The position numbers and the translations under genes were made by a program. Of a DNA stretch of 64,000 bases, positions 1 to 64,000 are shown piece by piece. Position 1 is the stretch's first letter. Each line of letters starts with the position of its first letter. The stretch covers positions 62,001 through 126,000 of the forward strand of contig NZ_VDGH01000005.1 of assembly GCF_006861795.1 (NCBI RefSeq). The letters are read 5' to 3'. The notes beneath the pieces were generated by a model, which saw only the letters and a program-made list of their open reading frames with translations, searched no databases and was not told the DNA's origin. This DNA is from Psychrobacillus lasiicapitis (lineage in GTDB: Bacteria; Bacillota; Bacilli; Bacillales_A; Planococcaceae).

Positions 1-96
1 CGAACGTCCTGCTAACGCGAATTCTGGTAATCCACCTTCTGGATATTGCGCTGGTCTTACAGCACTTATAAGTAGCTCGACGTTATTAATTTTCAT
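1..96 (-). CDS. engB: Ribosome biogenesis GTPase EngB/YsxC, N-terminal fragment
   Basis: Only the first 32 codons lie in the window; the gene runs off the left edge. The visible N-terminus carries the stretch [16 protein letters not shown], which leads into the G1 loop of the EngB (YsxC) GTPase family, an essential factor for 50S subunit maturation. The ATG at 94-96 overlaps the TGA of lonA (ATGA), and a GGAGGAGA ribosome site lies inside the end of lonA, so the two are translationally coupled. The same lonA-ysxC order is found in B. subtilis. Confidence 0.9.
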
Positions 97-2417
97 TTTT
101 TTGTCTCCTCCAATGCTAATTGAAGCACCTCTTGAGCATCGGAAACAAAATGAAATGTTAATACTTCACGAACACTTTCTGGAATATCTTCAATATCACG
201 CTCATTGTCTTTAGGGCAAATAATCGTTGTTAGCCCTGCGCGATGTGCACTTAATGTTTTTTCTTTTAATCCACCAATTGGTAATACTCTACCTCTTAGT
301 GTTACTTCCCCTGTCATACCAATTTCACGTTTGATAGGACGTTTCGACAGCGCGGATACAAGTGCGGTAACAATTGTAATTCCCGCTGACGGTCCATCTT
401 TTGGAACCGCTCCTTCTGGTACGTGAATATGAATATCTTTGTTTTCGTAGAATGATGCATCAATCCCAAATTCATCTGCTTTCGAACGAACATAGGATAA
501 CGCTGTTTGCGCGGATTCTTTCATGACATCCCCGAGTTTACCAGTTAGTTGAAGTTTCCCGCTACCAGCAGATAGAGATACTTCAATTTGCAATGTATCG
601 CCACCAACCGTTGTATATGCTAGACCTGTAGCCACACCGATTTGGTTTTCTGTTTCTGCTAGCCCGTATCTGAATTTTCGTTTACCGATTGTATCTTCTA
701 AATTCTTTGATGTAATAGTTATCCGTTTTTTGTCAGCAGAAACGATTTGGAGTGCCGCTTTTCGGCAAACATTTGCTAGTACTCGATTTAAACCCCTTAC
801 CCCTGCTTCTCGCGTAAAATGGCGGATGATATCTATAATTGCCTCATCCTTCAATTGAAGCTGAGATTTGGTTAAGCCATGCTCTTTTATTTGCTTTGGC
901 AATAAATGATTTTTGGCAATTGAAAGCTTTTCCAATTCCGTATAACCTGCAAGGGAAATAATCTCCATTCGATCTCGCAATGGCCCTGGTATTGTACTTA
1001 AGTCATTCGCAGTAGCGATAAATAATACATTAGATAAATCATACGTTTCTTCAATATAATGGTCACTGAATGTATTATTTTGCTCCGGATCTAATACTTC
1101 TAGCATAGCAGCAGAAGGATCTCCTCTAAAGTCGTTCGACATTTTATCGATTTCGTCTAACAAAAATAGTGGATTTATAGTGCCTGCTTTTTTCATTCCT
1201 TGAATGATGCGTCCAGGCATGGAACCTACATAAGTTCGACGATGCCCACGAATTTCTGATTCGTCGCGAACCCCACCCAACGAAATACGAACAAAATTAC
1301 GGCCTAATGATTCAGCAATAGACTTTGCAAGTGAAGTTTTCCCTACACCAGGAGGTCCTGCTAAACAAAGGATTGGTCCCCGCAATGATTTCGTTAATTG
1401 ACGAACGGCCAAATATTCTAAAATTCTTTCCTTCACCGACTCTAATCCTTCATGGTCTCGATTTAATATTTGTTCGGAACGTTTAATATCTAATTGATCC
1501 TCTGTTGCTTTTGACCAAGGAATAGAAACAATCCAATCGATATAATTTCGAATAACTCCACTTTCAGGCGCTTGAGATGGTAATTTTTCATAACGATTTA
1601 ACTCTTTTAATACATTTTTTTTAGTCGATTCAGGTAAACCGGCTTCATCAATCCGCTTTTTCAACTCTGCTACTTCACCAGTTTTACCTTCTTTTTCTCC
1701 AAGTTCGGTTTGGATCGCTTTCATTTGCTCACGTAGATAAAATTCTTTTTGTGTTCGTTCCATCGCATGTTTGACACGCGTATTAATCTTTTGTTCAAGA
1801 TTGAGTATTTCCTGTTCATTGAATAATCGTGCGATCAATACCTCTAATCGCTCTTTTACATCCATTATTTCTAAAAGTTCTTGTTTTCCTGAAATTTTCA
1901 ATGGTAAATGGGAAGCAACCATATCTGCCAATCGTCCTGGTTCTTCAATATCTACAACCGAATTATATGTTTCTTCTGATACGCTCTTGGATACCTTTGA
2001 ATAATTTTCAAAATTATGTAGTAACGTACGCATAAGTGCTTCGTCTTCCTGATCTGCTTTTTCTGGTTCAATGTAAGCAGAAACACTTACTTCATCAAAT
2101 GTATCTGTTTTTTTATAATCATCCCAAATCGCACGTTGCAATCCTTCTACTAAAACACGCATCGTTCCATTTGGTAGCTTCACCATTTGTTTTACAATTG
2201 CAATAACCCCAACATCATATAAATCTTCCATTGTCGGTTGTTCGATCGTCATATCTCTTTGTGCAGATAAAAACAACTTTTCTTCACGTAACATCGCTTC
2301 GTTTAAAGCTGCGATTGAACGTTCACGTCCTACATCGACATGAAGAATCATTGTTGGAAATACTAATAACCCTCTAAGAGGTAAAACTGGATAGTATGTC
2401 GTATTTTTGTTTGCCAT
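93..2417 (-). CDS. lonA: ATP-dependent protease La (LonA)
   Basis: Cytosolic AAA+ serine protease that degrades misfolded and regulatory proteins. It is 774 aa, the full family length. It has an N-terminal LON substrate-binding domain (about 8-205), a coiled-coil stretch, an AAA+ module with Walker [10 protein letters not shown], and a C-terminal peptidase domain. The catalytic serine sits in PKDGPSAG at residue 677 and the catalytic lysine in GGLKEK at residue 720, the same positions as I recall for the B. subtilis enzyme. A GGAGGTGAC ribosome site precedes the ATG. It lies downstream of clpX with no lonB between them. Confidence 0.97.
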
Positions 2418-2529
2418 TTCGGGAAGTCACCTCCAACTTATTCTGTCCGAATCGTATGATAAAAATACGGTTCAATGTTTCTATTCCGCTCTTCCCTAAT
2501 TTCACCAAAAGGAAACGTAAGAAGAAAAA

Positions 2530-2582
2530 GCCGACATCCTTGCTTGCGCTAAGCACGCGCAGGTTGGAAGCCAGCTTATATT
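2530..2582 (-). terminator. Possible hairpin between clpX and lonA
   Basis: Read on the minus strand, an interrupted stem (TGCGC...GCGCA core, with outer AGC/GCT pairs) is followed by a T-rich run. It could attenuate transcription from clpX into lonA, but the stem is broken and the call is weak. The 177-bp gap otherwise holds only the lonA ribosome site and upstream sequence. Confidence 0.35.
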
Positions 2583-2594
2583 CTCAACATCAAA

Positions 2595-3863
2595 TTATGC
2601 AGATGTTTTTTCGTTATCTTTTTCTACTTCAGTGCCGTCTTCTAACAACAGTCTTGGACGAGCTTTTTCTGTAATAGCTTCTTTCGTGATGACACATTCT
2701 ACAATATCTTCACGAGACGGTAACTCGTACATCACGTCTAACATGATATTTTCAATAATAGAACGAAGACCACGAGCTCCTGTTTTACGCTCAATCGCTT
2801 CTTTCGCAATTTCAATTAATGCATCATCTTCAAATGTTAGTTTTACATTATCTAACTCGATCATTTTTTGATATTGCTTAACAAGCGCATTTTTAGGCTC
2901 CGTTAAAATTTGTACAAGCGCTTGATTGTCTAACTGTTCTAAGCTTGCAAGTACTGGTAAACGACCGATAAACTCTGGAATTAGCCCAAATTTTAATAAA
3001 TCCTCTGGGATTAACTGGCTAAGAACAGAACCCGCCTCTATTTCCACTTTGTTCGGATCTGCGCCGAAACCAATTACTTTTTCACCTAGACGGCGTTTAA
3101 TAATTTGTTCGATTCCATCAAATGCACCACCAACGATAAATAAAATATTCGTTGTGTCGATTTGTATAAACTCTTGATGTGGATGCTTACGACCGCCTTG
3201 CGGTGGAACACTGGCAACAGTACCTTCTAATATTTTGAGAAGTGCTTGTTGAACACCTTCACCTGAAACATCTCTCGTAATAGAAGGATTTTCAGATTTA
3301 CGCGCTACTTTATCTATTTCATCGATATATATAATCCCTTTTTCTGCTTTTTCTATATCATAGTCCGCAGACTGGATAAGTTTTAAAAGGATGTTTTCAA
3401 CGTCTTCCCCAACATAGCCCGCTTCTGTTAAAGAAGTCGCATCTGCAATTGCAAATGGTACGTTTAAGATACGCGCTAATGTTTGTGCTAGTAATGTTTT
3501 ACCACTACCTGTAGGTCCAATCAGTACAATATTCGATTTAGATAATTCCACTTCATCGATTACGCTATTTGAATTGATGCGTTTGTAATGGTTATATACA
3601 GCAACTGCTAGTGATTTTTTTGCTCTTTCCTGCCCAATTACATACTCATCTAATATACTTAAAATTTCTTTTGGTTTTGGAACTTCTTTAAACTCTACTT
3701 CTTCTTCGATCCCAAGCTCTTCTTCTACAATTTCAGAACATAAGTCGATACATTCATCACAAATATAGACTCCTGGTCCTGCAACTAGCTTGCGAACTTG
3801 TTCTTGTGGTTTTCCACAAAAAGAACATTTTAAGTTCCCTTTTTCATCATTGAATTTGAACAA
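2595..3863 (-). CDS. clpX: ATP-dependent Clp protease ATP-binding subunit ClpX
   Basis: AAA+ unfoldase that feeds tagged substrates to ClpP. It has an N-terminal C4 zinc-binding domain (CSFCGK and CDECIDLC), Walker A GPTGSGKT, Walker B followed by IDEIDK, and the C-terminal small AAA domain. I place the start at a TTG (residues MFKFNDEKG), which matches the family N-terminus and follows an AGGGGTG ribosome site. A GTG three codons upstream would add MNI but sits on top of that site. This gives 422 aa, close to the usual 420. It lies in the conserved tig-clpX-lonA order. Confidence 0.96.
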
Positions 3864-3959
3864 AATATTCACCCCTATTCAAGCAATTATCTTACAAGAT
3901 TCTCATTAAGTAATCAAATAATACGTTTATGTTTTATAACCGTGTAACCTATGTATGGT

Positions 3960-3998
3960 ATAAAACAAGGCACAGACATCTGCTGTACCTTGTTTTAT
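3960..3998 (-). terminator. Rho-independent terminator after tig
   Basis: Stem ATAAAACAAGG paired with CCTTGTTTTAT about 20 nt away, downstream of the tig stop codon on the minus strand, with T-rich flanks on both sides. It lies in the 325-bp gap between clpX and tig. Confidence 0.75.
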
Positions 3999-4051
3999 AT
4001 TATAACGCTTCCATGCCTGAATAAGAAAGTATAAACCCTTTTATCCATAAT

Positions 4052-4083
4052 CTGTCCAGTTCCAAGGACTAGCCGCTCGGGTC
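4052..4083. repeat. Dispersed-repeat-like motif between tig and clpX
   Basis: The stretch with CCAGTTCCAAGGACTAGC and CGCTCGGGTC resembles a short intergenic repeat that I recall as frequent in Bacillaceae and Planococcaceae (an AGCTCCAGC...CCCCTCG motif). A relative in opposite orientation lies at 56111-56146. The rest of 4084-4188 shows no gene that I can support. Confidence 0.4.
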
Positions 4084-4188
4084 AAATAATATTCTAACAG
4101 TGTGTAGATCATGCATTCGAAGCGCCACATTGTCGCTAACTTAGACTGCATGACTACTACACAGGAACTTGCACATTTCTAATGTAAT

Positions 4189-5481
4189 TTATGAAATTTT
4201 AGCGTTGTCTACTAAGAATTCAACTGTTTTTTGGAAACGAATGTCGTTTTCAAGTACTGAAGTACCACCAAGAGCTTTTTTAATATCTTCAGCAGACATG
4301 TTGAATTGTGCAGCCATTTTTTCAAGTTCAGCATTTACATCTTCTTCTGTAGATGCCAATCCTTCTTTTTCAGCGATTGCTTCAAGTGTTAAAGAAACTC
4401 TTACGCGGCTGTTTGCATCTTCTTGCATTTGAGCACGTAATGCTGCTTCGTCTTGACCAGAGAATTGGTAGTAAAGATCTAAGTTCATCCCTTGTTGCTC
4501 TAAACGTTGACCAAATTCTTGAAGCATACGATCTGTCTCAGACGCAATCATTGCTTCTGGAATGTCGATTGTTGCATTAGCTGCAGCCGCTTCTACTAAG
4601 TTGTCGCGAAGTGTTTGTGCTGCTAATTGTTTTTTCTCTTCAGCAGTAACTTCTTTTAGTTTTGCACGTAAAGCATCGATACCTTCTACTTCAGCGTCTA
4701 TTTCTTTTGCAAGCTCGTCGTTTAGTTCAGGAAGTTCTTTACCTTTAACTTCTTTCACAGTTACTTTGAAAACTGCTTGTTTACCTGCTAGTTCAGCAGC
4801 ATGGTATTCTTCTGGGAAAGTTACTTCAACGTCTTTTGACTCTCCAGTTTTTACACCTACTAATTGTTCTTCAAATCCTGGAATGAAAGAGTTAGAACCA
4901 ATTTCTAGTGGGTAGTCTGTTCCTGCTCCACCTTCAAATGCAACGTCATCAACGAAACCTTCAAAGTCGATTACAGCTGTATCGCCTTCTACGATTGCAT
5001 CTTCTTTTACAACTAACTCAGCTAAACGAGTTTGTTGGCTTTTTAGTTGTTCTTCAATTTCTTCGTCTGTAACAGTTTCGTCTAATTTAGTTACTTCTAA
5101 ACCTTTGTAATCACCTAAAGTTACTTCTGGTTTGACAACAACTTTTGCAGTAAATACTAAAGGTTGTCCTTTTTCCATCGTTACGATATCGATTTCAGGT
5201 TGATCTACTGGGTCAATTCCAGCATCTTCAATAGCATGTCCATAAGCATGTGGAAGAATAACGTCTAATGCATCTTGGAATAAAGATTCCACACCATACA
5301 TTTTTTCGAACATTTGACGTGGCATTTTCCCTTTACGGAAACCAGGTACATTTATTTGTTTTACAACTTTTTTAAACGCTTGGTCTAAACCTTTTGAAAC
5401 TTCTTCTGCAGCTACTTCTACAGTTAATAAACCATTATTGCCTTCTTGTTTTTCCCATTTTACTGACAAATCCATTGACAT
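4189..5481 (-). CDS. tig: Trigger factor, ribosome-associated chaperone and prolyl isomerase
   Basis: Binds nascent chains at the ribosome exit tunnel. It has an N-terminal ribosome-binding domain with the signature near [11 protein letters not shown], a central FKBP-type PPIase domain (about 150-250), and a helical C-terminal chaperone domain. I choose the ATG at 5479-5481 ([12 protein letters not shown]) because a GGAGGT site lies just upstream; a start five codons earlier would overlap that site. The product is 430 aa, near the usual 424-430. Gene order ysoA-tig-clpX-lonA is conserved. Confidence 0.96.
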
Positions 5482-5605
5482 ATATTCTACCTCCAAAAAT
5501 TAATTTACAATAATTTAGCAGCCTGTATTTTTACATACAGGGCGATTATACACTAATTATATTGACAACTTGTATATTATAGCATAGTTGAATAGACTTT
5601 CAACA

Positions 5606-6610
5606 TTATTCATCCACTATTACATCTGTTGATTCTTCCAATAATTTTATGAATTCATTCAACTCATTTGGCGGAACACTTTGGTTTCCGAATAAAGTTT
5701 CAACAAAATTTACATATTCTTGCGCAACATCTTCATCGCTATATGCTTCCCAGTCCAATGGAAATAATGCATATGCATGGCTATGTACTAGTCCTGTCGT
5801 TAACTGCAATTTAGTAGGGTCTTTCTCTAAAATACTATTAATATGTTGAGTAACAGACTCTACTCGTTCCATCGCATTTGGAGTAGGCGGGGAAACTGGA
5901 TTGACTATTTGTTTTAAACCAAACTTTTCAATAAGTATATTAGTTGTCACGCCATTAGATCCTAGTAGTAAAAGAGCAAGGGTTTGAATAGTAGGAGATA
6001 CTTTTTTACTTTGGATAATTTCAATAATATTAGTGATCACTTCTTTTATATCTTGGTGGAAAGCTTCTTGTATCAACGCTTCTTGCTTCGAAAAGTTTAA
6101 CTTTTCAAACTCCTCAATCGCAAATTTCTCTTTGTCAGCACTTGGGTTTGGCTCAGTGCCACTCCCAAGAAAGCTATCTTGCTCTTTAGCAAGTCGCCCA
6201 CTCAATTCTTTTAACTGTAAAAAGTTTTTCTTTCTTTCATTCGAAAATCTTTTATCTACAAGTAATTTATTTAACACGCTGTCCACTTCATGATAAGCTT
6301 TTAGGTCGAGTAAGATAGTTAAGTAGAGTTCCACTATTTGTTCGAACAAAGGTGACTTTTTATTTAGTAGATCCTCACAAATAAGTTTTGCTTCTGGTTG
6401 ACGATTAGTTTCTAATAGAGAAAGTATGTATACAATTAATATCGTGTCGTCTAGTTCAATATGTTCCTTTGCTTGATCAAAGCATTTAGCCGCTTCTAGA
6501 TGATTATTTGCTTCTGCAAAAGCTAATCCGTCGTGTATTAGCTTTTCAACCATTCCCGGAAAGAAAATAATATTTTCTTTCGTTTTAGGAACATGTTGTT
6601 TCTTTTTCAT
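5606..6610 (-). CDS. ysoA: Tetratricopeptide-repeat protein, YsoA-like
   Basis: A soluble 334-aa helical protein without signal peptide or membrane segments. The first half (about 20-150) has helix-turn-helix TPR-like repeats, for example LIHDGLAFAEANNHLEAAKC. The middle is charged and the C-terminus acidic. Position directly upstream of tig matches B. subtilis ysoA. Its molecular role is not established; TPR folds usually mediate protein contacts. The name rests on synteny and fold, not on detailed similarity. Confidence 0.75.
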   Translation of the reverse strand: MKKKQHVPKTKENIIFFPGMVEKLIHDGLAFAEANNHLEAAKCFDQAKEHIELDDTILIVYILSLLETNRQPEAKLICEDLLNKKSPLFEQIVELYLTILLDLKAYHEVDSVLNKLLVDKRFSNERKKNFLQLKELSGRLAKEQDSFLGSGTEPNPSADKEKFAIEEFEKLNFSKQEALIQEAFHQDIKEVITNIIEIIQSKKVSPTIQTLALLLLGSNGVTTNILIEKFGLKQIVNPVSPPTPNAMERVESVTQHINSILEKDPTKLQLTTGLVHSHAYALFPLDWEAYSDEDVAQEYVNFVETLFGNQSVPPNELNEFIKLLEESTDVIVDE

Positions 6611-6683
6611 TTTACTCGCCTACCTTTGTCTTAATATATACTTATTATACTATATCAGTTTATGGCTTTTTACTATATCCCGC

Positions 6684-7868
6684 TTACTTTTTTCTGAAAA
6701 TTTCCACAGCAAGTCTCTTACAGTTATTTCTGTCGAAGTAGTCTATGTAATTGGAAGCTATAGTGTAAAAGGGATTTTCTGTATGATCATGCTCTGTTAT
6801 ATGAGTCATGAATTCTATCACTTCATCTATTGTATTGGCTTTATACCCATACAAGTCTTTATCCAAATCTAGATAAGAACCTCTCATTTTTAAAAACTCC
6901 TCTTGGTCAAAGGTAAAAAAGATGATGGGCTTGTTCATATATAAAAAATCCCATGAAATACTAGAATAATCAGTAAGTAACATATCTGCTTCTATAATCT
7001 CATTCCCGATAGATATTTCATCAAAGCTATAAAACTCCACTTCTCCTCCGCTAATATCAATATCTCTAAAAAGGTGTTCAAATTTCTTCATAAAAGGGTG
7101 CAACATTACTTTAAGGTGAAGCTGTCCAGAAGAGATAAGTGCTTCCATTCGTTTATCTTGAAAGATTTTCAATGTGGATTGAAAATAATCACTCACTAAA
7201 AATTCCTGCTCTGATAAATCGAATAACGTTTCTCTCCAGGTGAACATTACCAGAATATGCTTTACCTTTTTTGAAGGCCTGTTTGGACCAAACCGGTCGA
7301 ACCTTGCCATCCCTGTCACGATAAGCTTCTCTTCTGGAATTCCCCATTCATGAAGCTTTATATTTTTTTCATATTCGGATGCACAGTTGAAATAGTTACA
7401 TCGAGCTAGTAACGGGACGTCTTCTTTTTGAATAAGAATCTTTTTAAAGCATTCAATTCCATGACTAATATGGATCATGATCGTTTTCTTGTTCAAGAAT
7501 ATATACTTGTCGATGGAAGGTGCAATGTCATAAGCAATCGAATGACCGTGAATCGAATAATTTGCTTTAAAAAATAGCAAATAATTTCGAAAGCTTCCTA
7601 AAGCCACAGCATTTGGGATACGTTGCTCTTTCACATAAGATGTTTTCGGATCATACATCCAATAGATATCCATCTCTTCACCATGATGTTCTATTAAATA
7701 ACGATGAAACACAGATGCGTTATCTTCGTACTTCTCCCCTAAGTTCCCTCCGACTAAAACAATACTTTTTTTCTGCTTGCTGAGAGAAAACTTAGATAAG
7801 AAAAATGCTGCCGTTACTTTTGCAAATGTTATTAACGGATCAAACGTCCCCTTAGTCTTCAATTCCAT
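6684..7868 (-). CDS. CDP-glycerol glycerophosphotransferase family protein
   Basis: Predicted membrane-associated enzyme transferring glycerol phosphate from CDP-glycerol onto a wall teichoic acid or related polymer (TagB/TagF family). Visible family motifs are HGIECFKK, the VTGMARFDRF segment, and near the C-terminus LLTDYSSISWDFLYM followed by KPIIFFTFD. I choose ATG at 7866-7868 (MELKTKG) because an AAAGGGGG site precedes it; the longer reading frame adds 16 unsupported residues. At 394 aa it is a single-domain member. It is divergent to the glycosyltransferase pair at 8018 and separated from other wall genes, so the exact polymer is unknown. Confidence 0.85.
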   Translation of the reverse strand: MELKTKGTFDPLITFAKVTAAFFLSKFSLSKQKKSIVLVGGNLGEKYEDNASVFHRYLIEHHGEEMDIYWMYDPKTSYVKEQRIPNAVALGSFRNYLLFFKANYSIHGHSIAYDIAPSIDKYIFLNKKTIMIHISHGIECFKKILIQKEDVPLLARCNYFNCASEYEKNIKLHEWGIPEEKLIVTGMARFDRFGPNRPSKKVKHILVMFTWRETLFDLSEQEFLVSDYFQSTLKIFQDKRMEALISSGQLHLKVMLHPFMKKFEHLFRDIDISGGEVEFYSFDEISIGNEIIEADMLLTDYSSISWDFLYMNKPIIFFTFDQEEFLKMRGSYLDLDKDLYGYKANTIDEVIEFMTHITEHDHTENPFYTIASNYIDYFDRNNCKRLAVEIFRKK

Positions 7869-8017
7869 TGGTTTACCCCCTTTTACAACATTATTTTTCC
7901 TAATTCTACAAAACAAAATAAAAATACGTTTAAGTTTTCAGAATTCGGGAATAGTAATCTAATAACTTAATAACCTAATTTGCTAGTTTCAAAACATAGG
8001 AAAGGGGAAACAGTATA

Positions 8018-9241
8018 ATGAATAAAAATATTTTATTTATCTCCGATCACGGAGATCCATTGGCGCCCTTAGGCAGCGAACAAGCTGGCGGGCAAAATAA
8101 TTATGTGAAACAACTCGCTTTAGCTCTCCAAAATGAAGGAAACACTGTGGATGTGGTTACACATTGGAGTAATCCACTAGACCCTCCTATAGAGAACTTT
8201 GGCCATTCTTGTCGAGTTATCCGAATAGGAGCGGGAAATAGAAGCTTCGTTCCTAAAAATGAACTATATAATTTATTACCAGCATTTTATGAAGAGATGA
8301 CGACAATCTTACCAATTTCAGCATATGATCTAATTCACACACACTATTGGCTATCAGGATTGTTAGGCTCTTTTTTAAAGGCTGTATATCATATACCCTG
8401 GATTCATACAAATCATTCATTAGGAATTGCAAAAGAATCAGCAACGGGAATTGAGGAACCTTTAAGACTTTATACAGAAAAAATGATATTAAGTTCTGCT
8501 GATTATATTGTTGCAACAACTAAAAGCGAAAAAAGTTTGATAAATAAATTTGTTGAAAATCCTTCTCCAATAAAGATAATTCCTATCGGGGTTGATCGTG
8601 CTTTTCGTCCATTTCATTTAAAAAAAGAGGAAGTCATGCATCCTTACTTTGCATTTGCAGGAAGATTGCAAACTACAAAAGGAATTTACACATTAATAGA
8701 TGCTTTCCGTCTGCTCATAGAAAAATACGATATTCACCCAACTACAAAGCTTGTTATTGCAGGCGGTGAATCAAATTGTGTTGACTTTCGCAACAAATTA
8801 CCTAGGGATAAAAAGTTAAAATCTGCCATTCGAGGTCTAGAGGGTAGAATAGATTTTTTAGGAGCAAAATCTCAAAAACAGCTTGCCTCTATATTTAATA
8901 GCGCTACTGCTGTGGTAGTGCCTTCCTTTTATGAATCATTTGGTATGGTTGCTGCCGAGGCACAAGCCTGTGGCTGTCCTGTTATCGCCTCCAAAGTAGG
9001 TGGATTAACAGATATAGTAAAAAATCGAGTTACAGGATTGCATATTGAAAAAGGAAATGAAAATAATTTAGCGCATGCTATGAAAACAGTAATATCCAAT
9101 AAAAATTATTCAAAAAAACTCGGCAAAAGTGCCGCTGTTTATGCAAATCGAGAATTCAATTGGTCCATTTTAGCCAAACGGATGGATAGTTTATATGAGG
9201 TGGTAATTGGTGAAAGAAAACACTTTCGTTTTGGCAACTGA
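8018..9241 (+). CDS. GT4-family glycosyltransferase resembling sucrose-phosphate synthase
   Basis: A 407-aa GT-B retaining glycosyltransferase. The N-terminus has the donor-loop motif SEQAGGQNNYVKQLALAL, typical of sucrose-phosphate and sucrose synthases and of MshA-like enzymes. The acceptor-side HTNHSLG segment follows. The C-terminal half carries FAGRLQTTKG and the E-x7-E region PSFYESFGMVAAEAQACG. It overlaps the downstream HAD phosphatase gene by about 32 bp, so the two are translationally coupled. That pairing argues for sugar-phosphate synthesis followed by dephosphorylation, such as sucrose-6-phosphate to sucrose, but the substrate is inferred. An AGGAAAGGGG site precedes the ATG. Confidence 0.85.
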   Translation: MNKNILFISDHGDPLAPLGSEQAGGQNNYVKQLALALQNEGNTVDVVTHWSNPLDPPIENFGHSCRVIRIGAGNRSFVPKNELYNLLPAFYEEMTTILPISAYDLIHTHYWLSGLLGSFLKAVYHIPWIHTNHSLGIAKESATGIEEPLRLYTEKMILSSADYIVATTKSEKSLINKFVENPSPIKIIPIGVDRAFRPFHLKKEEVMHPYFAFAGRLQTTKGIYTLIDAFRLLIEKYDIHPTTKLVIAGGESNCVDFRNKLPRDKKLKSAIRGLEGRIDFLGAKSQKQLASIFNSATAVVVPSFYESFGMVAAEAQACGCPVIASKVGGLTDIVKNRVTGLHIEKGNENNLAHAMKTVISNKNYSKKLGKSAAVYANREFNWSILAKRMDSLYEVVIGERKHFRFGN

Positions 9242-9977
9242 TCTTGACGGGACACTCGTCGGTGATAACACCGCTCTACAAACATTACTAAGCTACTACA
9301 AGGATTCTAATCTTGATATAGCCATCATTTATATTACAGGCAGGCATCTAGCCTCTGCCATTTCCTTAATAACAGAGGAGAATTTACCGCAACCAGATAT
9401 GCTAATTACAGATGTAGGGACTGCTATCTATACCTCTCCTAGTTTAAACGAAGAGAAGCTATGGACAGAAAAGATGCAAAGTGATTGGCATCCTCAAAAA
9501 ATCATTCAAATTGCGGAGAATTTCCCTCTTCTCAAAAGACAGGTTCTCCCAAATGATAATCGTATTTCCTTTACTGTCCATCAAAATGAGGAAATGGTTA
9601 GCGAGTTGGAACAAGCATTACGCGAAGAGAATATTCCTCACAAGCTCATTTTCAGTTCCAATCGCGATGTGGACATACTTCCTCCGAATAGCGGTAAAGG
9701 AGAAGCATTATTATATGCCCTTCAAAATTATTTTCATAAGGAAGTTCAGGTACTTGTAGCAGGAGATTCGGGAAATGATGTAGAGATGCTCTCTCTCGGC
9801 TACCCTTCTGTCGTCGTAGGCAATGCCCAGCGAGAACTAATCGATATGACAAGCCATCCTCTTCTTTACCGAGCTTCCAAGCATTTTGCAGGAGGTATTC
9901 ACGAGGCTTGGCTACATTTTTTTAATAAGAACAGCACAAGTGCCAATGTCGCCTGTAATAAGAAAACTGTGAGGTAA
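9210..9977 (+). CDS. HAD-superfamily sugar phosphatase, sucrose-6-phosphate phosphatase-like
   Basis: About 255 aa, HAD type with a C2B-like cap. Motif I is DLDGTL with the nucleophilic aspartate near residue 12. Motif II is YITGRH, the conserved lysine lies in NSGKGEALL, and motif IV is VAGDSGNDVEML. This pattern, with the TDVGTAIY segment, fits the sucrose-phosphatase subfamily (S6PP). The start is GTG at 9210, or TTG at 9207; a GAGGTGG site ends at 9203, inside the end of the glycosyltransferase gene. The coupling suggests that both act on one sugar phosphate. The substrate is not proven. Confidence 0.82.
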   Translation: MKENTFVLATDLDGTLVGDNTALQTLLSYYKDSNLDIAIIYITGRHLASAISLITEENLPQPDMLITDVGTAIYTSPSLNEEKLWTEKMQSDWHPQKIIQIAENFPLLKRQVLPNDNRISFTVHQNEEMVSELEQALREENIPHKLIFSSNRDVDILPPNSGKGEALLYALQNYFHKEVQVLVAGDSGNDVEMLSLGYPSVVVGNAQRELIDMTSHPLLYRASKHFAGGIHEAWLHFFNKNSTSANVACNKKTVR

Positions 9978-10003
9978 GGTGTCCTATTAGGAGTTTACGA
10001 TGA

Positions 10004-10050
10004 TTTTCGCTTCAGGCGGACGCTTTCCGCCGGCATGGCTTCAATCATTA
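10004..10050. repeat. Truncated copy of a GC-rich dispersed repeat
   Basis: The segment with CGCTTCAGGCGGACGCTTTC stands out as GC-rich against its flanks and is similar to the complement of one end of the fuller repeat at 10283-10430. It looks like a broken copy of a repeat family common between genes in Bacillaceae. No gene is visible in 9978-10533 other than these repeats and a terminator. Confidence 0.5.
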
Positions 10051-10282
10051 TGGATGGGCTGCTAACTTGGTGTCTGCAGGTATCAAAATAATAAATTTAT
10101 CAAGTTTACCACTCCATAATAATCAAACCAAATTAGACAAGGCTATCACCAAATAAGTAGCTCGTTTATTAGGATAAAGCTCGGCTCGTCTTTTTCAACT
10201 AGTTATTGGTATCACATCTTCTTTTGTTCCATAATATTTCACATTTCCCTAATAGCTAGTGACATCAAGGAAGTAGTTTGCT

Positions 10283-10430
10283 TTATTGGATTGAAGCGGA
10301 AGGGCGGCGACTCCTGCGGGATGAGTGAGACAGATAAGCCATCACATCGTACGCGTAGCGTCGGTGATGGCTTTATCGCTCCCCCCGCAGAAAGCGCCTG
10401 CCCTGAAGACGAAATCCCAGCGGATACTTC
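10283..10430. repeat. GC-rich dispersed intergenic repeat with internal hairpin
   Basis: About 148 bp with CGGCGACTCCTGCGGGATGA at one end and CGCAGAAAGCGCCTGCCCTG at the other. In the centre GCCATCAC pairs with GTGATGGC around a short GC-rich loop. Apparent ORFs here on both strands are by-products of the repeat. I recall the sequence type as a common interspersed element in Bacillaceae; no transposase is present. Confidence 0.65.
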
Positions 10431-10494
10431 ATTCAACTCACTACCGCGCAGTTTCACTAAATCAAGTTCGAAGAAATTTCTTAAATACAAAAAA

Positions 10495-10524
10495 GCCAAC
10501 CAGAAATGTAATATCCGGTTGGCG
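10495..10524 (-). terminator. Terminator of the HELGH-motif gene
   Basis: On the minus strand GCCAACC pairs with GGTTGGC around a 15-nt loop and is followed by CTTTTTTGT. It lies just past the stop codon of the gene at 10534. Confidence 0.8.
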
Positions 10525-10533
10525 ATATATTTT

Positions 10534-11091
10534 CTATGCAATTTGTACACTTTGTAAAGCAACAAGCTCCTCGTATAAATGCAAATCTTCTTCATATAAG
10601 CTTTTATATGTTTCAAGGCTATGAGCTTTGACAGCTTCAAATATCTCCTCATCGACCATTTGAAATTCCTTATTAAGGTTCTGGGCATTTTCCCATGCTG
10701 TCTCTTCAAAAACGATATTCATCTCATGTTCTTCAATAAGCATAGCAAGTAATTCTATATTATTATAAAGCTCATATAATGAATGGCTTTTCTTTGTATC
10801 AAAAATTTCGAGTGTCCGAGATAATGTATTTAATAATGCATCACGGTCAATTGCATGACCTAATTCATGCATAGTAATTATTTTAATATATAATTCAAGA
10901 GAAATCGGTGTTTGCATCTCTTTGCTTGCTTCTAGTAAACGGTCCACGTCAAATCCAACATAATCACCAATAAAATTATAACTCATATTTATTCCAGAGT
11001 TATCTTGTTTCAATTCAACGTCCATTCCGACAGCTTGCATAGTGGATTTGATCAAACGTTGAATATATTTCTCATTGTATTTATTTTTCAT
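10534..11091 (-). CDS. Putative zinc metallopeptidase-like protein with HELGH motif
   Basis: A 185-aa soluble protein that I cannot assign to a named family. It has one clear motif, ITMHELGHAIDRD near residue 78, matching the HExxH zinc-binding signature, with further acidic residues downstream (IEEHEMNIVFEE) that might supply a third ligand. The C-terminal third is strongly acidic and helical. It has its own terminator and stands alone between repeats. It could be a peptidase or an inactive relative; function is not known. Confidence 0.6.
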   Translation of the reverse strand: MKNKYNEKYIQRLIKSTMQAVGMDVELKQDNSGINMSYNFIGDYVGFDVDRLLEASKEMQTPISLELYIKIITMHELGHAIDRDALLNTLSRTLEIFDTKKSHSLYELYNNIELLAMLIEEHEMNIVFEETAWENAQNLNKEFQMVDEEIFEAVKAHSLETYKSLYEEDLHLYEELVALQSVQIA

Positions 11092-11262
11092 TTATTGATC
11101 TGCTTCTCCTCGCATCTGATATATAAAACCTTTTTATAGTATATGATAAATTTCATGATTTTTTTCAACAGAAATAAATATATAACAATATTATTTTTAT
11201 TTCAATGAAGACGTACTGAGTTTACGTCAATTTACGTTACTCAGAGTGAGAAGAAACAGGAA

Positions 11263-11300
11263 AAGACACGCTTCAATCGATTTTCGATTAAAGCGTGTCT
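11263..11300. terminator. Bidirectional terminator after the KGG-repeat gene
   Basis: AAGACACGCTT pairs with AAGCGTGTCTT, with inner AATCGA/TCGATT pairs, and has T-runs on both sides. It ends transcription of the stress gene at 11343 on the minus strand. Confidence 0.85.
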
Positions 11301-11342
11301 TTTTTCTTACTTATTAAGTAGTATTTTATATCAATCTATTAC

Positions 11343-11792
11343 TTAATCATTATCATCTTTGTTATTGCGTTGTTTACTCCGTGCTTCTCCGCCTTTACGT
11401 CCGGCTTCTTCTCTACTCATCTTGCCATCGTCATTATCATTGTTGTCGTTGTCGCGTTGATTACTCCGCGCTTCTCCGCCTTTTGATCCAATTTCTTCAT
11501 AAAAATCTCGGTCATGGTTTTCCGAAGTAGCTTCTCCACCCTTGCGGCCAATCTCTTCGTAAAAGTCTCGATCATGGTTTTCTGAGGTAGCTTCTCCGCC
11601 TTTACGACCGATTTCCTCGTAAAAGTCTCTGTCATGGTTTTCCGAAGTAGCTTCTCCACCTTTTCTTCCAATTTCTTCGTAGAATTCACGATCATGATTT
11701 CTGGAGGTAGCTTCTCCGCCTTTACGTCCCGCTTCTTCGACAGTCATTTTTTCATCATTGTTTCTGTTGCGATTGTTTTGCTTGTTAGCCAT
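11343..11792 (-). CDS. KGG-repeat general stress protein (GsiB/YciG-like), long paralogue
   Basis: A 149-aa very hydrophilic protein, probably intrinsically disordered, made of KGG motifs (PF10685-type, as in B. subtilis GsiB). Residues 22-101 are four near-identical 20-residue units of the form GRKGGEATSENHDRDFYEEI, followed by a degenerate unit and a last GRKGGEARSK. The start at ATG 11790-11792 (MANKQNN) follows an AAAGGAGG site; a longer frame adds unsupported residues. A SigB-type promoter lies about 56 bp upstream. The role is likely desiccation or general stress tolerance, inferred from the family. A short paralogue lies at 17029. Confidence 0.85.
   Translation of the reverse strand: MANKQNNRNRNNDEKMTVEEAGRKGGEATSRNHDREFYEEIGRKGGEATSENHDRDFYEEIGRKGGEATSENHDRDFYEEIGRKGGEATSENHDRDFYEEIGSKGGEARSNQRDNDNNDNDDGKMSREEAGRKGGEARSKQRNNKDDND
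11490..11729. repeat. Four tandem 60-bp repeats inside the KGG gene
   Basis: Four consecutive 60-bp units encode the 20-residue KGG repeat. They differ mainly at third codon positions (for example GCC/GCG, CGG/CGT), so the repeats are under protein-level selection but could still expand or contract by recombination. Confidence 0.85.
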
Positions 11793-11847
11793 TATTAAAT
11801 TCCTCCTTTTGATTTTTATCAAGCTTATAATCAAGCTCACTCTTTAT

Positions 11848-11872
11848 ATTCCCAGCTTCTATAAAGCTAAAC
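11848..11872 (-). promoter_or_regulatory. SigB-type promoter of the long KGG gene
   Basis: Read on the minus strand: GTTTAG, 13 bp, GGGAAT. This matches the general-stress sigma factor consensus GTTTAA-N13-15-GGGWAW. The paralogue at 17029 has the same arrangement. Confidence 0.8.
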
Positions 11873-11934
11873 ATGTAGTTTTTATTAATTCACGGTTGTT
11901 AGTTAATCTTATTTCATAAGTAAAAACTCTCACA

Positions 11935-11974
11935 CAAAAAAAACGTAGGGATGTAATAAAATCTCATCCCTACG
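11935..11974 (-). terminator. Terminator at the end of the dehydrogenase cluster
   Basis: CGTAGGGATG pairs with CATCCCTACG (944-953 with 965-974), followed on the minus strand by an eight-T run. It ends the four-gene cluster that begins at 16804. Confidence 0.9.
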
Positions 11975-11998
11975 CATGAAGAGTATATATTCTTTAAC

Positions 11999-13126
11999 TC
12001 AATCCATTTTAATAATAATACGCGAGGCATCTCCTGTAGCAAGTAAGTCAAATCCCTCATTGATCTCTTCTAAAGAAATTATATTGGAAAGAAGTCGATC
12101 CACTGGTAGTCTGCCTTGTTCCATTAAGTTGATATAATTTGGAATATCTCTTTTGGGAACACAGCTTCCTACGTACGATCCCTTTAACGTACGTTCTTCA
12201 GCAGTTAATGTGACATAAGGGAATGCAAATTTATGTTCAGGATGGGGTAATCCAGTTGTCGTGGTTACTCCTCCGCGCTTTGTTACCCCGTATGCAACTT
12301 CCATAGCAGCAACAACTCCTGCTGTTTCAAATGCATAGTCTACTCCTCCATTTGTGTAAGCGCGTACTTGCTCCACAACATCTGGATCATTCGAATTAAA
12401 TATAGCAGTAGCCCCAAGCTCTTTTGCTTGCTCCAGCTTTTTCTCATTAATATCAATCGCAATGACCTCATTAGCTCCTGCTGCAATTGCGCCAAGTAAT
12501 GCGCTCAATCCAATACCACCAAGCCCTATAACTGCCACTTTACTACCTAAAGTAACTTCCGCCGTGTTTACTACAGCACCTACTCCAGTTATTACTGCAC
12601 AGCCAAATAAAGCCATTTTTTCAAAAGGCAAATCTCTATCTACTTTAACTAAGGAATTCTGCGCAACCACCGCATATTCCGAGAAGGCGGAAACCCCAAC
12701 ATGGTGTCCAATGCTCTCTTCGCCATTATGAATACGTATGCCCCCTCCGAGAAGTGTACCAGCACCATTCGATTGTGCACCAGGTTCACATAACGCTGGT
12801 CTGCCCTCTGCACAAGGAATACATTGACCACAGCTTGGTACAAATACGCAAATAACCTTGTCACCAGGCAGGAAGTTTGTTACACCTTCTCCCGTTTCAA
12901 CCACGACTCCTGCTGCTTCATGACCAAGCGCCATAGGAAGCGGGCGTGGTCTGCTACCATTTATCACGGACAAATCGGAATGACATAAGCTTGCGGCTTT
13001 TATTTGTATTAATACTTCTCCAGCTCCAGGAGAATCTAAATCTACTTGCTCAATCTTAATGGGTTTACTAGATGCATAAGGTCGCTCTGCACCTGATTCA
13101 CGTAAAATAGCAGATTTTACTTTCAT
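11999..13126 (-). CDS. Zinc-dependent alcohol dehydrogenase (MDR family)
   Basis: A 375-aa cytosolic NAD(P)-dependent medium-chain dehydrogenase. Catalytic zinc ligands are visible in SLCHSDL and GHEAAG. The structural-zinc lobe is incomplete-looking: CGQCIPCAEGRPALC keeps four cysteines. The Rossmann motif is GLGGIGLSAL, followed by an acidic IDINEKK that favours NAD. The ATG at 13124-13126 has AAAGGAG at 8 bp spacing; a GTG three codons earlier would overlap it. It is last in a run with an aldehyde dehydrogenase and a lactonase, which suggests an alcohol intermediate such as gamma-hydroxybutyrate, though the substrate is inferred. Confidence 0.85.
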   Translation of the reverse strand: MKVKSAILRESGAERPYASSKPIKIEQVDLDSPGAGEVLIQIKAASLCHSDLSVINGSRPRPLPMALGHEAAGVVVETGEGVTNFLPGDKVICVFVPSCGQCIPCAEGRPALCEPGAQSNGAGTLLGGGIRIHNGEESIGHHVGVSAFSEYAVVAQNSLVKVDRDLPFEKMALFGCAVITGVGAVVNTAEVTLGSKVAVIGLGGIGLSALLGAIAAGANEVIAIDINEKKLEQAKELGATAIFNSNDPDVVEQVRAYTNGGVDYAFETAGVVAAMEVAYGVTKRGGVTTTTGLPHPEHKFAFPYVTLTAEERTLKGSYVGSCVPKRDIPNYINLMEQGRLPVDRLLSNIISLEEINEGFDLLATGDASRIIIKMD

Positions 13127-13158
13127 AAAACTCACTCCTTTATGATAAAGTGAAACTT

Positions 13159-13253
13159 CAATCAGTGGGGGTTTTTCGACGCACAGGACGTGCTAGTGGG
13201 GACGGTGCGACATGGATGTCGCGCTTTTAGTCCCCGTCATCCCCCACTGATTG
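13159..13253. repeat. Large intergenic hairpin repeat
   Basis: The outer arms CAATCAGTGGGG and CCCCACTGATTG enclose inner hairpins GCACAGGACGTGC and GCGACATGGATGTCGC, and a GGGGAC/GTCCCC pair. The whole 95 bp folds as a branched structure. It lies between the aldehyde and alcohol dehydrogenase genes and could act as a processing or attenuation structure, or be a mobile repeat. Confidence 0.7.
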
Positions 13254-13276
13254 TTAGTTGAACCAATCGGGCTTTT

Positions 13277-13345
13277 ACGGGCAGTTGATCTCCCACTTAT
13301 CTTTTCGCTTTTCTTACATCTTGAAGTAGGAATCTTACTGCCCGT
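13277..13345. repeat. Hairpin repeat overlapping the aldehyde dehydrogenase stop codon
   Basis: ACGGGCAGT at 13277-13285 pairs with ACTGCCCGT at 13337-13345, with further pairing inward (CCCACTT with AAGTAGG). The right arm contributes the last codons and part of the stop (TAA at 13335-13337) of the aldehyde dehydrogenase. This looks like a repeat that inserted into, and now ends, the reading frame. Confidence 0.65.
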
Positions 13346-14786
13346 TAATGCGGGATAAAATTTTCATTCCGATAAATTTAAGGTCCGTCATCTCTTCAAT
13401 CGCATAATGAATTCCTTCTTTGCCGATACCACTTTCTTTTACCCCACCGTATGGAATATGATCATATCGTTTAACAGAAGCTTCATTAATCCATACTCCG
13501 CCTGTTTCTAAGGATTCTGCTACCCTCATTGCAAGATTAATATTATTTGTAAATACACCTGCTTGTAGCCCGTAGCGTGAATCGTTCGCATAATTAACGA
13601 CTTCTTCTTCCGTATCAAATGGCACTATAGCGATGATAGGAGCAAAAACTTCCTGACAAACAACCTTCATCTCCAAATCAACGTTTTCTAAAATCGTTGG
13701 TTCTAAGAAAGTACCGTTTCTTGTTCCACCCGTACAAATAACCGCTCCCGCTTCAACAGCTTCTTGAATCCATAATTCTGCCTTTTTGGCCGCCTCTTCA
13801 GTAATCATCGGTCCTAACTGAGTCGATTCTTCTTTAGGATCTCCCATTCTCAAAGCAGATACCTTTTCAGTAAGCTTGTTTAAAAACTCGTCATAAACGG
13901 ATTCATGAACAAAAATACGTTGTGCCGAAACACATGCTTGACCCGCGAATGTAAAGCCACCCATTAGTATGGAAGATACGGCATTATCTATATTCGCATC
14001 ATCAAAAATAATATTCGGCGCATTGGAGCCTAATTCAAGTGTCACTTTTTTCCCTTTAGCCATCTCGTGGATTTTCCACCCCACTGCTCCACTACCAGTA
14101 AAAGTTACTTTTTTGACAAGTGGATGGGTCACAAGTGGCTCTACTAAATTCTGCCCTGGACCTTGAATAATGTTCAGCGCACCAGACGGTAACCCAGCCT
14201 CTAGAAATAATTTATATAAGGCAACGGTAGAAAATGGTGTTTTTTCCGCAGGCTTTATAACAATTGTATTTCCCGCTGCGATTGCAGGCGCAATTTTATG
14301 CAATGCCATATTTAATGGGAAATTAAAAGGCGTTATTGCAGCGACAACTCCAAGTGGAACACGCTTGGAAAAACCAAATTGTTGCTCGCCACCGATTGCA
14401 TTATCCAGCACTATTTGCTCCCCGTGAAGATTTTTCGCTCCCTCTGCAGCGAAGTGTAAAACTTGAATCGCCCTAGCTACTTCGCCTCGAGCTTCTACGA
14501 TGGGTTTACCTGCTTCTAATGTTAAAAGCTCTGCAAATGCTTCTTTTCTTAACTCTAACAAATCTGCCGTGTTTCGTAAGATTTGACTTCTTCTATGCGC
14601 CGGCATTTTCTTCATCGTATGCTGAAACACTTCATGTGCATTTTCAACTGCTTGGACTACTTCGTCCCTAGTAGCGCAGAAAATATGTCCTATTTTTTCT
14701 TGATTGTATGGATTTAGAACATCAATTACATCTCTTTCACCTGCTATTAACTCCTCTGAATCTATGAAAGAACCGTTTATTAGCAT
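13335..14786 (-). CDS. Aldehyde dehydrogenase family protein (succinate-semialdehyde dehydrogenase-like)
   Basis: Cytosolic NAD(P)-dependent oxidation of an aldehyde to an acid. It is 483 aa, the usual length. Visible motifs are the NAD-binding VTFTGSGAVGW, the general-base glutamate in LELGSNAPN, and the catalytic cysteine in FAGQACVSAQR. The C-terminal EVFAPIIAIVPFD and GGVKESGIGKEG segments are typical. AGGAGGT precedes the ATG. It sits between the lactonase and an alcohol dehydrogenase, which fits oxidation of a hydroxy-acid-derived semialdehyde; the exact substrate is inferred. The last residues overlap a hairpin repeat. Confidence 0.87.
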   Translation of the reverse strand: MLINGSFIDSEELIAGERDVIDVLNPYNQEKIGHIFCATRDEVVQAVENAHEVFQHTMKKMPAHRRSQILRNTADLLELRKEAFAELLTLEAGKPIVEARGEVARAIQVLHFAAEGAKNLHGEQIVLDNAIGGEQQFGFSKRVPLGVVAAITPFNFPLNMALHKIAPAIAAGNTIVIKPAEKTPFSTVALYKLFLEAGLPSGALNIIQGPGQNLVEPLVTHPLVKKVTFTGSGAVGWKIHEMAKGKKVTLELGSNAPNIIFDDANIDNAVSSILMGGFTFAGQACVSAQRIFVHESVYDEFLNKLTEKVSALRMGDPKEESTQLGPMITEEAAKKAELWIQEAVEAGAVICTGGTRNGTFLEPTILENVDLEMKVVCQEVFAPIIAIVPFDTEEEVVNYANDSRYGLQAGVFTNNINLAMRVAESLETGGVWINEASVKRYDHIPYGGVKESGIGKEGIHYAIEEMTDLKFIGMKILSRINGQ

Positions 14787-14814
14787 ATGTTCTCTACCTC
14801 CTAAAATAAGATAA

Positions 14815-15651
14815 TTATTCGTAGTACCCCTCCGTAGATTTAATCAATGTTTTAAATTGTTTTTCATCATGACCAAACCAAATGGTCGAGTTATTCTCTT
14901 GTGCGAAGCTTCTAATCCGTTCAACTGTGGAATTATAACCAACCGAATCATAGAGAATTCCTGGTGGTTTAACCGGTGGCCCTAAACTTTCTGCCGTATA
15001 CAAGGCGTCTGAAGCTAATAATAAATTCCCAGTACCAGGCAATTCAATATGCAACCCTAGCATGCCATATGCATGCCCAGGCCCAAAGTTAATAATTTTA
15101 ATCCCTTCCACTAAGTCCACTTCTTTTTCAGTTGGTTTAATCGTTTTCCAGCGTAGCTCATTTTTAATCCACGCCATAACATCTCCCCATATATAAGCCC
15201 CCATATTACGAGTCATCGCAAATGTCTTCATCACATTTTGTAATTCGGAATCATGTACGATAATTTCAGCATTTGTAAACAGCTCTAAACAGCCAGCATG
15301 ATCTAAATGCAAGTGAGAAGCTACTACATACTTAATATCTTCAGGACGTACCTTTAACTGTTCTAATCGGTTGATCAGATAACATTCTTCATTTTGAAAC
15401 GCCGGGAAAAGTTGCTGAATCCCTTCTGGCCAACGCCCATCGTCTCCCATACCTTCCGGATTACATCCTGTATCAAACAAAATCTTCCCTTCCGGATGGT
15501 CGATTAATACAGCGAAAACCGGAAACTCCACAAATTCTGCTTTTGGACTCGGATTAGCTACACTCGCAGGGTTGTGCATGGAAATCATATAGTTTTTATC
15601 CATCTTCATTGTACCTGTATCCAGCACGTAAACTTTTTTAGAATTACACAT
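14815..15651 (-). CDS. N-acyl homoserine lactonase/lactonase family metallo-hydrolase
   Basis: A 278-aa metallo-beta-lactamase-fold hydrolase. The dinuclear zinc motif is HLHLDHAG, with further ligands in FGPGHAYG, LASDALY and the terminal GHD. The N-terminal VLDTGTMKMD and FPVFAVLIDHPEGKILFDTG segments match the AiiA/AttM (BlcC) lactonase group. It should open a lactone ring, such as acyl-homoserine lactone or gamma-butyrolactone. The ATG at 15649-15651 follows a GGAGG site; a TTG five codons earlier would overlap it. Clustering with alcohol and aldehyde dehydrogenases resembles the Agrobacterium attKLM/blcABC set. Confidence 0.83.
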   Translation of the reverse strand: MCNSKKVYVLDTGTMKMDKNYMISMHNPASVANPSPKAEFVEFPVFAVLIDHPEGKILFDTGCNPEGMGDDGRWPEGIQQLFPAFQNEECYLINRLEQLKVRPEDIKYVVASHLHLDHAGCLELFTNAEIIVHDSELQNVMKTFAMTRNMGAYIWGDVMAWIKNELRWKTIKPTEKEVDLVEGIKIINFGPGHAYGMLGLHIELPGTGNLLLASDALYTAESLGPPVKPPGILYDSVGYNSTVERIRSFAQENNSTIWFGHDEKQFKTLIKSTEGYYE

Positions 15652-15709
15652 TATATATTCCTCCAATATTTTTTATTTCCTTCATTTAATTGAGAAAAAA
15701 TCCTTTACT

Positions 15710-16804
15710 TCAATTAACGTGTTCAATTTCAATAGATGCTCTCGTCACTCCACGATTAAAGGAAGCATCTAGAGCTTTCGTCAGATCCTCTAAGGTGAAA
15801 TCACAAGCGAGAATCTCACTAAATGGATATATGTCAATATTCGAGCTTAAGAACTTTAACGATTTATATAAATACCAAGGCTCATAACGGATTAAACCCA
15901 ATATGGAAATATTCTTTCTTGTCATTAATCCCGGATCAAACTCAGTTAATTTGCCAGGTGAAATATTACCAATAGAAATATATTTTCCACCGGATTTAAT
16001 GAGATGAATACCTTCTGCTAGAGCTGCAGGAACCCCTGTAAGTTCCATCACAACATCCGCACCGACTCCGTTTGTCAGCGACAATATTTTTTCCACACGT
16101 TCCTCAACTGTTTTATACTTGTCCATCGATATTATTTCGTCAGCGCCGAATCTTTTTGCTAAGGCAAGACGATTAGGTACTGTATCAATAACAATCACTT
16201 TAGCCCCAAACATTTTTGCAACTGCCGTAGCATTTAATCCAAGTCCACCAGCACCTTGAATCACGACTGTATCTCCATATTTTAGCCCTGACTTTTCAAT
16301 GCCAAAATATACTTGTGACAGGGCACAGTTTGCACCAGCTGCTACTTCATCTGGAACATTGTCTGGTACTTTATAAAAGTATTGATTGGGATGAATATAA
16401 TAATGCGTAGCAAATGACCCATGAAAATGTGGATACTCATGCGCCTCTTTGCTCCAATATTCATATGCATTTTCACATAAGTTCGCATATCCCTGTAAAC
16501 AGTGTTTACATCTTTTACAAGTTAAAAAATAAGCTGCTGCAATACGATCACCTACACTAACAGGTTGTCCTGCATAATCAGTAGTAACACCCTCACCTAG
16601 CTCAACAATTTCACCCACCATTTCATGCCCCATAACGCCGGATTTTTTCGTAGGATGTAACCCTTTCCAAATATGCAATTCCGATCCACAAACATTCGTC
16701 CTTCTGACACGGACTAGAATGGAATCTTTTGCCGCCTTCGGTAATTCATACTCTTCAAAAATCATCTGTTCCGGCTCTGTCATTACTGCAACTTTTCCCT
16801 TCAA
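15710..16804 (-). CDS. Zinc-binding alcohol dehydrogenase (threonine/sorbitol dehydrogenase-like)
   Basis: A 364-aa medium-chain dehydrogenase. Catalytic zinc ligands are in NVCGSE and GHEMVGE. The structural-zinc lobe CKRCKHCLQGYANLC is complete, the Rossmann motif is GAGGLGLNATA, and an aspartate follows the beta-2 strand (IVIDTVPNR). It starts at TTG 16802-16804, six bases after a GGGGGT site. It is the first gene of the minus-strand run lactonase, aldehyde dehydrogenase, alcohol dehydrogenase. It is distinct from the second dehydrogenase at 11999, so the cluster has two different alcohol dehydrogenases. Confidence 0.83.
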   Translation of the reverse strand: MKGKVAVMTEPEQMIFEEYELPKAAKDSILVRVRRTNVCGSELHIWKGLHPTKKSGVMGHEMVGEIVELGEGVTTDYAGQPVSVGDRIAAAYFLTCKRCKHCLQGYANLCENAYEYWSKEAHEYPHFHGSFATHYYIHPNQYFYKVPDNVPDEVAAGANCALSQVYFGIEKSGLKYGDTVVIQGAGGLGLNATAVAKMFGAKVIVIDTVPNRLALAKRFGADEIISMDKYKTVEERVEKILSLTNGVGADVVMELTGVPAALAEGIHLIKSGGKYISIGNISPGKLTEFDPGLMTRKNISILGLIRYEPWYLYKSLKFLSSNIDIYPFSEILACDFTLEDLTKALDASFNRGVTRASIEIEHVN

Positions 16805-16944
16805 CTAAAAACCCCCGATCTCTTATTAAAAAATGGCCAAAACAAATAAGGAAAATTGGCTATTTCTTAATCTATTCAAAGACTTTCCAAAATATCTCTT
16901 CATTTCGAGAAAAATTTATGGAGAGATTTTTACATGCTTCAAAG

Positions 16945-16990
16945 AAAAAACACTCTTTCGTCATTTTTTCATGACAAAAGAGTGTTTTTT
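16945..16990. terminator. Bidirectional terminator before the dehydrogenase cluster
   Basis: AAAAAACACTCTTT pairs with AAAGAGTGTTTTTT, with inner GTCAT/ATGAC. It lies downstream of the short KGG gene (17029, minus strand), which it probably ends. Confidence 0.88.
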
Positions 16991-17028
16991 CGTGTTGCTC
17001 CTATTTAAGGAATATTTTATTTTACTGT

Positions 17029-17211
17029 TTAATTTTTGTCTTTATTATTGTCACGTTGTTTACTACGTGCCTCTCCGCCTTTACGACCTATCTCCTCGTA
17101 AAATTCGCGACCATGATTCTTAGAGGTAGCTTCTCCGCCTTTACGTCCCGCTTCTTCGACAGTCATATTTTGGTTGCTGTTTTTGTTGCGATTGTTTTGC
17201 TTATTAGCCAT
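17029..17211 (-). CDS. KGG-repeat general stress protein, short paralogue
   Basis: A 60-aa hydrophilic protein with the same N-terminus as the protein at 11343 (MANKQNNRN, MTVEEAGRKGGEATS) but only two KGG units. An AGGAGG site precedes the ATG at the same distance as in the paralogue, and the upstream regions are alike for about 60 bp. It probably is an ancestral short form or a contracted copy of the long gene. A SigB-type promoter lies 55 bp upstream. Confidence 0.85.
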   Translation of the reverse strand: MANKQNNRNKNSNQNMTVEEAGRKGGEATSKNHGREFYEEIGRKGGEARSKQRDNNKDKN

Positions 17212-17265
17212 TACTAAATTCCTCCTCTAAATTTTTATCAGCTTGAAATCAAGCTTACTCTTTAT

Positions 17266-17290
17266 ATTCCCAGCCAAAATAGAAGTAAAC
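17266..17290 (-). promoter_or_regulatory. SigB-type promoter of the short KGG gene
   Basis: On the minus strand: GTTTAC, 13 bp, GGGAAT. Spacing and -10 element are identical to those before the long paralogue. Confidence 0.8.
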
Positions 17291-17298
17291 ATAGAAAT

Positions 17299-17772
17299 TC
17301 AATCTTTGTTGGCATACATAGTTTCCGTACTATGATTATAAAGTTCAATTATATTCCCATAAGGATCTTCGCAGTATACTAAATAATAAGGCTTGCCTTT
17401 CCAGACATTCCATATATCGCTACGTCTTTTACCACCCGAATTTTCTATTTTTTCAGCAAGTTGTTCAATATTCTCTGTTAATAGACAAATATGAAAGAAG
17501 CCTTCATATTCTTTTGCTTCTCTGTTTTTCATTCGAGGTTCTTGAAATTCAAACAGCTCGATTCCTACTTGATTACCCGCTATCATATGTGCATTTCTCA
17601 TTTTCATAATATGGTCACCAAGTAAATCATTGGTCATATTATACTTGTTTTCTTCTTCTGCATTAAAAGAATAAGGACCTGCTATTAACTTAAATTCCAA
17701 AATTTCTTCGTACCATTTAATCGCTTCTTCGATATCTGGCACGGACAAACCTATATGTGTAATGGCTATCAT
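17299..17772 (-). CDS. VOC-superfamily (glyoxalase/bleomycin resistance-like) protein
   Basis: A 157-aa cytosolic protein with two beta-alpha-beta-beta-beta modules. The N-terminal ITHIGLSVPDIEEAIKWYEEIL and the C-terminal YCEDPYGNIIELYNH carry typical metal-ligand positions (H near residue 6, E near residue 148), with GFFHICLL supplying another histidine. The start at ATG 17770-17772 follows GGAGGG; the longer frame lacks a site. Such proteins act as lyases, dioxygenases or resistance proteins; no substrate can be named. The gene stands alone between the KGG gene and the symporter. Confidence 0.8.
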   Translation of the reverse strand: MIAITHIGLSVPDIEEAIKWYEEILEFKLIAGPYSFNAEEENKYNMTNDLLGDHIMKMRNAHMIAGNQVGIELFEFQEPRMKNREAKEYEGFFHICLLTENIEQLAEKIENSGGKRRSDIWNVWKGKPYYLVYCEDPYGNIIELYNHSTETMYANKD

Positions 17773-17873
17773 CTGTATCCCTCCTATTAAAAGGGTTCCC
17801 CTTCTAAGTAAAATGATAAACAAATGATTTTTGGACTGAGTTTTAGTGGCATAAACCTTATGAAAATATAAAA

Positions 17874-17910
17874 GATCTCATTCAAACTTTTTCCAAGCTT
17901 GAACGAGATC
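17874..17910 (-). terminator. Terminator after the symporter gene
   Basis: GATCTC-G-TTCAA pairs with TTGAA-T-GAGATC on the minus strand, followed by TTTTATATTTT. Confidence 0.85.
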
Positions 17911-17955
17911 CTACAGAAATTGAATCTTACTATTCCTAATTAATAAATGAAGCCT

Positions 17956-19422
17956 CTACTTATCTTTACGATTCTTCCCTTTTTCTTCATAAAATACACT
18001 AAAATTCGGATCAATGGTGCCTATATTTAAATACCTTGCTTTATAGTCTCGAAGTAATTCAAAGAACTTTTTACTCAGTATTAAAATCACGACTAAGTTA
18101 ATGAATGTGGGAATGGCTGTTGTAATATCCGCAAAATACCAAACTGCTTTTCCAGGAAGATTATACATAACTGCATAAACTACCATTAACAAGCCGGGGA
18201 TCGGATATAGCCACTTGAATAAAGCAAGTATTTTATATTTTAACGTAATTTTCTTTTCATTTTTAAACAAATGCCTTAGCAAAATCTCATAGTACGTATA
18301 CCATCCAGTAGAAGTTGTAAGACCAAATAGAAAGATGGAGACCGTTATAATGTAGCGCCCGATTTCCCCAATACCTATTTCAAATGCAGATAATGTTAAT
18401 GCTGCACCATCTAAGCCGGATGACCAAACGCCAGTGATAATAATTGTAAAAGCAGTAATAGAGCAGACGATTATTGTATCAACAAAAACTTCGACAGCTC
18501 CCCACATTCCTTGTTTAATAGGGTGAGTCGTTTTAGCAGTAGAATGAATCATTGGAGAAGTTCCCCAGCCAGCCTCATTGCTATACACAGCCCGTGCTAC
18601 CCCCATACGAATTACTTGGGCAATAACTGCTCCAGTGAAACCTCCAACAGCTGCCATCCCAGAAAATGCACTATCAAAAATTAAAGAGAATACTGGAATA
18701 ATTTCAGAGTAATTTTTGAGAATAATAAATAATCCTGCTAAAACATAAAACATACACATAAAAGGAACTAGTCTACTTGCTATTTCACCAATCCGTTTAA
18801 TCCCACCATAGATAAGGATATATATGAGCGTTAAATAAATAAATGAAGCGGGTATCATTCCAATATCAAATGTGGAACTTAATGCCTCGGAAATTGTATA
18901 GTTTTGTAGTGTGATGAAAAACGTCGTAAAAATTCCGAATCCAAAAAGAATTGCAGGCACTTTCCAATACTTAAAATTCTTTTCCTCACCGAGCCCCTTT
19001 TCCATATAGTAGGTAGGTCCGCCATATGGATTTCCTTGTTCATCCGTATTTCGATAGTAAACGGATAATGTTACTTCCACGGTTTTGGTGATCATACCTA
19101 GAAACGCTGTAAGCCACATCCAAAATACAGCTCCAGGCCCGCCAATTGCGATGGCAGTTGCAACACCTCCGATATTTCCAACACCAACACTGCCTCCAAT
19201 TGCTGTACTCACTGCCTGAAATGGTGTTAATATTCCTTTTGAATCCTCTGATTTGTCTCTTTTGGAAAACACTTTTCCAAAAGTCTGTTTAAAAATATGT
19301 GGTAAATAACCGAACTGAAATAGCTTGCTACCTATCGTGAAATATAAACCGACGAATAAAACAGTGAAAATAAGTGGTAATCCCCATAACCAGCCGACAA
19401 TCGTTTCAAGTATGGCATCCAC
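17956..19422 (-). CDS. Sodium:alanine symporter family (AGCS) transporter
   Basis: A 488-aa polytopic membrane protein with about 11 hydrophobic segments. The family signature region near residue 80 is visible (GGSVGVGNIGGVATAIAIGGPGA, quoted in part: VGVGNIGGVATA), along with the conserved YSNEAGWGTSPM. AGCS proteins import alanine or glycine with sodium. It lies about 50 bp downstream of the amidohydrolase gene on the same strand, so the two may be co-transcribed, possibly for uptake or salvage of an amino compound. That link is inference. The C-terminal tail is basic. Confidence 0.9.
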   Translation of the reverse strand: MDAILETIVGWLWGLPLIFTVLFVGLYFTIGSKLFQFGYLPHIFKQTFGKVFSKRDKSEDSKGILTPFQAVSTAIGGSVGVGNIGGVATAIAIGGPGAVFWMWLTAFLGMITKTVEVTLSVYYRNTDEQGNPYGGPTYYMEKGLGEEKNFKYWKVPAILFGFGIFTTFFITLQNYTISEALSSTFDIGMIPASFIYLTLIYILIYGGIKRIGEIASRLVPFMCMFYVLAGLFIILKNYSEIIPVFSLIFDSAFSGMAAVGGFTGAVIAQVIRMGVARAVYSNEAGWGTSPMIHSTAKTTHPIKQGMWGAVEVFVDTIIVCSITAFTIIITGVWSSGLDGAALTLSAFEIGIGEIGRYIITVSIFLFGLTTSTGWYTYYEILLRHLFKNEKKITLKYKILALFKWLYPIPGLLMVVYAVMYNLPGKAVWYFADITTAIPTFINLVVILILSKKFFELLRDYKARYLNIGTIDPNFSVFYEEKGKNRKDK

Positions 19423-19473
19423 TTTCCTCTTCCTCCTTTATTTATTGTTGTCACCGCTTTCATTAATCTCTTC

Positions 19474-21072
19474 TCATCCTCTTCGGTACTTCAATTCTCC
19501 ACCAATCACTGTCATCTCTGCGTTCGTATTCAAAAGTTCATCTGCATCCTCCATTATAAAAGGATTTTGGGACAATACCGTCATATCACACAGCTTCCCT
19601 CTTTCAAGAGTACCTTTTTCTTTCTCCTCGTTTGTTGCATAAGCACCCCCTAACGTAAAAAGTTGAATAGCTTCGTACATCGATAATCTCTCTTGTTCAT
19701 TGTATCCATTATGTGTTTCTCCACTTTTTTTACGTGTAACAGCTGCATGAATACCAAGGAGAGGGTCTAATGGCTCGATTGGCGCATCTGAACCACCTGC
19801 ACACCATACACCTGCCTGCAAAAGTTTTTTAAATGGATAAGAGAAATTAGCTCTCTCTTCTCCTAATCTCTCCGTAATCCAAGGGTAATCACTAGAGACA
19901 AACTTCGGTTGCACATCTGCAATGCGATGAGGGGTTTTCAATCTGCTGATTAACTCCTCATTCAAAACAGACACATGTATCAAACGATCGCGTATTTTTG
20001 CCGGTTGGAATTGGTCTAGGCTATCTAAAACATTTATTAATGCTTGATCACCAATTGTATGAACTGCAACTGGCATATCATATTTTCTAATATCTTTGAA
20101 AATATGGTAGAGCTCCTCGTTTTCGTACATTGCATTTCCTGAATTATTAGGAGCGTCCTCATATGGACGTGAAAGTAGTGCTGTCCTTCCCCCTAAAGCC
20201 CCATCTGCAAAAAGTTTTATAGCCCCAATCATTACTTTATTATTTCCGTACCCCGCATACATACCTAATGCAATCAGTTCTTCTAAATAATCGTAGTCGA
20301 TCAACAGGTTACTTCTAGGACCAATACCTTCTTTATTCACAAGTTCATCAAAAAGCTTGTAGGTTTGAAATGCACCACCTAAATAATTCGGATCATTTGT
20401 ATGAATTCCCGTCAATCCTAGAGATACTGCATCATGCAATGCAGTTTTTAAAGCATGTTTTAACTGGCTATAGGTTTTTTTAGGTATATGGCTTGTTATG
20501 ATTGTTGAAGCGGTTTCAAGTAACAGTCCAGTTGGTCTCTTAGTAGAGGGATCCAATACAACTGTGCCTCCATAAGGAATTGTCATTTCGGAACGATAGC
20601 CACTCAGCGTAAAGGCTCTGCTATTGGCTAAGGATGCATGTCCACATATTCTAGGTAAGAAAAGTGGGAAAAACGGGGCTACATGATCCAGTTCTTGTAT
20701 AGTAGGTATTTGTTTATCCGGGAAAATATTTTCATCCCACCCGCGACCTAATATCCACTCACCTGGTTGCAATGAAATTGCCTTTTCTTTAATTGCTTTC
20801 AAAAGGGCATCCTTTGACTCTACACCAGTAAGATCTAACTCTTGCGAATTTATGCCAACACTAGAAATGTGTAGATGACTATCTATCAAACCCGGAATTA
20901 CCGTTTTTCCTTCCAAATCGATAATGTTTGTCTCATTTCTTCCCCATTGGAGATTCATATTTTCATTCGTGCCCATGTCTACAATTCTTCCATCCTGTGC
21001 AACAATGGACTGCACTACAGGTTCATCAGGATTCATCGTATAAATATTACCGTTAGTATAAATTGTCTTCAT
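19474..21072 (-). CDS. Amidohydrolase family protein, YtcJ-like
   Basis: A 532-aa metal-dependent hydrolase of the amidohydrolase superfamily. It has the N-terminal small beta domain (YTNGNIYTM), the HxH-type metal site in GLIDSHLHIS, a carboxylated-lysine region IGAIKLFADGALGGR, VAVHTIGDQA, and the late aspartate in CAGGSDAPIEPLDPL. Length and motifs match the YtcJ group (PF07969). Substrates vary widely in this group and none can be named. It is followed by the AGCS symporter, which makes a small catabolic unit plausible. It is the last chromosomal gene before the tRNA-Arg and island. Confidence 0.85.
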   Translation of the reverse strand: MKTIYTNGNIYTMNPDEPVVQSIVAQDGRIVDMGTNENMNLQWGRNETNIIDLEGKTVIPGLIDSHLHISSVGINSQELDLTGVESKDALLKAIKEKAISLQPGEWILGRGWDENIFPDKQIPTIQELDHVAPFFPLFLPRICGHASLANSRAFTLSGYRSEMTIPYGGTVVLDPSTKRPTGLLLETASTIITSHIPKKTYSQLKHALKTALHDAVSLGLTGIHTNDPNYLGGAFQTYKLFDELVNKEGIGPRSNLLIDYDYLEELIALGMYAGYGNNKVMIGAIKLFADGALGGRTALLSRPYEDAPNNSGNAMYENEELYHIFKDIRKYDMPVAVHTIGDQALINVLDSLDQFQPAKIRDRLIHVSVLNEELISRLKTPHRIADVQPKFVSSDYPWITERLGEERANFSYPFKKLLQAGVWCAGGSDAPIEPLDPLLGIHAAVTRKKSGETHNGYNEQERLSMYEAIQLFTLGGAYATNEEKEKGTLERGKLCDMTVLSQNPFIMEDADELLNTNAEMTVIGGELKYRRG

Positions 21073-21304
21073 AGTAAGGTAGGTCCCCTTTCCTTTTTCT
21101 TTAAATAATAGAATGACTATGTTTCATGTTGTACAAAATGGATATTAGATTTCCATGTCTATATTATAAAGGAAATTTTAGCTACCTCACAATATATTTT
21201 GAATTTTCTAACCTTTTGTGTTTTAAAAGAATATGAGGAATAAAATAGGAATAGAACCAATTGAGTTGGGTAGAGGGACTATGAACATTTACCAAAATAA
21301 AAAA

Positions 21305-21337
21305 AGCAGTAAATGTTGAATTACAACATTTACTGCT
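21305..21337 (-). terminator. Terminator after the left tRNA-Arg copy
   Basis: AGCAGTAAATGTTG pairs exactly with CAACATTTACTGCT around a 5-nt loop, flanked by A and T runs. It lies just 3' of the left tRNA-Arg and is probably the original chromosomal tRNA terminator. Confidence 0.9.
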
Positions 21338-21432
<95 letters not shown>

Positions 21433-21693
21433 TTAAAGGGATTGAAGGTTATTTTCGGTGAATTAGGGATTCGTTCATTTTACGTTTTTAGACCGAAACT
21501 AACTACATTTAATATAGTATCACAAAGAAAGAATTGTTGGAAGCTTTATTTTTCTACTGCTCCAAATATTCTTTGACTATTTCAAATGAATTATATTCTA
21601 TCTAATAATAAAAGATTAATATTACTCTCATTAGATATCATAGCGATCTGTTATAATTAAAAATTATAGCAATTATTATGGGGGATATTAAAT

Positions 21694-23118
21694 TTGCAAC
21701 GAAAAAAAGTTAAATTTAAATACACTATTTATCATCTTCAGCGTCATTTTTTTTTAGAGTCAATTACGATTATTAATAAGCTAAAAAATATTTTTGTTAT
21801 TGCTATACTAGTAATTCTATTTACCAAAGATTTTCTATTTAATAAATCATTTTCTAACTATGATTTTTCCATACTACTTACTGCATTTGATTATTCTGAA
21901 CTTGATTATAATTATCTCTATATCCACTTATGTATTTCTGTGGTCATCACTATTTTAACAGCCCTTTTAACTCACTCTATTCCTTATTACTTTATTTCTT
22001 ATGCACAGAAATTGTCCAATATAAATAAGATAAAGCAATCCAATAAGACCATTACAGATTATTCCCACAAAATAGTCTGCTTATTTTTTAAAATAGTATT
22101 CCGATTTTTTTGTTCAATTTTCAAAAAAAATAAATTGAGAAGATTAGCTTTATTTTCATTAATATCACTTCACGCTGTTTATAGACTTTTAAAAAAAATT
22201 ATTGCATTTATTTTTTCTCCTGATTTATATTTTGCTCGCATTTTTAAAGAGCGTATCTTAAAAGTAACACTTACCGATAAACACCCTCTATTACACTTAG
22301 AAGATTCGGAAATTTTTAGAGACTCTTATTATAAAGCCAATACCTATCAATGGAGTATGATTCGTATTGAACGAAAAGCTTTTATAGAATGGTCCAATTG
22401 GACAAATTTGGTGATTACATCTCTATTACTTGGCTTAGTAGCATTTATTTCTCCAAAATATTATGAATTTCTTTTGACCATTATAGTGCTAAGATTAATT
22501 TCCAGAGGAATTGAAATAGCATACGCTTTTTATAAAGATGTAGTTCAAGTTAATTCCAAACAATTTTGTAATCCATCTCATAGTAAACCAGTATATGTAA
22601 ATGGTTTCCAATCATCACTAATTCGTCAAAATGGAAGACTTTCACTTGCTATACATACTCTAATAGAACTGTTTTTAATATATGGAACTGCCTATTTTCT
22701 ATTATTTCAAATTTTAGTTGAGTTACCTTTAAAATATTATTTACCTGAGCTATATGTAGATTTTACTAAACCTACAATAGCACCAACTCTTTTTGAGAGC
22801 ATATTATTTAGTACTAGTCTCGGCATGTTCAATATATCTTTTGGTGCATATCAAAATATCCTATTAGCTATATTACATTCTTCCCAAGTAATACTTAGCG
22901 GAATATTAATTCTTCTATCCATTGCACAATACTTAGGTGCTGATAGAACACTAAATAAAGCAGATTCATATTTGTATGTTCAGACAGCTCTACTTAGAAA
23001 TACTTGGAATAAAATGAGAATCATCAAGATAATTAATTTTAGTGAAAAAATAAATTATCATTTTGAAAGTTATCTTATTTCTAATACTATCAAAACTAAG
23101 AAAGGGAGTCCCAAATAA
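21694..23118 (+). CDS. Polytopic membrane protein of unknown function
   Basis: A 474-aa product starting at a TTG after a GGGGGAT site. It has about six to eight hydrophobic segments, near residues 25-45, 70-100, 125-170, 225-265, 315-350 and 380-410, with basic stretches between them. No motif that I recognise. It lies just inside the left end of the island, transcribed away from the attachment site, and has its own terminator. It could be a defence effector, an exclusion protein or a transporter-like protein; nothing in the sequence decides. Confidence 0.7.
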   Translation: MQRKKVKFKYTIYHLQRHFFLESITIINKLKNIFVIAILVILFTKDFLFNKSFSNYDFSILLTAFDYSELDYNYLYIHLCISVVITILTALLTHSIPYYFISYAQKLSNINKIKQSNKTITDYSHKIVCLFFKIVFRFFCSIFKKNKLRRLALFSLISLHAVYRLLKKIIAFIFSPDLYFARIFKERILKVTLTDKHPLLHLEDSEIFRDSYYKANTYQWSMIRIERKAFIEWSNWTNLVITSLLLGLVAFISPKYYEFLLTIIVLRLISRGIEIAYAFYKDVVQVNSKQFCNPSHSKPVYVNGFQSSLIRQNGRLSLAIHTLIELFLIYGTAYFLLFQILVELPLKYYLPELYVDFTKPTIAPTLFESILFSTSLGMFNISFGAYQNILLAILHSSQVILSGILILLSIAQYLGADRTLNKADSYLYVQTALLRNTWNKMRIIKIINFSEKINYHFESYLISNTIKTKKGSPK

Positions 23119-23138
23119 AACGGACTCCCTTTCTTTTG
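23101..23138 (+). terminator. Terminator overlapping the end of the membrane protein gene
   Basis: AAAGGGAGTCC pairs with GGACTCCCTTT around a 10-nt loop that contains the TAA stop, followed by CTTTTGTATT. Confidence 0.92.
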
Positions 23139-23318
23139 TATTATTATCTATTCTGTAGTTAAAAATAGAATTTACCATAATGAAAATAGTCATCTTAATT
23201 ACATGGAAGACAACCACTATTATTTAGAGTAACTTACCAAACATGTTCTCCATTTTCCCGACATTGTCACCATTTTTTATACCATAATTTAATTTGAATG
23301 CAGTTAACCAAAAATTAC

Positions 23319-23346
23319 AAAAACGAGCAACCCAAAAGAGTTGCTC
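23319..23346 (-). terminator. Terminator after the short ORF at 23355
   Basis: GAGCAAC pairs with GTTGCTC; on the minus strand it is followed by GTTTTTGTAATTTTT. Confidence 0.7.
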
Positions 23347-23354
23347 AAGAACCT

Positions 23355-23525
23355 TTACTTACCAGGAATTTTCATCATGTGGTAATCCATATGCCATTTA
23401 AAAAAACGTTTATTTCCCTCGTTATAGCAGTTACAAGGTGTATTTTCGAAATGTCCCAAGTATATTGGTTCGAATACCTTTGTATGTTCTTCAAATTTAT
23501 CAATATTCATTTTATGACTGTACAC
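23355..23525 (-). pseudogene. Probable 3' remnant of an unknown gene
   Basis: The frame reads 56 residues from a possible GTG (51 from the first ATG), ending in FKWHMDYHMMKIPGK. It is rich in Cys, His and aromatic residues. The frame stays open upstream for about 30 more codons (including CFGELLDTYEENGIVY) with no start codon, until a stop inside the palindromic repeat at 23610-23648. It therefore looks like the C-terminal part of a gene cut by that repeat. A terminator follows it. Function unknown; a short intact gene using GTG is the alternative. Confidence 0.45.
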
Positions 23526-23600
23526 GATGCCATTTTCCTCGTAAGTATCTAATAATTCTCCAAAACAGACTTTAACTGCTTTTAAAGCTCTGGTTCCTAG

Positions 23601-23663
23601 AGGAGTTTGTTGCCGGATATATTAGTTTTATTATAATATATCCGGCAAAAAACCTCTTCTATA
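23601..23663. repeat. Palindromic repeat, copy 1
   Basis: TTGCCGGATATATTA (23610-23624) and TAATATATCCGGCAA (23634-23648) form perfect 15-bp arms around a 9-nt loop. A diverged relative in the same orientation lies at 40825-40887; shared flanks such as CTCTTCTATA extend beyond the arms. It lies 2.2 kb from the left island end. Confidence 0.7.
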
Positions 23664-23753
23664 CATAAACGTTTAAAGAGATATTATCTACTTTGACAAC
23701 AATGAAGCCCCTACTTATTAATTATAAGAAGGGGGTTTCACACTATTTTCTAT

Positions 23754-24584
23754 TTACGATCTAAAATGTCTATTTAAAGCTTCTTTTAAGGTATTTACAT
23801 CAAGTTCCAGATCTAACACATGCATTTTATCATGGCAATTTGGGCATAATGCAATTGAATTATAAATACTATCTTCTCCACCTTTTGAAAGCCAAATAAC
23901 ATGGTGGGAGTGAAGATGTGGTTCTCCCTTTTTGTTTTTATATGGTGCTGGCTTTTCACATAATTGACAGTTTCCTTTAGCCCACCTCTTTGTATATTCA
24001 GCTACGAAGGGATTTCTTTCATAATGCTTAGCAGTAACAGATCTTTTCGCTACTTTTTTACTTGCATTTTTTGCTCTTTTCGTCAGCTCTTCATCACTTA
24101 ATTTCTTCGCCAGTTTTTCCCGTTCGGATTCCTTAATATCAATTAACCTTTTTGGTATTCTTATAGGCTTTTTTCCATTAATAAGTTTAAGCGGAAATAT
24201 CCATACAGTTCTTAATTTTTTATCCTCTCCGAACTGCTCTTCTTGGTATGGATCTCCTGCTAACTCAACATTGCCAATAAATATATGCTCCTGAGGTTTT
24301 AAAACTTCAAAGAGAAATATATCAATTCCATTATTATTCGATTCTGCTAATGTTTTATTTTGCTGGAAGGATAGACTTTGAGGTCCATTTTTGCCCATTC
24401 CAGTATAATGAAAAATATCTCCTTCCCATCTATCCTCATAGAGTTTAGTATGATCAGATACGAGGACTAAAGTGTTAGTTTTAAGTGACCTTCTCATGCC
24501 CATATATATAGTACTTTTAAAAATTCCAGCTATTTCTTCATTATTTAATACCTGACCCACTTTAATATTCGGATTAAACTTCAT
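23754..24584 (-). CDS. SRA-like/HNH endonuclease, predicted modification-dependent restriction enzyme
   Basis: A 276-aa protein. The N-terminal half resembles an SRA/YDG base-flipping reader: MGMRRSLKTNTLVLVSDH, then FHYTGMGKNGPQSL, then a QNKTLAES segment and FEVLKP. The C-terminal part is an HNH nuclease with zinc-type cysteines CQLC and CPNC, the HSHHVIWLSKGG active site and NSIALCPNCHDKMH. Proteins with this architecture (for example TagI, ScoMcrA) cut DNA carrying modified cytosines. The ATG at 24582-24584 has a GGAG site; the longer frame lacks one. It is preceded by a 102-aa gene 38 bp upstream, probably in one operon. Confidence 0.75.
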   Translation of the reverse strand: MKFNPNIKVGQVLNNEEIAGIFKSTIYMGMRRSLKTNTLVLVSDHTKLYEDRWEGDIFHYTGMGKNGPQSLSFQQNKTLAESNNNGIDIFLFEVLKPQEHIFIGNVELAGDPYQEEQFGEDKKLRTVWIFPLKLINGKKPIRIPKRLIDIKESEREKLAKKLSDEELTKRAKNASKKVAKRSVTAKHYERNPFVAEYTKRWAKGNCQLCEKPAPYKNKKGEPHLHSHHVIWLSKGGEDSIYNSIALCPNCHDKMHVLDLELDVNTLKEALNRHFRS

Positions 24585-24622
24585 TATTTCACTCCTATTA
24601 ATCGGCATAACCATTCCTTCTA

Positions 24623-24931
24623 TTAGAAATAACTTTTAGCAACCCTGCGACTTGACCGTGTTTTCTTTAAATATAGACTCTTTACTTTCTTATGTAATAA
24701 ATCACCTTTAACTGGTGTACTTTTTATAGAGGCAGATACCTCACCTTGCTCAATGGTATATCCTAGACCATTTAAAACCTCCGCTGTTTTGGCAATGCTT
24801 CCATGAATTACATATGCATGAATTACTTGCTGCACAAAATTTTCAGGTTGATATTTCTCAATGAGTGCCACATATTCCTGAATCTCCTGTAAATCTTTTT
24901 TTGACTGTTCTAGAGTACGAAACGTTTTCAT
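24623..24931 (-). CDS. Small helical protein of unknown function upstream of the SRA-HNH gene
   Basis: A 102-aa basic protein, mostly helical: residues 1-30 look like an amphipathic helix (LEQSKKDLQEIQEYVALIEKY, quoted in part: KKDLQEIQEYVALIEK). Residues 45-75 look like a helix-turn-helix (GSIAKTAEVLNGLGYTIEQG). The tail is KKTRSSRR. It may be a regulator or partner of the endonuclease that follows. I do not recognise a family. Confidence 0.55.
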   Translation of the reverse strand: MKTFRTLEQSKKDLQEIQEYVALIEKYQPENFVQQVIHAYVIHGSIAKTAEVLNGLGYTIEQGEVSASIKSTPVKGDLLHKKVKSLYLKKTRSSRRVAKSYF

Positions 24932-25075
24932 TCAAATAAACCTCCCTGACCTTTATTACCATCACTATAAAATAGAGGGAACTCCACGTCAATACACTTA
25001 CTGAAAATTAACTCTATTAAATATATTATTAAGTATGGATTTACAACGCAAAGGTTATTTATGAACATAAAAAAA

Positions 25076-25094
25076 GCCGATTCCAAGGAATCGA
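25076..25094 (-). terminator. Terminator after the secreted nuclease gene
   Basis: CGATTCC pairs with GGAATCG, and the minus strand continues GCTTTTTTTATG. It lies between the nuclease lipoprotein (25221) and the 102-aa gene (24931). Confidence 0.75.
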
Positions 25095-25220
25095 CTGTTG
25101 AACTAAACCACCCGTTAGTCAATAATATTTAGTTCTTTTATTGACACAAAATTGCCAGTTATTACAATACGAGGGAAATATCCTTTAGTTCATTTATTTT
25201 ACCTCAAAGTTCCTAGATAC

Positions 25221-26192
25221 TTATTCCCCAACCATACCATCATTATCCCGATCATCCATATATGGATATAACCAATGATCACTTGTTATTGGCATGCTAT
25301 AACCTGCTGCTTTTGCTTCTTTAATCGTCACTTGTCCATTTCCATCTGTATCAACACTAGAAATATCTTCAGTGCCATTCGACGCATTGGACTTATTAGA
25401 ACTCGTTGACTTATTTGAGTTAGTTGATTTACTTTCAGTTAATCCTAGAGATTTATTTATTTCATCAGGGTTGCCGTTATCAAACTCATCTACAATTTTA
25501 TTCCCTTTTAAAGTGTAAGTGTACCTGTAATGAGAAGGAATCTGCGTTTCCGTATTAGGATATGTGATAATTGCTTCGATATTAGTAGCTCCACCAGCTT
25601 TACGAATAGCATCTTCCATATATGCTTGATCACCATGTCGGTTAAGCGTACTATCTTGTGGCGTAATATTATAAGCGTTCGATACCCCACCAAGAGAATC
25701 CGCAATAATATGTCCTTCATCTAAATCTGCTCTCTCGACCCCAGGAACTTTTGCTTCATCAGTGTAGTATCTGCCAGATGATGTAACGGGTTCGGTACTG
25801 TCATCTTGTAGAACGATTTCGTCAGCAATGACACGAACCAATTGCCCGTATTCATTAGTAAATGCCCAATATTCACGGTCCCCGTAACCAATGTCAACGA
25901 CGACGTTAGATTCACGATATCCAGACAAATCACCACCATCCACTTCAATAAGCCTGTATCCTGAGAACAGTTCATTATTTGGTTTGGGTGGTGTTTCCTC
26001 TACTACTGGTTCATCAACAACCGTAGTGATAGTTTCATCTTTTTCACTATAACTATTTATATTTGTTTCAACTGTGGTTACTTCTTGTGGATTTGTTTCT
26101 ACATCTGTATTGGATGTATCTTCTACGTTGGTACAACCAACCATAAAGATGGTTGTTAAAAGGAAGATTAAATAGTTCATTTTCTTTTTCAT
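25221..26192 (-). CDS. Secreted DNA/RNA non-specific endonuclease, lipoprotein with calcium-binding-type tail
   Basis: A 323-aa protein with a lipoprotein signal and lipobox MVGC (Cys20), then an acidic Thr/Glu-rich spacer. A nuclease domain follows (about 90-235) with the DEGHIIADSLGG active-site stretch and the Asn-rich NAYNITPQDSTLNRH. These match the Endonuclease_NS_2-type beta-beta-alpha-Me fold in which GH and N are catalytic. The last 45 residues hold two Asp-rich loops, DTDGNGQVT and DDRDNDGMVGE, of the dockerin/Excalibur kind. It is exported and likely membrane-anchored, so it may degrade external DNA or RNA. A TAGGAGAG site precedes the ATG. Confidence 0.8.
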   Translation of the reverse strand: MKKKMNYLIFLLTTIFMVGCTNVEDTSNTDVETNPQEVTTVETNINSYSEKDETITTVVDEPVVEETPPKPNNELFSGYRLIEVDGGDLSGYRESNVVVDIGYGDREYWAFTNEYGQLVRVIADEIVLQDDSTEPVTSSGRYYTDEAKVPGVERADLDEGHIIADSLGGVSNAYNITPQDSTLNRHGDQAYMEDAIRKAGGATNIEAIITYPNTETQIPSHYRYTYTLKGNKIVDEFDNGNPDEINKSLGLTESKSTNSNKSTSSNKSNASNGTEDISSVDTDGNGQVTIKEAKAAGYSMPITSDHWLYPYMDDRDNDGMVGE

Positions 26193-26266
26193 TTTATGAC
26201 TCTCCTATAATAGTTACTGTTCATTCTAAAAATCTCGCATTGTTAAGATAATTCAACGTTGTTTAC

Positions 26267-26413
26267 CTATTGATAATAGTATATTTAAGTGGGAAACTAA
26301 AGAAGGAACACTAGAGTACCTTACTATCTAGTGGTTGCATCGATAGGCAAAAAACTTTTAGCCTACTGCCACAAGGGATATGACGTTTAGAAAATATACT
26401 ATTATCTTATAGG
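26267..26413. repeat. Inverted-repeat element, MITE-like
   Basis: GATAATAGTATATTT (26273-26287) is exactly repeated inverted as AAATATACTATTATC (26392-26406), with CCTAT/ATAGG just outside. The interior can form a second hairpin (TAGGC/GCCTA inside GTGG/CCAC). No ORF in it. It has the form of a small non-autonomous element, though no target duplication is obvious. Confidence 0.5.
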
Positions 26414-26509
26414 CATTATAGGCTTAATAGGAGCATAGGGGGCTTTCTTGACAGACGCCACCCTGCTTTATGAAAATCAAAAAGAAAAAATGAAATGGAG
26501 ATGGTTTGA

Positions 26510-26632
26510 ATGCTTAAAGGAATTTTTAGATTTTTCGATATTTTGAGTAAAGTGAAAAAGTGGTTCAATAGAAACTTTGTTTTATTATTCGTAATACTAT
26601 TTTTTGCGATAGCTATTCTGAGTACATTATAA
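26510..26632 (+). CDS. Small single-pass membrane protein (40 aa)
   Basis: Too short to appear in usual ORF lists. ATG after GGAG at 9 bp spacing; basic amphipathic N-terminus (MLKGIFRFFDILSKVKKW), then one hydrophobic helix (FVLLFVILFFAIAILSTL) at the very end. It has the size and layout of type I toxin-like or small regulatory membrane peptides. An overlapping +1 frame encodes a TTG-started peptide ending in KWRWFECLKEFLDFSIF, so a frameshifted longer gene is the alternative. The rest of 26193-26820 shows only the inverted repeat at 26267. Confidence 0.45.
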   Translation: MLKGIFRFFDILSKVKKWFNRNFVLLFVILFFAIAILSTL

Positions 26633-26820
26633 TCTCTGCTATTTTTCGGTGATGGCGAGAATGGCAGTTACTATGTTTCATCATGTCTATGATCCATTTT
26701 GTAATATAGTTCATCCCCAATTTACTAGTATAAGTCATATGTCTGAATTTCATCCTACAGTAAGGTCAAGAGAGATAGATGGGATATAGCCATGTTGAAC
26801 ATTCGCCTTAACCCGTTTGG

Positions 26821-28008
26821 TCAATTTATTCCTATTAGTTCTCTTAATCTCTCTATGCTTAATACCTCATCTTTTTTTCTATGTACCATTCGATGACAAT
26901 TTGAACATAATGGAACTAAATCGGTTACTGGATTAATCTCTACTTCTTCCTCCAATGTGTTTAAAGGGTTAATATGATGAATTTCTATAAAGTCTTTCCC
27001 CCAATGTCCATACTTTTCTTCAAAATTAAATCCACAACCAAAGCAATTTAATCCATGTATTTCAATAGCTTTAATTCTATTTTTGGGGTTACGTTCATAT
27101 TTTTTCATATAATACTCCAGAGCTTTACCTTCTTTATGAACCGTGTAGTACTCCTTTTCTTCCAGATCGCTATCCGATTCAATGCGTTCATATTGATATT
27201 CATTACAAAACTTCACTTCTAAAACTAATGGCTCATCTTGAATACGGATTAATTGAAGTTTAGGTAGTTCCTCATCCTTAACATTTGCACCCAATTTATA
27301 CAGTTCGTAAATTTTAGGATAGCTATTTTGAATAACTTTTCTAAATTCGGCATTTAAAAACAGGCGAGTCCGAGGTCTAATCGCTTTATCCGCTTCTAAA
27401 TACGCTTGGTACGCTCTTTTATTAGAAAGAATAGTTATATTCTTTCTCTCACCAGAAAATACATTAGAAAATTTGAAAAAGTCTCTAACTTCATTAGGTA
27501 TTCCTGTTAATCCATATAAAATTAAAGACTTATCCATTTGCTTATTAGCAACATCATTACTTAGAATGTTCCAAGAGTAAAAAATGTTTTTAGTTGTTTT
27601 ATACAACTCATCAGCTTTAAATATACTAGTTTCCTTATTTCCTTCTCTAATTTCATTATAATAGGTTTTGATACATTTGCTCGTAAGTTCATACATATAG
27701 TCCACTAATTCATCGTTTTTAAGGTCTACTCTATTTGAAATTTGTAATGTCGATTGCAGGAAAACGATTATCTTCAAAATTTCAGATTCTGTTAATGTAT
27801 TTGACCGTTCTTTATAAAAGAAGGATTGATAATATGACATATCGTCAATATAATATCTAAAAAATCTTGTATCTTCTGGATATTTTAATGTAAATAACCT
27901 TACAGTGCTCAACAGACTATATAAGGATTCCTTGTTTTTGCTCAAATAATCTCTTCTTATTGGATCTGATATTTTTTTACTTGACCCTACATATAATTTA
28001 TTAGCCAT
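26821..28008 (-). CDS. HNH endonuclease with uncharacterised N-terminal region
   Basis: A 395-aa protein. Residues 1-290 are helical and unrecognised. Residues 300-395 form an HNH nuclease: CFGCGFNFEEKYG gives the first CxxC, DFIEIHHINPL the catalytic histidine, VTDLVPLCSNCHRMVHR the Asn/CxxC/His part. This is the McrA-type HNH with zinc ribbon. It is probably a restriction-type enzyme whose N-terminus recognises target DNA. It lies among two other HNH genes in the island and looks monocistronic. Confidence 0.75.
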   Translation of the reverse strand: MANKLYVGSSKKISDPIRRDYLSKNKESLYSLLSTVRLFTLKYPEDTRFFRYYIDDMSYYQSFFYKERSNTLTESEILKIIVFLQSTLQISNRVDLKNDELVDYMYELTSKCIKTYYNEIREGNKETSIFKADELYKTTKNIFYSWNILSNDVANKQMDKSLILYGLTGIPNEVRDFFKFSNVFSGERKNITILSNKRAYQAYLEADKAIRPRTRLFLNAEFRKVIQNSYPKIYELYKLGANVKDEELPKLQLIRIQDEPLVLEVKFCNEYQYERIESDSDLEEKEYYTVHKEGKALEYYMKKYERNPKNRIKAIEIHGLNCFGCGFNFEEKYGHWGKDFIEIHHINPLNTLEEEVEINPVTDLVPLCSNCHRMVHRKKDEVLSIERLRELIGIN

Positions 28009-28181
28009 ATTGATTCCCCCTTTTAATAAAAAAGCAATATACTAAAAAAATTCTCATACTCTTTAATAATCTTATAGAAGCTCTGATTTTTATTCTTCTT
28101 TCATTTAATTAACTTCAAATTTTGCTGTTACAGTCACATCTACGATACTCTTTAGATAAGTAGAGATGCAAACCAAAAGGC

Positions 28182-28208
28182 TCAAAAAAAGCCCCACTCC
28201 TAAGTGCG
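28182..28208 (-). terminator. Terminator after the DUF3006-like remnant
   Basis: On the minus strand CCCGCACT and AGTGGGG pair around a short loop, followed by CTTTTTTTGAG. The remaining 28009-28181 has no supported gene. Confidence 0.7.
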
Positions 28209-28226
28209 GGACATATAATAGTATTT

Positions 28227-28379
28227 TTATTTCGTATACTTCAATCTTTCAAGCAAAGTACTAACTTCATTCTTAGCCTCTTCTGTTCCGTTTTTCTAGA
28301 CGTTTATTTCATATCCTTCATCCAATATATCAATCTCTACGATATCCTTTTCTTCTAACGATCAAGTGTGTACTTTTTC
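28227..28379 (-). pseudogene. Decayed DUF3006-like small protein gene
   Basis: The frame reads EKVHT, stop, SLEEKDIVEIDILDEGYEINV, stop, KNGTEEAKNEVSTLLERL... (shown in parts), then a true end and a terminator. Two in-frame stops (TGA, TAG) interrupt otherwise coding-like sequence. The KDIVEI...KNEV..LLERL pattern resembles DUF3006 proteins, which I recall next to secreted nuclease-type genes in Firmicutes. The 5' end runs into the Excalibur gene at 28390. Confidence 0.55.
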
Positions 28380-28389
28380 TATGCCCTTA

Positions 28390-28944
28390 TTACTCGCATC
28401 CCCAACCGTCTTTATCACGGTCGAATTTCGATTTGTAGGCTGGATGGCTGCTTGATACTCCTCCTGGATATACTTTTCTTAACTCCGTACAATTTTTAAA
28501 TCCAGTTTGTACTGCAGGTGCTTTTGCAACTGGTGCTTTTGTTTTTGTTGTTACCACTGGTGCTTGAACCGGTGTTGGATTGTCTATCATATATTTTAGC
28601 AACTCCATTTTTGATTTTGATGGAGTTTCGTATTTTACCTTATCACCAGCTTGTACAAAACTACCTCCACCTACTCCGTATAAAGTGCCATCTGGATGAT
28701 TCTTAAAGCTATATACTCTGTACTCTTCACCTTTTTTTATTGCACGAACAGTGGTTAAAGATCCATCATCTTCTAACTCCACTAGAACTGTATCCGCTAA
28801 GATAGTTACTTTACCAATCTGCCCTAACTTTAACTCTGTTTTACCCCACATTACTGAAGCCGCATTAGTTGCATCGGCGGTGTAGGTACTAATCCCTAAT
28901 ATCATTACTAATAACAACAAAACTTTGATCAACTTTGAAAACAT
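28390..28944 (-). CDS. Secreted Excalibur-domain protein
   Basis: A 184-aa protein with a signal peptide (about 1-28, cleavage near ADA). Residues 30-120 form a module that starts MWGKTELKLGQIGKVTIL and ends GDKVKYETPSKSKME. A Pro/Val/Thr-Lys linker follows. The C-terminal Excalibur domain contains NCTELRKVYPGGV and DRDKDGWGCE, an EF-hand-like calcium-binding loop with two conserved cysteines. AAAGGGGGAG precedes the ATG. It probably stays in the wall or is released. The central module recurs at the C-terminus of the Ig-repeat protein at 34800. Confidence 0.82.
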   Translation of the reverse strand: MFSKLIKVLLLLVMILGISTYTADATNAASVMWGKTELKLGQIGKVTILADTVLVELEDDGSLTTVRAIKKGEEYRVYSFKNHPDGTLYGVGGGSFVQAGDKVKYETPSKSKMELLKYMIDNPTPVQAPVVTTKTKAPVAKAPAVQTGFKNCTELRKVYPGGVSSSHPAYKSKFDRDKDGWGCE

Positions 28945-29090
28945 TTACATCTCCCCCTTTCCTTATATAGTACAATTTGGAAGAGTTAAAGTCTATAGTA
29001 TTATTAGAAAAAGAAAAAAGAATCATTACAACAAGTTGTAGGGTATATTTTAGGTTAATTTTAACTTCATACCACCTTCATTAGGTTATT

Positions 29091-30011
29091 TCAATTTAAA
29101 AAGATATTCTTTTTATGCCACTTAAAATATTCTTTGTTCTCCTCATAAATAACAATCTTATATATAGAAACTAGTCCATATTTCAAATAGCTATCCTCCG
29201 GTATTTGCGTGGAAATATGCATTCTACCTTGTCCATCAAATGAAATGAAACCTTTATCATAAAGAGCGTCATGATTACAACATAATAACAATCCATTGTA
29301 TGGATCAATTCTTTCTATATCAATACTATCTTTCCAAGGTTTAGCATGGCTCGCACGAAGTAATTCGGGTAATTCTATATCACAAATTGCACATTTATGC
29401 TCCCATAAAGGCATTAAGTTTTTACGGAACTTTTGCTGTCCTAAACGAATCTTTGTTTTCACTTCTGCTTCAGTTTCAGCAATCATTGGGATAAAAGTAT
29501 TACGCTCCGTACGACGTACTGTACCAATAGCTAATTCCAGCTGTTCTTCATCTACTTGGTAAATATTAAGGTCACTGATTAGTTCTAACAATTTTATTGC
29601 AAGTTCCTCATTACAAGGATACAGATATCCTTGGTTACCATTTGAATCCGCTTGAAACGGTGAATACTTAATTGGTAAGAGCGGTAAAATATCTTCAAAT
29701 TTAGAACGTATCTTTACTGACTCTTCAAGTTCATGGTATTCCAGTTCCACTAAATATCCTTTATCGTTCCAGCGTTCATGAGTTTGCATACTTGAGGGCT
29801 TACTCGCTGTCTTACATCCAGTTTTAGCAATACTAATAGCCACAATATACCCTCTTACATAATGAAAAATACGGTCCCCAGTCTCAACCTCAGTCATCCT
29901 TAACCATGAATGTGGCACATTTCCACTTCTATCTTTTTGTGGCGACCATATAATCCCTAATTCTTTCTCCTCTTGATATGTGTGACCTTGCATAACGATG
30001 AAGCTTTTCAT
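29091..30011 (-). CDS. EVE-like/HNH endonuclease, predicted modification-dependent restriction enzyme
   Basis: A 306-aa protein. Residues 1-110 look like a PUA/EVE-type reader: GIIWSPQKDRSG, then WLRMTEVETGDRIFHYVRGY, then AISIAKTGC. A linker of about 100 residues leads to a C-terminal HNH nuclease with CAICDIELPELLRASHAKPW and IDPYNGLLLCCNHDALYDKG; the catalytic His, Asn and His are all present. EVE-HNH enzymes such as VcaM4I cut DNA with modified cytosine. This assignment is from motifs and architecture only. It stands alone upstream of the Excalibur gene. Confidence 0.72.
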   Translation of the reverse strand: MKSFIVMQGHTYQEEKELGIIWSPQKDRSGNVPHSWLRMTEVETGDRIFHYVRGYIVAISIAKTGCKTASKPSSMQTHERWNDKGYLVELEYHELEESVKIRSKFEDILPLLPIKYSPFQADSNGNQGYLYPCNEELAIKLLELISDLNIYQVDEEQLELAIGTVRRTERNTFIPMIAETEAEVKTKIRLGQQKFRKNLMPLWEHKCAICDIELPELLRASHAKPWKDSIDIERIDPYNGLLLCCNHDALYDKGFISFDGQGRMHISTQIPEDSYLKYGLVSIYKIVIYEENKEYFKWHKKNIFLN

Positions 30012-30158
30012 TTATAGAACACTCCCAATTCAAATATCTTATATGTATTATTACAATGAATTTTTACGATTTTACTCTCAAGAGATACGGAGACTTAGTT
30101 ACCAACTTAGTTTAAAGACCTCCTAAAAATAATTATATGGCAAATACTTACAAGTTAA

Positions 30159-30184
30159 AAAGGAATCCAATAAAGGATTCCTTT
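30159..30184 (-). terminator. Terminator after the helicase unit
   Basis: AAAGGAATCC pairs with GGATTCCTTT around a 6-nt loop, with a T-run following on the minus strand. It lies in the 306-bp gap 30012-30317, which otherwise shows no gene. Confidence 0.85.
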
Positions 30185-30317
30185 ATAATTTACATATTTC
30201 CCTAAATATAGTACAACTTCCTAATTGCTAGTTTCGATTCTAATTTGGAATAACACATCTAAATAAGACAATTTCAAATGCCTTTAGGTTAGGGTTAGCA
30301 CTGAATGAATTTAAATA

Positions 30318-30977
30318 TTATTTAGAAATATAGTAACAATTTGTGCCTGTATCTAGAATATCAATGAAATCTACACAATTTATTGTGTTATTGATCCCAA
30401 CTTTGAATGTATTTCCTGTAGTGTAATTAATGTCAAGATGATGCAAGGGATGCAACCTACCATTTTCAAGCTTCACATCATAATCATAACGCAAGTAACC
30501 AGATTCAAATACAAGCAACTTTTTTAATATTTGCCAGATTTGATCTTTATTAGGTTGCTGTTCAAAACTCTCTAATATTCGCATAACGTCTGAATCTAAA
30601 TCTAATATACCTTGATTCTCTTCTCCATTAAAAATTTCTTGGAAAGTTGTTGTTATTACGGCATGGTTTACTCCTGTTATCTCTAAATCAGTCATAGAAT
30701 CGTAAATAACAGGGTTTTTTACCTCTGGAAGCACATCAACATTAAAAGGAAAGTTAAAAGAATAGATTTTGTCATCAATTACAAAAAATAACCGTTTCAT
30801 TTTGTCAACTCTTAGAACAATATAATTATTATCTGGTCTTTCTACAATCTCACCGAATGAAAGTAATGGAATAGCCTCTAACAATAGCATGATAATATCG
30901 TTTTTAGTTCTAATTATTTCAGATGCTAATTGGACGAATCTTCTTGTCATATTTACTTTAAATTCTTTCATTATCAT
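30318..30977 (-). CDS. 219-aa partner protein of the helicase unit, DUF2290-like
   Basis: A soluble protein of 219 aa (217 if the third codon ATG is used). A beta-rich centre (YIVLRVDKMKRLFFVIDD) is followed by a C-terminal half with YLRYDYDVKLENGRLHPLHH, then LDINYTTGNTFKVGI and VDFIDIL. The LHPLHHLDINY pattern is my main reason to compare it with DUF2290. It starts 4 bp after the stop of the helicase gene, so they form one operon. A shared terminator follows. Role unknown; presumably a cofactor, sensor or effector of the helicase. Confidence 0.6.
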   Translation of the reverse strand: MIMKEFKVNMTRRFVQLASEIIRTKNDIIMLLLEAIPLLSFGEIVERPDNNYIVLRVDKMKRLFFVIDDKIYSFNFPFNVDVLPEVKNPVIYDSMTDLEITGVNHAVITTTFQEIFNGEENQGILDLDSDVMRILESFEQQPNKDQIWQILKKLLVFESGYLRYDYDVKLENGRLHPLHHLDINYTTGNTFKVGINNTINCVDFIDILDTGTNCYYISK

Positions 30978-30981
30978 ACAC

Positions 30982-32991
30982 CTAAAGCAACTCTATATTT
31001 TTTGCTATTAACGCATAAATTTTATCTGCATCTACGCTATCTTTTGCCATTACATTAACAAGGTTCTGAATTTTCCCCTTTTTATCAGGGTCTTCAATTC
31101 CAAAACTTTTTAATATTTCTTCTATAATGTCAAATTGAGATTTATTAATATTAGCTTCCAACATTAGTTTAGAAGTATCCATAATCTCATTAGATTTTGG
31201 TTCCTTAACTGTTAGATGTCCTGTTTCAATTATTTCATTCACTGCGACTTCTAGACGATTATTTAGGACACCATTACTTTCAGAAAGAATTAAATAACTA
31301 GTAATAAATGATCTTGTCAGCATCATATATAATGAATTACGTATAGTTGTACTACTATTAAGAGGTGTAGTAGTTATACATATAATAAATGGAAATTCTA
31401 GCCCTTTTATATTGTTACGATTACTTATAAATAAAGTATTCTTTTTCTTATCCTTCACCTCATATCCTTTAATCGCTGACCAACCAAACATCTGATCAAC
31501 TTTTATAATTAAGCTTTCTGCTAGGTTATAGTTCCCGTTATTATTCTCGAGGAAAACAACACCAATATCACCAGCTTCAACGGTCGGGTTTTTTTCTTTA
31601 ATATCTTGTATTGCCCAAATTACTTTATCCAAATAATTATCTTCCTCAGCTGTAGATAATTTAATGCTAGTAATATTATCTTCAAGGTTTTCAAATCTTT
31701 TTAATGGCTCTCTGGAAAAACTGTAATACTCCCCCTCCTTTTCAATAGTATATCCACAGGCCAGCCACTCCTCATCACTTAACCACCTTACAACTGGTCG
31801 CTCTAGAATACCAAAACCAACTGCATGGGCAAACATTAGAGTTTTAGGGTCTGTTCTGTAAACTCTATTTAAAAGAAAATCGGGCTTATCTTTGGCTATT
31901 CCATTGTAATCATAAATATTTTGGAATATATCACCAGCTATGTAGACTTGTTTTTTAGTAACTTTTTCACATAATTTGAAGAAAGTGTCATTAAAGTCCT
32001 GGCTTTCATCTATTAAAATGTAATCAAAAAACGGCTCAAACGCTCCTTCTTGTTCTAGTTCATTTAGCCTTTCCAATGCATTTTTACACACTGATTCAAA
32101 AGAGACCGCCCAACTATACCTTTGAAAAGGAATTTTATAATGATTACATATAAAACTATACACACCAGAATTTTTATCTGCTTGAGACCCCCAACTACGT
32201 TCTACCCAAAGCCGTTCATTCCATTTAATTTGTTCTCTAACCTTCATAAAGTCAAAAAAATTAGGAATACGGTCTTTTAAATCTTTTGCCAAAATCGTAT
32301 TGAAGCATGTAAAAAATATTTTTGAATCTTCCTCATTAATGTAAATATCCTTCAGTTTATGTAGGAGCAGTTCTGTTTTTCCTGTTCCAGCTAAACCTTG
32401 AATTGTTACTCTTTTTTTATCCATTTGTTCAAAGATAAACCTTGTCTGCTCGCCATCAAATAAAATAATATTTCTCTTAATCTGTTCTAAAGAGCTACTA
32501 GGTAGATCACCTTTAACACGATCAATATCGTTTATACTCCCAGTTAATAGAGAGATTAGAAGCTCACCTTTTCTTACATTTATATCAAGTAAGATATTAC
32601 TCTCTATATATGAGATAATACTATCATTATCCCCAAAATTTATTTCTTTTGTTAATTCTTCTTGCCATTTTCTAGGTCTACCTAAAAAGCTTTTATAATC
32701 ATATTTATCCGAAATAATCCCTAAGTCTTCTATAAAGTCTCCTGCAAATTCTTCAAATGAATCATTATCTCCACCAACATTAATGAATAATAACTTAACT
32801 TCTGGTATTAAAATTACTAATGCATCTTTATAAGAATATTGATATTTCCTTTCACCTATAGGCTTATCAATAACATAAACCTGTCTTTTTTCCCGTTCTG
32901 CAAATAATTCTAAGTCACTTAAAATAGAACGGATTCTAGGATTACTTACCTTTTCTAAATCTAATTGCTCAAAATAATAACTGTTATCCAC
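30982..32991 (-). CDS. SF1 (UvrD/Rep-like) helicase with unusual N-terminal region
   Basis: A 669-aa protein. An N-terminal region of about 190 residues without recognisable motifs precedes a superfamily 1 helicase core. The core has Walker A GLAGTGKT (199-206), Walker B DESQD (328-332), motif III AGDIFQNIYDY (352-362), motif IV NRVYRTD, motif V NIKGLEFPFI, and motif VI MLTRS. All ATPase motifs are intact. A helical C-terminal tail of about 80 residues follows. It is the first gene of a two-gene unit with the 219-aa protein. Placement among restriction nucleases suggests phage defence. I recall a predicted helicase-DUF2290 pair in defence surveys. Confidence 0.8.
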   Translation of the reverse strand: MDNSYYFEQLDLEKVSNPRIRSILSDLELFAEREKRQVYVIDKPIGERKYQYSYKDALVILIPEVKLLFINVGGDNDSFEEFAGDFIEDLGIISDKYDYKSFLGRPRKWQEELTKEINFGDNDSIISYIESNILLDINVRKGELLISLLTGSINDIDRVKGDLPSSSLEQIKRNIILFDGEQTRFIFEQMDKKRVTIQGLAGTGKTELLLHKLKDIYINEEDSKIFFTCFNTILAKDLKDRIPNFFDFMKVREQIKWNERLWVERSWGSQADKNSGVYSFICNHYKIPFQRYSWAVSFESVCKNALERLNELEQEGAFEPFFDYILIDESQDFNDTFFKLCEKVTKKQVYIAGDIFQNIYDYNGIAKDKPDFLLNRVYRTDPKTLMFAHAVGFGILERPVVRWLSDEEWLACGYTIEKEGEYYSFSREPLKRFENLEDNITSIKLSTAEEDNYLDKVIWAIQDIKEKNPTVEAGDIGVVFLENNNGNYNLAESLIIKVDQMFGWSAIKGYEVKDKKKNTLFISNRNNIKGLEFPFIICITTTPLNSSTTIRNSLYMMLTRSFITSYLILSESNGVLNNRLEVAVNEIIETGHLTVKEPKSNEIMDTSKLMLEANINKSQFDIIEEILKSFGIEDPDKKGKIQNLVNVMAKDSVDADKIYALIAKNIELL

Positions 32992-33230
32992 ACATTTTCA
33001 TCCTTTATATAATAGATTTTAGAATCAATAGTATCTAAACAAATATATCATCTCTAATCAGAATAATACAGATACACATTTAAATTACTTGAATATTCCA
33101 CCATTTAACTTCGCCATTTTATTGGAAGTAATTAATATACTTTATTATTAACCATTCATGTTCTTTTGACAGTCCACTATTAAAACATCTAGCCATACCT
33201 CCAACTTTCTCGAATAAAAAGAAAAAATAC

Positions 33231-33268
33231 TTCAACCCTGTTTAGGAGCTGGTTGAAGTTTTTTGAAT
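33231..33268. terminator. Bidirectional terminator upstream of the helicase gene
   Basis: CTTCAACC pairs with GGTTGAAG around a 13-nt loop; T-runs on both strands. It separates the resolvase remnants from the helicase unit. Confidence 0.75.
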
Positions 33269-33375
33269 ACTATATTAAACGTATATCTTTTTATTGTTTT
33301 ACATGCAGTTTTACTCTTACACAACCCCAGTATTCCACTCGTAAAACCACTAGAGAGTGTAGTGGCGGTACAGCT

Positions 33376-33450
33376 ATAGGCCTACAGCATATTTAACTAC
33401 ATTAAATTGGTCATAACCCTCCCGGGTGATAATACCGTTTTTCATCATTT
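33376..33450 (-). other. 24-codon ORF after the resolvase remnant
   Basis: ATG-started frame MMKNGIITREGYDQFNVVKY... follows the resolvase pseudogene by two bases and ends after 24 codons. It may be the N-terminal stub of a gene that once followed the resolvase. No function can be given. The rest of the 32992-33891 gap holds this, the pseudogene, a terminator and no other supported gene. Confidence 0.3.
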
Positions 33451-33452
33451 GT

Positions 33453-33755
33453 TTACTCACTTACTGACTGCTTTTTTAACTCTACATAAAAAGTTGCTTT
33501 CGGTATTCCGTTTAACTTAAGTATATCTGATACGCTCATTTTGTTATCCGCTCTATTTTTATATTGCTCAATTGCCTTCCGAATAGCTTTAGGTGAAAAC
33601 CCTGCATTTCTACCCATGTGTTTACCTTATTCTTTCGCTCGTTCTCTGCCCTCTGTAGTACTCTACACTATCATATCTCTTTCAACTTGACCGAATAATA
33701 AACCTAAAATCAATAGTGAGTCCAGGGATTGTACTGCTATAGCTTTTTCTGACAT
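33453..33755 (-). pseudogene. Decayed serine recombinase (resolvase) 3' part
   Basis: From an ATG at 33753-33755 the frame reads through LLILGLLFGQVERDMIV, a TAG, EGRERAKE, a TAA, then GKHMGRNAGFSPKAIRKAIE and a helix-turn-helix ending LNGIPKATFYVELKKQ. This is the long E-helix and DNA-binding domain of a Tn3/Sin-type resolvase. The catalytic N-terminal domain is missing and two in-frame stops are present. It lies directly downstream of an intact resolvase with a different sequence, so it is a separate, dead copy. Confidence 0.8.
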
Positions 33756-33891
33756 TCAGCCTTATCTATCTGGTCAGATTACACCCCACTCTCAAATAAT
33801 TTATCGATAAACTTGCCTTCGAACAAATCTGTACTTCTTATATCTTTGAAATTTGATACCAATATCTCTATAAACATTTCTATTCGGATAC

Positions 33892-34518
33892 CTACAATGA
33901 TTTCTCATATTCCCCAATGATTTTGTAAAAGGAGTTCTTTTTCAGCTCTAATAAGGTCATAAATTCAACTCCAGTAATTTGTTTACTTTTCCATTTTGGA
34001 TAGCCTTGTTCAAGCGTTTGAAGCTGTTGCTTGGATATTGTATTCAGATTTAAATTAGGTCTACCTAAATGTTTACCTTTAGACTTTGCCACCGCAATTC
34101 CTTCCGCTTGGCGTTGCAAAATGTTTTCACGTTCACGCTCGCTCACAAATGCTAACACCTGTAAAACCAAGTCACTTACAAATGTCCCTAACGTATCTTT
34201 GTGTTGAGTAGTATCAAGCAAAGGCATATCTAACACTCTTATATCTGCTTTTATATTTTGAGTAATATCTTCCCATTCTTTCTTTATCTCTTTTGAGTTT
34301 CTACCAAATCTATCAATAGATTTAATGTATAGTAAGTCACCCTCACGCAAACACTGTTTTAATGCTTGATATTGTGGTCTATTGAAGTCTTTCCCACTTT
34401 CCTTATCAATAAATATGTCACGTTCATTTATGCCTAATTCTTTTATTTCCTTTAATTGTCTAGCTTCATTTTGGTCTTTGCTCGAAACCCTTACATATAA
34501 GAAGGTCTTTTTATTCAT
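33892..34518 (-). CDS. Serine recombinase, resolvase/invertase family
   Basis: 208 aa. The N-terminal catalytic domain has LYVRVSSKDQNE with the nucleophilic serine, then the IDRFGRNSKEI region. The long helix is VLQVLAFVSERERENIL, followed by EGIAVAKSKGKHLGRP, and the C-terminal helix-turn-helix is GVEFMTLLELKKNSFYKII. Length fits resolvases of Tn3 elements and plasmids. It may resolve dimers of the island's circular form or be left from a transposon; no transposase is present. Ribosome site GGGAGCAG is modest. Confidence 0.88.
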   Translation of the reverse strand: MNKKTFLYVRVSSKDQNEARQLKEIKELGINERDIFIDKESGKDFNRPQYQALKQCLREGDLLYIKSIDRFGRNSKEIKKEWEDITQNIKADIRVLDMPLLDTTQHKDTLGTFVSDLVLQVLAFVSERERENILQRQAEGIAVAKSKGKHLGRPNLNLNTISKQQLQTLEQGYPKWKSKQITGVEFMTLLELKKNSFYKIIGEYEKSL

Positions 34519-34756
34519 TTTTCTCTGCTCCCTTTGGTTATCTGTAATCTAATTATAACCAAATAGTTTGTAAAAGTATACAGACTTTATAAACGTTTAT
34601 AAAATAATTTATTATACTTTAAAAACACTAATATCGGTGTAATCTAAATATCCTTAAAGGTATACCTTTCTAAACAACTATATTCGTAAGGTCAGCATTT
34701 TTTAGACTAGTAAAATGTTGGAAATGAAAATAACTAAAGTAGTAGAACACACCAAA

Positions 34757-34780
34757 AGCGACTGATGAATAAATATCAGT
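34757..34780 (-). terminator. Terminator after the Ig-repeat protein gene
   Basis: GACTGAT and ATCAGTC pair, extended by flanking AAAAGC/GGCTTTT, followed on the minus strand by a T-rich run. Confidence 0.8.
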
Positions 34781-34799
34781 CGGCTTTTAGTAATATTTT

Positions 34800-36812
34800 T
34801 CAGTCCACTTGTTGAAAAATGACTTGTTCATCTTTTACTACATATCGACCATCACCAATGTAATAGGTACTTGGTACATATCGATATACTCTAAATTGCT
34901 GTCCTTTTTTCAAAACACGAGATGATTTTTTGTTTTTATTAATTGTTTCCCAAACAACAATATCTTCTAGAATTGTTACTTTCCCAATCTGGCCAGACTT
35001 CAATTCTAATCCCTTCCACATTATTCCTGACGATTTAGACCCAAATTGAGCATTTTTAATTAACATTTTTTTGGATGGCGTTTCATAGTTAATGGCACTT
35101 GTACGTTCAATCCATGTATTTCCTCCAAGTCCGAGCATTTGCGGAATCTCTTCATAAACCAAGTTGTAGTTGTCCACTTTTAAGTAATCTACTTTTATTA
35201 AACGATTGTTTAATTGCTTGTAAACTGGCACTATATTTTTTAGTTTCAAGCACCCTATAGCATTAAATACTAAACTCTCATGATAGCACTTTTGCAGATT
35301 TTCTTTTCCGTTATCTATCACCACAATATTCTCAATAGGTGGCGGATTGGGATTAGGGTTAGGGTTAGAATTAGGGTTATCATCTGGAGCAATATATTTT
35401 TTAATTATTACTTCTGTTGCTTTACTCTGGTTACCAGCAGCATCTGTTGCCGTTAAATATAGTATTGTGCCCGCTTTTTGTTTCTCTATCTCTACGGTAT
35501 ATTTCCCTTCGCTAGTAGTAATTGCTGTTCCTATTACTTTATTTCCAACTTTAACTGTGATTATCGACCCCACTTCTGCCGTACCTGTAATAGTCTTAGA
35601 AATTTCTATTACATCATTCACCGATGGCGATTCTGGTGGGGTCAAATCTTCAGGTGGAATATTACCAACTGTGAAGTCAGTGATATATCCCTGTGGTAAA
35701 TTATTGTATCCATCAAATAAAACAAGCTCATTTCCTGCTTTATCATTCAAAGTAATTTGTTGTAATTTCCAAAGTCCAAACTCAGCACCCTCCCTGACCT
35801 TATAACTCCCCATCCAATAATCCCCGGCTATATCATGATTAAGAGTTAAAGACGCAAAACTATTTTCTGAAGGACTTTTATAATAAAACAAAACTTCGTT
35901 TACACCAGACATATCATCCGTTACTTTTGCTTTTACCGTAACAGTTTCTCCTACTTTCACATTAAGTGGACTTACTTCAATATTTTCTATGACTGGGGGT
36001 GTTTTATCCCCGCCAGATTCATTCTCTATAGTGAAACTGGTAAGATCTTCATCAGGTAAATTATTATTATTTTTATGTAGATAAAGATCATTTCCTGCTT
36101 TATCTTCGATAAAAATAGAATCCAAAATCCATTTTCCACTTTCATCATTTGACTGGGCGAAATATATCCCTTCAAAAAGCCCTTCATTTTCCTTATACAG
36201 TCTGACAGATCTCCTACTATTTGATGATGGAGAAGAATAATTCATTGAGACATGCTCTACACCAGACATATCATCTGATACTTTCGCCTTTACCGTAACA
36301 TATTCCCCAACTTTTAAATTAAGCGGACTTACTTCAATATTATCTAGTACGGGTGGTGTTACATCTCCGCCAGTATCATTTTCAATGGTAATTATGGTAA
36401 GATCTTCATCGAGTACATTATTTTCTTTATTTACAGGTAGATGGTTAAATGCTTTATCACTTATTACCATATAATCAAAAGTCCATTTTCCATTCTCATC
36501 ATATGACTGTACAGTATATTTTCCTTCCCAAAATCCTTCATTGTTTTGGGAAAGATTAAATATCATCATTTTGTTTTGTGATGATGGTGAATTATAAACC
36601 ATACCTACATGCGCTACTCCCGACATATCATCCGTTACTTTCGCTTTTACTGTAATAGTTTCTCCAACTTTTACAGTAAGCGGACTTACTTCAATACTTT
36701 CTAGTACTGGTGGAGTTACATCTTCGTTAGCAAATACACTATCAACTGGCAATATTAGTGTATAGATTATACATAAAATCATCGTCATCGTTAGTAATAA
36801 TATCTTCTTCAC
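34800..36812 (-). CDS. Secreted multi-domain surface protein with three Ig-like repeats
   Basis: A 670-aa protein with a signal peptide (about 1-28, ending SVFA). There are three repeats of about 120 residues that begin TPPVLESIEVSPLTVKVGET and run to acidic LPDEDLTSFTIEN-type ends. A bacterial Ig-like domain follows (PPESPSVNDVIEISKTITG... through ATDAAGNQSKA), then an Asn-Pro repeat linker. The C-terminal module has WKGLELKSGQIGKVTILED and FRVYRYVPSTYYIG. No LPXTG anchor or membrane tail is visible. It is likely a wall-associated or released adhesin-type protein. The last module matches the Excalibur protein at 28390. Confidence 0.78.
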   Translation of the reverse strand: MKKILLLTMTMILCIIYTLILPVDSVFANEDVTPPVLESIEVSPLTVKVGETITVKAKVTDDMSGVAHVGMVYNSPSSQNKMMIFNLSQNNEGFWEGKYTVQSYDENGKWTFDYMVISDKAFNHLPVNKENNVLDEDLTIITIENDTGGDVTPPVLDNIEVSPLNLKVGEYVTVKAKVSDDMSGVEHVSMNYSSPSSNSRRSVRLYKENEGLFEGIYFAQSNDESGKWILDSIFIEDKAGNDLYLHKNNNNLPDEDLTSFTIENESGGDKTPPVIENIEVSPLNVKVGETVTVKAKVTDDMSGVNEVLFYYKSPSENSFASLTLNHDIAGDYWMGSYKVREGAEFGLWKLQQITLNDKAGNELVLFDGYNNLPQGYITDFTVGNIPPEDLTPPESPSVNDVIEISKTITGTAEVGSIITVKVGNKVIGTAITTSEGKYTVEIEKQKAGTILYLTATDAAGNQSKATEVIIKKYIAPDDNPNSNPNPNPNPPPIENIVVIDNGKENLQKCYHESLVFNAIGCLKLKNIVPVYKQLNNRLIKVDYLKVDNYNLVYEEIPQMLGLGGNTWIERTSAINYETPSKKMLIKNAQFGSKSSGIMWKGLELKSGQIGKVTILEDIVVWETINKNKKSSRVLKKGQQFRVYRYVPSTYYIGDGRYVVKDEQVIFQQVD

Positions 36813-37420
36813 AATCTTCCTCCTATTGTCTTTGTTTTAAATGATGTATTACTTCACTAAAATATTCTCTATCAATATAATCATTATTAATTACAAGTTT
36901 TTTTTAGTCCCCTGAGCTCATCTAAACCAGAATTTCTATCTAGAACTTCCATAACCGGCTTTTTGACTATGCACAAAAGATAAGTTAATTTTTTTCTCTG
37001 AATTAAAAGTACCTCTTCACTTAAGATAAATCTTCCCCCTTCTAGTCCACAAAATTATATAGCTTTTTGGGAAATATTTTGATGTTACTGTACAAGTTCA
37101 TCGACAAAGAGATTTACCAAGAATTGATCTGTTTGCAAGTAACCTTCACACTACAAAAATACCAGTTATTAACTTATTAGAATATAGAGAATATTTAGTA
37201 ATAGGTTAATTTTACCGTTAATATTTTAATTGTAAATACATACTAGGCATAATTTGTTTAGAGATGTTTAAAACATCAATTTTATCCATGTACCCTTCTT
37301 AGAACAAAATCATCCTTTATCTCCCCTTACAAATACACCTATTTCTAGAGCAATCAGATTAAAGAAGCAGATATTAGGTAACTATAGATACTATAGATTG
37401 TTAAAGGGGTTTGAAGCAGA
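36813..37420. other. 608-bp gap with decayed coding sequence
   Basis: Apart from the open fragment at 37063-37209 and the upstream region of the Mrr-like gene, I see no gene. On the minus strand around 36900-37045 an open frame (LSEEVLLIQRKKLTYLL) looks weakly coding but has no start. The stretch appears to be degraded DNA. Confidence 0.4.
37063..37209 (+). pseudogene. 3' fragment of an unknown gene
   Basis: A 48-residue open frame without start codon after a stop at 37060: LFGKYFDVTVQVHRQRDLPR, then IDLFASNLHTTKIPVINLLE, ending at TAA. Composition is coding-like and no ribosome site is present. It is read as the end of a lost gene upstream of the Mrr-like nuclease. The family is not recognised. 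Confidence 0.4.
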
Positions 37421-37975
37421 ATGAACAGTGAAGATAAAATATACGAAACATTAGCCTTAGGTATGTATCATCGTTTTTGCAGCATTGATAATTTGAGTCA
37501 GATCGGAAGCAATGTAAAAGAAAACCCAATAATGTTCGAAAGCTTTGTTGCACTAGTAATGGAAAATACACTTGGTGGTAAAGCTACTGTTACACAACCA
37601 TCTGGTGACTTTGGAGTAGATATAGTACACACACTTAAGAACAAAGATACGTACCTTGCCCAAGTTAAATGTTATAACCCTACTGATAAAATTAAATACG
37701 AACCAATTTCAATTCTCCATTCAAACATAGTAAAAAGAAATGCTGTTGGTGGCTACTTCGTTACTACGAGTGATTATAACGATAATGCCAAGAAATATGC
37801 AGAGGGTCTAAATATTAAGCTAATTAATGGTTTTGAATTGGCCCAGTATTGGCTAGGGGAAAAAGAAAGCTGGGTTCATGAAGCTAAAAACAAAACATTC
37901 TTAGAAGAATTGTTCAGTGGAATAGAGAGTTTTTTCGAAGAAATATACAATTCAATCGTGAAAAAAGTTAAATGA
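37421..37975 (+). CDS. Mrr-like restriction endonuclease
   Basis: A 184-aa cytosolic protein. Residues 45-140 match the Mrr_cat type PD-(D/E)xK fold: a helix with FESFVALVMENTL, then TQPSGDFGVDIVHTLKNKDT, then AQVKCYNP carrying the Q-x-K catalytic pair, and a helix before GGYFVTTSDY. Aspartate near residue 67 and lysine near residue 86 are the likely catalytic residues. No separate DNA-recognition domain is visible, so target choice is unclear. It is one of few plus-strand genes in the island; a GGGG-type site lies upstream. Confidence 0.75.
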   Translation: MNSEDKIYETLALGMYHRFCSIDNLSQIGSNVKENPIMFESFVALVMENTLGGKATVTQPSGDFGVDIVHTLKNKDTYLAQVKCYNPTDKIKYEPISILHSNIVKRNAVGGYFVTTSDYNDNAKKYAEGLNIKLINGFELAQYWLGEKESWVHEAKNKTFLEELFSGIESFFEEIYNSIVKKVK

Positions 37976-38052
37976 CTAGCTAAAGTTACCAACTAACTTC
38001 TCCATTTTAGACAACAAGGTTCTATTGAGGTAAAATACTTCTTTTATACATA

Positions 38053-38087
38053 TGTACGTTTTTACCTATAATAGGTTATTAATATAT
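38053..38087. repeat. 35-bp direct repeat, copy 1
   Basis: Identical to 38362-38396 over 35 bp. It contains the 13-bp palindrome ACCTATAATAGGT followed by TATTAATATAT. It lies in the 444-bp non-coding gap 37976-38419 downstream of the replication gene. Confidence 0.85.
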
Positions 38088-38281
38088 AGGATTTCGCAGT
38101 AATGACATTAAGCCTGCTAGAATCAATAACGTCTTTTAGCAAACATTCTCCCTAAATAAACTATTACGATATTTCATAAAGCCTTCAAACCAACAGTAAT
38201 TCTCATACCTAAGTATAAAAGCAAAGGAAGCACCTTCATTTGATACTTCCTCTAACTAATGTAATTTAGTTCGTGCAATCC

Positions 38282-38351
38282 TTGATTAGCATTATGTTTC
38301 CCCTTTTTGGGGGTCGTTGTTCTATTTAAGTTTTCACTTAAAGCTAATCAA
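38282..38351. repeat. Inverted repeat between the 35-bp repeats
   Basis: TTGATTAGC (38282-38290) and GCTAATCAA (38343-38351) flank a T-rich 52-nt interior. Together with the direct repeats it gives this gap an origin-like or operator-like look. It could also be part of a terminator for the replication gene. Confidence 0.45.
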
Positions 38352-38361
38352 AGATTTCACT

Positions 38362-38396
38362 TGTACGTTTTTACCTATAATAGGTTATTAATATAT
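38362..38396. repeat. 35-bp direct repeat, copy 2
   Basis: Same sequence as 38053-38087, 309 bp away, and 24 bp from the 3' end of the replication gene. Confidence 0.85.
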
Positions 38397-38419
38397 TGGT
38401 GGTGCGTTAGCATCCAACT

Positions 38420-39901
38420 TTAACTAATTTGCTTTACAAGATTCTCATATTGTCTTCTAGGTAACATCTTCTGTAAAGTCTTTTTATCAAAGAAGTGTAT
38501 AATGCAAGAATTAAAGGAATCAGAATAGTTCAAACCATTACACACTACTTTAAATGAAGAATCTTTTTCTTCTTCATATTCAATATTCATTTTATAAACG
38601 TTTGGTTTTTTTTCCTTTTTTATTACCTTACCATGCTCATTTCGTACATGGCGATTACGTTCAATTATTTCTATAACTCCGTTTTGTTCAAGTACATCAA
38701 TCAAATTTCGTGTTGTTTTTTCTGCTAAACCGCTCGCTTCGCTCATTTGCCTAAATACCATATAAAAATTGCCATTCTTCATTGCATATCTTTTACTATG
38801 TATGAGTAAGCAATAGGTCAACAGCTTTTCATTTTTACTTTTCAATTGCAATATCTGTCTCATTTCCTCATATGTAACGAATAAATCCTTTTCTTCTATC
38901 GTTAAACTTACCTCATTTTCGTAGATGTACTTGACGCTAGATTGTATATCTTTAATACAATCTTCCCATTTAGTTGTATAACACCTTGTATCTTGTTCAC
39001 TCAGCCACTCAACCAATTTCTTGTAATTTTCTTCTTCCGTTAAGCCTTGATGACGAAAATATTTTGCTAATTTAAATAATGAATTATGTCTCATGCCTGT
39101 TGTGGTTAATCCTGTATGTAACAATTTTTCGATTGCTTCAATCGTTTCCTGTTCACCTATGTTTTCCCTATATATTTTTAAGGGTGTATACTTGCTATCA
39201 ATAAATCCTCTTACTTCTTCAACCTCTCTAACTTCTTTTTCTTCAACCATATCACGTTCACGCTCTAAGATATTGTAAATAGTCCCAATGTCCATTTGTT
39301 TAATCTTGAGAATATATTGCACATTTCGAATTGGCTTTAAACCTTTGTAATAATCCACATACCAACAACGGGGTTTACGCTTATTTTTAAAGTTAATTCC
39401 TAGCGGTAGTTTTACCCCCTGTCTCATTCCATTAGGTCGGTACTCTACCTCTCCATAATCAATCTTTAACAATTCTGATTTATTCATGGTCAACAAATAT
39501 AACTCGTGAGCCAATTCGTTTTTAATTGGTTCATTGAAATATAAATCAACATGATAACCTTTGTTGCCACTTATAGAAATATGAATTTCCTCATTCTGTA
39601 TACCAAGTTCCATTAGTGCATTTACTAGACGATAAACGGTCCATTTAGCTTTTACCTTATCTTTAACATCTATATCAAAACATATAAATTTTGTGTGATA
39701 GGTAGAAGAAAAGACACCTAATGTTGCTTTTCCATCTATATGCCTCTGTACAACATAGTCGTTTAAAGGAAATACCTTTTCATTTTTATAACTGTTAAAA
39801 GTTTGATAATTACCATGTTCAGATAGAATCAAATACTGATACCTCGCCATAATAAACAGCTCATTTATTTTTTTTATTATATCCTTATTTTTATTAGACA
39901 T
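38420..39901 (-). CDS. AEP primase-type replication initiation protein
   Basis: 493 aa. The N-terminal domain (about 15-210) shows the archaeo-eukaryotic primase pattern. FDID (75-78) supplies the metal-binding acidic pair, SGNKGYH (111-117) the histidine motif, and EYRPNGMRQGVKLPLGI a third conserved block, as in TOTE-type primases. The C-terminal part (from about 340) has a winged-helix look, EASGLAEKTTRNLIDVLEQN, suitable for origin binding. No helicase domain is present, so host helicase is probably used. It is likely the replication protein of the island. AGAGGA precedes the ATG. Confidence 0.78.
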   Translation of the reverse strand: MSNKNKDIIKKINELFIMARYQYLILSEHGNYQTFNSYKNEKVFPLNDYVVQRHIDGKATLGVFSSTYHTKFICFDIDVKDKVKAKWTVYRLVNALMELGIQNEEIHISISGNKGYHVDLYFNEPIKNELAHELYLLTMNKSELLKIDYGEVEYRPNGMRQGVKLPLGINFKNKRKPRCWYVDYYKGLKPIRNVQYILKIKQMDIGTIYNILERERDMVEEKEVREVEEVRGFIDSKYTPLKIYRENIGEQETIEAIEKLLHTGLTTTGMRHNSLFKLAKYFRHQGLTEEENYKKLVEWLSEQDTRCYTTKWEDCIKDIQSSVKYIYENEVSLTIEEKDLFVTYEEMRQILQLKSKNEKLLTYCLLIHSKRYAMKNGNFYMVFRQMSEASGLAEKTTRNLIDVLEQNGVIEIIERNRHVRNEHGKVIKKEKKPNVYKMNIEYEEEKDSSFKVVCNGLNYSDSFNSCIIHFFDKKTLQKMLPRRQYENLVKQIS

Positions 39902-40132
39902 ATTATTCCTCTTTTCTCTTTATAAAGATAAAAGAGGTAACTCCATATATGTTTAATTGTTATGTATGTTCCTTTTCATTTCTCTCTTAATATTTCTTTT
40001 GTTTTATGTTTTTGGAATAACCCCTTCTAAACTGATAAAAGTATATTCTCTACTTAATTAATCCTAATTTCTGATATCAACTACATGCTTTATCAAAAAC
40101 TTATGATGATATTTTCCCCAAATACTATAACA

Positions 40133-40252
40133 TTACAATTCGCCATCAAATTCGTATACTTCTTTATATGGATGGCTTTCAACATAAAAAATAAGATGAT
40201 TAATCATTCGCAGAAAATTTTCTTCTTCACTTGATGTGTCAGAAAGACCCAT
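40133..40252 (-). other. 39-codon overlapping ORF or frameshifted C-terminus
   Basis: The +2 frame at the end of the 92-aa gene at 40204 encodes MGLSDTSSEEENFLRMINHL and ends SHPYKEVYEFDGEL. It overlaps that gene by 49 bp and crosses an A-rich run. Either a coupled small protein, or the true C-terminus of the upstream gene reached by a frameshift (programmed, mutational or a sequencing error). Confidence 0.4.
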
Positions 40253-40482
40253 TTTTTATCTCTCTCAATCTGTTTGACTCTCAAATCAAAATATTTTTTC
40301 AACTTCTTAATATCTTTTTTAGTTAGTAGTAAGACATCACAACCATTCCCATACTTCTCCCCAGCTGTATAGCGCTTCAATCCTCCTATTTTTAACATAT
40401 CATGAATCAAGTACAAATTAGATGGTTCGTTTAAAGTATATTTATAAACTAAATCTTCTCCACAATCAATATAGCGTCCCAT
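40204..40482 (-). CDS. Small conserved-looking protein upstream of the replication gene
   Basis: A 92-aa basic protein: MGRYIDCGEDLVYKYTLNEP, LKRYTAGEKYGNGCDVLLLT, then a lysine-rich helix. An AAAGGAG site precedes the ATG. It has no signal peptide or membrane segment. It is 300 bp upstream of the primase gene and may belong to the same operon. The C-terminus may continue in another frame (see 40133). Family not recognised. Confidence 0.6.
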   Translation of the reverse strand: MGRYIDCGEDLVYKYTLNEPSNLYLIHDMLKIGGLKRYTAGEKYGNGCDVLLLTKKDIKKLKKYFDLRVKQIERDKKWVFLTHQVKKKIFCE

Positions 40483-40605
40483 AATATCATTCTCCTTTTT
40501 ATTGTTAATTAACCTCTCTAAATACGCAGACTACAAATTCAAAAAAATAATAACTAAGTTTTCTAACCCCCCTACAAATATTAATTAATCTTTTTTATAA
40601 ATCTG

Positions 40606-40635
40606 TTGACAAAAGATAATGGCTTGATGTATAGT
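40606..40635 (+). promoter_or_regulatory. Promoter of the predicted small RNA
   Basis: TTGACA, 18 bp, TATAGT on the plus strand, a near-consensus SigA promoter. It is divergent from the replication operon and followed 100 bp later by a strong terminator, with no ORF between. Confidence 0.7.
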
Positions 40636-40641
40636 TATATT

Positions 40642-40767
40642 AAGATGCAATACTTGTGTCAAACTTCATTATTTTGAGAAGTATTACAAATATACCATTT
40701 TATCTTCTATTTGTCAAATTAGATTGTTGTGATAACCTCTCTATTCATAGAGAGGCTTTTTTATTTT
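40642..40767 (+). ncRNA. Predicted island-encoded small RNA of about 125 nt
   Basis: The interval from a good promoter to a strong terminator has no coding capacity with a ribosome site. A 5' hairpin is evident: AATACTT (40649-40655) pairs with AAGTATT (40679-40685), with inner TCAAA/TTTGA. A U-rich single-stranded stretch and the terminator hairpin follow. It may control the divergent replication operon or act in trans. Existence is inferred from sequence only. Confidence 0.5.
40736..40767 (+). terminator. Terminator of the predicted small RNA
   Basis: CCTCTCT pairs with AGAGAGG around ATTCAT, followed by CTTTTTTATTTT. Confidence 0.92.
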
Positions 40768-40824
40768 GTATTCAAAATTTCGCCAGCACACATACCAACA
40801 TACAATAATAGGGCTATTTTTCTA

Positions 40825-40887
40825 AGGGGTTTTTCGTCGGATATATCAATATAATACTAATATGTCCTGCAAAAAAACTCTTCTATA
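40825..40887. repeat. Palindromic repeat, copy 2 (diverged)
   Basis: Same orientation and layout as 23601-23663: flanking AAGGGGTTTTT and CTCTTCTATA, and a decayed palindrome around CGGATATAT and ATATGTCC. It lies 2.6 kb from the right island end. Confidence 0.55.
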
Positions 40888-41114
40888 AGTTACTGTACGT
40901 GAAAGACATGTCTATTAAGAGTATTTTCATTAATCTCATACGTGGATAAACTAATTACTGATGCGACGATCGACAACTTTTTAGATTTACACGTTGCAAA
41001 TCTTATTTTAAATACAAAAACACCCCTAACATTTAAAAGTGTTTTTGATGTTTGATATTTAAGTGCAACCTATAAAATTTCATTATTTGTTGCACCTGTC
41101 AAAAACCTTTTATC

Positions 41115-41222
41115 ATTTTGGCTAGTTACTTAAATCAACAATAAAAGACAATATCTAATATATTATATGTATTAGTCTTTAAATCATTGTATTAGTTATT
41201 GGTTTAAGTAACGAGCCAAAAT
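41115..41222. repeat. 108-bp element with 24-bp imperfect terminal inverted repeats
   Basis: ATTTTGGCTAGTTACTTAAA at the left and TTTAAGTAACGAGCCAAAAT at the right pair with two mismatches over 24 bp. The interior can form AAAGAC/GTCTTT pairs and is AT-rich. It sits just downstream of the lipoprotein gene at 41263, so it may be a terminator, a MITE-like element or a single-strand origin. The remainder of the 780-bp gap 40483-41262 holds the predicted RNA, the palindromic repeat and a weak hairpin at 41017-41047. Confidence 0.6.
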
Positions 41223-41262
41223 AAAAAGACGGGCAAATGAATAACCCATCTCGCCATACTGC

Positions 41263-41874
41263 TTATTTAGAATCATTTCCTATTTGTACAAATTCCTCAT
41301 GCATTGTTTGTTTACCTATAACAAAATGCTCTAACGCCTTGCTTGTCAATTCTGCATCTTTAGTTAGAATACTATCGTTAAAAGCTATCGTACCGTTAAG
41401 ATATTCCTCTGTAGCTTTAGCTATTAGCTCATGTGACAACTCAAATCTCTCTGGTGGAATTATGCTCTGAACTTGTTCTAAATTATCTCTAAGCGCATAT
41501 TCAACTTCATCTAGCTTGGATAGATATTCGCTTGCGCCTGAAATTTGAGAATTAGTACCTGCCATCGTTACCAATGTAGTAACTGCATCAATGTTGTTAG
41601 ATATATAGCTAGTTGCTTCTGACATAGCATCAGTATAATCAGATACACTCATTTCCTCTTGTACAACTGGCTCTTCTTGCACAACAGGTTCTAATTCAAT
41701 TGGCTCCTCTACTTCTACTGCTTCCTTTTTAGAAACCTCGACAATCTCTGTCTGACTCTCTTTACTTACTTCTTCTGCGCCATTCTCATCAATAACTCCT
41801 ACTTCACTACAAGCAGTCATCAATGCTAAAACCATAGCTAGCAATGTTACGTTAAGTGATTTCTTCATCTTCAT
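41263..41874 (-). CDS. Putative lipoprotein of unknown function
   Basis: About 203 aa. Short basic N-terminus, hydrophobic segment VTLLAMVLALM and lipobox MTAC predict a membrane-anchored lipoprotein. An acidic Glu/Val-rich spacer with two EPVVQEE repeats follows. The C-terminal domain (about 80-203) is all-helical, ending EHFVIGKQTMHEEFVQIG. The start at ATG 41872-41874 has AAAGGAG at 7 bp spacing; the ATG two codons earlier is too close to the site. No known family. It could act in surface exclusion or be an immunity-type lipoprotein; this is speculation. Confidence 0.65.
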   Translation of the reverse strand: MKMKKSLNVTLLAMVLALMTACSEVGVIDENGAEEVSKESQTEIVEVSKKEAVEVEEPIELEPVVQEEPVVQEEMSVSDYTDAMSEATSYISNNIDAVTTLVTMAGTNSQISGASEYLSKLDEVEYALRDNLEQVQSIIPPERFELSHELIAKATEEYLNGTIAFNDSILTKDAELTSKALEHFVIGKQTMHEEFVQIGNDSK

Positions 41875-42305
41875 ACACATTTCTCCTTTTATGTTTAATC
41901 ATTTGAAATGATTATTAACATGTTATTTTTGTTATTGATTGCAACCATTCTTTCTGTTTTTACAGTTTTGTTTTTGGAAACGAAGCTACCATTTACAGCC
42001 TTTACCTCTTTAGCTACAACCTCTTCTCTGCTTCGAAATTCGAATTTATTATACAATGTTGATTGGAAAAACTTTCAATACCCTCCATTAACTTAGAGAA
42101 CACAAATAAAATATATCTCCCAAAGAATCACACGTAATAATTATGTCTATAAAGAGTGTTTTACAATCATTTATCCCCTTTCATACGGTGTAATTATTGA
42201 CAGGAATGAGTAGCTATAAGTATATCTACAACTTTATTAGCATCTTTCATAACTACTTCGAAAAAGTCATTCAAATAGAAAATAAAAAGAATCCAGTCAA
42301 CAATA
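41875..42305. other. 431-bp gap between lipoprotein and integrase
   Basis: Apart from the lipoprotein leader region I see nothing convincing. A 62-codon plus-strand frame from 41908 starts with a hydrophobic segment but has no ribosome site. Confidence 0.4.
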
Positions 42306-43280
42306 TTATAGGTATTCCCTTAAATCAGATGCGACCTGTTCTACATCTAAATCTAAATATTGAGTAGTCACACCGAGATCTGAGTGTCCTAGTGCTTTAC
42401 TAATGAGAGCTACATTCGCTCCCTTGTTCAACAAATTCTTGGCATAAGCTCGTCTAAGTGCATGTGCATTGATGTTTGTTAAGCCATATTTTTTACTATA
42501 CTTTGTCAATTGCTTTGAGATTGCGTTATTTGTTGATTTTGTATTTAACGATGTTCCTTTTGTTGAAATGAAAACATTTTTATTCTGCTCATTATAGTGA
42601 CTCCGTATCTTTTGGTTTTGCTGAATTAGTATTTGTAGCAACTTAAGTAATTGATTATCAAGAGGCAATTTTAAAAACTGATGATTCTTTAGAATAGCCC
42701 CATCCATATAAATAACCATGTTATTGAAATCGATATGCTTCTCTTCTAGCTGTCCTAAAGTATTGATTCGAATGCCTGTTTTGTACATAGTAAGTACCGC
42801 TACTGCATCACGTAAGCCTACGAAGGTATTTAAATCTAACAATGACAATAAGATTTGTATATCCTTCTCATCTGCTCCCTTTTTAACCTTCTTATCGACC
42901 TTTACAGACACCATTTGCCAAAACTTAGACTCATACCACCCATTATTGAAACACTTGCTTAAAAATGATTTTAAAGCCTTAAGTCTAGTCAGCTTTGTTT
43001 GGTTCGACACTTGCATTTGTTCAAGCCATCCATAGATTGTATTAAGCGTAATATCCGACAGATACTGAACATCTTGAACTTTCCTGAAGCCTCTTATAAT
43101 AGTCTCATAATCTTTGATAGTCCGATGCCTGTAGCCACTCGCTGTCATCTGCTGAACAATGATTCCTGATGCTTCATCAATAGTTCTTGAATTAACCCTC
43201 TGTGAACCGGTTTGCTCGGGAACTAACATAATACTATCTAAATCAATATTCACGTCAAACAGCCCTGTTTTCTTTGTCAT
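42306..43280 (-). CDS. Tyrosine recombinase/integrase of the island
   Basis: 324 aa. The N-terminal core-binding (SAM-like) domain is near 45-130, with the pattern YRHRTIKDYETIIRGFRKVQ. The catalytic domain has the first arginine in TGIRINTLGQL, HALRRAYAKNLL with His and Arg, LGHSDLGVTTQYL with the second His and the tyrosine nucleophile. All catalytic residues are present. ATG at 43278-43280 follows GGAGG; the longer frame is not supported. It lies 156 bp from the right tRNA-Arg repeat, typical for an integrase beside its attachment site, with no excisionase recognised. Confidence 0.9.
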   Translation of the reverse strand: MTKKTGLFDVNIDLDSIMLVPEQTGSQRVNSRTIDEASGIIVQQMTASGYRHRTIKDYETIIRGFRKVQDVQYLSDITLNTIYGWLEQMQVSNQTKLTRLKALKSFLSKCFNNGWYESKFWQMVSVKVDKKVKKGADEKDIQILLSLLDLNTFVGLRDAVAVLTMYKTGIRINTLGQLEEKHIDFNNMVIYMDGAILKNHQFLKLPLDNQLLKLLQILIQQNQKIRSHYNEQNKNVFISTKGTSLNTKSTNNAISKQLTKYSKKYGLTNINAHALRRAYAKNLLNKGANVALISKALGHSDLGVTTQYLDLDVEQVASDLREYL

Positions 43281-43350
43281 AACAAAAAATCCTCCATTCA
43301 ATTGAATTAGAAGATAGTTTCGGTATAAATTTACATAAAATGACAGGGAT

Positions 43351-43396
43351 AAAAAAAGGGACTAAGTCTCTTGGACCGAAGCCCTGACCTAATCCC
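43351..43396 (-). terminator. Terminator after the right tRNA-Arg copy
   Basis: GGGATTAGGTC and GACTTAGTCCC (minus strand) pair over 11 bp with two G-T pairs, followed by TTTTTTT. It separates the tRNA from the integrase gene. Confidence 0.88.
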
Positions 43397-43436
43397 CATT
43401 CATTTACGAACCCTTATTTCCCAAGGATTCATAACC

Positions 43437-43531
<95 letters not shown>

Positions 43532-43559
43532 CACCACACAGATAGGAAAGACAAGATTT

Positions 43560-43588
43560 ATTATATAATTATATTTGAACAAAGTCAA
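43560..43588 (-). promoter_or_regulatory. SigA promoter of the right tRNA-Arg
   Basis: On the minus strand TTGACT, 17 bp, TATAAT, about 40 bp before the tRNA 5' end. Confidence 0.85.
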
Positions 43589-43691
43589 CGTTTTCTAAAA
43601 AAATTATATTATTTTTTTAATTAAACTTAAGTCAATTTCGTTCAAGGGTTTTTGCGTCATTTTCTTAGGGGTATCCCTGTGTTCAATAAAA

Positions 43692-44186
43692 TCAAAAACT
43701 GATACTTTCTAGAATCTTATGCTCCGCCGAGTAAAAGTTTACAAGCCATGTATCTTCGACTTTTTCTACAATTGCATAACTTTTCTCTTTACGCCCACGG
43801 GGCATATGTAAGCTTCCTGGATTAATATACAAAAGGCCGTTTTGTAATTCTGCAGCAAGTAAATGAGAATGTCCGAAACAAACAATCGAAGCATGCACTT
43901 CTTCGGCGCGATATTTAAGTGGCATCAGCGTTGTTTTCACTTGATGCTTATGACCATGCACCACTAATATTTTTTCGTTCCCTAGTTCAATTATTTCTTC
44001 CTCAGGAAACCCCTCATCAAAATCACAATTTCCTCGGACAATATGAACAGGTTTACTTTCAAAAGAAGAAGCAGGTAATTCACTATCACCACAATGAATT
44101 ACTGCGTCCACTTCTCTCCAATGCTCCATTACCCGTTCCATTGTCGCTATGTCACGATGCGTGTCACTCATCACTAATAACTTCAT
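43692..44186 (-). CDS. ysnB: Metallophosphoesterase YsnB (YfcE/MJ0936 type)
   Basis: A 164-aa cytosolic phosphodiesterase. The calcineurin-like metal ligands are all visible: MSDTHRD, HCGDSELP, VRGNCDFD, VVHGHKHQ and FGHSHL. Family members hydrolyse artificial phosphodiesters; the natural substrate is uncertain. It follows the RdgB homologue by 8 bp in a conserved operon with rph and racE. Confidence 0.9.
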   Translation of the reverse strand: MKLLVMSDTHRDIATMERVMEHWREVDAVIHCGDSELPASSFESKPVHIVRGNCDFDEGFPEEEIIELGNEKILVVHGHKHQVKTTLMPLKYRAEEVHASIVCFGHSHLLAAELQNGLLYINPGSLHMPRGRKEKSYAIVEKVEDTWLVNFYSAEHKILESISF

Positions 44187-44194
44187 CGGTATAT

Positions 44195-44797
44195 TTACGC
44201 TTTCCCGACTAAATTATCTAAATTAGCTGCAAGTAATTGGAGCGCATTGCCTCGATGAGAGATAGCCCCTTTTTCTTCCGCCGTTAGTTCAGCCATCATT
44301 TTGTTTTCGGAAGGAACAAAAAAGATTGGATCGTAACCAAATCCATTCGTGCCTTTTCTTTCTGAAGCAATGACTCCTTCACAAGTACCCCTTACTGTAA
44401 ATGGTTCACTTGTTGGAGAAACTACCGCAATCGCACAAACGAATCTAGCTGTTCTTTCAGATTCTTTGATGTCTTTAAGCTCTTCTAGCACTTTATCAAT
44501 ATTTGCCTCATCGCTCTTCTCTTCCCCCGCATATCTCGCAGAATAGATGCCTGGGCGTCCGTCTAGGGCGTCGATTTCAAGTCCACTGTCATCTGCTATG
44601 ACCATTGTTTGTAAACGGTTAGCGAGGGCCGTGGCTTTTAGTAATGCGTTTTCTTCAAAAGTTGTTCCCGTTTCTTCTACATCCATATCATCTGCCACGT
44701 CATGAAGTGTTAGTACCTCATATCCAAGTGGACCAAAGAGCGCTTCAAAATCTTTTGCTTTTCCTTTATTTTTCGTTGCAATAATTATTTTTTTCAT
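44195..44797 (-). CDS. ysnA: dITP/XTP pyrophosphatase (RdgB/HAM1 family)
   Basis: 200 aa. Removes non-canonical purine nucleoside triphosphates (XTP, dITP) to prevent their incorporation into DNA. Typical motifs are the N-terminal [35 protein letters not shown], and [11 protein letters not shown]. It overlaps the 3' end of rph by 4 bp (ATGA-type coupling), an arrangement conserved in Bacillus. Confidence 0.95.
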
Positions 44798-45555
44798 ACT
44801 GTTTCAGTACCTCCTTCACCAATTTTAGTTGCTAATTCGCCAAGTGCACTTTGCTGCACATCCATTAATTGTTTAATACCGATTTCACCAAAATCCAATA
44901 AGTCCATAAGTTGTTTTCTAGAGAAGGTCGCTTCTTCACCAGTACCTTGAAGTTCTACATACTCACCACTACCCGTTTGGACAATATTCATATCAACAGC
45001 GGCAGCAGAGTCTTCTTCATAATTTAAATCTAACACGACTCCAACATTTTCTATTACTCCCACGCTTGTTGCAGCTAAATATTCACGTACAGGAAAATAG
45101 GCTAGCTGCTTTTGCTCATATAATTTCCCTAGCGCAATCGTCAGTGCAACAAATGCACCTGTAATACTTGCAGTTCTTGTACCACCGTCTGCTTGAATGA
45201 CGTCACAATCGATCCAAATTGTTTTTTCCCCGATTATTTCTAAATCGACAACCGAGCGTAATGCTCGTCCTATTAGTCGTTGAATTTCCATCGTACGTCC
45301 CGTCACTTTCCCTTTAGATGATTCTCTTTGGTTACGGGATTCTGTGGCGCGTGGCAGCATGGAATACTCTGCAGTAATCCATCCTTTCCCTTGTCCCCTT
45401 AAAAACGGTGGCACACGGTCTTCAATCGTCGCATTACAAATGACTTTTGTTCGTCCAACCGTTATTAATACAGAGCCTTCCGGATGAATTAAATAATCAG
45501 TTTCTATTTTTACATCTCTTAGTTCATTTACTTTTCTTCCATCAGTTCTAATCAT
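44794..45555 (-). CDS. rph: Ribonuclease PH
   Basis: A 253-aa phosphorolytic 3'-5' exonuclease that trims tRNA 3' ends. Characteristic are [13 protein letters not shown], the [16 protein letters not shown] segment, the phosphate-binding [11 protein letters not shown] with [14 protein letters not shown], and the [19 protein letters not shown] block ([11 protein letters not shown]). It is coupled to the downstream pyrophosphatase. In B. subtilis gerM lies between racE and rph; here it is absent. Confidence 0.96.
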
Positions 45556-45591
45556 AAATTTCTCCTTTAGTCCATTCCTTTACGCAAAAGA

Positions 45592-45629
45592 AGACCCCGT
45601 TATTTAAGTCGTCTCAAGCTAACAGGGTC
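45592..45629 (-). terminator. Terminator or attenuator between racE and rph
   Basis: On the minus strand GACCC-T-GTTA pairs with TAAC-G-GGGTC, followed by TTCTTTTG. It overlaps the racE stop codon. Confidence 0.6.
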
Positions 45630-46425
45630 ATTTGAATGAAATTGTTCGTACATCTGCATTTTGTAAATCTAACCATTTTTCCACAATTGTTTTAAAAATC
45701 GGGACCGATCCCGTTGTATAAAAAACAGGTATTTTTTTCTCCTCAATTGGATGATGCATATGATGATAATCTAAATACTCATTAACATCCTGGGCAGTTT
45801 CTTCGGCAGAGGAAAGTACTTTTACATGCGGGCCAACTGCCTCTTCAATATGCTTTTGTAGTAACGGATAATGCGTACACCCGAGAATAACTGTATCGAA
45901 TTGTTCCTTTTTTAACGGCAATAATGTCTCCATTACCATATTCCTTGCAAACTCGCCTTCATATTCATTACTTTCAACGAGTGGAACAAAGGTAGGGCAA
46001 GCAAGTGGAATAACTTTGCTAGACGTATTCAAAGCTGCTATTGCTTCTTCATACGCTCCACTTTTAATCGTACCGCTTGTACCTAGCACTACGATTTCAT
46101 TTTTCTTTGTTGCCTTAATCGCTGCCCTTGCTCCTGGAAAAATTACACCTATAACAGGAAAAGGCATTTTTTTACTCAATGAATTAAGTGCTACAGCCGT
46201 TGCCGTATTACAGGCAATAACGAGCATTTTTATATTCATTTTAGCAAGCGCAGTAGCGAGTTGCCATGTAAACTTGCGCACCTCTTCACTTGACCTTGGT
46301 CCATATGGACATCTTGCTGTGTCTCCTATATAAATAATTTCTTCATTAGGTAGATGTCGCATAATTTCTTTTGCAACTGTTAAACCACCTACTCCAGAGT
46401 CTATAACACCAATTGGGGCTTTCAC
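45628..46425 (-). CDS. racE: Glutamate racemase
   Basis: A 265-aa cytosolic cofactor-independent racemase that makes D-glutamate for peptidoglycan. Both catalytic cysteines are visible, in VIACNTATAVAL and ILGCTHYPLLQ. The N-terminal IGVIDSGVGGLTVAKEIM and the NEEIIYIGDTARCPYG segments are typical. It lies 9 bp downstream of the MarR-type gene, as in B. subtilis (ysmB-racE). Confidence 0.95.
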   Translation of the reverse strand: MKAPIGVIDSGVGGLTVAKEIMRHLPNEEIIYIGDTARCPYGPRSSEEVRKFTWQLATALAKMNIKMLVIACNTATAVALNSLSKKMPFPVIGVIFPGARAAIKATKKNEIVVLGTSGTIKSGAYEEAIAALNTSSKVIPLACPTFVPLVESNEYEGEFARNMVMETLLPLKKEQFDTVILGCTHYPLLQKHIEEAVGPHVKVLSSAEETAQDVNEYLDYHHMHHPIEEKKIPVFYTTGSVPIFKTIVEKWLDLQNADVRTISFK

Positions 46426-46434
46426 GTTAATTCC

Positions 46435-46893
46435 TCAGTTCTTTTTCATCTCTTGATGCAATTTTTCTAGTAAAATCGATAAATTTGCTACTTCTTTTTC
46501 GTTAAACTGACCAAGGATATCTTTTAAGTATTGCTGTCTTTTATCAATAACCTCTTCAATAATACGTTCACCTTCCGCAAGTAAATGTATACGCACTACA
46601 CGGCGATCTTGTTCATCTCTCACTCGTTGAACTAGTTCACTTCTTTCCATACGATCGATTAAATCAGTCGTAGTACTAAAAGCTAGATACATCTTAGTGG
46701 AAAGATCACCGATAGTCATGTCTCCAAGCTCTAGCAGCCACTGAAGGGCCACAAACTGCGGTGGTGTGATTGTATATGCATTTAAAATTTGACGGCCTCT
46801 TTGCTTAATGATTCCTGATATATGTCGAAGCTCTTTTTCTAAAAAAGCAACATCTTCTTGATTATGTTCCGTATTTCTTCTATCATCTGCCAT
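46435..46893 (-). CDS. ysmB: MarR-family transcriptional regulator (YsmB-like)
   Basis: A 152-aa dimeric winged-helix regulator. The recognition region reads MTIGDLSTKMYLAFSTTTDL, followed by a wing VRDEQDRRVVRIHLLAEGE. Long helices at both ends form the dimer interface. It is predicted to bind DNA in the cytosol; ligand and targets unknown. Synteny with racE and gerE supports the YsmB assignment. Confidence 0.88.
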   Translation of the reverse strand: MADDRRNTEHNQEDVAFLEKELRHISGIIKQRGRQILNAYTITPPQFVALQWLLELGDMTIGDLSTKMYLAFSTTTDLIDRMERSELVQRVRDEQDRRVVRIHLLAEGERIIEEVIDKRQQYLKDILGQFNEKEVANLSILLEKLHQEMKKN

Positions 46894-46970
46894 CTAATCC
46901 TTCACTCCTCAAAACAATTCTACATATTTATTATTGTGACGTGTTCTGAGGAAAATGGCAAGGATTGAGG

Positions 46971-47195
46971 TTAATTCAACGATAGTTCGCCTAGTCTTAA
47001 TAGTTCCACAATTGCTTGTGACCTTCCCGATACTCCTAGTTTTTGTATCGTATTAGAAATGTGATTTCTGACCGTCTTTTCACTAATTGATAACTGAATT
47101 GAAATTTCTTTTGTAGAATTATCTTCTACAAGTAACTGAAAAATTTGACGTTCTCTGTTCGTCAAGATTGATCGATGCTGATTGTTATCGTACAA
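46971..47195 (-). CDS. gerE: Spore coat transcription factor GerE
   Basis: 74 aa, a minimal LuxR-type helix-turn-helix protein: LTNRERQIFQLLVEDNSTKE, then ISEKTVRNHISNTIQKLGVS. Length and the absence of any receiver domain match GerE, the last regulator of mother-cell coat gene expression during sporulation. It marks the organism as a spore-former. The start is ATG; the site upstream is GGGGGC-like. Confidence 0.95.
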   Translation of the reverse strand: MYDNNQHRSILTNRERQIFQLLVEDNSTKEISIQLSISEKTVRNHISNTIQKLGVSGRSQAIVELLRLGELSLN

Positions 47196-47260
47196 TGCCT
47201 TAGCCCCCTATCCACTCTCCTTCTAACGTATGTAGCACCGGGATAGTAGGTGACGGCTAG

Positions 47261-47710
47261 TTAGCACTGTTTTTGAAAAACTTCTCGTTCTTTTTCATTC
47301 CACTTGGAAGCTTTACCTGTTTTTTTGTCAATTTGGACGACAGAACCCCTGCCAGTAAAGACAATTTCACCTTTTTCATTTTTCGCCATGTAATGTATAT
47401 CTACAGAAGAAGAACCTAGCGTATTTGCTTTTACATATATCCGGAGTTTTTCGTCGAAGAATACTTGTTTGACATAATCACATTGTAAATCCGCAACGAC
47501 TGGGATTTTTTCTCCCTTGGGATTCAACCAGTCGCTCATGAGATGGATATGTTTGAAATATTCAATTCGTGCATATTCAAAATAAGCAAACGTTACTGTA
47601 TTATTCAAATGTCCATACATATCCGTTTCTGAAAAACGTACACTTACTTCCACAAAAAAAGAAAATTCCTGTTCCCAACTCGCAACATCTTCTATGTAAT
47701 TAGCTCGCAT
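47261..47710 (-). CDS. ysmA: Acyl-CoA thioesterase, 4-hydroxybenzoyl-CoA thioesterase family (YsmA-like)
   Basis: A 149-aa hot-dog-fold thioesterase. The motif VRFSETDMYGHLNNTVTFAYF carries the catalytic aspartate and histidine (ETDMYGHLNN). The rest fits the family (EYFKHI, YVKQVFFDEKL). It is cytosolic and hydrolyses a fatty or aromatic acyl-CoA. It lies between sdhB and gerE. A FadR-like palindrome directly upstream hints at control with fatty-acid metabolism. Confidence 0.85.
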   Translation of the reverse strand: MRANYIEDVASWEQEFSFFVEVSVRFSETDMYGHLNNTVTFAYFEYARIEYFKHIHLMSDWLNPKGEKIPVVADLQCDYVKQVFFDEKLRIYVKANTLGSSSVDIHYMAKNEKGEIVFTGRGSVVQIDKKTGKASKWNEKEREVFQKQC

Positions 47711-47729
47711 AAAAACATTCCCCCATAAA

Positions 47730-47747
47730 TGAATTTTTATTCATTTA
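47730..47747. promoter_or_regulatory. FadR-like operator upstream of the thioesterase gene
   Basis: TGAATTTTTATTCATTTA matches most positions of the FadR box TGAATGANTANTCATTCA, including the TGAAT and TTCATT halves. It lies 20 bp before the ATG, where a repressor would block transcription or elongation. Confidence 0.45.
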
Positions 47748-47765
47748 TTGTAACAGAGAAAGAAA

Positions 47766-47800
47766 AAATCTGCATAGAACATTTCATTCTACGCAGATTT
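47766..47800 (-). terminator. Terminator of the sdhCAB operon
   Basis: AAATCTGCGTAGAA pairs with TTCTATGCAGATTT (one G-T pair), followed by TTTTTTCTTTCT on the minus strand. Confidence 0.9.
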
Positions 47801-47812
47801 CCACATTATATA

Positions 47813-48589
47813 TTAGTCAACCATATGGTCGCTTCCGAAGAAGTTTTTAAACATTTGAACTGTTGTATCACGGTTCAATGCAGCAATAGAAGTAGTTAAA
47901 GGAATACCTTTTGGACATGCAACAACACAGTTTTGTGCGTTACCGCAGTTTGCAAGGCCTCCATCTCCCATAATAGCATTTAAGCGTTCATCTTTGTTCA
48001 TTGAACCAGTTGGATGTGCATTAAATAAACGTACTTGTGATAGTGGGGCTGGTCCCATGAAAGATGCACCACTATTTACGTTTGGACAAGCTTCCAAACA
48101 AACACCACAAGTCATACATTTAGATAATTCATATGCCCATTGACGTTTACGTTCTGGCATACGTGGTCCTTCACCAAGATCATAAGATCCATCGATAGGA
48201 ACCCAAGCTTTAACTTTTTTCAATGAATCAAACATACGAGTTCTGTCTACTTGAAGGTCACGAACTACAGGGAATGTTTTCATTGGTGCTAGTTTAATCG
48301 GTTGAACCAATTGATCGATTAATGCAGAACAAGATTGACGTGGTTTACCATTGATAACCATCGAACAAGCTCCACACACTTCTTCTAAACAACTCATATC
48401 CCACGCTACTGGTGTAGTCGCTTTCCCGTCAGCATTGACAGGATTTCGACGAATTTCCATTAGGGCAGAAATAACGTTCATATTAGGGCGATAATTCACT
48501 TCGAATTTTTCCCAATATGGTGTTGATTCTGGAGTATCTTGACGAAAAATTTCAATTTGAACTTTTTTAGTTTCAGTTGCTGTTACCAT
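47813..48589 (-). CDS. sdhB: Succinate dehydrogenase iron-sulfur subunit
   Basis: 258 aa. It carries the three Fe-S centres that pass electrons from SdhA to the membrane subunit. The 2Fe-2S ligands are in SCLEEVCGACSMVING and CSAL; the 4Fe-4S and 3Fe-4S ligands in CMTCGVCLEACPN and NCVVACPKG. The ATG follows the sdhA stop by 2 bp, so translation is coupled. It is the last gene of sdhCAB and peripheral on the inner face of the membrane. Confidence 0.97.
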   Translation of the reverse strand: MVTATETKKVQIEIFRQDTPESTPYWEKFEVNYRPNMNVISALMEIRRNPVNADGKATTPVAWDMSCLEEVCGACSMVINGKPRQSCSALIDQLVQPIKLAPMKTFPVVRDLQVDRTRMFDSLKKVKAWVPIDGSYDLGEGPRMPERKRQWAYELSKCMTCGVCLEACPNVNSGASFMGPAPLSQVRLFNAHPTGSMNKDERLNAIMGDGGLANCGNAQNCVVACPKGIPLTTSIAALNRDTTVQMFKNFFGSDHMVD

Positions 48590-48591
48590 GA

Positions 48592-50349
48592 TTAATTTTC
48601 TCCCTTCGTAGAATAATCACGTTTACGAGGTGCAACAAGCGATACGTCAATTTCTTCATAATGAATAACTGGAGCTCCAGTTGCCGGATCAAATTTAGCC
48701 ATTGTAGTTTTCATGAACTCTTCATCATTACGCTCTGGAAATTCCGGTTTGTAATGAGCTCCACGGCTTTCATTGCGTTGAAGAGCTCCGAGTGTAATAA
48801 CACGAGCTAACACAAGCATATTCTTCAACTGGCGAGTAAATGATGCACCTTGGTTAGACCACTGTTGTGTATCATCCATATTGATATTTTCATATCGTTC
48901 AAGCAATTCTTGGATTTTTTTGTCTGTTTCTTCTAACTTGTCATTGTAACGTACTACTGTTACATTATCAGTCATCCACTCACCTAATTCTTTATGAATC
49001 AAGTAAGCATTTTCTGTACCTTTCATCGCAAGCGTCTTATCCCACTTTTCTTGCTCAAGTTTCACTTCAGCTTCAAAGATAGCATCGTCCATATCGATCG
49101 CATGAGTTTTTAATTTACTCATGTAATTAACGGCATTTGGACCAGCAACGCTTCCGCCGAATACAGCTGATAGTAGAGAGTTTGCTCCTAGACGGTTCGC
49201 ACCATGTTGAGAATAATCACATTCACCAGCAGCAAAAAGACCTGGAATATTAGTCATTTGATCTTCATCTACCCATAGTCCACCCATTGAATAGTGAACA
49301 GCAGGGAAAATCTTCATCGGAACTTTACGAGGGTCATCACCAGTGAACTTCTCATAGATTTCGATAATTCCACCTAGTTTAATGTCCAGTTCGTGTGGAT
49401 CTTTGTGTGAAAGATCCAGGTAAACCATGTTTTCCCCATTAATACCAAGTTTTTGGTTAACACATACGTCGAAAATTTCACGTGTTGCAATATCACGTGG
49501 CACTAGGTTACCGTATGCAGGATATTTTTCTTCTAGGAAGTACCAAGGTTTTCCATCTTTGTACGTCCAAATACGTCCACCCTCACCACGTGCTGATTCT
49601 GACATTAAGCGCAGTTTATCGTCACCTGGGATTGCAGTTGGGTGAATTTGAATAAATTCTCCATTTGCATAGTAAGCACCTTGTTGATAAACGATAGAAG
49701 CTGCAGAACCAGTATTGATAATAGAGTTAGTCGTTTTACCGAAAATAATTCCAGGACCACCAGTTGCCATAATAACAGCATCTCCGCGGAATGCACGAAT
49801 TTCCATTGTTTGAAGGTTTTGTGCTTTAATACCGCGACAAACCCCTTCGCTATCTTTTATAATTCCAAGGAATTCCCATCCTTCGAACTTCGTAACTAGA
49901 CCATCTACTTCAAAACGACGCACTTGCTCGTCTAAAGCATATAGTAATTGTTGACCAGTCGTTGCACCAGAGAATGCTGTGCGGTGCATTAATGTACCAC
50001 CGAAACGACGGAAATCTAATAAACCTTCTGGCGTACGGTTGAACATAACACCCATCCGGTCAAATAAGCTAATAATTCCAGGAGCAGCATCAGTCATTGC
50101 TTTTACTGGTCTCTGGTTTGCTAGGAAGTCTCCACCATATACAGTATCATCTAAGTGTACTGCAGGTGAATCCCCTTCCCCTTTTGTATTTACAGCCCCG
50201 TTAATACCGCCTTGTGCACAAACAGAGTGTGAGCGTTTTACAGGAACTAATGAAAATAGATCTACGTGCGTGCCATCTTCGGCTGCTTTCATTGTTGCCA
50301 TTAATCCAGCTAGACCACCGCCGACAACAATAAGTTTACTTTTTGCCAT
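48592..50349 (-). CDS. sdhA: Succinate dehydrogenase flavoprotein subunit
   Basis: 585 aa. It oxidises succinate to fumarate in the TCA cycle. N-terminal FAD-binding IVVGGGLAGLMATMKAAEDG, the covalent-FAD histidine region SHSVCAQGGING, catalytic region NGEFIQIHPTAIPG with SARGEGGRIW, and VHYSMGGLWVDEDQ are present. Length is typical for Bacillus (586). GGAGTGAG precedes the ATG. It lies between sdhC and sdhB. Confidence 0.97.
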   Translation of the reverse strand: MAKSKLIVVGGGLAGLMATMKAAEDGTHVDLFSLVPVKRSHSVCAQGGINGAVNTKGEGDSPAVHLDDTVYGGDFLANQRPVKAMTDAAPGIISLFDRMGVMFNRTPEGLLDFRRFGGTLMHRTAFSGATTGQQLLYALDEQVRRFEVDGLVTKFEGWEFLGIIKDSEGVCRGIKAQNLQTMEIRAFRGDAVIMATGGPGIIFGKTTNSIINTGSAASIVYQQGAYYANGEFIQIHPTAIPGDDKLRLMSESARGEGGRIWTYKDGKPWYFLEEKYPAYGNLVPRDIATREIFDVCVNQKLGINGENMVYLDLSHKDPHELDIKLGGIIEIYEKFTGDDPRKVPMKIFPAVHYSMGGLWVDEDQMTNIPGLFAAGECDYSQHGANRLGANSLLSAVFGGSVAGPNAVNYMSKLKTHAIDMDDAIFEAEVKLEQEKWDKTLAMKGTENAYLIHKELGEWMTDNVTVVRYNDKLEETDKKIQELLERYENINMDDTQQWSNQGASFTRQLKNMLVLARVITLGALQRNESRGAHYKPEFPERNDEEFMKTTMAKFDPATGAPVIHYEEIDVSLVAPRKRDYSTKGEN

Positions 50350-50397
50350 GCTATTCTCACTCCTCGATTTTATGGTAGTTGAATGTATATAAAGTTC

Positions 50398-51009
50398 TTA
50401 TACAAATGCTAAAAGAGCTTGTACACCAACTACAGATAACGCTAAGAAGATTACTAATGTTACATATGTAGCAATTCGTTGGGATTGTGGTGATTGTGTA
50501 ATTCCCCAACTAACTAAGAATGACCAAATACCGTTAGCTAAATGGAATGTTGCAGAAATAACTCCTACGATATAGAAGCCTAACATCCATGGATTTGATA
50601 AAATCTCCGCCATCATGTTAAAATTAACTTCTTTCGCACCAATCGCCGCTTGAAACCTTGTCTCAAATACATGCCATGCGATGAAAACAACAAGAAAAAT
50701 TCCCGTAATTCTTTGTAAAATAAATAAATAGTTTCGTAGCGTCCCGTATCTCTGTGGATTGTTTTTTGCGGTAAACGCAATATATATACCGTAAAAAGCA
50801 TGGAACATTAATGGTAAATAAATGATGAAAATCTCCAATAAAATAACAAACGGAAGACTTCCCATAAAACCAGATGCTTTATTAAAAGCCTCTTCTCCTC
50901 TAGTAGCAAAATGATTTACTACTAAATGCTGCGCCACAAATAATCCAACTGGAATGATTCCTAATAGAGAATGTAAGCGGCGCCAATAAAATTCGCGATC
51001 TTTCGACAA
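50398..51009 (-). CDS. sdhC: Succinate dehydrogenase cytochrome b558 subunit
   Basis: 203 aa with five membrane helices. It anchors SdhAB, binds two haems and reduces menaquinone. Axial histidines are likely in RLHSLLGIIPVG, AQHLVVNHF, MFHAFYGIYI and AWHVFETRF/FHLANGIW. I place the start at TTG 51007-51009 (MSKDREFYWRRLHSL), which matches the family N-terminus and follows GAGGGGGGTAA. The longer frame would start inside that site. It is the first gene of sdhCAB, divergent from yslB. Confidence 0.95.
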   Translation of the reverse strand: MSKDREFYWRRLHSLLGIIPVGLFVAQHLVVNHFATRGEEAFNKASGFMGSLPFVILLEIFIIYLPLMFHAFYGIYIAFTAKNNPQRYGTLRNYLFILQRITGIFLVVFIAWHVFETRFQAAIGAKEVNFNMMAEILSNPWMLGFYIVGVISATFHLANGIWSFLVSWGITQSPQSQRIATYVTLVIFLALSVVGVQALLAFV

Positions 51010-51298
51010 AACAGTTACCCCCCTCAAATTTACATTTGCTCTGCATAAAAACTATTCTAATAGAGTAGTTTTTATACGTGGTTCACATCATCATGTTACG
51101 AATTTATGACATATCTATTGTACTCTCATCATTTTAGAGCGTCAAGGCATCTTTAGACTTTTCAATAATCTTCTAAATACATTTTTGAATAATAATTCGT
51201 TTATTTTTTCACAAACTATTCCATTACCACCAAGAAATTATTTATGATAAAATAGACGAGGACAAATGATACTCACTTTTTGAAAGAAGGGTTGCTAC

Positions 51299-51712
51299 TT
51301 GAATGATAAGGAACATTCACATGTAACTTCCTTTGGATATGAATTATTAAGAGACCACGTGCTTGCTTCTATTCTCGGAAAACATGAAAAAGATATTTTA
51401 TATTGGGCTGGAAAAGATCTTGCTCGCAAGTTCCCTCTTTACTCGATGGAAGAAGCCATTACATTCTTCCAACAAGCTGGTTGGGGAACACTAGAGTTAG
51501 AGAAAACAACAAAAGATTCTGCATTTTATACCTTACATACGTTCAATTTACCTCAAAGCGGAAAAACAAGAAGCCACCGATTAGAAGCAGGCTTTTTAGC
51601 CGAGCAACAACAGAAAATCGGCGGTTATTTAACAGAATGCTACGACGAAGAACCAAATAAAAATGGAACTGTTTCCTTTCAAGTGAAATGGGATGTAAAA
51701 GTTACTAAATAA
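51299..51712 (+). CDS. yslB: YslB family protein (DUF2507)
   Basis: A 137-aa soluble protein with a V4R-like fold in known relatives. Typical stretches are GYELLRDHVLASILGKHEKD, ILYWAGKDLARKFPL and HRLEAGFLAEQQQ. It starts at TTG 51299 after GAAAGAAGG. Position between sdhC and lysC is the same as in B. subtilis. Function is not established. Confidence 0.9.
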   Translation: MNDKEHSHVTSFGYELLRDHVLASILGKHEKDILYWAGKDLARKFPLYSMEEAITFFQQAGWGTLELEKTTKDSAFYTLHTFNLPQSGKTRSHRLEAGFLAEQQQKIGGYLTECYDEEPNKNGTVSFQVKWDVKVTK

Positions 51713-51747
51713 GCATTGAATGGCTATCAAGCCATCCAATGCTTTTC
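51711..51747 (+). terminator. Terminator of yslB
   Basis: AGCATTGAATGGCT pairs with AGCCATCCAATGCT (one mismatch), followed by TTTCTTTTT. It overlaps the last stop base region. Confidence 0.88.
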
Positions 51748-51773
51748 TTTTTGGATGTGAATACATGGTTAAA

Positions 51774-51836
51774 ACTGACTGCACTTCGCTTTCTGCGGGC
51801 GAGCGACGAATCTTCTCACAAGAATCTACCGCGTTA
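51774..51836. repeat. Fragment of a GC-rich dispersed repeat
   Basis: The stretch with CTTCGCTTTCTGCGGGCGAG and ACGAATCTTCTCACAAGAATC resembles the repeat family of 10004 and 10283 (CGCTTTC-CGC-GGGC core). It has no coding capacity. Confidence 0.4.
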
Positions 51837-51888
51837 AACGCTAAAATTTTATAGTCGCTGAATAAATAATTCCTAAAAACGGCTAAAA

Positions 51889-52078
51889 GCAACTAAACTG
51901 CAGTTGAAAGCAACCATTTCTATACTGAGAGCAACCAAATTAGCACAAGGGCAACCAAAATACTGATGAAAGCAACCAATTTTTCATATAACAAGTCTAC
52001 TTAAAGTAAGGCGCTAATGATTTTGTCGTGTTCGAGACGGAGTTTGTCGCGTTCAAAGTCGGTTTTGTTTTGTTAAGC
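51889..52078. repeat. Phased short repeats with 20-21 bp period between yslB and lysC
   Basis: GCAAC occurs at 51889, 51910, 51931, 51951 and 51972, mostly as GCAACCAA, so the spacing is 21, 21, 20 and 21 bp. A second family follows: TTTTGTCGTGTTC and GTTTGTCGCGTTC with GTCG at 52025 and 52046 (21 bp), then a third TTTTGTTTTG another 21 bp on. The spacer bases differ between copies. No gene is visible in the 51713-52223 gap. Confidence 0.65.
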
Positions 52079-52175
52079 CATTTATTGATTATATTTACTG
52101 GAACGAATTTACTTAGATCAACCTAAGTTAATAGCGACTCTTTGAATCTAAGCAGACACTCCAAGCAAAGTAAAC

Positions 52176-52201
52176 AAGGGCCGTAACAATGTCACGACCC
52201 T
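52176..52201 (-). terminator. Terminator of lysC
   Basis: AGGGTCGTGAC and GTTACGGCCCT pair (two mismatches) on the minus strand, followed by TGTTTACTTT. Confidence 0.65.
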
Positions 52202-52223
52202 AAAAGCCTAGTTGCTTAATCTG

Positions 52224-53444
52224 TTATTGTTTGATTGCCAAGTCAAATTCATCATGCAACGCATTGGCAGCGTGAATCATCTCATCTTGAGGGACAACAA
52301 CAGAAACTTTTATCTCGGATGTACTTACCATTTTCACTGGAATATTTTCTTGGCGAAGTCGATCGAACATTTGCGCGGCAACTCCAGGATTGGATACCAT
52401 TCCCGAACCAACGATAGAAACTTTCGCTAAGCCTACCTCAAAGTCCGCAAATGTAAAGCCGAGCGCTTTTTTATGGGTTTCAAGAACTGTAATTGCTTCT
52501 GCTAAAGACTCTTTTTTAATAGAGAATGAAACAGCAGGTCTTACTCCATCTACAATGGATTGCACAATAATATCAACATTTATATGATTTTCCGCAAGAG
52601 TCGTAAAAATTGATGCTAGTGAACCATTAAACGGCACATCATACTCTATCGTTAAACGCACAATATCCGATTCAAATGCTACCCCACGCACTACTAAATT
52701 ATTTTCCACATCTACTTCCTCCTTTAAAATTGTTCCTTCATTTTCTGCAGAGCTTGAACGTACTCTTAATGGTATTTTATAGTTTTTTGCAAATTCGACT
52801 GCTCGCGGATGAAGTACTCCAGCACCTAGATTTGCAAGCTCAAGCATTTCATCGTATTCTAATTGTTCTAGTTTTCTAGCATTTGTAACGTATCTTGGAT
52901 CCGATGTGTATACCCCTTCTACATCTGTATAAATATCACATACATCCGCTTCAATCGTGACTGCAATTGCAACTGCCGTTGTATCTGACCCACCTCTTCC
53001 AAGAGTTGTGATTTCCCCATCAGTTGAAACCCCTTGAAAGCCAGCAACAATTACGATCTTATCTTCTTTCAATAAGTCGCTTATTTTAGAGCCATCCATT
53101 TTCTCTACTCTTGCATTTTTATGTACATTATCTGTCACGAGTCCTGCTTGCCAACCAGTAAGAGAGACGGCATCTAGACCTAGTGCATTTAATTGAATCG
53201 CTAGTAATGACATGGTCACTTGTTCTCCAGTCGAGAGAAGCATGTCCATTTCGCGTTTGGAAGGATTTTCTGTTATTTCATTCGCTAAATTTACCAACTC
53301 ATCTGTTGCTTTACCCATAGCTGATACGACTACAACAATATCATGCCCTTTTTCTTTCTCTTTACTGATTCTGTTTGCTACGCTTGCAATTTTTTCTGTA
53401 TTTGCTACAGAAGTACCACCGAATTTCATCACAATTTTACTCAT
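52224..53444 (-). CDS. lysC: Aspartokinase II, lysine-regulated
   Basis: 406 aa. It phosphorylates aspartate, the first step to diaminopimelate, lysine, methionine and threonine. The kinase domain has IVMKFGGTSVANTEKI, TLGRGGSDTTAVA and a catalytic region VCDIYTDVEGVYTSDPR. Two C-terminal ACT domains follow (from about 260), with VSIVGSGMVSNPGVAAQMF. In Bacillus an internal start gives a beta subunit equal to the ACT part; an equivalent may exist here. A lysine riboswitch precedes it, so expression falls when lysine is abundant. Confidence 0.96.
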   Translation of the reverse strand: MSKIVMKFGGTSVANTEKIASVANRISKEKEKGHDIVVVVSAMGKATDELVNLANEITENPSKREMDMLLSTGEQVTMSLLAIQLNALGLDAVSLTGWQAGLVTDNVHKNARVEKMDGSKISDLLKEDKIVIVAGFQGVSTDGEITTLGRGGSDTTAVAIAVTIEADVCDIYTDVEGVYTSDPRYVTNARKLEQLEYDEMLELANLGAGVLHPRAVEFAKNYKIPLRVRSSSAENEGTILKEEVDVENNLVVRGVAFESDIVRLTIEYDVPFNGSLASIFTTLAENHINVDIIVQSIVDGVRPAVSFSIKKESLAEAITVLETHKKALGFTFADFEVGLAKVSIVGSGMVSNPGVAAQMFDRLRQENIPVKMVSTSEIKVSVVVPQDEMIHAANALHDEFDLAIKQ

Positions 53445-53477
53445 GCATATTCTCTCCCTTGTTTATCTGTAAGGATT

Positions 53478-53512
53478 AAAAAATGCTTTCCACATATTGT
53501 GAAAAGCATTGT
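53478..53512 (-). terminator. Riboswitch-controlled terminator upstream of lysC
   Basis: ATGCTTTTCACA pairs with TGTGGAAAGCAT, then TTTTTT on the minus strand. It is the expression platform of the lysine riboswitch. Confidence 0.9.
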
Positions 53513-53542
53513 CTCATACACGGTCAAATAATGTCCATGTGA

Positions 53543-53710
53543 GATAGCCCTCCAGAATACTGAATTCTGACAATCCTACATTTCTTCAATGCAGAACCAA
53601 CCTAGAATAGGAAAAGCTATACTAGGTTTCGGCAAATGACCCTTTCCTTTAGCAATTGACGGATCTTTTCATCCTCCTGCTAAGTACTCTTGTCAGTTTG
53701 CACCTCTATC
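53543..53710 (-). promoter_or_regulatory. Lysine riboswitch (L-box) aptamer
   Basis: 168 nt. P1 is closed by GATAG/CTATC. The conserved AGAGGTGC starts the aptamer, followed by AGGAGGATGAAAAGATC, GGAAAGGGTCATTTGCCGAA and a five-helix layout. It lies between uvrC and lysC, pointing to lysC, with a terminator hairpin 30 nt downstream of the aptamer. Confidence 0.93.
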
Positions 53711-53720
53711 TTCACTTATC

Positions 53721-53830
53721 AATTACGCCTCGGCGTAATTGCGTCCAGATTTTGAATTGCGCTAGCGCAATTCAAAATCTGTGACATCCGCCGCAGGCTT
53801 AACTTGAAGCAGCAAAAGCTGCTTCAAGTT
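53721..53830. repeat. Cluster of three perfect hairpins between uvrC and lysC
   Basis: Three exact inverted repeats in a row. AATTACGCC/GGCGTAATT (53721-53740). A 36-bp perfect palindrome centred on GCGCTAGCGC (53746-53781). AACTTGAAGCAGC/GCTGCTTCAAGTT with an AAAA loop (53801-53830). The last may end uvrC. The first two, with GCGTCCAGATTTT and AATCTGTGACATCCG, match what I recall as a dispersed repeat of Lysinibacillus-type genomes. Confidence 0.75.
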
Positions 53831-53883
53831 TATAGTGAATATTAAATTGTATCAACCATACCACAAGAAAATTCAGAAGACAA

Positions 53884-55659
53884 TTACTTTTTCTGAAAAT
53901 GTTCTACCATTGTTTCTGCTAGCTTGCTAGAAAGCCCTGCTTCTATAAATTCTTCCTTCGTCGCTGCCTGCATTTTCTTGATCGATCCGAAATGCTTTAA
54001 TAGTATTTTTTTTCGTTTCGGACCTATTCCTTCAATACCATCTAAAGAAGAAGCAATTGTATGTTTTCCTCTTTGTTGACGATGGAACGTAATAGCAAAG
54101 CGGTGTACCTCGTCCTGAATACGCTGTAACAAATAAAATCCTTCACTCGTCCGCTTCATTGGAATTAAATCAATAGGATTTCCGTAAAGTAGCTGTGAAG
54201 TTTGGTGCTTTCCATCTTTTGCAAGCCCAGCAATAGGAATTTCTAAGCCTAACTCATCCTCTAAAATTTCTCGAGCAGCTTCTATTTGCCCTTTTCCTCC
54301 ATCGATAATAATGAGATCTGGTAAAGGTAGATTTTCTTTCAACACTCGTGTGTATCTTCTTCGAATGACCTCTCGCATCGCTCCGTAATCATCATGTTTG
54401 GCAGCAGTTCTCGTCTTATATTTTCGATAGTCCTTTTTATATGCTTTACCATCTACAAAGACAACCATCGCTGAAACAGCGTCGGTTCCATGTATATGAG
54501 AATTATCAAATGCTTCAATTCGGTTTGGAGTGGCAATCCCCATCACATTCCCTAATTCCTCCACAGCTCCTATCGTGCGCTCTTCTTGTCTTTCTATCAG
54601 TTGGAACTTCTCACTTAAAGCAAGTACTGCATTTTTCTTTGCAAGATCTACTAAGTTTTTTTTCAAGCCTTTTTGAGGAGTGAACACTTTCATTTCTAAT
54701 AATTCAGAAGCTAAATGGACATCTGTATCATGAGGAACGAACACCTCTTTAGGTTTAATATGCTCAGGCTTTGCATAAAACTGACCTAAAAACGTTAAAA
54801 ACTCTTCTTCCGGATCACGATATAAAGGAAAAAGCGATACATCTCGTTCGATTAGTTTTCCTTGTCGGATAAAAAATACTTGGACACACATCCACCCTTT
54901 ATCGACGGCATAACCAAATATATCACGACTCGTAAAATCGTTGATTGTAATTTTTTGTTTTTCCATAACCATTTCAATATTAGATATTTGGTCTCTATAC
55001 TCTTTCGCACGTTCGAATTCTAAGTTTTCTGCTGCCTCTGTCATTTTCTCCGTTAATTCTTTTTTTACATCTGTATAACCACCGTTTAAAAAGCTTGTAA
55101 TTTCATCCGTTAACTTTTTATAAGTGGAATCCTCTATCTCCTTTACACATGGAGCTAGACATTGACCTAAGTGATAATATAAGCAAACACGATCTGGTAA
55201 TTTTGCACACTTTCTTAATGGGTATATTCGATCTAATAGTTTTTTTGTCTCAAAAGCTGCATGTGCATTTGGATAGGGACCAAAATATTTCCCTTTATCC
55301 TTTTTCACTTGTCTTGTAATGATTAATTTTGGATTTTTTTCTGCAGTTATTTTAATGTATGGATACGTTTTATCGTCCTTTAGCATAATATTATATTTTG
55401 GATCATGCTTTTTGATGAGATGAAGTTCTAGAATAAGGGCTTCTAACTCTGACGATGTAACGATATATTCAAAATCAACTATTTCTTGTACTAATCTTTG
55501 TGTTTTCCCATCATGTGATCCAGTAAAATAAGAACGTACACGATTTTTCAATACTTTTGCTTTGCCGACATAAATGATGGTTCCTTGCCGATCCTTCATC
55601 AAGTAACATCCAGGTTCGCCTGGTAATATGGCACATTTTTGTTGTATCAAATCATTCAT
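53884..55659 (-). CDS. uvrC: Excinuclease ABC subunit C
   Basis: 591 aa. It makes both incisions in nucleotide excision repair. The N-terminal GIY-YIG domain reads [20 protein letters not shown], the UvrB-binding UVR motif lies near 200-235 ([20 protein letters not shown]), the RNase H-like domain has [14 protein letters not shown] and LIIDGGKGQ, and helix-hairpin-helix motifs close the protein ([20 protein letters not shown]). It is downstream of trxA, the usual Bacillus order. Confidence 0.97.
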
Positions 55660-55673
55660 TTTATCACCCGTTT

Positions 55674-55706
55674 AAAAAAACCGGGCACCTTAGAGGACCC
55701 GGTTTT
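55674..55706 (-). terminator. Terminator of trxA
   Basis: AAAACCGGG-TCC pairs with GG-TGCCCGGTTTT around AGAGGA/CTAAGG, with TTTTTTTAAAC following on the minus strand. Confidence 0.85.
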
Positions 55707-55709
55707 ATA

Positions 55710-56024
55710 TTATGCGTTTTTTTCTACAAATTGAACTAGTGCTTCTTTCGGTTGGAAACCAACAGCTTTGTCTACTGGTTGACCATCCTTGAATAATACT
55801 AGAGTTGGGATAGACATAATACCAAATTGACTAGCAGTTGCTTGGTTTTCATCCACATCCACTTTAACGATTTTTACTTTATCGCTCATTTCAGCGTCCA
55901 TTTCTTCAAGTACAGGAGCAATCATTTTACAAGGCCCACACCATGTTGCCCAAAAATCTACTAATACTAAACCTTTCTCAATCTCTTGTGAGAAAGTCTG
56001 ATCTGTTCCATGAACTATTGCCAT
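55710..56024 (-). CDS. trxA: Thioredoxin
   Basis: A 104-aa cytosolic disulfide reductase. The active site [15 protein letters not shown] and the cis-proline [10 protein letters not shown] are present; length is exact for TrxA. AAAGGAGGAA precedes the ATG. It lies between etfA and uvrC. A terminator follows, so most transcripts should stop before uvrC. Confidence 0.97.
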
Positions 56025-56110
56025 TAAAAATTCCTCCTTTAGTTACCTATAAATAGATTATAGCAGACTCATATTGCTACATCTACATATTAGCTTACAC
56101 GAAAAGTGAA

Positions 56111-56146
56111 AGCGCCTATGCCTCCGAGGGGCAAGGTGCTGGAGCT
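56111..56146. repeat. Dispersed-repeat-like motif between trxA and etfA
   Basis: AGCTCCAGCACCTTGCCCCT on the minus strand, followed by CGGAGGCATAGGCGCT. It is the same type as the motif at 4052-4083 and like an interspersed repeat that I recall from many Bacillaceae. Confidence 0.5.
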
Positions 56147-56164
56147 ATATCTATACAAGTAAAA

Positions 56165-56189
56165 ACTCGGCTCTAAAAAAGAGCCGAGT
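56165..56189. terminator. Terminator of etfA
   Basis: ACTCGGCTCT pairs exactly with AGAGCCGAGT around AAAAA, with T-runs on the minus strand. Confidence 0.92.
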
Positions 56190-56194
56190 CCTTA

Positions 56195-57172
56195 TTAAGC
56201 ATTTACTTTCAATTGTTTAAATTCTTCCGTAAGCATTGGGATAACTTCGAATAAATCGCCAACAATTCCGTAGTCTGCCACCTTGAAAATGTTTGCTTCT
56301 GGATCTTTGTTGATCGCTACAATTATTTTCGAGTTCGACATACCAGCTAAATGCTGAATAGCTCCTGAAATACCTGCTGCGATATATAGATCCGGTGTTA
56401 CAACTTTACCAGTTTGCCCAATTTGAAGGGAGTAATCACAGTAGTCCGCGTCACAAGCTCCTCGAGAAGCTCCAACTGCTCCACCTAATACGTCTGCAAG
56501 CTCTTTTAATGGAGCAAAACCTTCTTCGCTCTTCACTCCACGTCCACCAGCGATAACAACTTTTGCTTCAGATAAATCTACACCTTCAGATGATTTACGA
56601 ACCACTTCTTTAATAATTGTTCGAAGGTTTGTAATATCTACCGATAACGAAGAGACATCTGCTGATTTACTGTCATCTTTTGCAAATGGTGCAATATTGT
56701 TTGGACGAATCGTAACAAATTCGATACCATCCTTTACTTTCACCTTCTCAAATGCTTTACCAGAATAGATTGGGCGAATGTATACTGCCGCGTCTCCTTC
56801 TCCTTCAATAGCTGTCACATCGGATACTAATCCGATTTGCAATTTACTTGCAATTTTTGGAGAGATATCTTTCCCTAAAGCAGTATGTCCGAATACGATT
56901 GCTTGTGGATTTTCTTGTTCAATAACAGCCAGCAATGCTTGTCCATATCCGTCTGATGTATATTGTTTTAAATGAGGATGTTCCACCGTGATTACACGAT
57001 CTGCACCATATTTGCCGAGTTCAGCTGTCAAACCTTGCACTGAATCTCCTAATAGAACACTAACAACTTCCCCGCCATTTGAAATTTGTTTTCCAGCAGC
57101 GATTGCTTCATAAGAAACGTTACGTAGAGCTCCTTCACGCGCTTCTGCAAGTACTAATACTTTTTTAGACAT
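56195..57172 (-). CDS. etfA: Electron transfer flavoprotein alpha subunit
   Basis: 325 aa. With EtfB it accepts electrons from acyl-CoA dehydrogenases and passes them to the quinone pool. The C-terminal FAD-binding signature is clear: AKVVIAGGRGVKSEEGF, GAVGASRGACDADYC, QIGQTGKVVTPDLYIAAGIS and IVAINKDPEANIF. It lies 42 bp downstream of etfB in the fatty-acid degradation run. Confidence 0.96.
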   Translation of the reverse strand: MSKKVLVLAEAREGALRNVSYEAIAAGKQISNGGEVVSVLLGDSVQGLTAELGKYGADRVITVEHPHLKQYTSDGYGQALLAVIEQENPQAIVFGHTALGKDISPKIASKLQIGLVSDVTAIEGEGDAAVYIRPIYSGKAFEKVKVKDGIEFVTIRPNNIAPFAKDDSKSADVSSLSVDITNLRTIIKEVVRKSSEGVDLSEAKVVIAGGRGVKSEEGFAPLKELADVLGGAVGASRGACDADYCDYSLQIGQTGKVVTPDLYIAAGISGAIQHLAGMSNSKIIVAINKDPEANIFKVADYGIVGDLFEVIPMLTEEFKQLKVNA

Positions 57173-57214
57173 ATTCTTTTCCTCCCGTTTTGTTGAGTAT
57201 TAATTCAAATAACA

Positions 57215-57988
57215 TTAAACGACTTTAGCTTCCGAATGAAGTAATTGAACTAACTCTTTTACTTGGTCAGCTAGTTCGCCTTCTAATACTTTTCCAGCTT
57301 CCTTTTTAGGAGGTAAATAAATTTCTAATGTTTCTGTTTTCGCTTCTACATCATCTTCGTCAATATCTAAATCATCTAGCTCTACTTCTTCTAAAGGTTT
57401 TTTCTTCGCTTTCATGATTCCCGGTAGAGACGGATAACGCGGCTCGTTCAAACCTTGTTGTGCTGTAACAAGAAGTGGTAAAGAAGTTTCTAGAACCTCT
57501 GTATCCCCTTCTACATCACGTTTGATTGAAACAGAAGTCCCGTCGATTTCAAGATTCGTAATAGTTGTTACATAGTTGATACCTAGTAACTCAGCAACAC
57601 GTGGTCCAACTTGTCCAGACCCACCGTCAATTGCAACATTTCCTGCTAATATTAAATCAGCATTTTTATCTTTTAAGTATTCCGAAATGATTTGAGCAGC
57701 TGTGAACTGATCCAGCTCTTCTACATCATCTTCTATGTTAATAAGAACAGCTTTGTCGGCTCCCATAGCTAGTGCTGTGCGAAGTTGTTTTTCCGCATCT
57801 TCTCCGCCCAAAGTAAGTACAGTTACTTCTCCACCCTGTGCGTCGCGAACTTGGATTGCTTCTTCAATCGCATATTCATCATAAGGATTGATGATGAATT
57901 CTGCTCCATCTTCTTGGATTTTACCGCCACTCACTACGATTTTTTCTTCTGTATCAAATGTGCGTTTCACTAAAACATAAATATTCAT
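57215..57988 (-). CDS. etfB: Electron transfer flavoprotein beta subunit
   Basis: 257 aa. It binds AMP and forms the heterodimer with EtfA. The signature VEGDTEVLETSLPLLVTAQQ followed by NEPRYPSLPGIMKAKKKP is typical. N-terminal IYVLVKRTFDTEE and INPYDEYAIEEA also match. GGGAGG precedes the ATG. It is coupled in an operon with fadB upstream and etfA downstream. Confidence 0.96.
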   Translation of the reverse strand: MNIYVLVKRTFDTEEKIVVSGGKIQEDGAEFIINPYDEYAIEEAIQVRDAQGGEVTVLTLGGEDAEKQLRTALAMGADKAVLINIEDDVEELDQFTAAQIISEYLKDKNADLILAGNVAIDGGSGQVGPRVAELLGINYVTTITNLEIDGTSVSIKRDVEGDTEVLETSLPLLVTAQQGLNEPRYPSLPGIMKAKKKPLEEVELDDLDIDEDDVEAKTETLEIYLPPKKEAGKVLEGELADQVKELVQLLHSEAKVV

Positions 57989-58013
57989 TTAGTTATCCTC
58001 CCTTAGCATCTAA

Positions 58014-58787
58014 TTACTTGCCTTTAAAAACTGGTTCTCTTTTTTCTAAAAATGCAGAAATACCTTCTTTTGCATCATCTGAAATAAACACACTTCCAAA
58101 AACATTCGCTTCCGCTCGCACCCCTTCATAATATGAGGCTGGCTTAACATATTGGAGCATGTCTAATGCTGCTTTTACAGCGATCGGGCTTTTCTTTGCA
58201 ATTTTGACTGCAAGCTCTTGTGCACGACTGAATAGCTCTTCTTCAGGATATGCGTGATTGGCTAAACCAATTTTAGCTGCTTCTGAGCCACTGATTGGAT
58301 CGCTTGTTAACAGCATTTCTGCCGCTTTTGCAAATCCAACATAGCGTGGAAGACGCTGAGTTCCAGCAAATCCAGGTATTAAACCTAATTGTAATTCTGG
58401 TAGGCCAAGCTTAGCATTTTCTGAAACAAGACGTATATGACAGCTCATCGCTAATTCTAGACCACCACCGAGGGCAGCACCATGAATTGCTGCAATGACC
58501 GGCTTTGAAAATCTTTCTAATCTTTCAAAGATCATCTGCCCACTTTCAGCTAATTCGGAAAATTCTTCACCTGTGGAAACAGCAGTAAATTCTTTAATAT
58601 CCGCACCAGCAGAAAAGAATCTACCTTCCCCTTTAAGCAAAAGAACACGAACTGCGTCATCATTTTCAACTGCATCTAAAAGATCATTAATCTCTAAGAT
58701 TACCCCTCTTGCAAGCGCATTTGCTGGTGGACGATTTAGTATAACCGTAGCTACACCGTCTTCGATTTCCCATGACAAAAATCCCAT
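58014..58787 (-). CDS. fadB: Enoyl-CoA hydratase (FadB/YsiB-like)
   Basis: A 257-aa crotonase-fold enzyme for the hydration step of beta-oxidation. Oxyanion-hole motifs are GADIKEF and [16 protein letters not shown], and the catalytic glutamate region is [21 protein letters not shown]. It starts 18 bp after the fadR gene in the B. subtilis order lcfA-fadR-fadB-etfB-etfA. Confidence 0.93.
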
Positions 58788-58805
58788 TCTTTCACTTCCC
58801 CTTTG

Positions 58806-59387
58806 TTATACTTTTATAGCATTTAATAATAGACGATGTACTTTAGGAGTTAAGTCTATAATGTTATATTTATACTCATTCATCACCCAAGTAGTGGTCG
58901 TCTCATCTATTGTACCAAAAATCATTTGTCTTGCTAACCGAATATCTATCTTTTCATTAAATTCTCCATTTTCAATACCTTCTTTTAAAATGGAATCTAG
59001 TAGCACTAAGTAATTTTTTAATATGGCATTTATACGTAAACGCAGGGCCAAATTTGACTGCCTTAACTCTAATTGAGTAACGGTTGCTAAATGATGATCA
59101 CTCGCAAGTACGTTAAAATGATTTTCAATCATTTGGAATAATTTCTCTGATGCACTCGCGTCTATTTCAATTATTTGTTTTAGATTTTCCGCGAATACCT
59201 CCATCTTTTCTTCAAATACGGAGATTAATATGTCTTCTTTGTTTTTAAAATACAAGTAAATGGTTCCATCCGCCACTCCAGCCTGTTTAGCAATTTTAGA
59301 TACTTGTGACTGATGATAGCCATTTTCAGCAATTACGATAATGGCTGCATCTATAATTTGCTTATATTTCGGCTTGTCTTTTTTCAA
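58806..59387 (-). CDS. fadR: TetR-family fatty acid degradation repressor FadR
   Basis: About 193 aa. The TetR helix-turn-helix reads QSQVSKIAKQAGVADGTIYL, followed by YFKNKEDILISVFEEK, nearly identical to what I recall for B. subtilis FadR. The effector is long-chain acyl-CoA in that species. I prefer a TTG start at 59385-59387 (residues KKDKPKYKQIIDAA after it) over TTG/GTG codons up to five positions earlier, because it fits the family N-terminus and a GGTGGTG site. An exact FadR box lies upstream. Confidence 0.93.
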   Translation of the reverse strand: MKKDKPKYKQIIDAAIIVIAENGYHQSQVSKIAKQAGVADGTIYLYFKNKEDILISVFEEKMEVFAENLKQIIEIDASASEKLFQMIENHFNVLASDHHLATVTQLELRQSNLALRLRINAILKNYLVLLDSILKEGIENGEFNEKIDIRLARQMIFGTIDETTTTWVMNEYKYNIIDLTPKVHRLLLNAIKV

Positions 59388-59470
59388 TATATTCACCACC
59401 AATACTCAATTACATCAATAGGCAATAATTTCTTTGGCCTAGGTTAATAAATTTGGAAAAAATAAAAATA

Positions 59471-59488
59471 TGAATGATTATTCATTCA
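59471..59488. promoter_or_regulatory. FadR operator upstream of fadR
   Basis: TGAATGATTATTCATTCA matches the FadR consensus TGAATGANTANTCATTCA at every position. It lies in the lcfA-fadR gap and should make fadR-fadB-etfBA autoregulated. Confidence 0.9.
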
Positions 59489-59552
59489 TATTTTTATATT
59501 ATATTTAATTTTCAGTAATGTCAATATGTGAATCTCTACTTTTATAACAAAT

Positions 59553-61250
59553 CTAGGATGTTTGCTCTTGCGCTACTTGCTTTAATTTTTCTTCCTCTAT
59601 TAAAGTTCTTCTTAATATTTTTCCAACCGCTGTTTTTGGTAGTTCTTTTCTAAACTCATAAATTCTTGGTACTTTAAATGAGGCCAAATTTTCACGACAG
59701 AATGTATTTAACTCTTCTTCTGTGGTGGACGCTCCCTCTTTTAACACGATGTACGCTTTTACCGTCTCTCCACGATATGCATCAGGTACTCCCGCAACCA
59801 CACATTCTTGTATCGCAGGATGTTCATACAGCACTTCTTCCACATCACGCGGATATATATTATAGCCACCAGCTATAATCATATCTTTTTTCCGGTCTAC
59901 GACATAAAAGTAACCGCTTTCATCCATATATCCTAAATCCCCTGTTAAAAGCCAACCGTCACGCATTGTCATCTCCGTTTCTTCCGGACGATTCCAATAA
60001 CCTTTCATGACCTGAGGACCTTTAACTGCTATTTCTCCAATTTCTCCAGGAGGAAGTGGAGTTGTGGACTCTAAACTGAAAATGGCCGCATCTGTATCTG
60101 GCCACGGTATACCAACTGAACCTTTCACTCGATTCTCGCTATAGATTAAGTTCGCATGAGATACAGGGGAAGTTTCGGTTAATCCATAGCCCTCTACTAG
60201 TCTACCACCCGTAACTTTTTCAAACTTCTCTTGTACTTCTAAAGGTAGGGCAGCAGATCCACTCAAACAAGCTACAATAGAAGATAAATCATATTTTTCT
60301 GCATCCGGATGATTTAATATGCCAATGTAGATAGTTGGTGCACCAGGAAATAGAGTCGGCTTTTGTTTATCAATCGTTTTAAGCGCAGTTTCCACATCAA
60401 ACTTTGGCAATAATATCATTCTATTACCTAACATAACAGCCAATATTAAGACAGTGGTCATCCCATACACATGGAAAAAAGGTAAAATGCCTAGTATGCT
60501 TTCTTCACCTTTCTTGCATTTATATAGCCATGCATCACACATTGATGCATTCGATATTAAATTTTTATGCGTTAACATAACTCCTTTTGGAAACCCCGTA
60601 GTACCACCTGTATATTGTAAAAGCGCAATGTCCTCGTCAAAGTTAAAAGGCATATCGATTGGATTTGCTTTTGCTACTTTCATTATTTCAGGGAATAAAT
60701 GGTTGATCCCCCTATGCTCCACTTTTACACTAAATCCGTATTGCTTCTTTTGTATAAAAGGATACACCAAGTTTTTGGGGAAAGGAAGGTAATCTTTAAT
60801 GCCTGTTAGAATGATATTTTCAAGATCTGTGTCTTTTATTACTTTCGAAATTCGAGGATATAGAATATCTAATGCTAAAATTGCTTTCGCACCCGAATCT
60901 TTCATCTGGTAAGAAATTTCTCGCTCTGTATATAACGGATTTGTTTGCACTACTATTGCCCCTGCATATAAAGCACCGTAATAGCCAATAACCGCTTGCG
61001 GGCAATTTGGTAGCATAATAGCTACTCTGTCCCCTTTTTGAATGCCTAGCATTTGTAAATAGTTCGCAAATTTTAAGGAAGATTCATAGAGCTCCTTGTA
61101 GGTCACATCTTTTCCCATAAAATGAATAGCTATTTTTTCTGGGAATTTGTTATACGTTCTTGTTAGGTATTCTTGGACTGGAATAGATTCATAGGAAAGC
61201 GTATGTGGGATCTCAGTTGGATATTGGGAAAGCCAAATCTTCTCTGTCAT
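59553..61250 (-). CDS. lcfA: Long-chain fatty-acid-CoA ligase
   Basis: A 565-aa ANL-superfamily enzyme that activates fatty acids to acyl-CoA. The P-loop is YTGGTTGFPKGVMLTH, and later motifs are VEGYGLTETSPVSH, GWLLTGDLGYMDESGYF and VDRKKDMIIAGGYNIYP; the adenylation lysine is in PKTAVGKILRR. It heads the fatty-acid degradation cluster, with a FadR-like half-site just upstream. Ribosome site AAGGGGG. Confidence 0.95.
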   Translation of the reverse strand: MTEKIWLSQYPTEIPHTLSYESIPVQEYLTRTYNKFPEKIAIHFMGKDVTYKELYESSLKFANYLQMLGIQKGDRVAIMLPNCPQAVIGYYGALYAGAIVVQTNPLYTEREISYQMKDSGAKAILALDILYPRISKVIKDTDLENIILTGIKDYLPFPKNLVYPFIQKKQYGFSVKVEHRGINHLFPEIMKVAKANPIDMPFNFDEDIALLQYTGGTTGFPKGVMLTHKNLISNASMCDAWLYKCKKGEESILGILPFFHVYGMTTVLILAVMLGNRMILLPKFDVETALKTIDKQKPTLFPGAPTIYIGILNHPDAEKYDLSSIVACLSGSAALPLEVQEKFEKVTGGRLVEGYGLTETSPVSHANLIYSENRVKGSVGIPWPDTDAAIFSLESTTPLPPGEIGEIAVKGPQVMKGYWNRPEETEMTMRDGWLLTGDLGYMDESGYFYVVDRKKDMIIAGGYNIYPRDVEEVLYEHPAIQECVVAGVPDAYRGETVKAYIVLKEGASTTEEELNTFCRENLASFKVPRIYEFRKELPKTAVGKILRRTLIEEEKLKQVAQEQTS

Positions 61251-61309
61251 TCTTTTGCCCCCTTATTTCATAATCGTTCGAACATTCATACTTTCATTAT
61301 AAAGATAAA

Positions 61310-61327
61310 TGAATGACAATTCAATTT
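61310..61327. promoter_or_regulatory. Degenerate FadR box upstream of lcfA
   Basis: TGAATGACAATTCAATTT keeps the left half of the FadR consensus; the right half is weak. It lies 60 bp before the lcfA start. Confidence 0.5.
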
Positions 61328-61343
61328 ATTTCATATTAGAAAA

Positions 61344-61379
61344 AGAGACTGTTGTGATTATTTTATCTCAACAGTCTCT
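61344..61379 (-). terminator. Terminator after the yshE-like gene and small ORF
   Basis: AGAGACTGTTG pairs exactly with CAACAGTCTCT, followed by TTTTTCTAAT on the minus strand. Confidence 0.9.
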
Positions 61380-61403
61380 AAAATGAGCTGTTCACTCATC
61401 CTA

Positions 61404-61484
61404 TTAATCCATTACTACATATATTATTCCGACAAGGACAAAAAGTATGCCTACAGCAATTAAAACTTTCGACAATTTTTCCAT
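61404..61484 (-). CDS. Small single-pass membrane protein (26 aa)
   Basis: The frame reads MEKLSKVLIAVGILFVLVGI and ends YVVMD. A short basic N-terminus is followed by one hydrophobic helix. ATG is preceded by TAGGAGCG, and the gene begins 11 bp after the yshE-like stop codon and is followed by a terminator, which supports real translation. Too short for usual ORF lists. Function unknown. Confidence 0.6.
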   Translation of the reverse strand: MEKLSKVLIAVGILFVLVGIIYVVMD

Positions 61485-61495
61485 TACAATCGCTC

Positions 61496-61909
61496 CTATG
61501 AAATGCTCGCTCCTATAACAAATGATAGGCCAACGGAAATAATAAGGGAAATAAATCCGACGGAGCGATTATCATTTTCTATTTCTTTATCCACATTAAA
61601 ACTTGGGGTTAAAAATTCAAATAGCAAGTATGCGATGATTAGCAAAGTAAAACCGAATAATCCCCAACCAATCATTTGAAAAAATGAATTATGCTGTTCT
61701 ATTGAATACTTAAAAATATTACATACTCCAAAGATTTTTCCGCCAGTTGCCATTGCAACAGCGACATTCCCTTTTTTAATTTCTTCCCAGTTTTTATACT
61801 TTGTAACAAGTTCAAATATAACCATGGAAACAACTAAACATAAAATAACGACACTAAAATAACCAGCTGACTCCACTAGTGGGTTTGCCCAAAAACCAGA
61901 AAGCAACAT
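61496..61909 (-). CDS. yshE: DUF350 membrane protein (YshE-like)
   Basis: 137 aa with four hydrophobic helices (about 10-35, 50-65, 75-95, 112-135). The NVAVAMATGGKIFGVCNIF segment is typical of the DUF350 family, of unknown function in the cytoplasmic membrane. Position downstream of mutSB matches B. subtilis yshE. It is followed by the 26-aa small ORF. Confidence 0.85.
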   Translation of the reverse strand: MLLSGFWANPLVESAGYFSVVILCLVVSMVIFELVTKYKNWEEIKKGNVAVAMATGGKIFGVCNIFKYSIEQHNSFFQMIGWGLFGFTLLIIAYLLFEFLTPSFNVDKEIENDNRSVGFISLIISVGLSFVIGASIS

Positions 61910-61977
61910 GCTAAAAACCCCTTTAAATTTTCCTTACTATACGTGTGAATAGATAAGAAGTTTCAAATTCTTTTTCT

Positions 61978-64000
61978 TTATTTTAATTCGACTACCGTAA
62001 CTCCGTGACCGCCTTCTCCCGATTCACCAAAACGGTAGCTTTTCACGCGCGAATGGTTTTTCAAGTACTGCTGAATGGCTTGTCTTAATACGCCGGTTCC
62101 TTTTCCGTGAATAATAGAAACGCGAGGATAATTTGCTAAAATGGCATCATCTAAATATTTTTCTGTTCGAATAAGCGCATCCTCGTATCTTTCTCCACGA
62201 AGGTCAAGCTCCAATTTCACATGAGAATCTCTGCCACGAACTGCATTGACAGAAACGGTTTGTTTTTGCTTTTCCGGTTTAATATATTCCAAATCAGATT
62301 CATCTAATTTCATCTTTAGCATACCTATTTGCACTGACCATTCAGACTTCGACAGTTTTTCTAATAAGGTACCTTTTTGTCCAAAGCTTAGTACTTTTAC
62401 TTCGTCTCCAGCTTTCAATTCTTTTGCACGCTCGTTTAATTTCTTTTGTTTTTTTAATACTGGATTTGTTGGAAGTGCTGCGTCCAAACGTTTTTTGGCA
62501 TCGATTAGTTCATGATCTTTTACTAATTTATGCGTATTTGCCTGCATTTTACGAAGGTCACTAATGATTTCATCTGCTTCGCGTCTAGCGTCCTCTATAA
62601 TTTTTTTAGCTTTGTCTTTTGCTTTTTGCTCTAATTGCTCTTTCTTTTGTTCTAGCTCAGCTAGCCTTTGCTCTAAATCCTCTTTTACTTGTTTTGCTTC
62701 TTCTAGCTGCTCTTCTGTTTCTTCTGCATCTCTTTCGGCTTGTCTTCTACTTGCTTCTAAAGAGGCAATCATCGAATTGACTTCACCGCGATCTGCTCCC
62801 GTGTATGTTTGCGCTTGGGAAATAATATGCGACGGTAGACCAAGTCGCTCGGAAATTTCAAAAGCATTACTGCGTCCAGGAACCCCTATTAGCAATTTAT
62901 AAGTTGGGCTTAGCGTTTCCACATCGAACTCAACACTGGCATTCGCAACACCTGGTCGGTTGTATCCATACGCTTTTAGTTCAGGATAATGGGTGGTGGC
63001 CATCACTCGTGCTCCAGTTCCATGCACTGCATCTAAAATAGAAATGGCAAGGGCTGCTCCCTCTTGTGGGTCAGTTCCTGCACCAAGCTCATCAAAAATA
63101 ATTAAGGATTTTTCATCATATTTTTTCAAAATGTCTACAATATTCACCATATGAGATGAAAATGTACTTAAGCTTTGCTCAATCGACTGCTCATCTCCTA
63201 TGTCTGCAAATACCGATTCAAATAGCGCTACTTCTGATCCGTCCAGTGCCGGAATTGGGATTCCACTTTGCGCCATCAAGGTACACAGCCCAACGGTTTT
63301 TAACGTTACTGTTTTACCACCTGTATTTGGTCCAGTAATAACGATTGCCGTAATATCTTTCCCAAATTCGATTGTATTCGTAACAGCTGTGTCCATCGGG
63401 ATAAGTGGATGTCTCGCTTTTACTAAACGAATGTACCCATCATTATTAATAATTGGCATCGTACATTTCTCTGCTTGTCCATATTTAGCTTTTGCTAAAA
63501 CAACGTCGATTTCACCTAAAATATTGACTAATAAGAAGATATCATGACTGACTATTTCTACTTCTGCTGTCAATTTGATCAGGATTCGTTCAATTTCTTC
63601 TTGTTCTTTTACTTTTAAACTACGGATTTCATTATTAATTTGTACGACTGCTGAAGGCTCGATAAACAAAGTTTGACCTGATGACGATTGATCATGAATA
63701 ATCCCACCATAATGACTGCGGTACTCTGACTTCACCGGTATTACATATCGATCATTGCGAATCGTTATGATAGAATCCGAAAGCATTTTAGATGCATTTG
63801 CACCTCTTGTGTAGCTTTCGAGTTTTTCTCGTACGCGACTCACTTGAATGCGCAATTGCTGACGGATCGCCCGCAGAGTACTGCTTGCACTATCTAATAC
63901 AGCCCCGTTTTCATCGATACAATCATTTATCTCATGCTCAAGCGCCGTAAGAATCGGCATTGCTTCTTTTTTCTCTAGAAAATGTGGAATTGCTACATCT
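61978..64000 (-). CDS. mutSB: Endonuclease MutS2, 5' end outside the window
   Basis: At least 674 residues are visible; the frame stays open through the right edge ([13 protein letters not shown] before the internal MPIL), so about 110 N-terminal residues are missing. The MutS-type ATPase has [35 protein letters not shown] and the signature STFSSHM. A coiled coil (about 490-570 of the full protein) leads to the C-terminal Smr nuclease domain with [10 protein letters not shown] and [14 protein letters not shown]. MutS2 acts in recombination control and on stalled ribosomes. It is part of the conserved mutSB-yshE-lcfA order. Confidence 0.96.

Follow-up and report, generated by a model that had tools for sequence, protein, structure and literature searches.

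Three HNH endonucleases with different predicted DNA readers, one of them a B3 domain, on a tRNA-Arg island of Psychrobacillus lasiicapitis

A 22-kb island of Psychrobacillus lasiicapitis (GCF_006861795.1, NZ_VDGH01000005.1, positions 62,001–126,000; this 64,000-nt stretch is the window to which all coordinates below refer) carries three HNH nuclease genes whose products differ in the region preceding the nuclease. We consider it probable that these genes are the restriction cargo of a mobile tRNA-Arg island and encode three solitary type IV HNH enzymes, and that the B3 domain of the middle protein, P4, helps to recognise modified or otherwise non-self DNA. The enzymes would thus have one nuclease module in common and differ in the DNA reader. 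The SRA-HNH protein P1 and the EVE-HNH protein P6 belong to known types attacking chemically modified phage DNA, and the B3-HNH protein is the uncatalogued third. B3 is present in other bacterial restriction enzymes, though not catalogued as a sensor for HNH nucleases, and the literature searched held no B3-HNH variant like P4. Modified-DNA readers in restriction enzymes are mainly PUA-type domains (SRA, EVE, YTH), along with DUF3578, NEco, SBD and winged-helix domains. This list would gain a fold from a B3 subfamily that lies outside Pfam and PADLOC and is common to HNH, GIY-YIG and McrBC nucleases, and bacterial restriction would be tied to the fold of plant B3 transcription factors.

The island and its HNH genes

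Two identical 95-bp copies of tRNA-Arg(tct), at 21338–21432 and 43437–43531, form the left and right boundaries of the island, and a tyrosine integrase gene lies inside, at its right end (42306–43301, minus strand; Phage_integrase 1.2e-26). The island is missing in close relatives, where the corresponding sites are empty or nearly empty. It is plausible that the perfect repeat represents attL/attR. Because a close relative (G016) holds a tandem tRNA-Arg pair 304 bp apart with no island between, the tandem may predate the island. A stand-alone Mrr-family restriction endonuclease is also encoded inside the island (37421–37975, plus strand; Mrr_cat 2.2e-19), and upstream of the HNH cluster there are two genes for an STM2766/STM2767 helicase-associated protein and helicase (30318–32991, minus strand; NCBIfam NF053714 1.7e-60 and NF053713 4.9e-272).

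The HNH genes are intact and all lie on the minus strand: P1 (286 aa; 23754–24614), P4 (395 aa; 26821–28008) and P6 (306 aa; 29091–30011). Open reading frames and Pfam HNH matches agree with the first-pass annotation, which had described three HNH proteins with differing N-termini. All three HNH domains exceed the Pfam cut-offs, with metal/zinc and HNH residues unbroken. Two genes of secreted or surface type, omitted from that annotation, lie among them: an Endonuclea_NS_2 lipoprotein gene at 25221–26192 and an Excalibur protein gene at 28390–28944.

Searches of the host genome for PF00145 C5-methyltransferases and for PAPS reductases found none, with positive controls in both cases, and the host therefore appears to be free of these two kinds of enzyme, which would make self-targets. 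A DUF4007 search gave no match, yet its controls likewise gave none.

The SRA-HNH and EVE-HNH proteins

P1 is composed of an SRA-like domain (residues about 15–150; 24165–24572, minus strand) and an HNH domain (residues about 190–270; 23805–24047, minus strand; PF01844 1.5e-9; EcoKMcrA 6ghc 3e-16) with a complete C-x2-C / HH / C-x2-C motif. Its relatives are 46–53% identical across nearly the whole length, and the profile A4, comprising nine of them, matches the SRA region of ScoMcrA (5zmn) at 1.5e-4. The SRA model PF02182, suggested earlier as a check, gave P1 12.7 bits against a gathering score of 30.7, which is a detection threshold and not a structural feature; SAD_SRA matches below threshold were found in six of the nine family members (best E 0.0015). 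Overall, the profile similarity to ScoMcrA supports the SRA-like region proposed before and the assignment of P1 as an SRA-HNH protein, whose SRA-like domain would, by homology, read modified cytosine. Eight bp upstream of P1 there is a 102-aa ORF (24623–24931, minus strand), probably co-transcribed with it, for which Pfam and PADLOC returned no match and NCBIfam nothing meaningful. Single-protein collection scans with P1 or P4 as the query yielded zero relatives; the relatives of both were obtained through whole-genome searches and alignment queries.

As judged from sequence, P6 is supported as a full-length EVE-HNH homologue of the VcaM4I family, its residues 5–304 aligning to VcaM4I (PDB 6yex) with E = 4e-50. 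In VcaM4I, P24, W82 and Y130 form the base pocket, while Q128 intercalates (PMC7897488). All four have counterparts in the EVE domain of P6 (29571–30011, minus strand), namely P24, W81, Y129 and the wedge Q127. In the HNH domain (29100–29474, minus strand; HNH_2 5.9e-11), H222, N239 and D248 correspond to the HND active site H224, N241 and D250. Judging by this residue-level identity, P6 would flip 5mC or 5hmC into its EVE pocket. The EVE-like region noticed at first sight is hereby borne out, and, contrary to the outcome that would have refuted the first-pass annotation, a PUA-like pocket does occur among the three N-terminal regions.

A B3 subfamily in the middle protein

The part of P4 preceding the nuclease had been taken for a single unrecognised region of 290 aa. 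It consists of two domains. Domain A (residues 1–140; 27589–28008, minus strand) is predicted, with low confidence, to be all-helical; its structural matches are helical and uninformative, its pLDDT is low, and its one relative (G053) is joined to another kind of HNH. It is followed by the B3 domain (residues about 144–275; 27184–27579, minus strand) and by the HNH domain (residues about 295–392; 26833–27126, minus strand; PF01844 6.8e-6), where the sequence match to EcoKMcrA is confined to HNH residues 297–388 (8.2e-5).

The full-length model of P4 is poor (mean pLDDT 54), with a B3 core at about 80–90 (AF2). A Kurthia relative gave a much clearer AF2 model (pLDDT 86.6, pTM 0.79): in VIA-align the top 17 matches of this model were all B3 domains (Z 10.3–5.9), those of EcoRII, NgoAVII and LlaJI.R1 included, and the next, unrelated one scored 3.8. 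Residues 144–273 of P4's own model matched the B3 domains of TEM1 (Z 5.3), LlaJI.R1 and VRN1 (both 4.2). Foldseek ranked B3 first in the PDB, but at E 0.025, so the assignment rests on the VIA-align Z-scores; against viral structures it gave no significant match. A B3 profile built without P4 recovered P4 at 2.5e-7 as the sole significant ORF among the 210 of the window. We are thus confident, as far as models allow, that residues 144–275 belong to a B3 subfamily with the pseudobarrel fold, although the P4 copy is diverged (20–30% identity to the family) and truncated toward its C-terminal end. A PUA-like or base-flipping fold was rejected for P4, since all matches of the Kurthia model above Z 4 were B3; NEco, SRA and EVE were not among the matches listed for the B3-domain model, which by itself does not prove their absence. 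Of the earlier idea that P4 holds a new reader of modified DNA, an uncatalogued domain of DNA-reader type stands, whereas its fold is B3 and the reading of modified DNA is what its relatives suggest.

The P4-type subfamily, with zero matches in Pfam and PADLOC, is a portable module. It is joined to several HNH types, to a GIY-YIG-type C-terminus and, most often, to McrB, where it may share the chain with EVE- or DUF3578-type readers. A large ORF lies downstream of nearly all B3-McrB carriers, and that of L046 was confirmed as McrC (DUF2357 + PDDEXK_7). Motif scans, covering N6/N4 methyltransferases in the relatives' loci, found no cognate methyltransferase adjoining P4, the Kurthia B3-HNH gene or the B3-McrB carriers; together with the PF00145 search of the host, this fits P4 to the type IV feature of having none. 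In Kurthia, the B3-HNH gene lies inside an Ssp/Pbe locus, and in Saccharibacillus a lone B3 gene starts 25 nt after SspBCD.

The module recurs, together with EVE- or DUF3578-type readers, in McrBC systems that have no methyltransferase, and is twice linked to phosphorothioation loci. On this evidence, the most likely reading is that the P4 B3 domain helps to recognise a feature of DNA that is modified or in some other way non-self. P4 would dock on DNA through the pseudobarrel, with domain A assisting and HNH cutting. We can only infer this role, since to our knowledge those B3 domains of restriction enzymes whose specificity has been established (EcoRII-N, NgoAVII, BfiI, LlaJI.R1) recognise unmodified sequences. 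A bolder idea, which we regard as improbable, is that the P4-type B3 reads non-canonical DNA, such as a phosphorothioated backbone or an Ssp-marked motif, for HNH, GIY-YIG and McrBC nucleases alike. It would then be a sensor of modification and, in some Ssp systems, provide the restriction arm.

Rival readings and known systems

The main rival, somewhat unlikely in our opinion, regards P4 as a sequence-specific solitary nuclease, type II-like or homing-like, which recognises a rare unmodified site by means of B3, serves the mobility of the island or acts against certain invaders, and is unconnected with modified bases. EcoRII, NgoAVII and LlaJI.R1, which are among the structural matches, have B3 domains that recognise sequence, and in LlaJI a fusion of B3 with McrB acts on unmodified sites (PMC7680126, PMC12707154). 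Moreover, a B3-HNH relative (L129) and the domain-A relative (L138) reside in prophage-like or integrase-bearing regions. However, no cognate methyltransferase adjoins P4, the Kurthia B3-HNH gene or the B3-McrB carriers in the motif scans, so that a cell could not survive if the unmodified target were short, and the sharing of a chain with EVE- or DUF3578-type readers also speaks against such a nuclease. So does the N-arm motif K-x-V-D-x-S, kept across different nuclease fusions although specificity domains usually diversify; as B3 loci were recruited by a pattern within this arm, its conservation is partly biased, and we give it less weight as evidence of a shared ligand. That P4 is a degenerate, inactive relic seems very unlikely: its N-arm has DVANK in place of the near-invariant LIGRK and the FYxTGxPF strand region is missing, but the frame is open over the full length, the HNH and zinc residues are unbroken, and the family-invariant K, D, S, G, P, F and N are kept.

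Whether the three proteins are a set at all is evenly balanced against their being unrelated passengers of a tRNA-Arg defence hotspot, each acting alone, which is compatible with the type IV reading of every single enzyme. Six other genus members carry EVE-HNH homologues (54–74% identical) at the same tRNA-Arg site with neither P1 nor P4 there, and P1-like and P4-like genes are each found on their own in further relatives; the trio is therefore not a conserved unit. On the other hand, P1 and P4 are the only two PF01844 HNH genes (E<=0.001) of the 4.49-Mb genome and sit 3 kb apart, adjoining the EVE-HNH gene. Such clustering is hardly due to chance, and selection would favour an island that combines complementary readers. 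The layered defence against phages envisaged in the first-pass annotation is plausible as a selected set, even though the complete trio is absent from every relative examined; the enzymes would depend on DNA modification and act against phages.

Among known systems, VcaM4I matches P6 over the whole length, with pocket, wedge glutamine and HND residues alike and no structural difference seen, and the specificity of P6 is predicted from it. P1 resembles TagI and the ScoMcrA-type SRA-HNH enzymes in having an SRA-like domain followed by HNH. Unlike ScoMcrA, it has no SBD, its SRA similarity is remote, and its HNH is nearest to EcoKMcrA. The latter is the nearest solved structure for the HNH modules of both P1 and P4, whereas the reader is B3 plus a helical domain in P4 and NEco in EcoKMcrA. 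NEco is described as having a six-stranded antiparallel sheet at its core (PMC7145662).

LlaJI.R1 has an N-terminal B3 domain, and the P4 subfamily itself occurs on McrB; the nuclease of P4, however, is HNH and not McrBC, and LlaJI has two methyltransferases and an unmodified site, whereas P4 and its relatives have no cognate methyltransferase. EcoRII, BfiI and NgoAVII are type II enzymes with non-HNH nucleases that work in restriction–modification systems with methyltransferases, as is also described for NgoAVII (PMC4267653). What P4 shares with EcoRII-N, BfiI and NgoAVII is the B3 pseudobarrel placed on a nuclease.

The HNH cluster and its island

Three ORFs called on the reverse strand, at 23754-24614 (P1, 286 aa), 26821-28008 (P4, 395 aa) and 29091-30011 (P6, 306 aa), encode HNH domains that all exceed the Pfam cut-offs and keep their cysteine and histidine motifs intact. 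The first-pass annotation had described such a trio with three differing N-termini, and this observation is confirmed. Its interpretation, a layered defence with a possible new reader of modified DNA, is supported in part: two of the proteins are known type IV enzymes (SRA-HNH and EVE-HNH), and the middle one is a B3-HNH variant. Two further genes intervene, one for an Endonuclea_NS_2 lipoprotein that is secreted (25221-26192) and one for an Excalibur protein (28390-28944). Since P1 and P4, 3 kb apart, are the only PF01844 HNH genes (E ≤ 0.001) in the whole 4.49-Mb genome, their clustering is not a matter of chance.

The cluster lies inside a 22-kb region bounded by two identical 95-bp copies of tRNA-Arg(tct) (21338-21432 and 43437-43531), the right one adjoined by a tyrosine integrase gene (42306-43301). 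Other genes of this island encode an Mrr nuclease, an AEP-type primase, a resolvase and an STM2766/STM2767 helicase pair. The primase (38420-39901), TOTE-like and carrying a wHTH, is probably the island's replication protein; a secreted Ig-like repeat protein with internal repeats of 357 bp is encoded at 34800-36812. The island is missing from two other genomes, G008 and the closely related G016 (96% identity in a flanking gene): in both, the amidohydrolase, tRNA-Arg and YfcE genes that flank it span at most 3.5 kb. G016 carries a tandem tRNA-Arg pair 304 bp apart, and the tRNA-Arg repeat may thus predate the island. The tRNA-Arg(tct)/YfcE site is a hotspot: six other members of the genus carry an EVE-HNH gene there (54-74% identical), which in three of them is flanked by a pair of inverted tRNA-Arg copies separated by just 1.6-5.3 kb.

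The SRA-HNH and EVE-HNH proteins

Residues 5-304 of P6 match VcaM4I (PDB 6yex) at 4e-50, and all seven residues of the VcaM4I pocket (P24, W82, Y130), wedge (Q128) and active site (H224, N241, D250) (PMC7897488) are conserved. By all features compared at the sequence level, P6 belongs to the VcaM4I family; most likely, it would flip out a modified cytosine, after which the HNH domain would cut the DNA.

P1 has relatives of 46-53% identity over nearly the full length. A profile built from nine P1-type N-terminal domains matches the SRA part of ScoMcrA (5zmn) at 1.5e-4; SAD_SRA was matched by six of the nine family members, all below the Pfam cut-off (best 0.0015). The P1 HNH domain is nearest to that of EcoKMcrA (3e-16). 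Most likely, the SRA pocket would flip a modified cytosine and the HNH domain would cut. No PF00145 C5-methyltransferase was found in the host genome (10 of 14 controls gave matches), so an enzyme cutting 5mC would not attack its own host by that route. At another locus (L069), a P1-like SRA domain is fused to an HNH_2-type nuclease resembling that of P6, an instance of module shuffling.

A B3 domain in the middle protein

Residues 1-290 of P4 gave no meaningful match in Pfam, NCBIfam, PADLOC or PDB sequences. Whole-genome searches divide them into two domains. For domain A (1-140) they gave a single relative, in G053, where a protein of 271 aa joins it to a different HNH domain. Relatives of the second domain (about 144-275) are numerous: a B-HNH protein and GTPases of McrB type came up first, and 23 named loci in Bacillota followed. 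In a sample of 398 genomes from across the phylum, 16 have this domain, counting that of the window, and a profile made without P4 recovers P4 as the sole significant ORF in the window (2.5e-7).

AlphaFold2 modelled the Kurthia huakuii domain from 24 aligned sequences with pLDDT 86.6 and pTM 0.79. In VIA-align 2, its 17 top matches are all B3 domains (Z 10.3 for FUS3 and LEC2, 10.0 for VAL1, 7.9 for LlaJI.R1, 7.3 for EcoRII-N, 6.6-5.9 for NgoAVII), followed by a drop to 3.8 for unrelated folds; Foldseek also ranks B3 chains top, with weak E-values. P4 as a whole was modelled poorly (pLDDT 54), but with values of about 80-90 over most of the B3 core, and matches of its B3 region include the TEM1, LlaJI.R1 and VRN1 B3 domains. 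Judging from these models, the second domain is a B3 domain. A PUA fold was also considered and is not supported, as the top structural matches are all B3.

B3 fusions and the possible action of P4

The B3 module occurs in B3-HNH (several HNH types), B3-McrB, B3-EVE-McrB and B3-DUF3578-type-McrB proteins, in forms with a further N-terminal domain or a GIY-YIG-like C-terminus, and alone; the EVE, DUF3578, GIY-YIG and McrB labels were assigned by eye from the sequences rather than by family scan. A large McrC-type ORF follows nearly all B3-McrB forms, and that of L046 is confirmed as McrC (DUF2357 and PDDEXK_7). In the Ssp/Pbe phosphorothioation locus of Kurthia huakuii (L041:1-11817), the B3-HNH gene (6001-6879) sits among SspH, SspB, SspC, SspD, PbeA and PbeC homologues, and in Saccharibacillus (L062:678-6486) a stand-alone 162-aa B3 gene begins 25 nt after SspB-SspC-SspD. 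Elsewhere, a B3-McrB gene has a gene for a solitary P1-like SRA domain immediately upstream (L057:5397-8262), and the gene of a B3 form ending in a GIY-YIG-like region adjoins ATPase and helicase genes in a defence-cluster-like setting (L135:7741-13569). Neither B3 nor EcoRII was found in the main texts of surveys of PT neighbourhoods (PMC10853773), BREX (PMC12839542) and McrBC (PMC11090510). The B3-HNH variant is absent from the families searched, and no B3-HNH restriction endonuclease was found in the open-access literature searched, where the single paper that brings together B3 domains, restriction endonucleases and HNH goes no further than citing work on B3; its novelty is provisional.

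Most likely, the B3 domain of P4, perhaps with domain A, would dock on DNA and the HNH domain would cut. The motif K-x-V-D-x-S...G...IP in the N-arm is kept across B3 fusions, which is weak support because a pattern within this arm served to find many of the loci. A motif scan found no adjacent cognate methyltransferase at B3-module loci, and a methyltransferase-free B3-HNH enzyme would be lethal to its host if it cut short sites in unmodified DNA. The simplest account is thus that P4 depends on DNA modification or on another non-self feature, although its target might possibly be a rare, long unmodified site. In lacking an adjacent methyltransferase, the B3-module loci differ from the known B3-McrB system LlaJI, which reads an unmodified site and requires two methyltransferases (PMC7680126; PMC12707154).

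Follow-up and report, generated by a model that had tools for sequence, protein, structure and literature searches.

The replication operon of an integrated island in Psychrobacillus lasiicapitis is headed by two promoters that face each other at close distance, and on balance this module is probably a brake on the operon, exerted by a cis-antisense RNA through pairing of the 5' ends or through pairing combined with promoter interference. All positions refer to the window, the whole stretch of 64,000 nucleotides that was analyzed. The DNA sequence itself shows the two promoters, a terminator for the antisense RNA, the overlap of the two predicted RNAs, and the conservation of this arrangement in two other islands. 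These islands are L037 (genome G231, L029/L037) and L193 (genome G028, L190/L193).

Facing promoters and predicted antisense RNA

Only two promoters in the 5 kb scanned matched the consensus at 11 of 12 positions. The antisense promoter, TTGACA-18-TATAGT at positions 40606 to 40635 on the plus strand, is the near-consensus promoter already named in a previous sequence-only reading. The operon or sense promoter at positions 40689 to 40717 on the minus strand is TTGACA-17-TATATT with a TG before the −10 box, thus an extended −10 promoter, and it lies downstream of the antisense promoter and faces it. This second promoter had been missed in the sequence-only reading, which had described a small RNA divergent from the replication operon. 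The predicted RNA is instead convergent with the operon mRNA and partly antisense to it, 5' to 5'.

The antisense start site was placed at about 40642, 7 nt past the −10 box, and the positions of promoter and terminator predict an antisense RNA of about 126 nt (40642 to 40767, plus strand). Its intrinsic terminator at positions 40736 to 40764 (plus strand) is the hairpin CCTCTCTATTCATAGAGAGG, an 8-bp stem with four G-C pairs, followed by a T run; the initial scan placed hairpin and T run at 40736 to 40755, which bears out the earlier description of a terminator. Because the inferred starts are 40642 on the plus strand and 40682 on the minus strand, the 5' ends would overlap by 40 to 41 bp on both strands (40642 to 40682), and each predicted RNA is exactly complementary to the other over its first 40 to 41 nt. 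The antisense RNA would cross the operon promoter and end just outside of it, with about 85 of its 126 nt located upstream of the sense start.

Three frames of at least eight codons exist in the predicted antisense RNA, starting with ATG at nt 4 (10 codons), GTG at nt 88 (13 codons), and GTG at nt 15 (37 codons, reading through the terminator). None was preceded by a ribosome site by eye, in agreement with the initial claim of about 125 nt lacking a coding frame with such a site, and no reading frame was common to the antisense RNAs of the window, L037, and L193. A sense-leader peptide common to the three islands was likewise not found by reading. No Rfam family reached the gathering threshold in the module region; the best weak match, RefA9 with 28.1 bits versus a cutoff of 49, was on the opposite strand over the terminator. 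Elsewhere in the window, a Bacillaceae-1 RNA (13180 to 13245, minus strand) and a lysine riboswitch (53537 to 53716, minus strand) reached the Rfam gathering score.

A two-part hairpin at the 5' end (AATACTT/AAGTATT and TCAAA/TTTGA) had been proposed as well. It can be drawn, with −4.4 kcal/mol, but within the first 60 nt of the antisense RNA, an alternative fold (−8.9) beats it (−5.2), and without its terminator the RNA folds like its shuffles (z of 0.08, with 106 of 200 shuffles at least as good). A conserved 5' hairpin was rejected because it is not the predicted fold, is absent from the relatives, and belongs to an RNA folding no better than shuffled sequence. The argument for a regulator that had been built upon this hairpin fails with it.

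On the other side of the overlap, the operon mRNA would begin with an untranslated leader of about 200 nt (40483 to 40682, minus strand), as counted from the inferred sense start up to the first gene's ATG. A sense terminator or attenuator was not found in the window leader, and the L037 leader contains a weak terminator only. The leaders to the first start codon are about 200 and 120 nt long, and the ribosome sites lie about 105 to 190 nt downstream. Blocking of the first 39 to 41 nt of the leader changed the predicted access to the ribosome site from 0.65 to 0.46 in the window and from 0.51 to 0.52 in L037, and because this change is inconsistent, no clear effect on translation is predicted. 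An anti-Shine-Dalgarno role for the motif ACTTCTC near the 5' end of the mRNA, present in the window and L037 only, was also considered and rejected, since access to the L037 site was unchanged when the 5' end was blocked. For the L037 mRNA, a 5' end that is base-paired immediately upstream of the ribosome site is indeed predicted (z of −2.28).

Probability of a chance arrangement

Evaluation of the module needs to consider that two good −35/−10 matches and a terminator may arise by chance in AT-rich DNA. Single promoter-like sites are indeed common, with 20 in the 5 kb scanned and no enrichment compared to the shuffles (27.6, standard deviation of 5.8), and terminator-like sites are only slightly enriched (4 versus 1.4, standard deviation of 1.2). 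A facing pair with both promoters matching at least 11 of 12 positions, however, appeared just once among 3,000 dinucleotide shuffles of the window region and once among 3,000 of the L037 region, and a facing pair together with a terminator in none of the 3,000 shuffles of either region. Among 343,666 bases from 40 sources, some of them overlapping, such a pair occurred only at the places in the window and in L037. Together with the counts of the pattern in genomes and its conservation in three islands, as outlined below, these results make a chance arrangement very improbable.

Conservation of the module in related islands

A match to the primase of the window at an E value of 1e-8 or better was present in 8 of 261 genomes of the family, the genome of the window included. 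The primase of G231 is 80% identical to that of the window. Upstream of it, the L037 module is composed of TTGACA-17-TATATT with TG, facing TTGACA-17-TACAAT, and of a terminator hairpin at the same place as that of the window, with an unrelated sequence. Comparison of the window and L037 upstream of the operon by blastn yielded no similarity beyond a palindrome, which is described below.

A pattern for facing promoters was built from the window and L037, both of which consequently match by construction. It was found in 3 of the 261 family genomes, and the third, G028 with L193, was new. In a sample of 398 genomes of the class, the pattern matched G000 and G028 only, with no match in the 359 sampled genomes from outside the family, and a reversed control pattern was absent among the matches listed for this class sample. 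In the antisense promoter and the DNA directly before it, L193 is 83% identical to L037 over 59 bp, and it is 79% identical over 53 bp to positions 40590 to 40642 of the window, which comprise the antisense promoter and the DNA just upstream. By this sequence comparison, the L193 module proved to be homologous to those of the window and L037. It also contains an antisense terminator hairpin and a partly degraded palindrome at the corresponding places. Conservation of promoter and terminator in related islands, which had been suggested as a check of the initial prediction, was found in two relatives, L037 and L193, with terminator hairpins that are unrelated or partly related to that of the window.

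The geometry was similar in the three islands. The 5' ends would overlap by 40 to 41 bp in the window, 37 to 38 bp in L037, and 38 to 39 bp in L193, where a second possible antisense −10 box would give an overlap of 28 bp, and the predicted antisense RNAs are about 126, 128, and 135 nt long, respectively. In the three pairwise comparisons, the sense −35 box plus the next base was identical at 7 of 7 positions each time, the extended −10 region at 10, 8, and 8 of 10 positions, and the antisense −35 box with its upstream stretch at 20, 22, and 24 of 28 positions. The sense spacer had drifted (2, 4, and 5 of 13 positions identical), as had the sequence of the overlap (13 of 41, 20 of 42, and 19 of 39 identical columns). 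As judged from these alignments, the antisense promoter is the best-conserved piece of the module, and the RNA bodies have diverged. What selection seems to have maintained is a pair of promoters with their spacing and a terminator, not a given RNA sequence or fold. Kept promoters and a diverged RNA body would fit a cis-antisense RNA, which needs to match its own target only.

A search with the 321-bp module region as DNA against 101 relatives yielded short and weak matches, the best with an E value of 1.2e-4 when the window itself is set aside. G028, the genome of L193, was among those 101 genomes, but its true relative was absent among the matches listed.

The island and its other sites

Perfect direct repeats of 95 bp, each with a whole tRNA-Arg gene, are located at positions 21338 to 21432 and 43437 to 43531 and are likely the boundaries of the island. 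A gene for a tyrosine integrase at positions 42306 to 43301 encodes a product 55% identical to the integrase of the L037 island. With an AEP primase (PF22548) and direct repeats at a tRNA site, the island displays the features of integrated elements with AEP primases. A serine recombinase encoded at positions 33892 to 34518 of the window shares 89% protein identity with one encoded at 16728 to 17423 of L193, in islands that differ in their replication gene.

Two direct repeats of 38 nt follow just after the primase gene (38053 to 38090 and 38362 to 38399); in L037, which also has two copies, 34 and 35 nt are identical. They are candidates for origin repeats. A related motif, AATAACTATATATATTA, was seen by eye behind more distant primases.

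Upstream of the operon promoter lies an imperfect palindrome at positions 40839 to 40867. Its left copy at positions 23615 to 23643 is perfect (GCCGGATATATTA-N9-TAATATATCCGGC), so that copies exist near both ends of the island, and the L037 palindrome is at 12422 to 12450. Of the 261 family genomes, 2 contained the palindrome pattern, each time in an island of this kind (those of the window and L037), and a stricter form was not found in viral contigs. The palindrome probably belongs to the control module and is possibly a site for a recombinase, a regulator, or replication.

The operon genes behind the module

The first gene of the operon is an open reading frame for 92 aa at positions 40204 to 40482 (minus strand) with the ribosome site AAAGGAGAA and without a match in Pfam, PHROGs, or NCBIfam. 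It is followed at positions 38420 to 39901 (minus strand) by the putative replication gene, which encodes an archaeo-eukaryotic primase (AEP-TOTE) of 493 aa (PF22548, E value of 5e-13; phrog_5362, DNA primase). The primase gene of L037 is preceded by one that weakly matches endonuclease VII (12734 to 13531; phrog_1035, E value of 0.0038). In L193, a GIY-YIG gene (9603 to 10235) is followed by that for a 324-aa protein matching phrog_19047, a transcriptional regulator, and more weakly phrog_186, a DnaD-like helicase loader; G028 yielded no primase match. From these assignments, a gene of the replication type is located behind the module each time, although not always the same one, often with a nuclease-like gene in between. 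The slot between module and replication gene in the three islands is perhaps a slot for homing endonucleases.

Distant homologues of the primase, with 26 to 33% identity, are encoded on 29 plasmid records from Staphylococcaceae, among them NZ_CP073888.1, with sizes between 6.4 and 38.7 kb. They are annotated as hypothetical proteins only and may possibly be unrecognized replication proteins. That these distant homologues reside on plasmids, some of only 6.4 kb, is indirect support for a role of such primases in replication.

Loci without the module and look-alikes in phages

DNA similarity to plasmids and phages was not found. Scans of genome and viral contigs with the single primase protein gave no relative; alignment-based scans gave one and six loci, none of them with the module. 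Upstream of primases with 25 to 57% identity, a strong facing pair was present at none of 30 loci (three had a weak pair, the best with 19 of 24 matches), nor was one present on plasmid L057. G142 (L043), with a broken primase, had no facing pair in the piece of sequence scanned. Because differing replication genes follow the module and because the 30 primase loci and L057 are without a strong pair, the module is, by these sequence searches, a trait of the island family and not of the primase family.

A loose form of the facing-promoter pattern occurred in at least 120 stretches of phage contigs. Twelve loci that were fetched carry the full pattern, and so do all four further ones, 16 in total, some with a hairpin and a T run on one of the two flanks. 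With the flanks of four of them read, none of the 16 was treated as homologous to the module. Since phage contigs carry the full pattern, the islands are not distinguished by facing promoters alone. Three phage contigs, L195 (7803 to 7911), L197 (7101 to 7205, reverse complement), and L198 (2270 to 2376), contain face-to-face promoters with overlaps of 29 to 33 bp that precede ORFs resembling, by eye, those of XRE regulators.

Mechanism and competing explanations

In the mechanism that we favor, the operon promoter would drive a leftward mRNA with the 92-aa gene and then the AEP primase gene, and from the second promoter, about 40 bp inside the operon, a short noncoding RNA would run in the opposite direction across the operon promoter as far as the terminator. 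This antisense RNA would regulate the operon negatively in cis and probably also in trans. It would pair perfectly with the mRNA over the leading 40 nt of both, and with start sites this close together, polymerases could leave only one at a time. When the antisense RNA is made, expression of the operon would decrease and replication of the excised island would be limited, as is the case with the antisense RNAs that control plasmid copy number. Transcription of both RNAs, the sign of the effect, and the relative weight of pairing and interference are inferred from this arrangement. Control of copy number by an antisense RNA is a plausible interpretation of the layout. Some observations count against an antisense brake, namely, the small number of loci (three, with a choice of two antisense −10 boxes in L193), the gene between leader and replication gene in all three islands, the independence of the module from the primase, the absence of a clear predicted effect on translation, and a window leader without a terminator for the antisense RNA to switch on, that of L037 being weak. 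The distant ribosome sites and their inconsistent predicted access speak against a direct block of translation, and the leaders speak against classical attenuation.

The same promoters could alternatively act by transcriptional interference alone. The antisense promoter would then be the part that matters, its RNA a by-product, and the terminator a shield for the upstream genes, and the two mutually exclusive promoters would give replication a threshold or switch it between two states. A start spacing that is kept at 37 to 41 bp while the sequence in between changes would agree with this explanation, as would an antisense RNA without conserved structure outside its terminator and the inconsistent predictions for the ribosome site. 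Perfect complementarity of the 5' ends does not discriminate between pairing and interference, because the layout gives it anyway. However, all three islands have kept a separate RNA with a terminator and of about the same length, which is more than interference requires, and we regard interference as the sole mechanism as rather unlikely. It is highly unlikely that the RNA acts in trans elsewhere, on a helper phage or a host mRNA, from a position that is incidental: it does possess its own promoter and terminator, but its body is not conserved between the islands, unlike that of an RNA with a shared host target, and it matches no Rfam family. Facing promoters are known in phage switches, and the phage contigs that match the pattern show them before ORFs resembling XRE regulators, which would allow the rightward transcript to be the mRNA of a regulator in a face-to-face, lysogeny-type switch. 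In such a switch, each transcript encodes a regulator. Here, the promoters are convergent, but the antisense side is noncoding; the transcript ends after about 126 nt, and the three RNAs have no frame that is shared or bears a ribosome site, which makes this explanation extremely unlikely. Of the regulator suggested by the sequence-only reading, regulation of the replication operon stands as the best interpretation, whereas a strict lysogeny-type switch does not, there being no recognizable repressor on the antisense side.

The antisense brake and the other features may also be joined in a wider model, which we consider speculative. A cassette of palindrome, operon promoter, facing antisense promoter, and antisense terminator would be portable between islands and would stand before unrelated replication genes, the AEP primase in two islands and a DnaD-like replication-type protein in the third. 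Through the promoter spacing of 37 to 41 bp, the two states, silent and replicating, would exclude each other as in a switch, and by fast divergence of the RNA body, every island would acquire an incompatibility group of its own.

Comparison with known systems

The comparisons rest on excerpts of the papers cited. In IS10/Tn10, the 5' ends of RNA-OUT and RNA-IN are complementary over 35 nt, and RNA-OUT starts inside the sense unit, crosses the sense promoter, and ends outside (PMC5006887). The antisense RNA predicted here has the same layout, with 37 to 41 complementary nt in the three islands and an end beyond the sense promoter. In contrast to RNA-OUT, which covers the start of transposase translation, it would target a replication operon, and with leaders of about 200 and 120 nt, it would not pair over the translation start; the ribosome site is about 105 to 190 nt downstream. 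The plasmids pT181, pSK41, pIP501, and pMV158 also direct a short antisense RNA against the leader of the replication-gene mRNA (PMC5703833). As in a countertranscribed RNA, the predicted RNA is encoded on the opposite strand and, with the inferred starts, is complementary to the leader. However, the plasmid RNAs are antisense to sequences located downstream of the rep promoter, in the leader or around the translation start, and several act via an attenuator, whereas only the first third of the island RNA would pair, the rest covers the operon promoter rather than lying within the leader, and no clear attenuator was found.

RnaG is an RNA of Shigella. In RnaG/icsA and in MtlS/mtlA of Vibrio cholerae, as in the reading proposed for the module, a cis-antisense RNA opposes its target at the 5' end, the promoters are convergent and close to each other, and transcriptional interference takes place (PMC6597380). 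They differ in the overlap, 71 nt for MtlS/mtlA and 120 nt for RnaG/icsA versus about 40 nt here, and in their targets, which are chromosomal or virulence genes and not island replication. SymR is likewise complementary in cis to the 5' end of the symE mRNA, but it starts within the coding region and controls a toxin (PMC1891008). The island itself resembles the PrimPol-PV1 integrated elements, which contain an AEP primase gene and are flanked by direct repeats in tRNA or tmRNA genes, with the AEP here assigned by PF22548; a term search in the available text of that survey returned neither "antisense" nor "copy number" (PMC5862659). The small RNA of SGI1, as far as the excerpt describes it, concerns mobilization and is a different RNA (PMC9299015). 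Among the papers listed in literature searches on antisense control in primase-type or integrated elements, none was recognized as describing such control.

Antisense control of copy number and 5'-to-5' antisense pairs are known kinds of regulation. New are the location in front of replication operons of islands, the fixed spacing of the facing promoters, and a replication gene behind the module that seems to have been exchanged. Islands with replication genes of the primase type are common, and the restraint of their replication has been little described. If the antisense brake is true, such islands would possess a plasmid-like antisense brake with the geometry of IS10, and the sequence pattern of the facing promoters would allow more of these brakes to be found.
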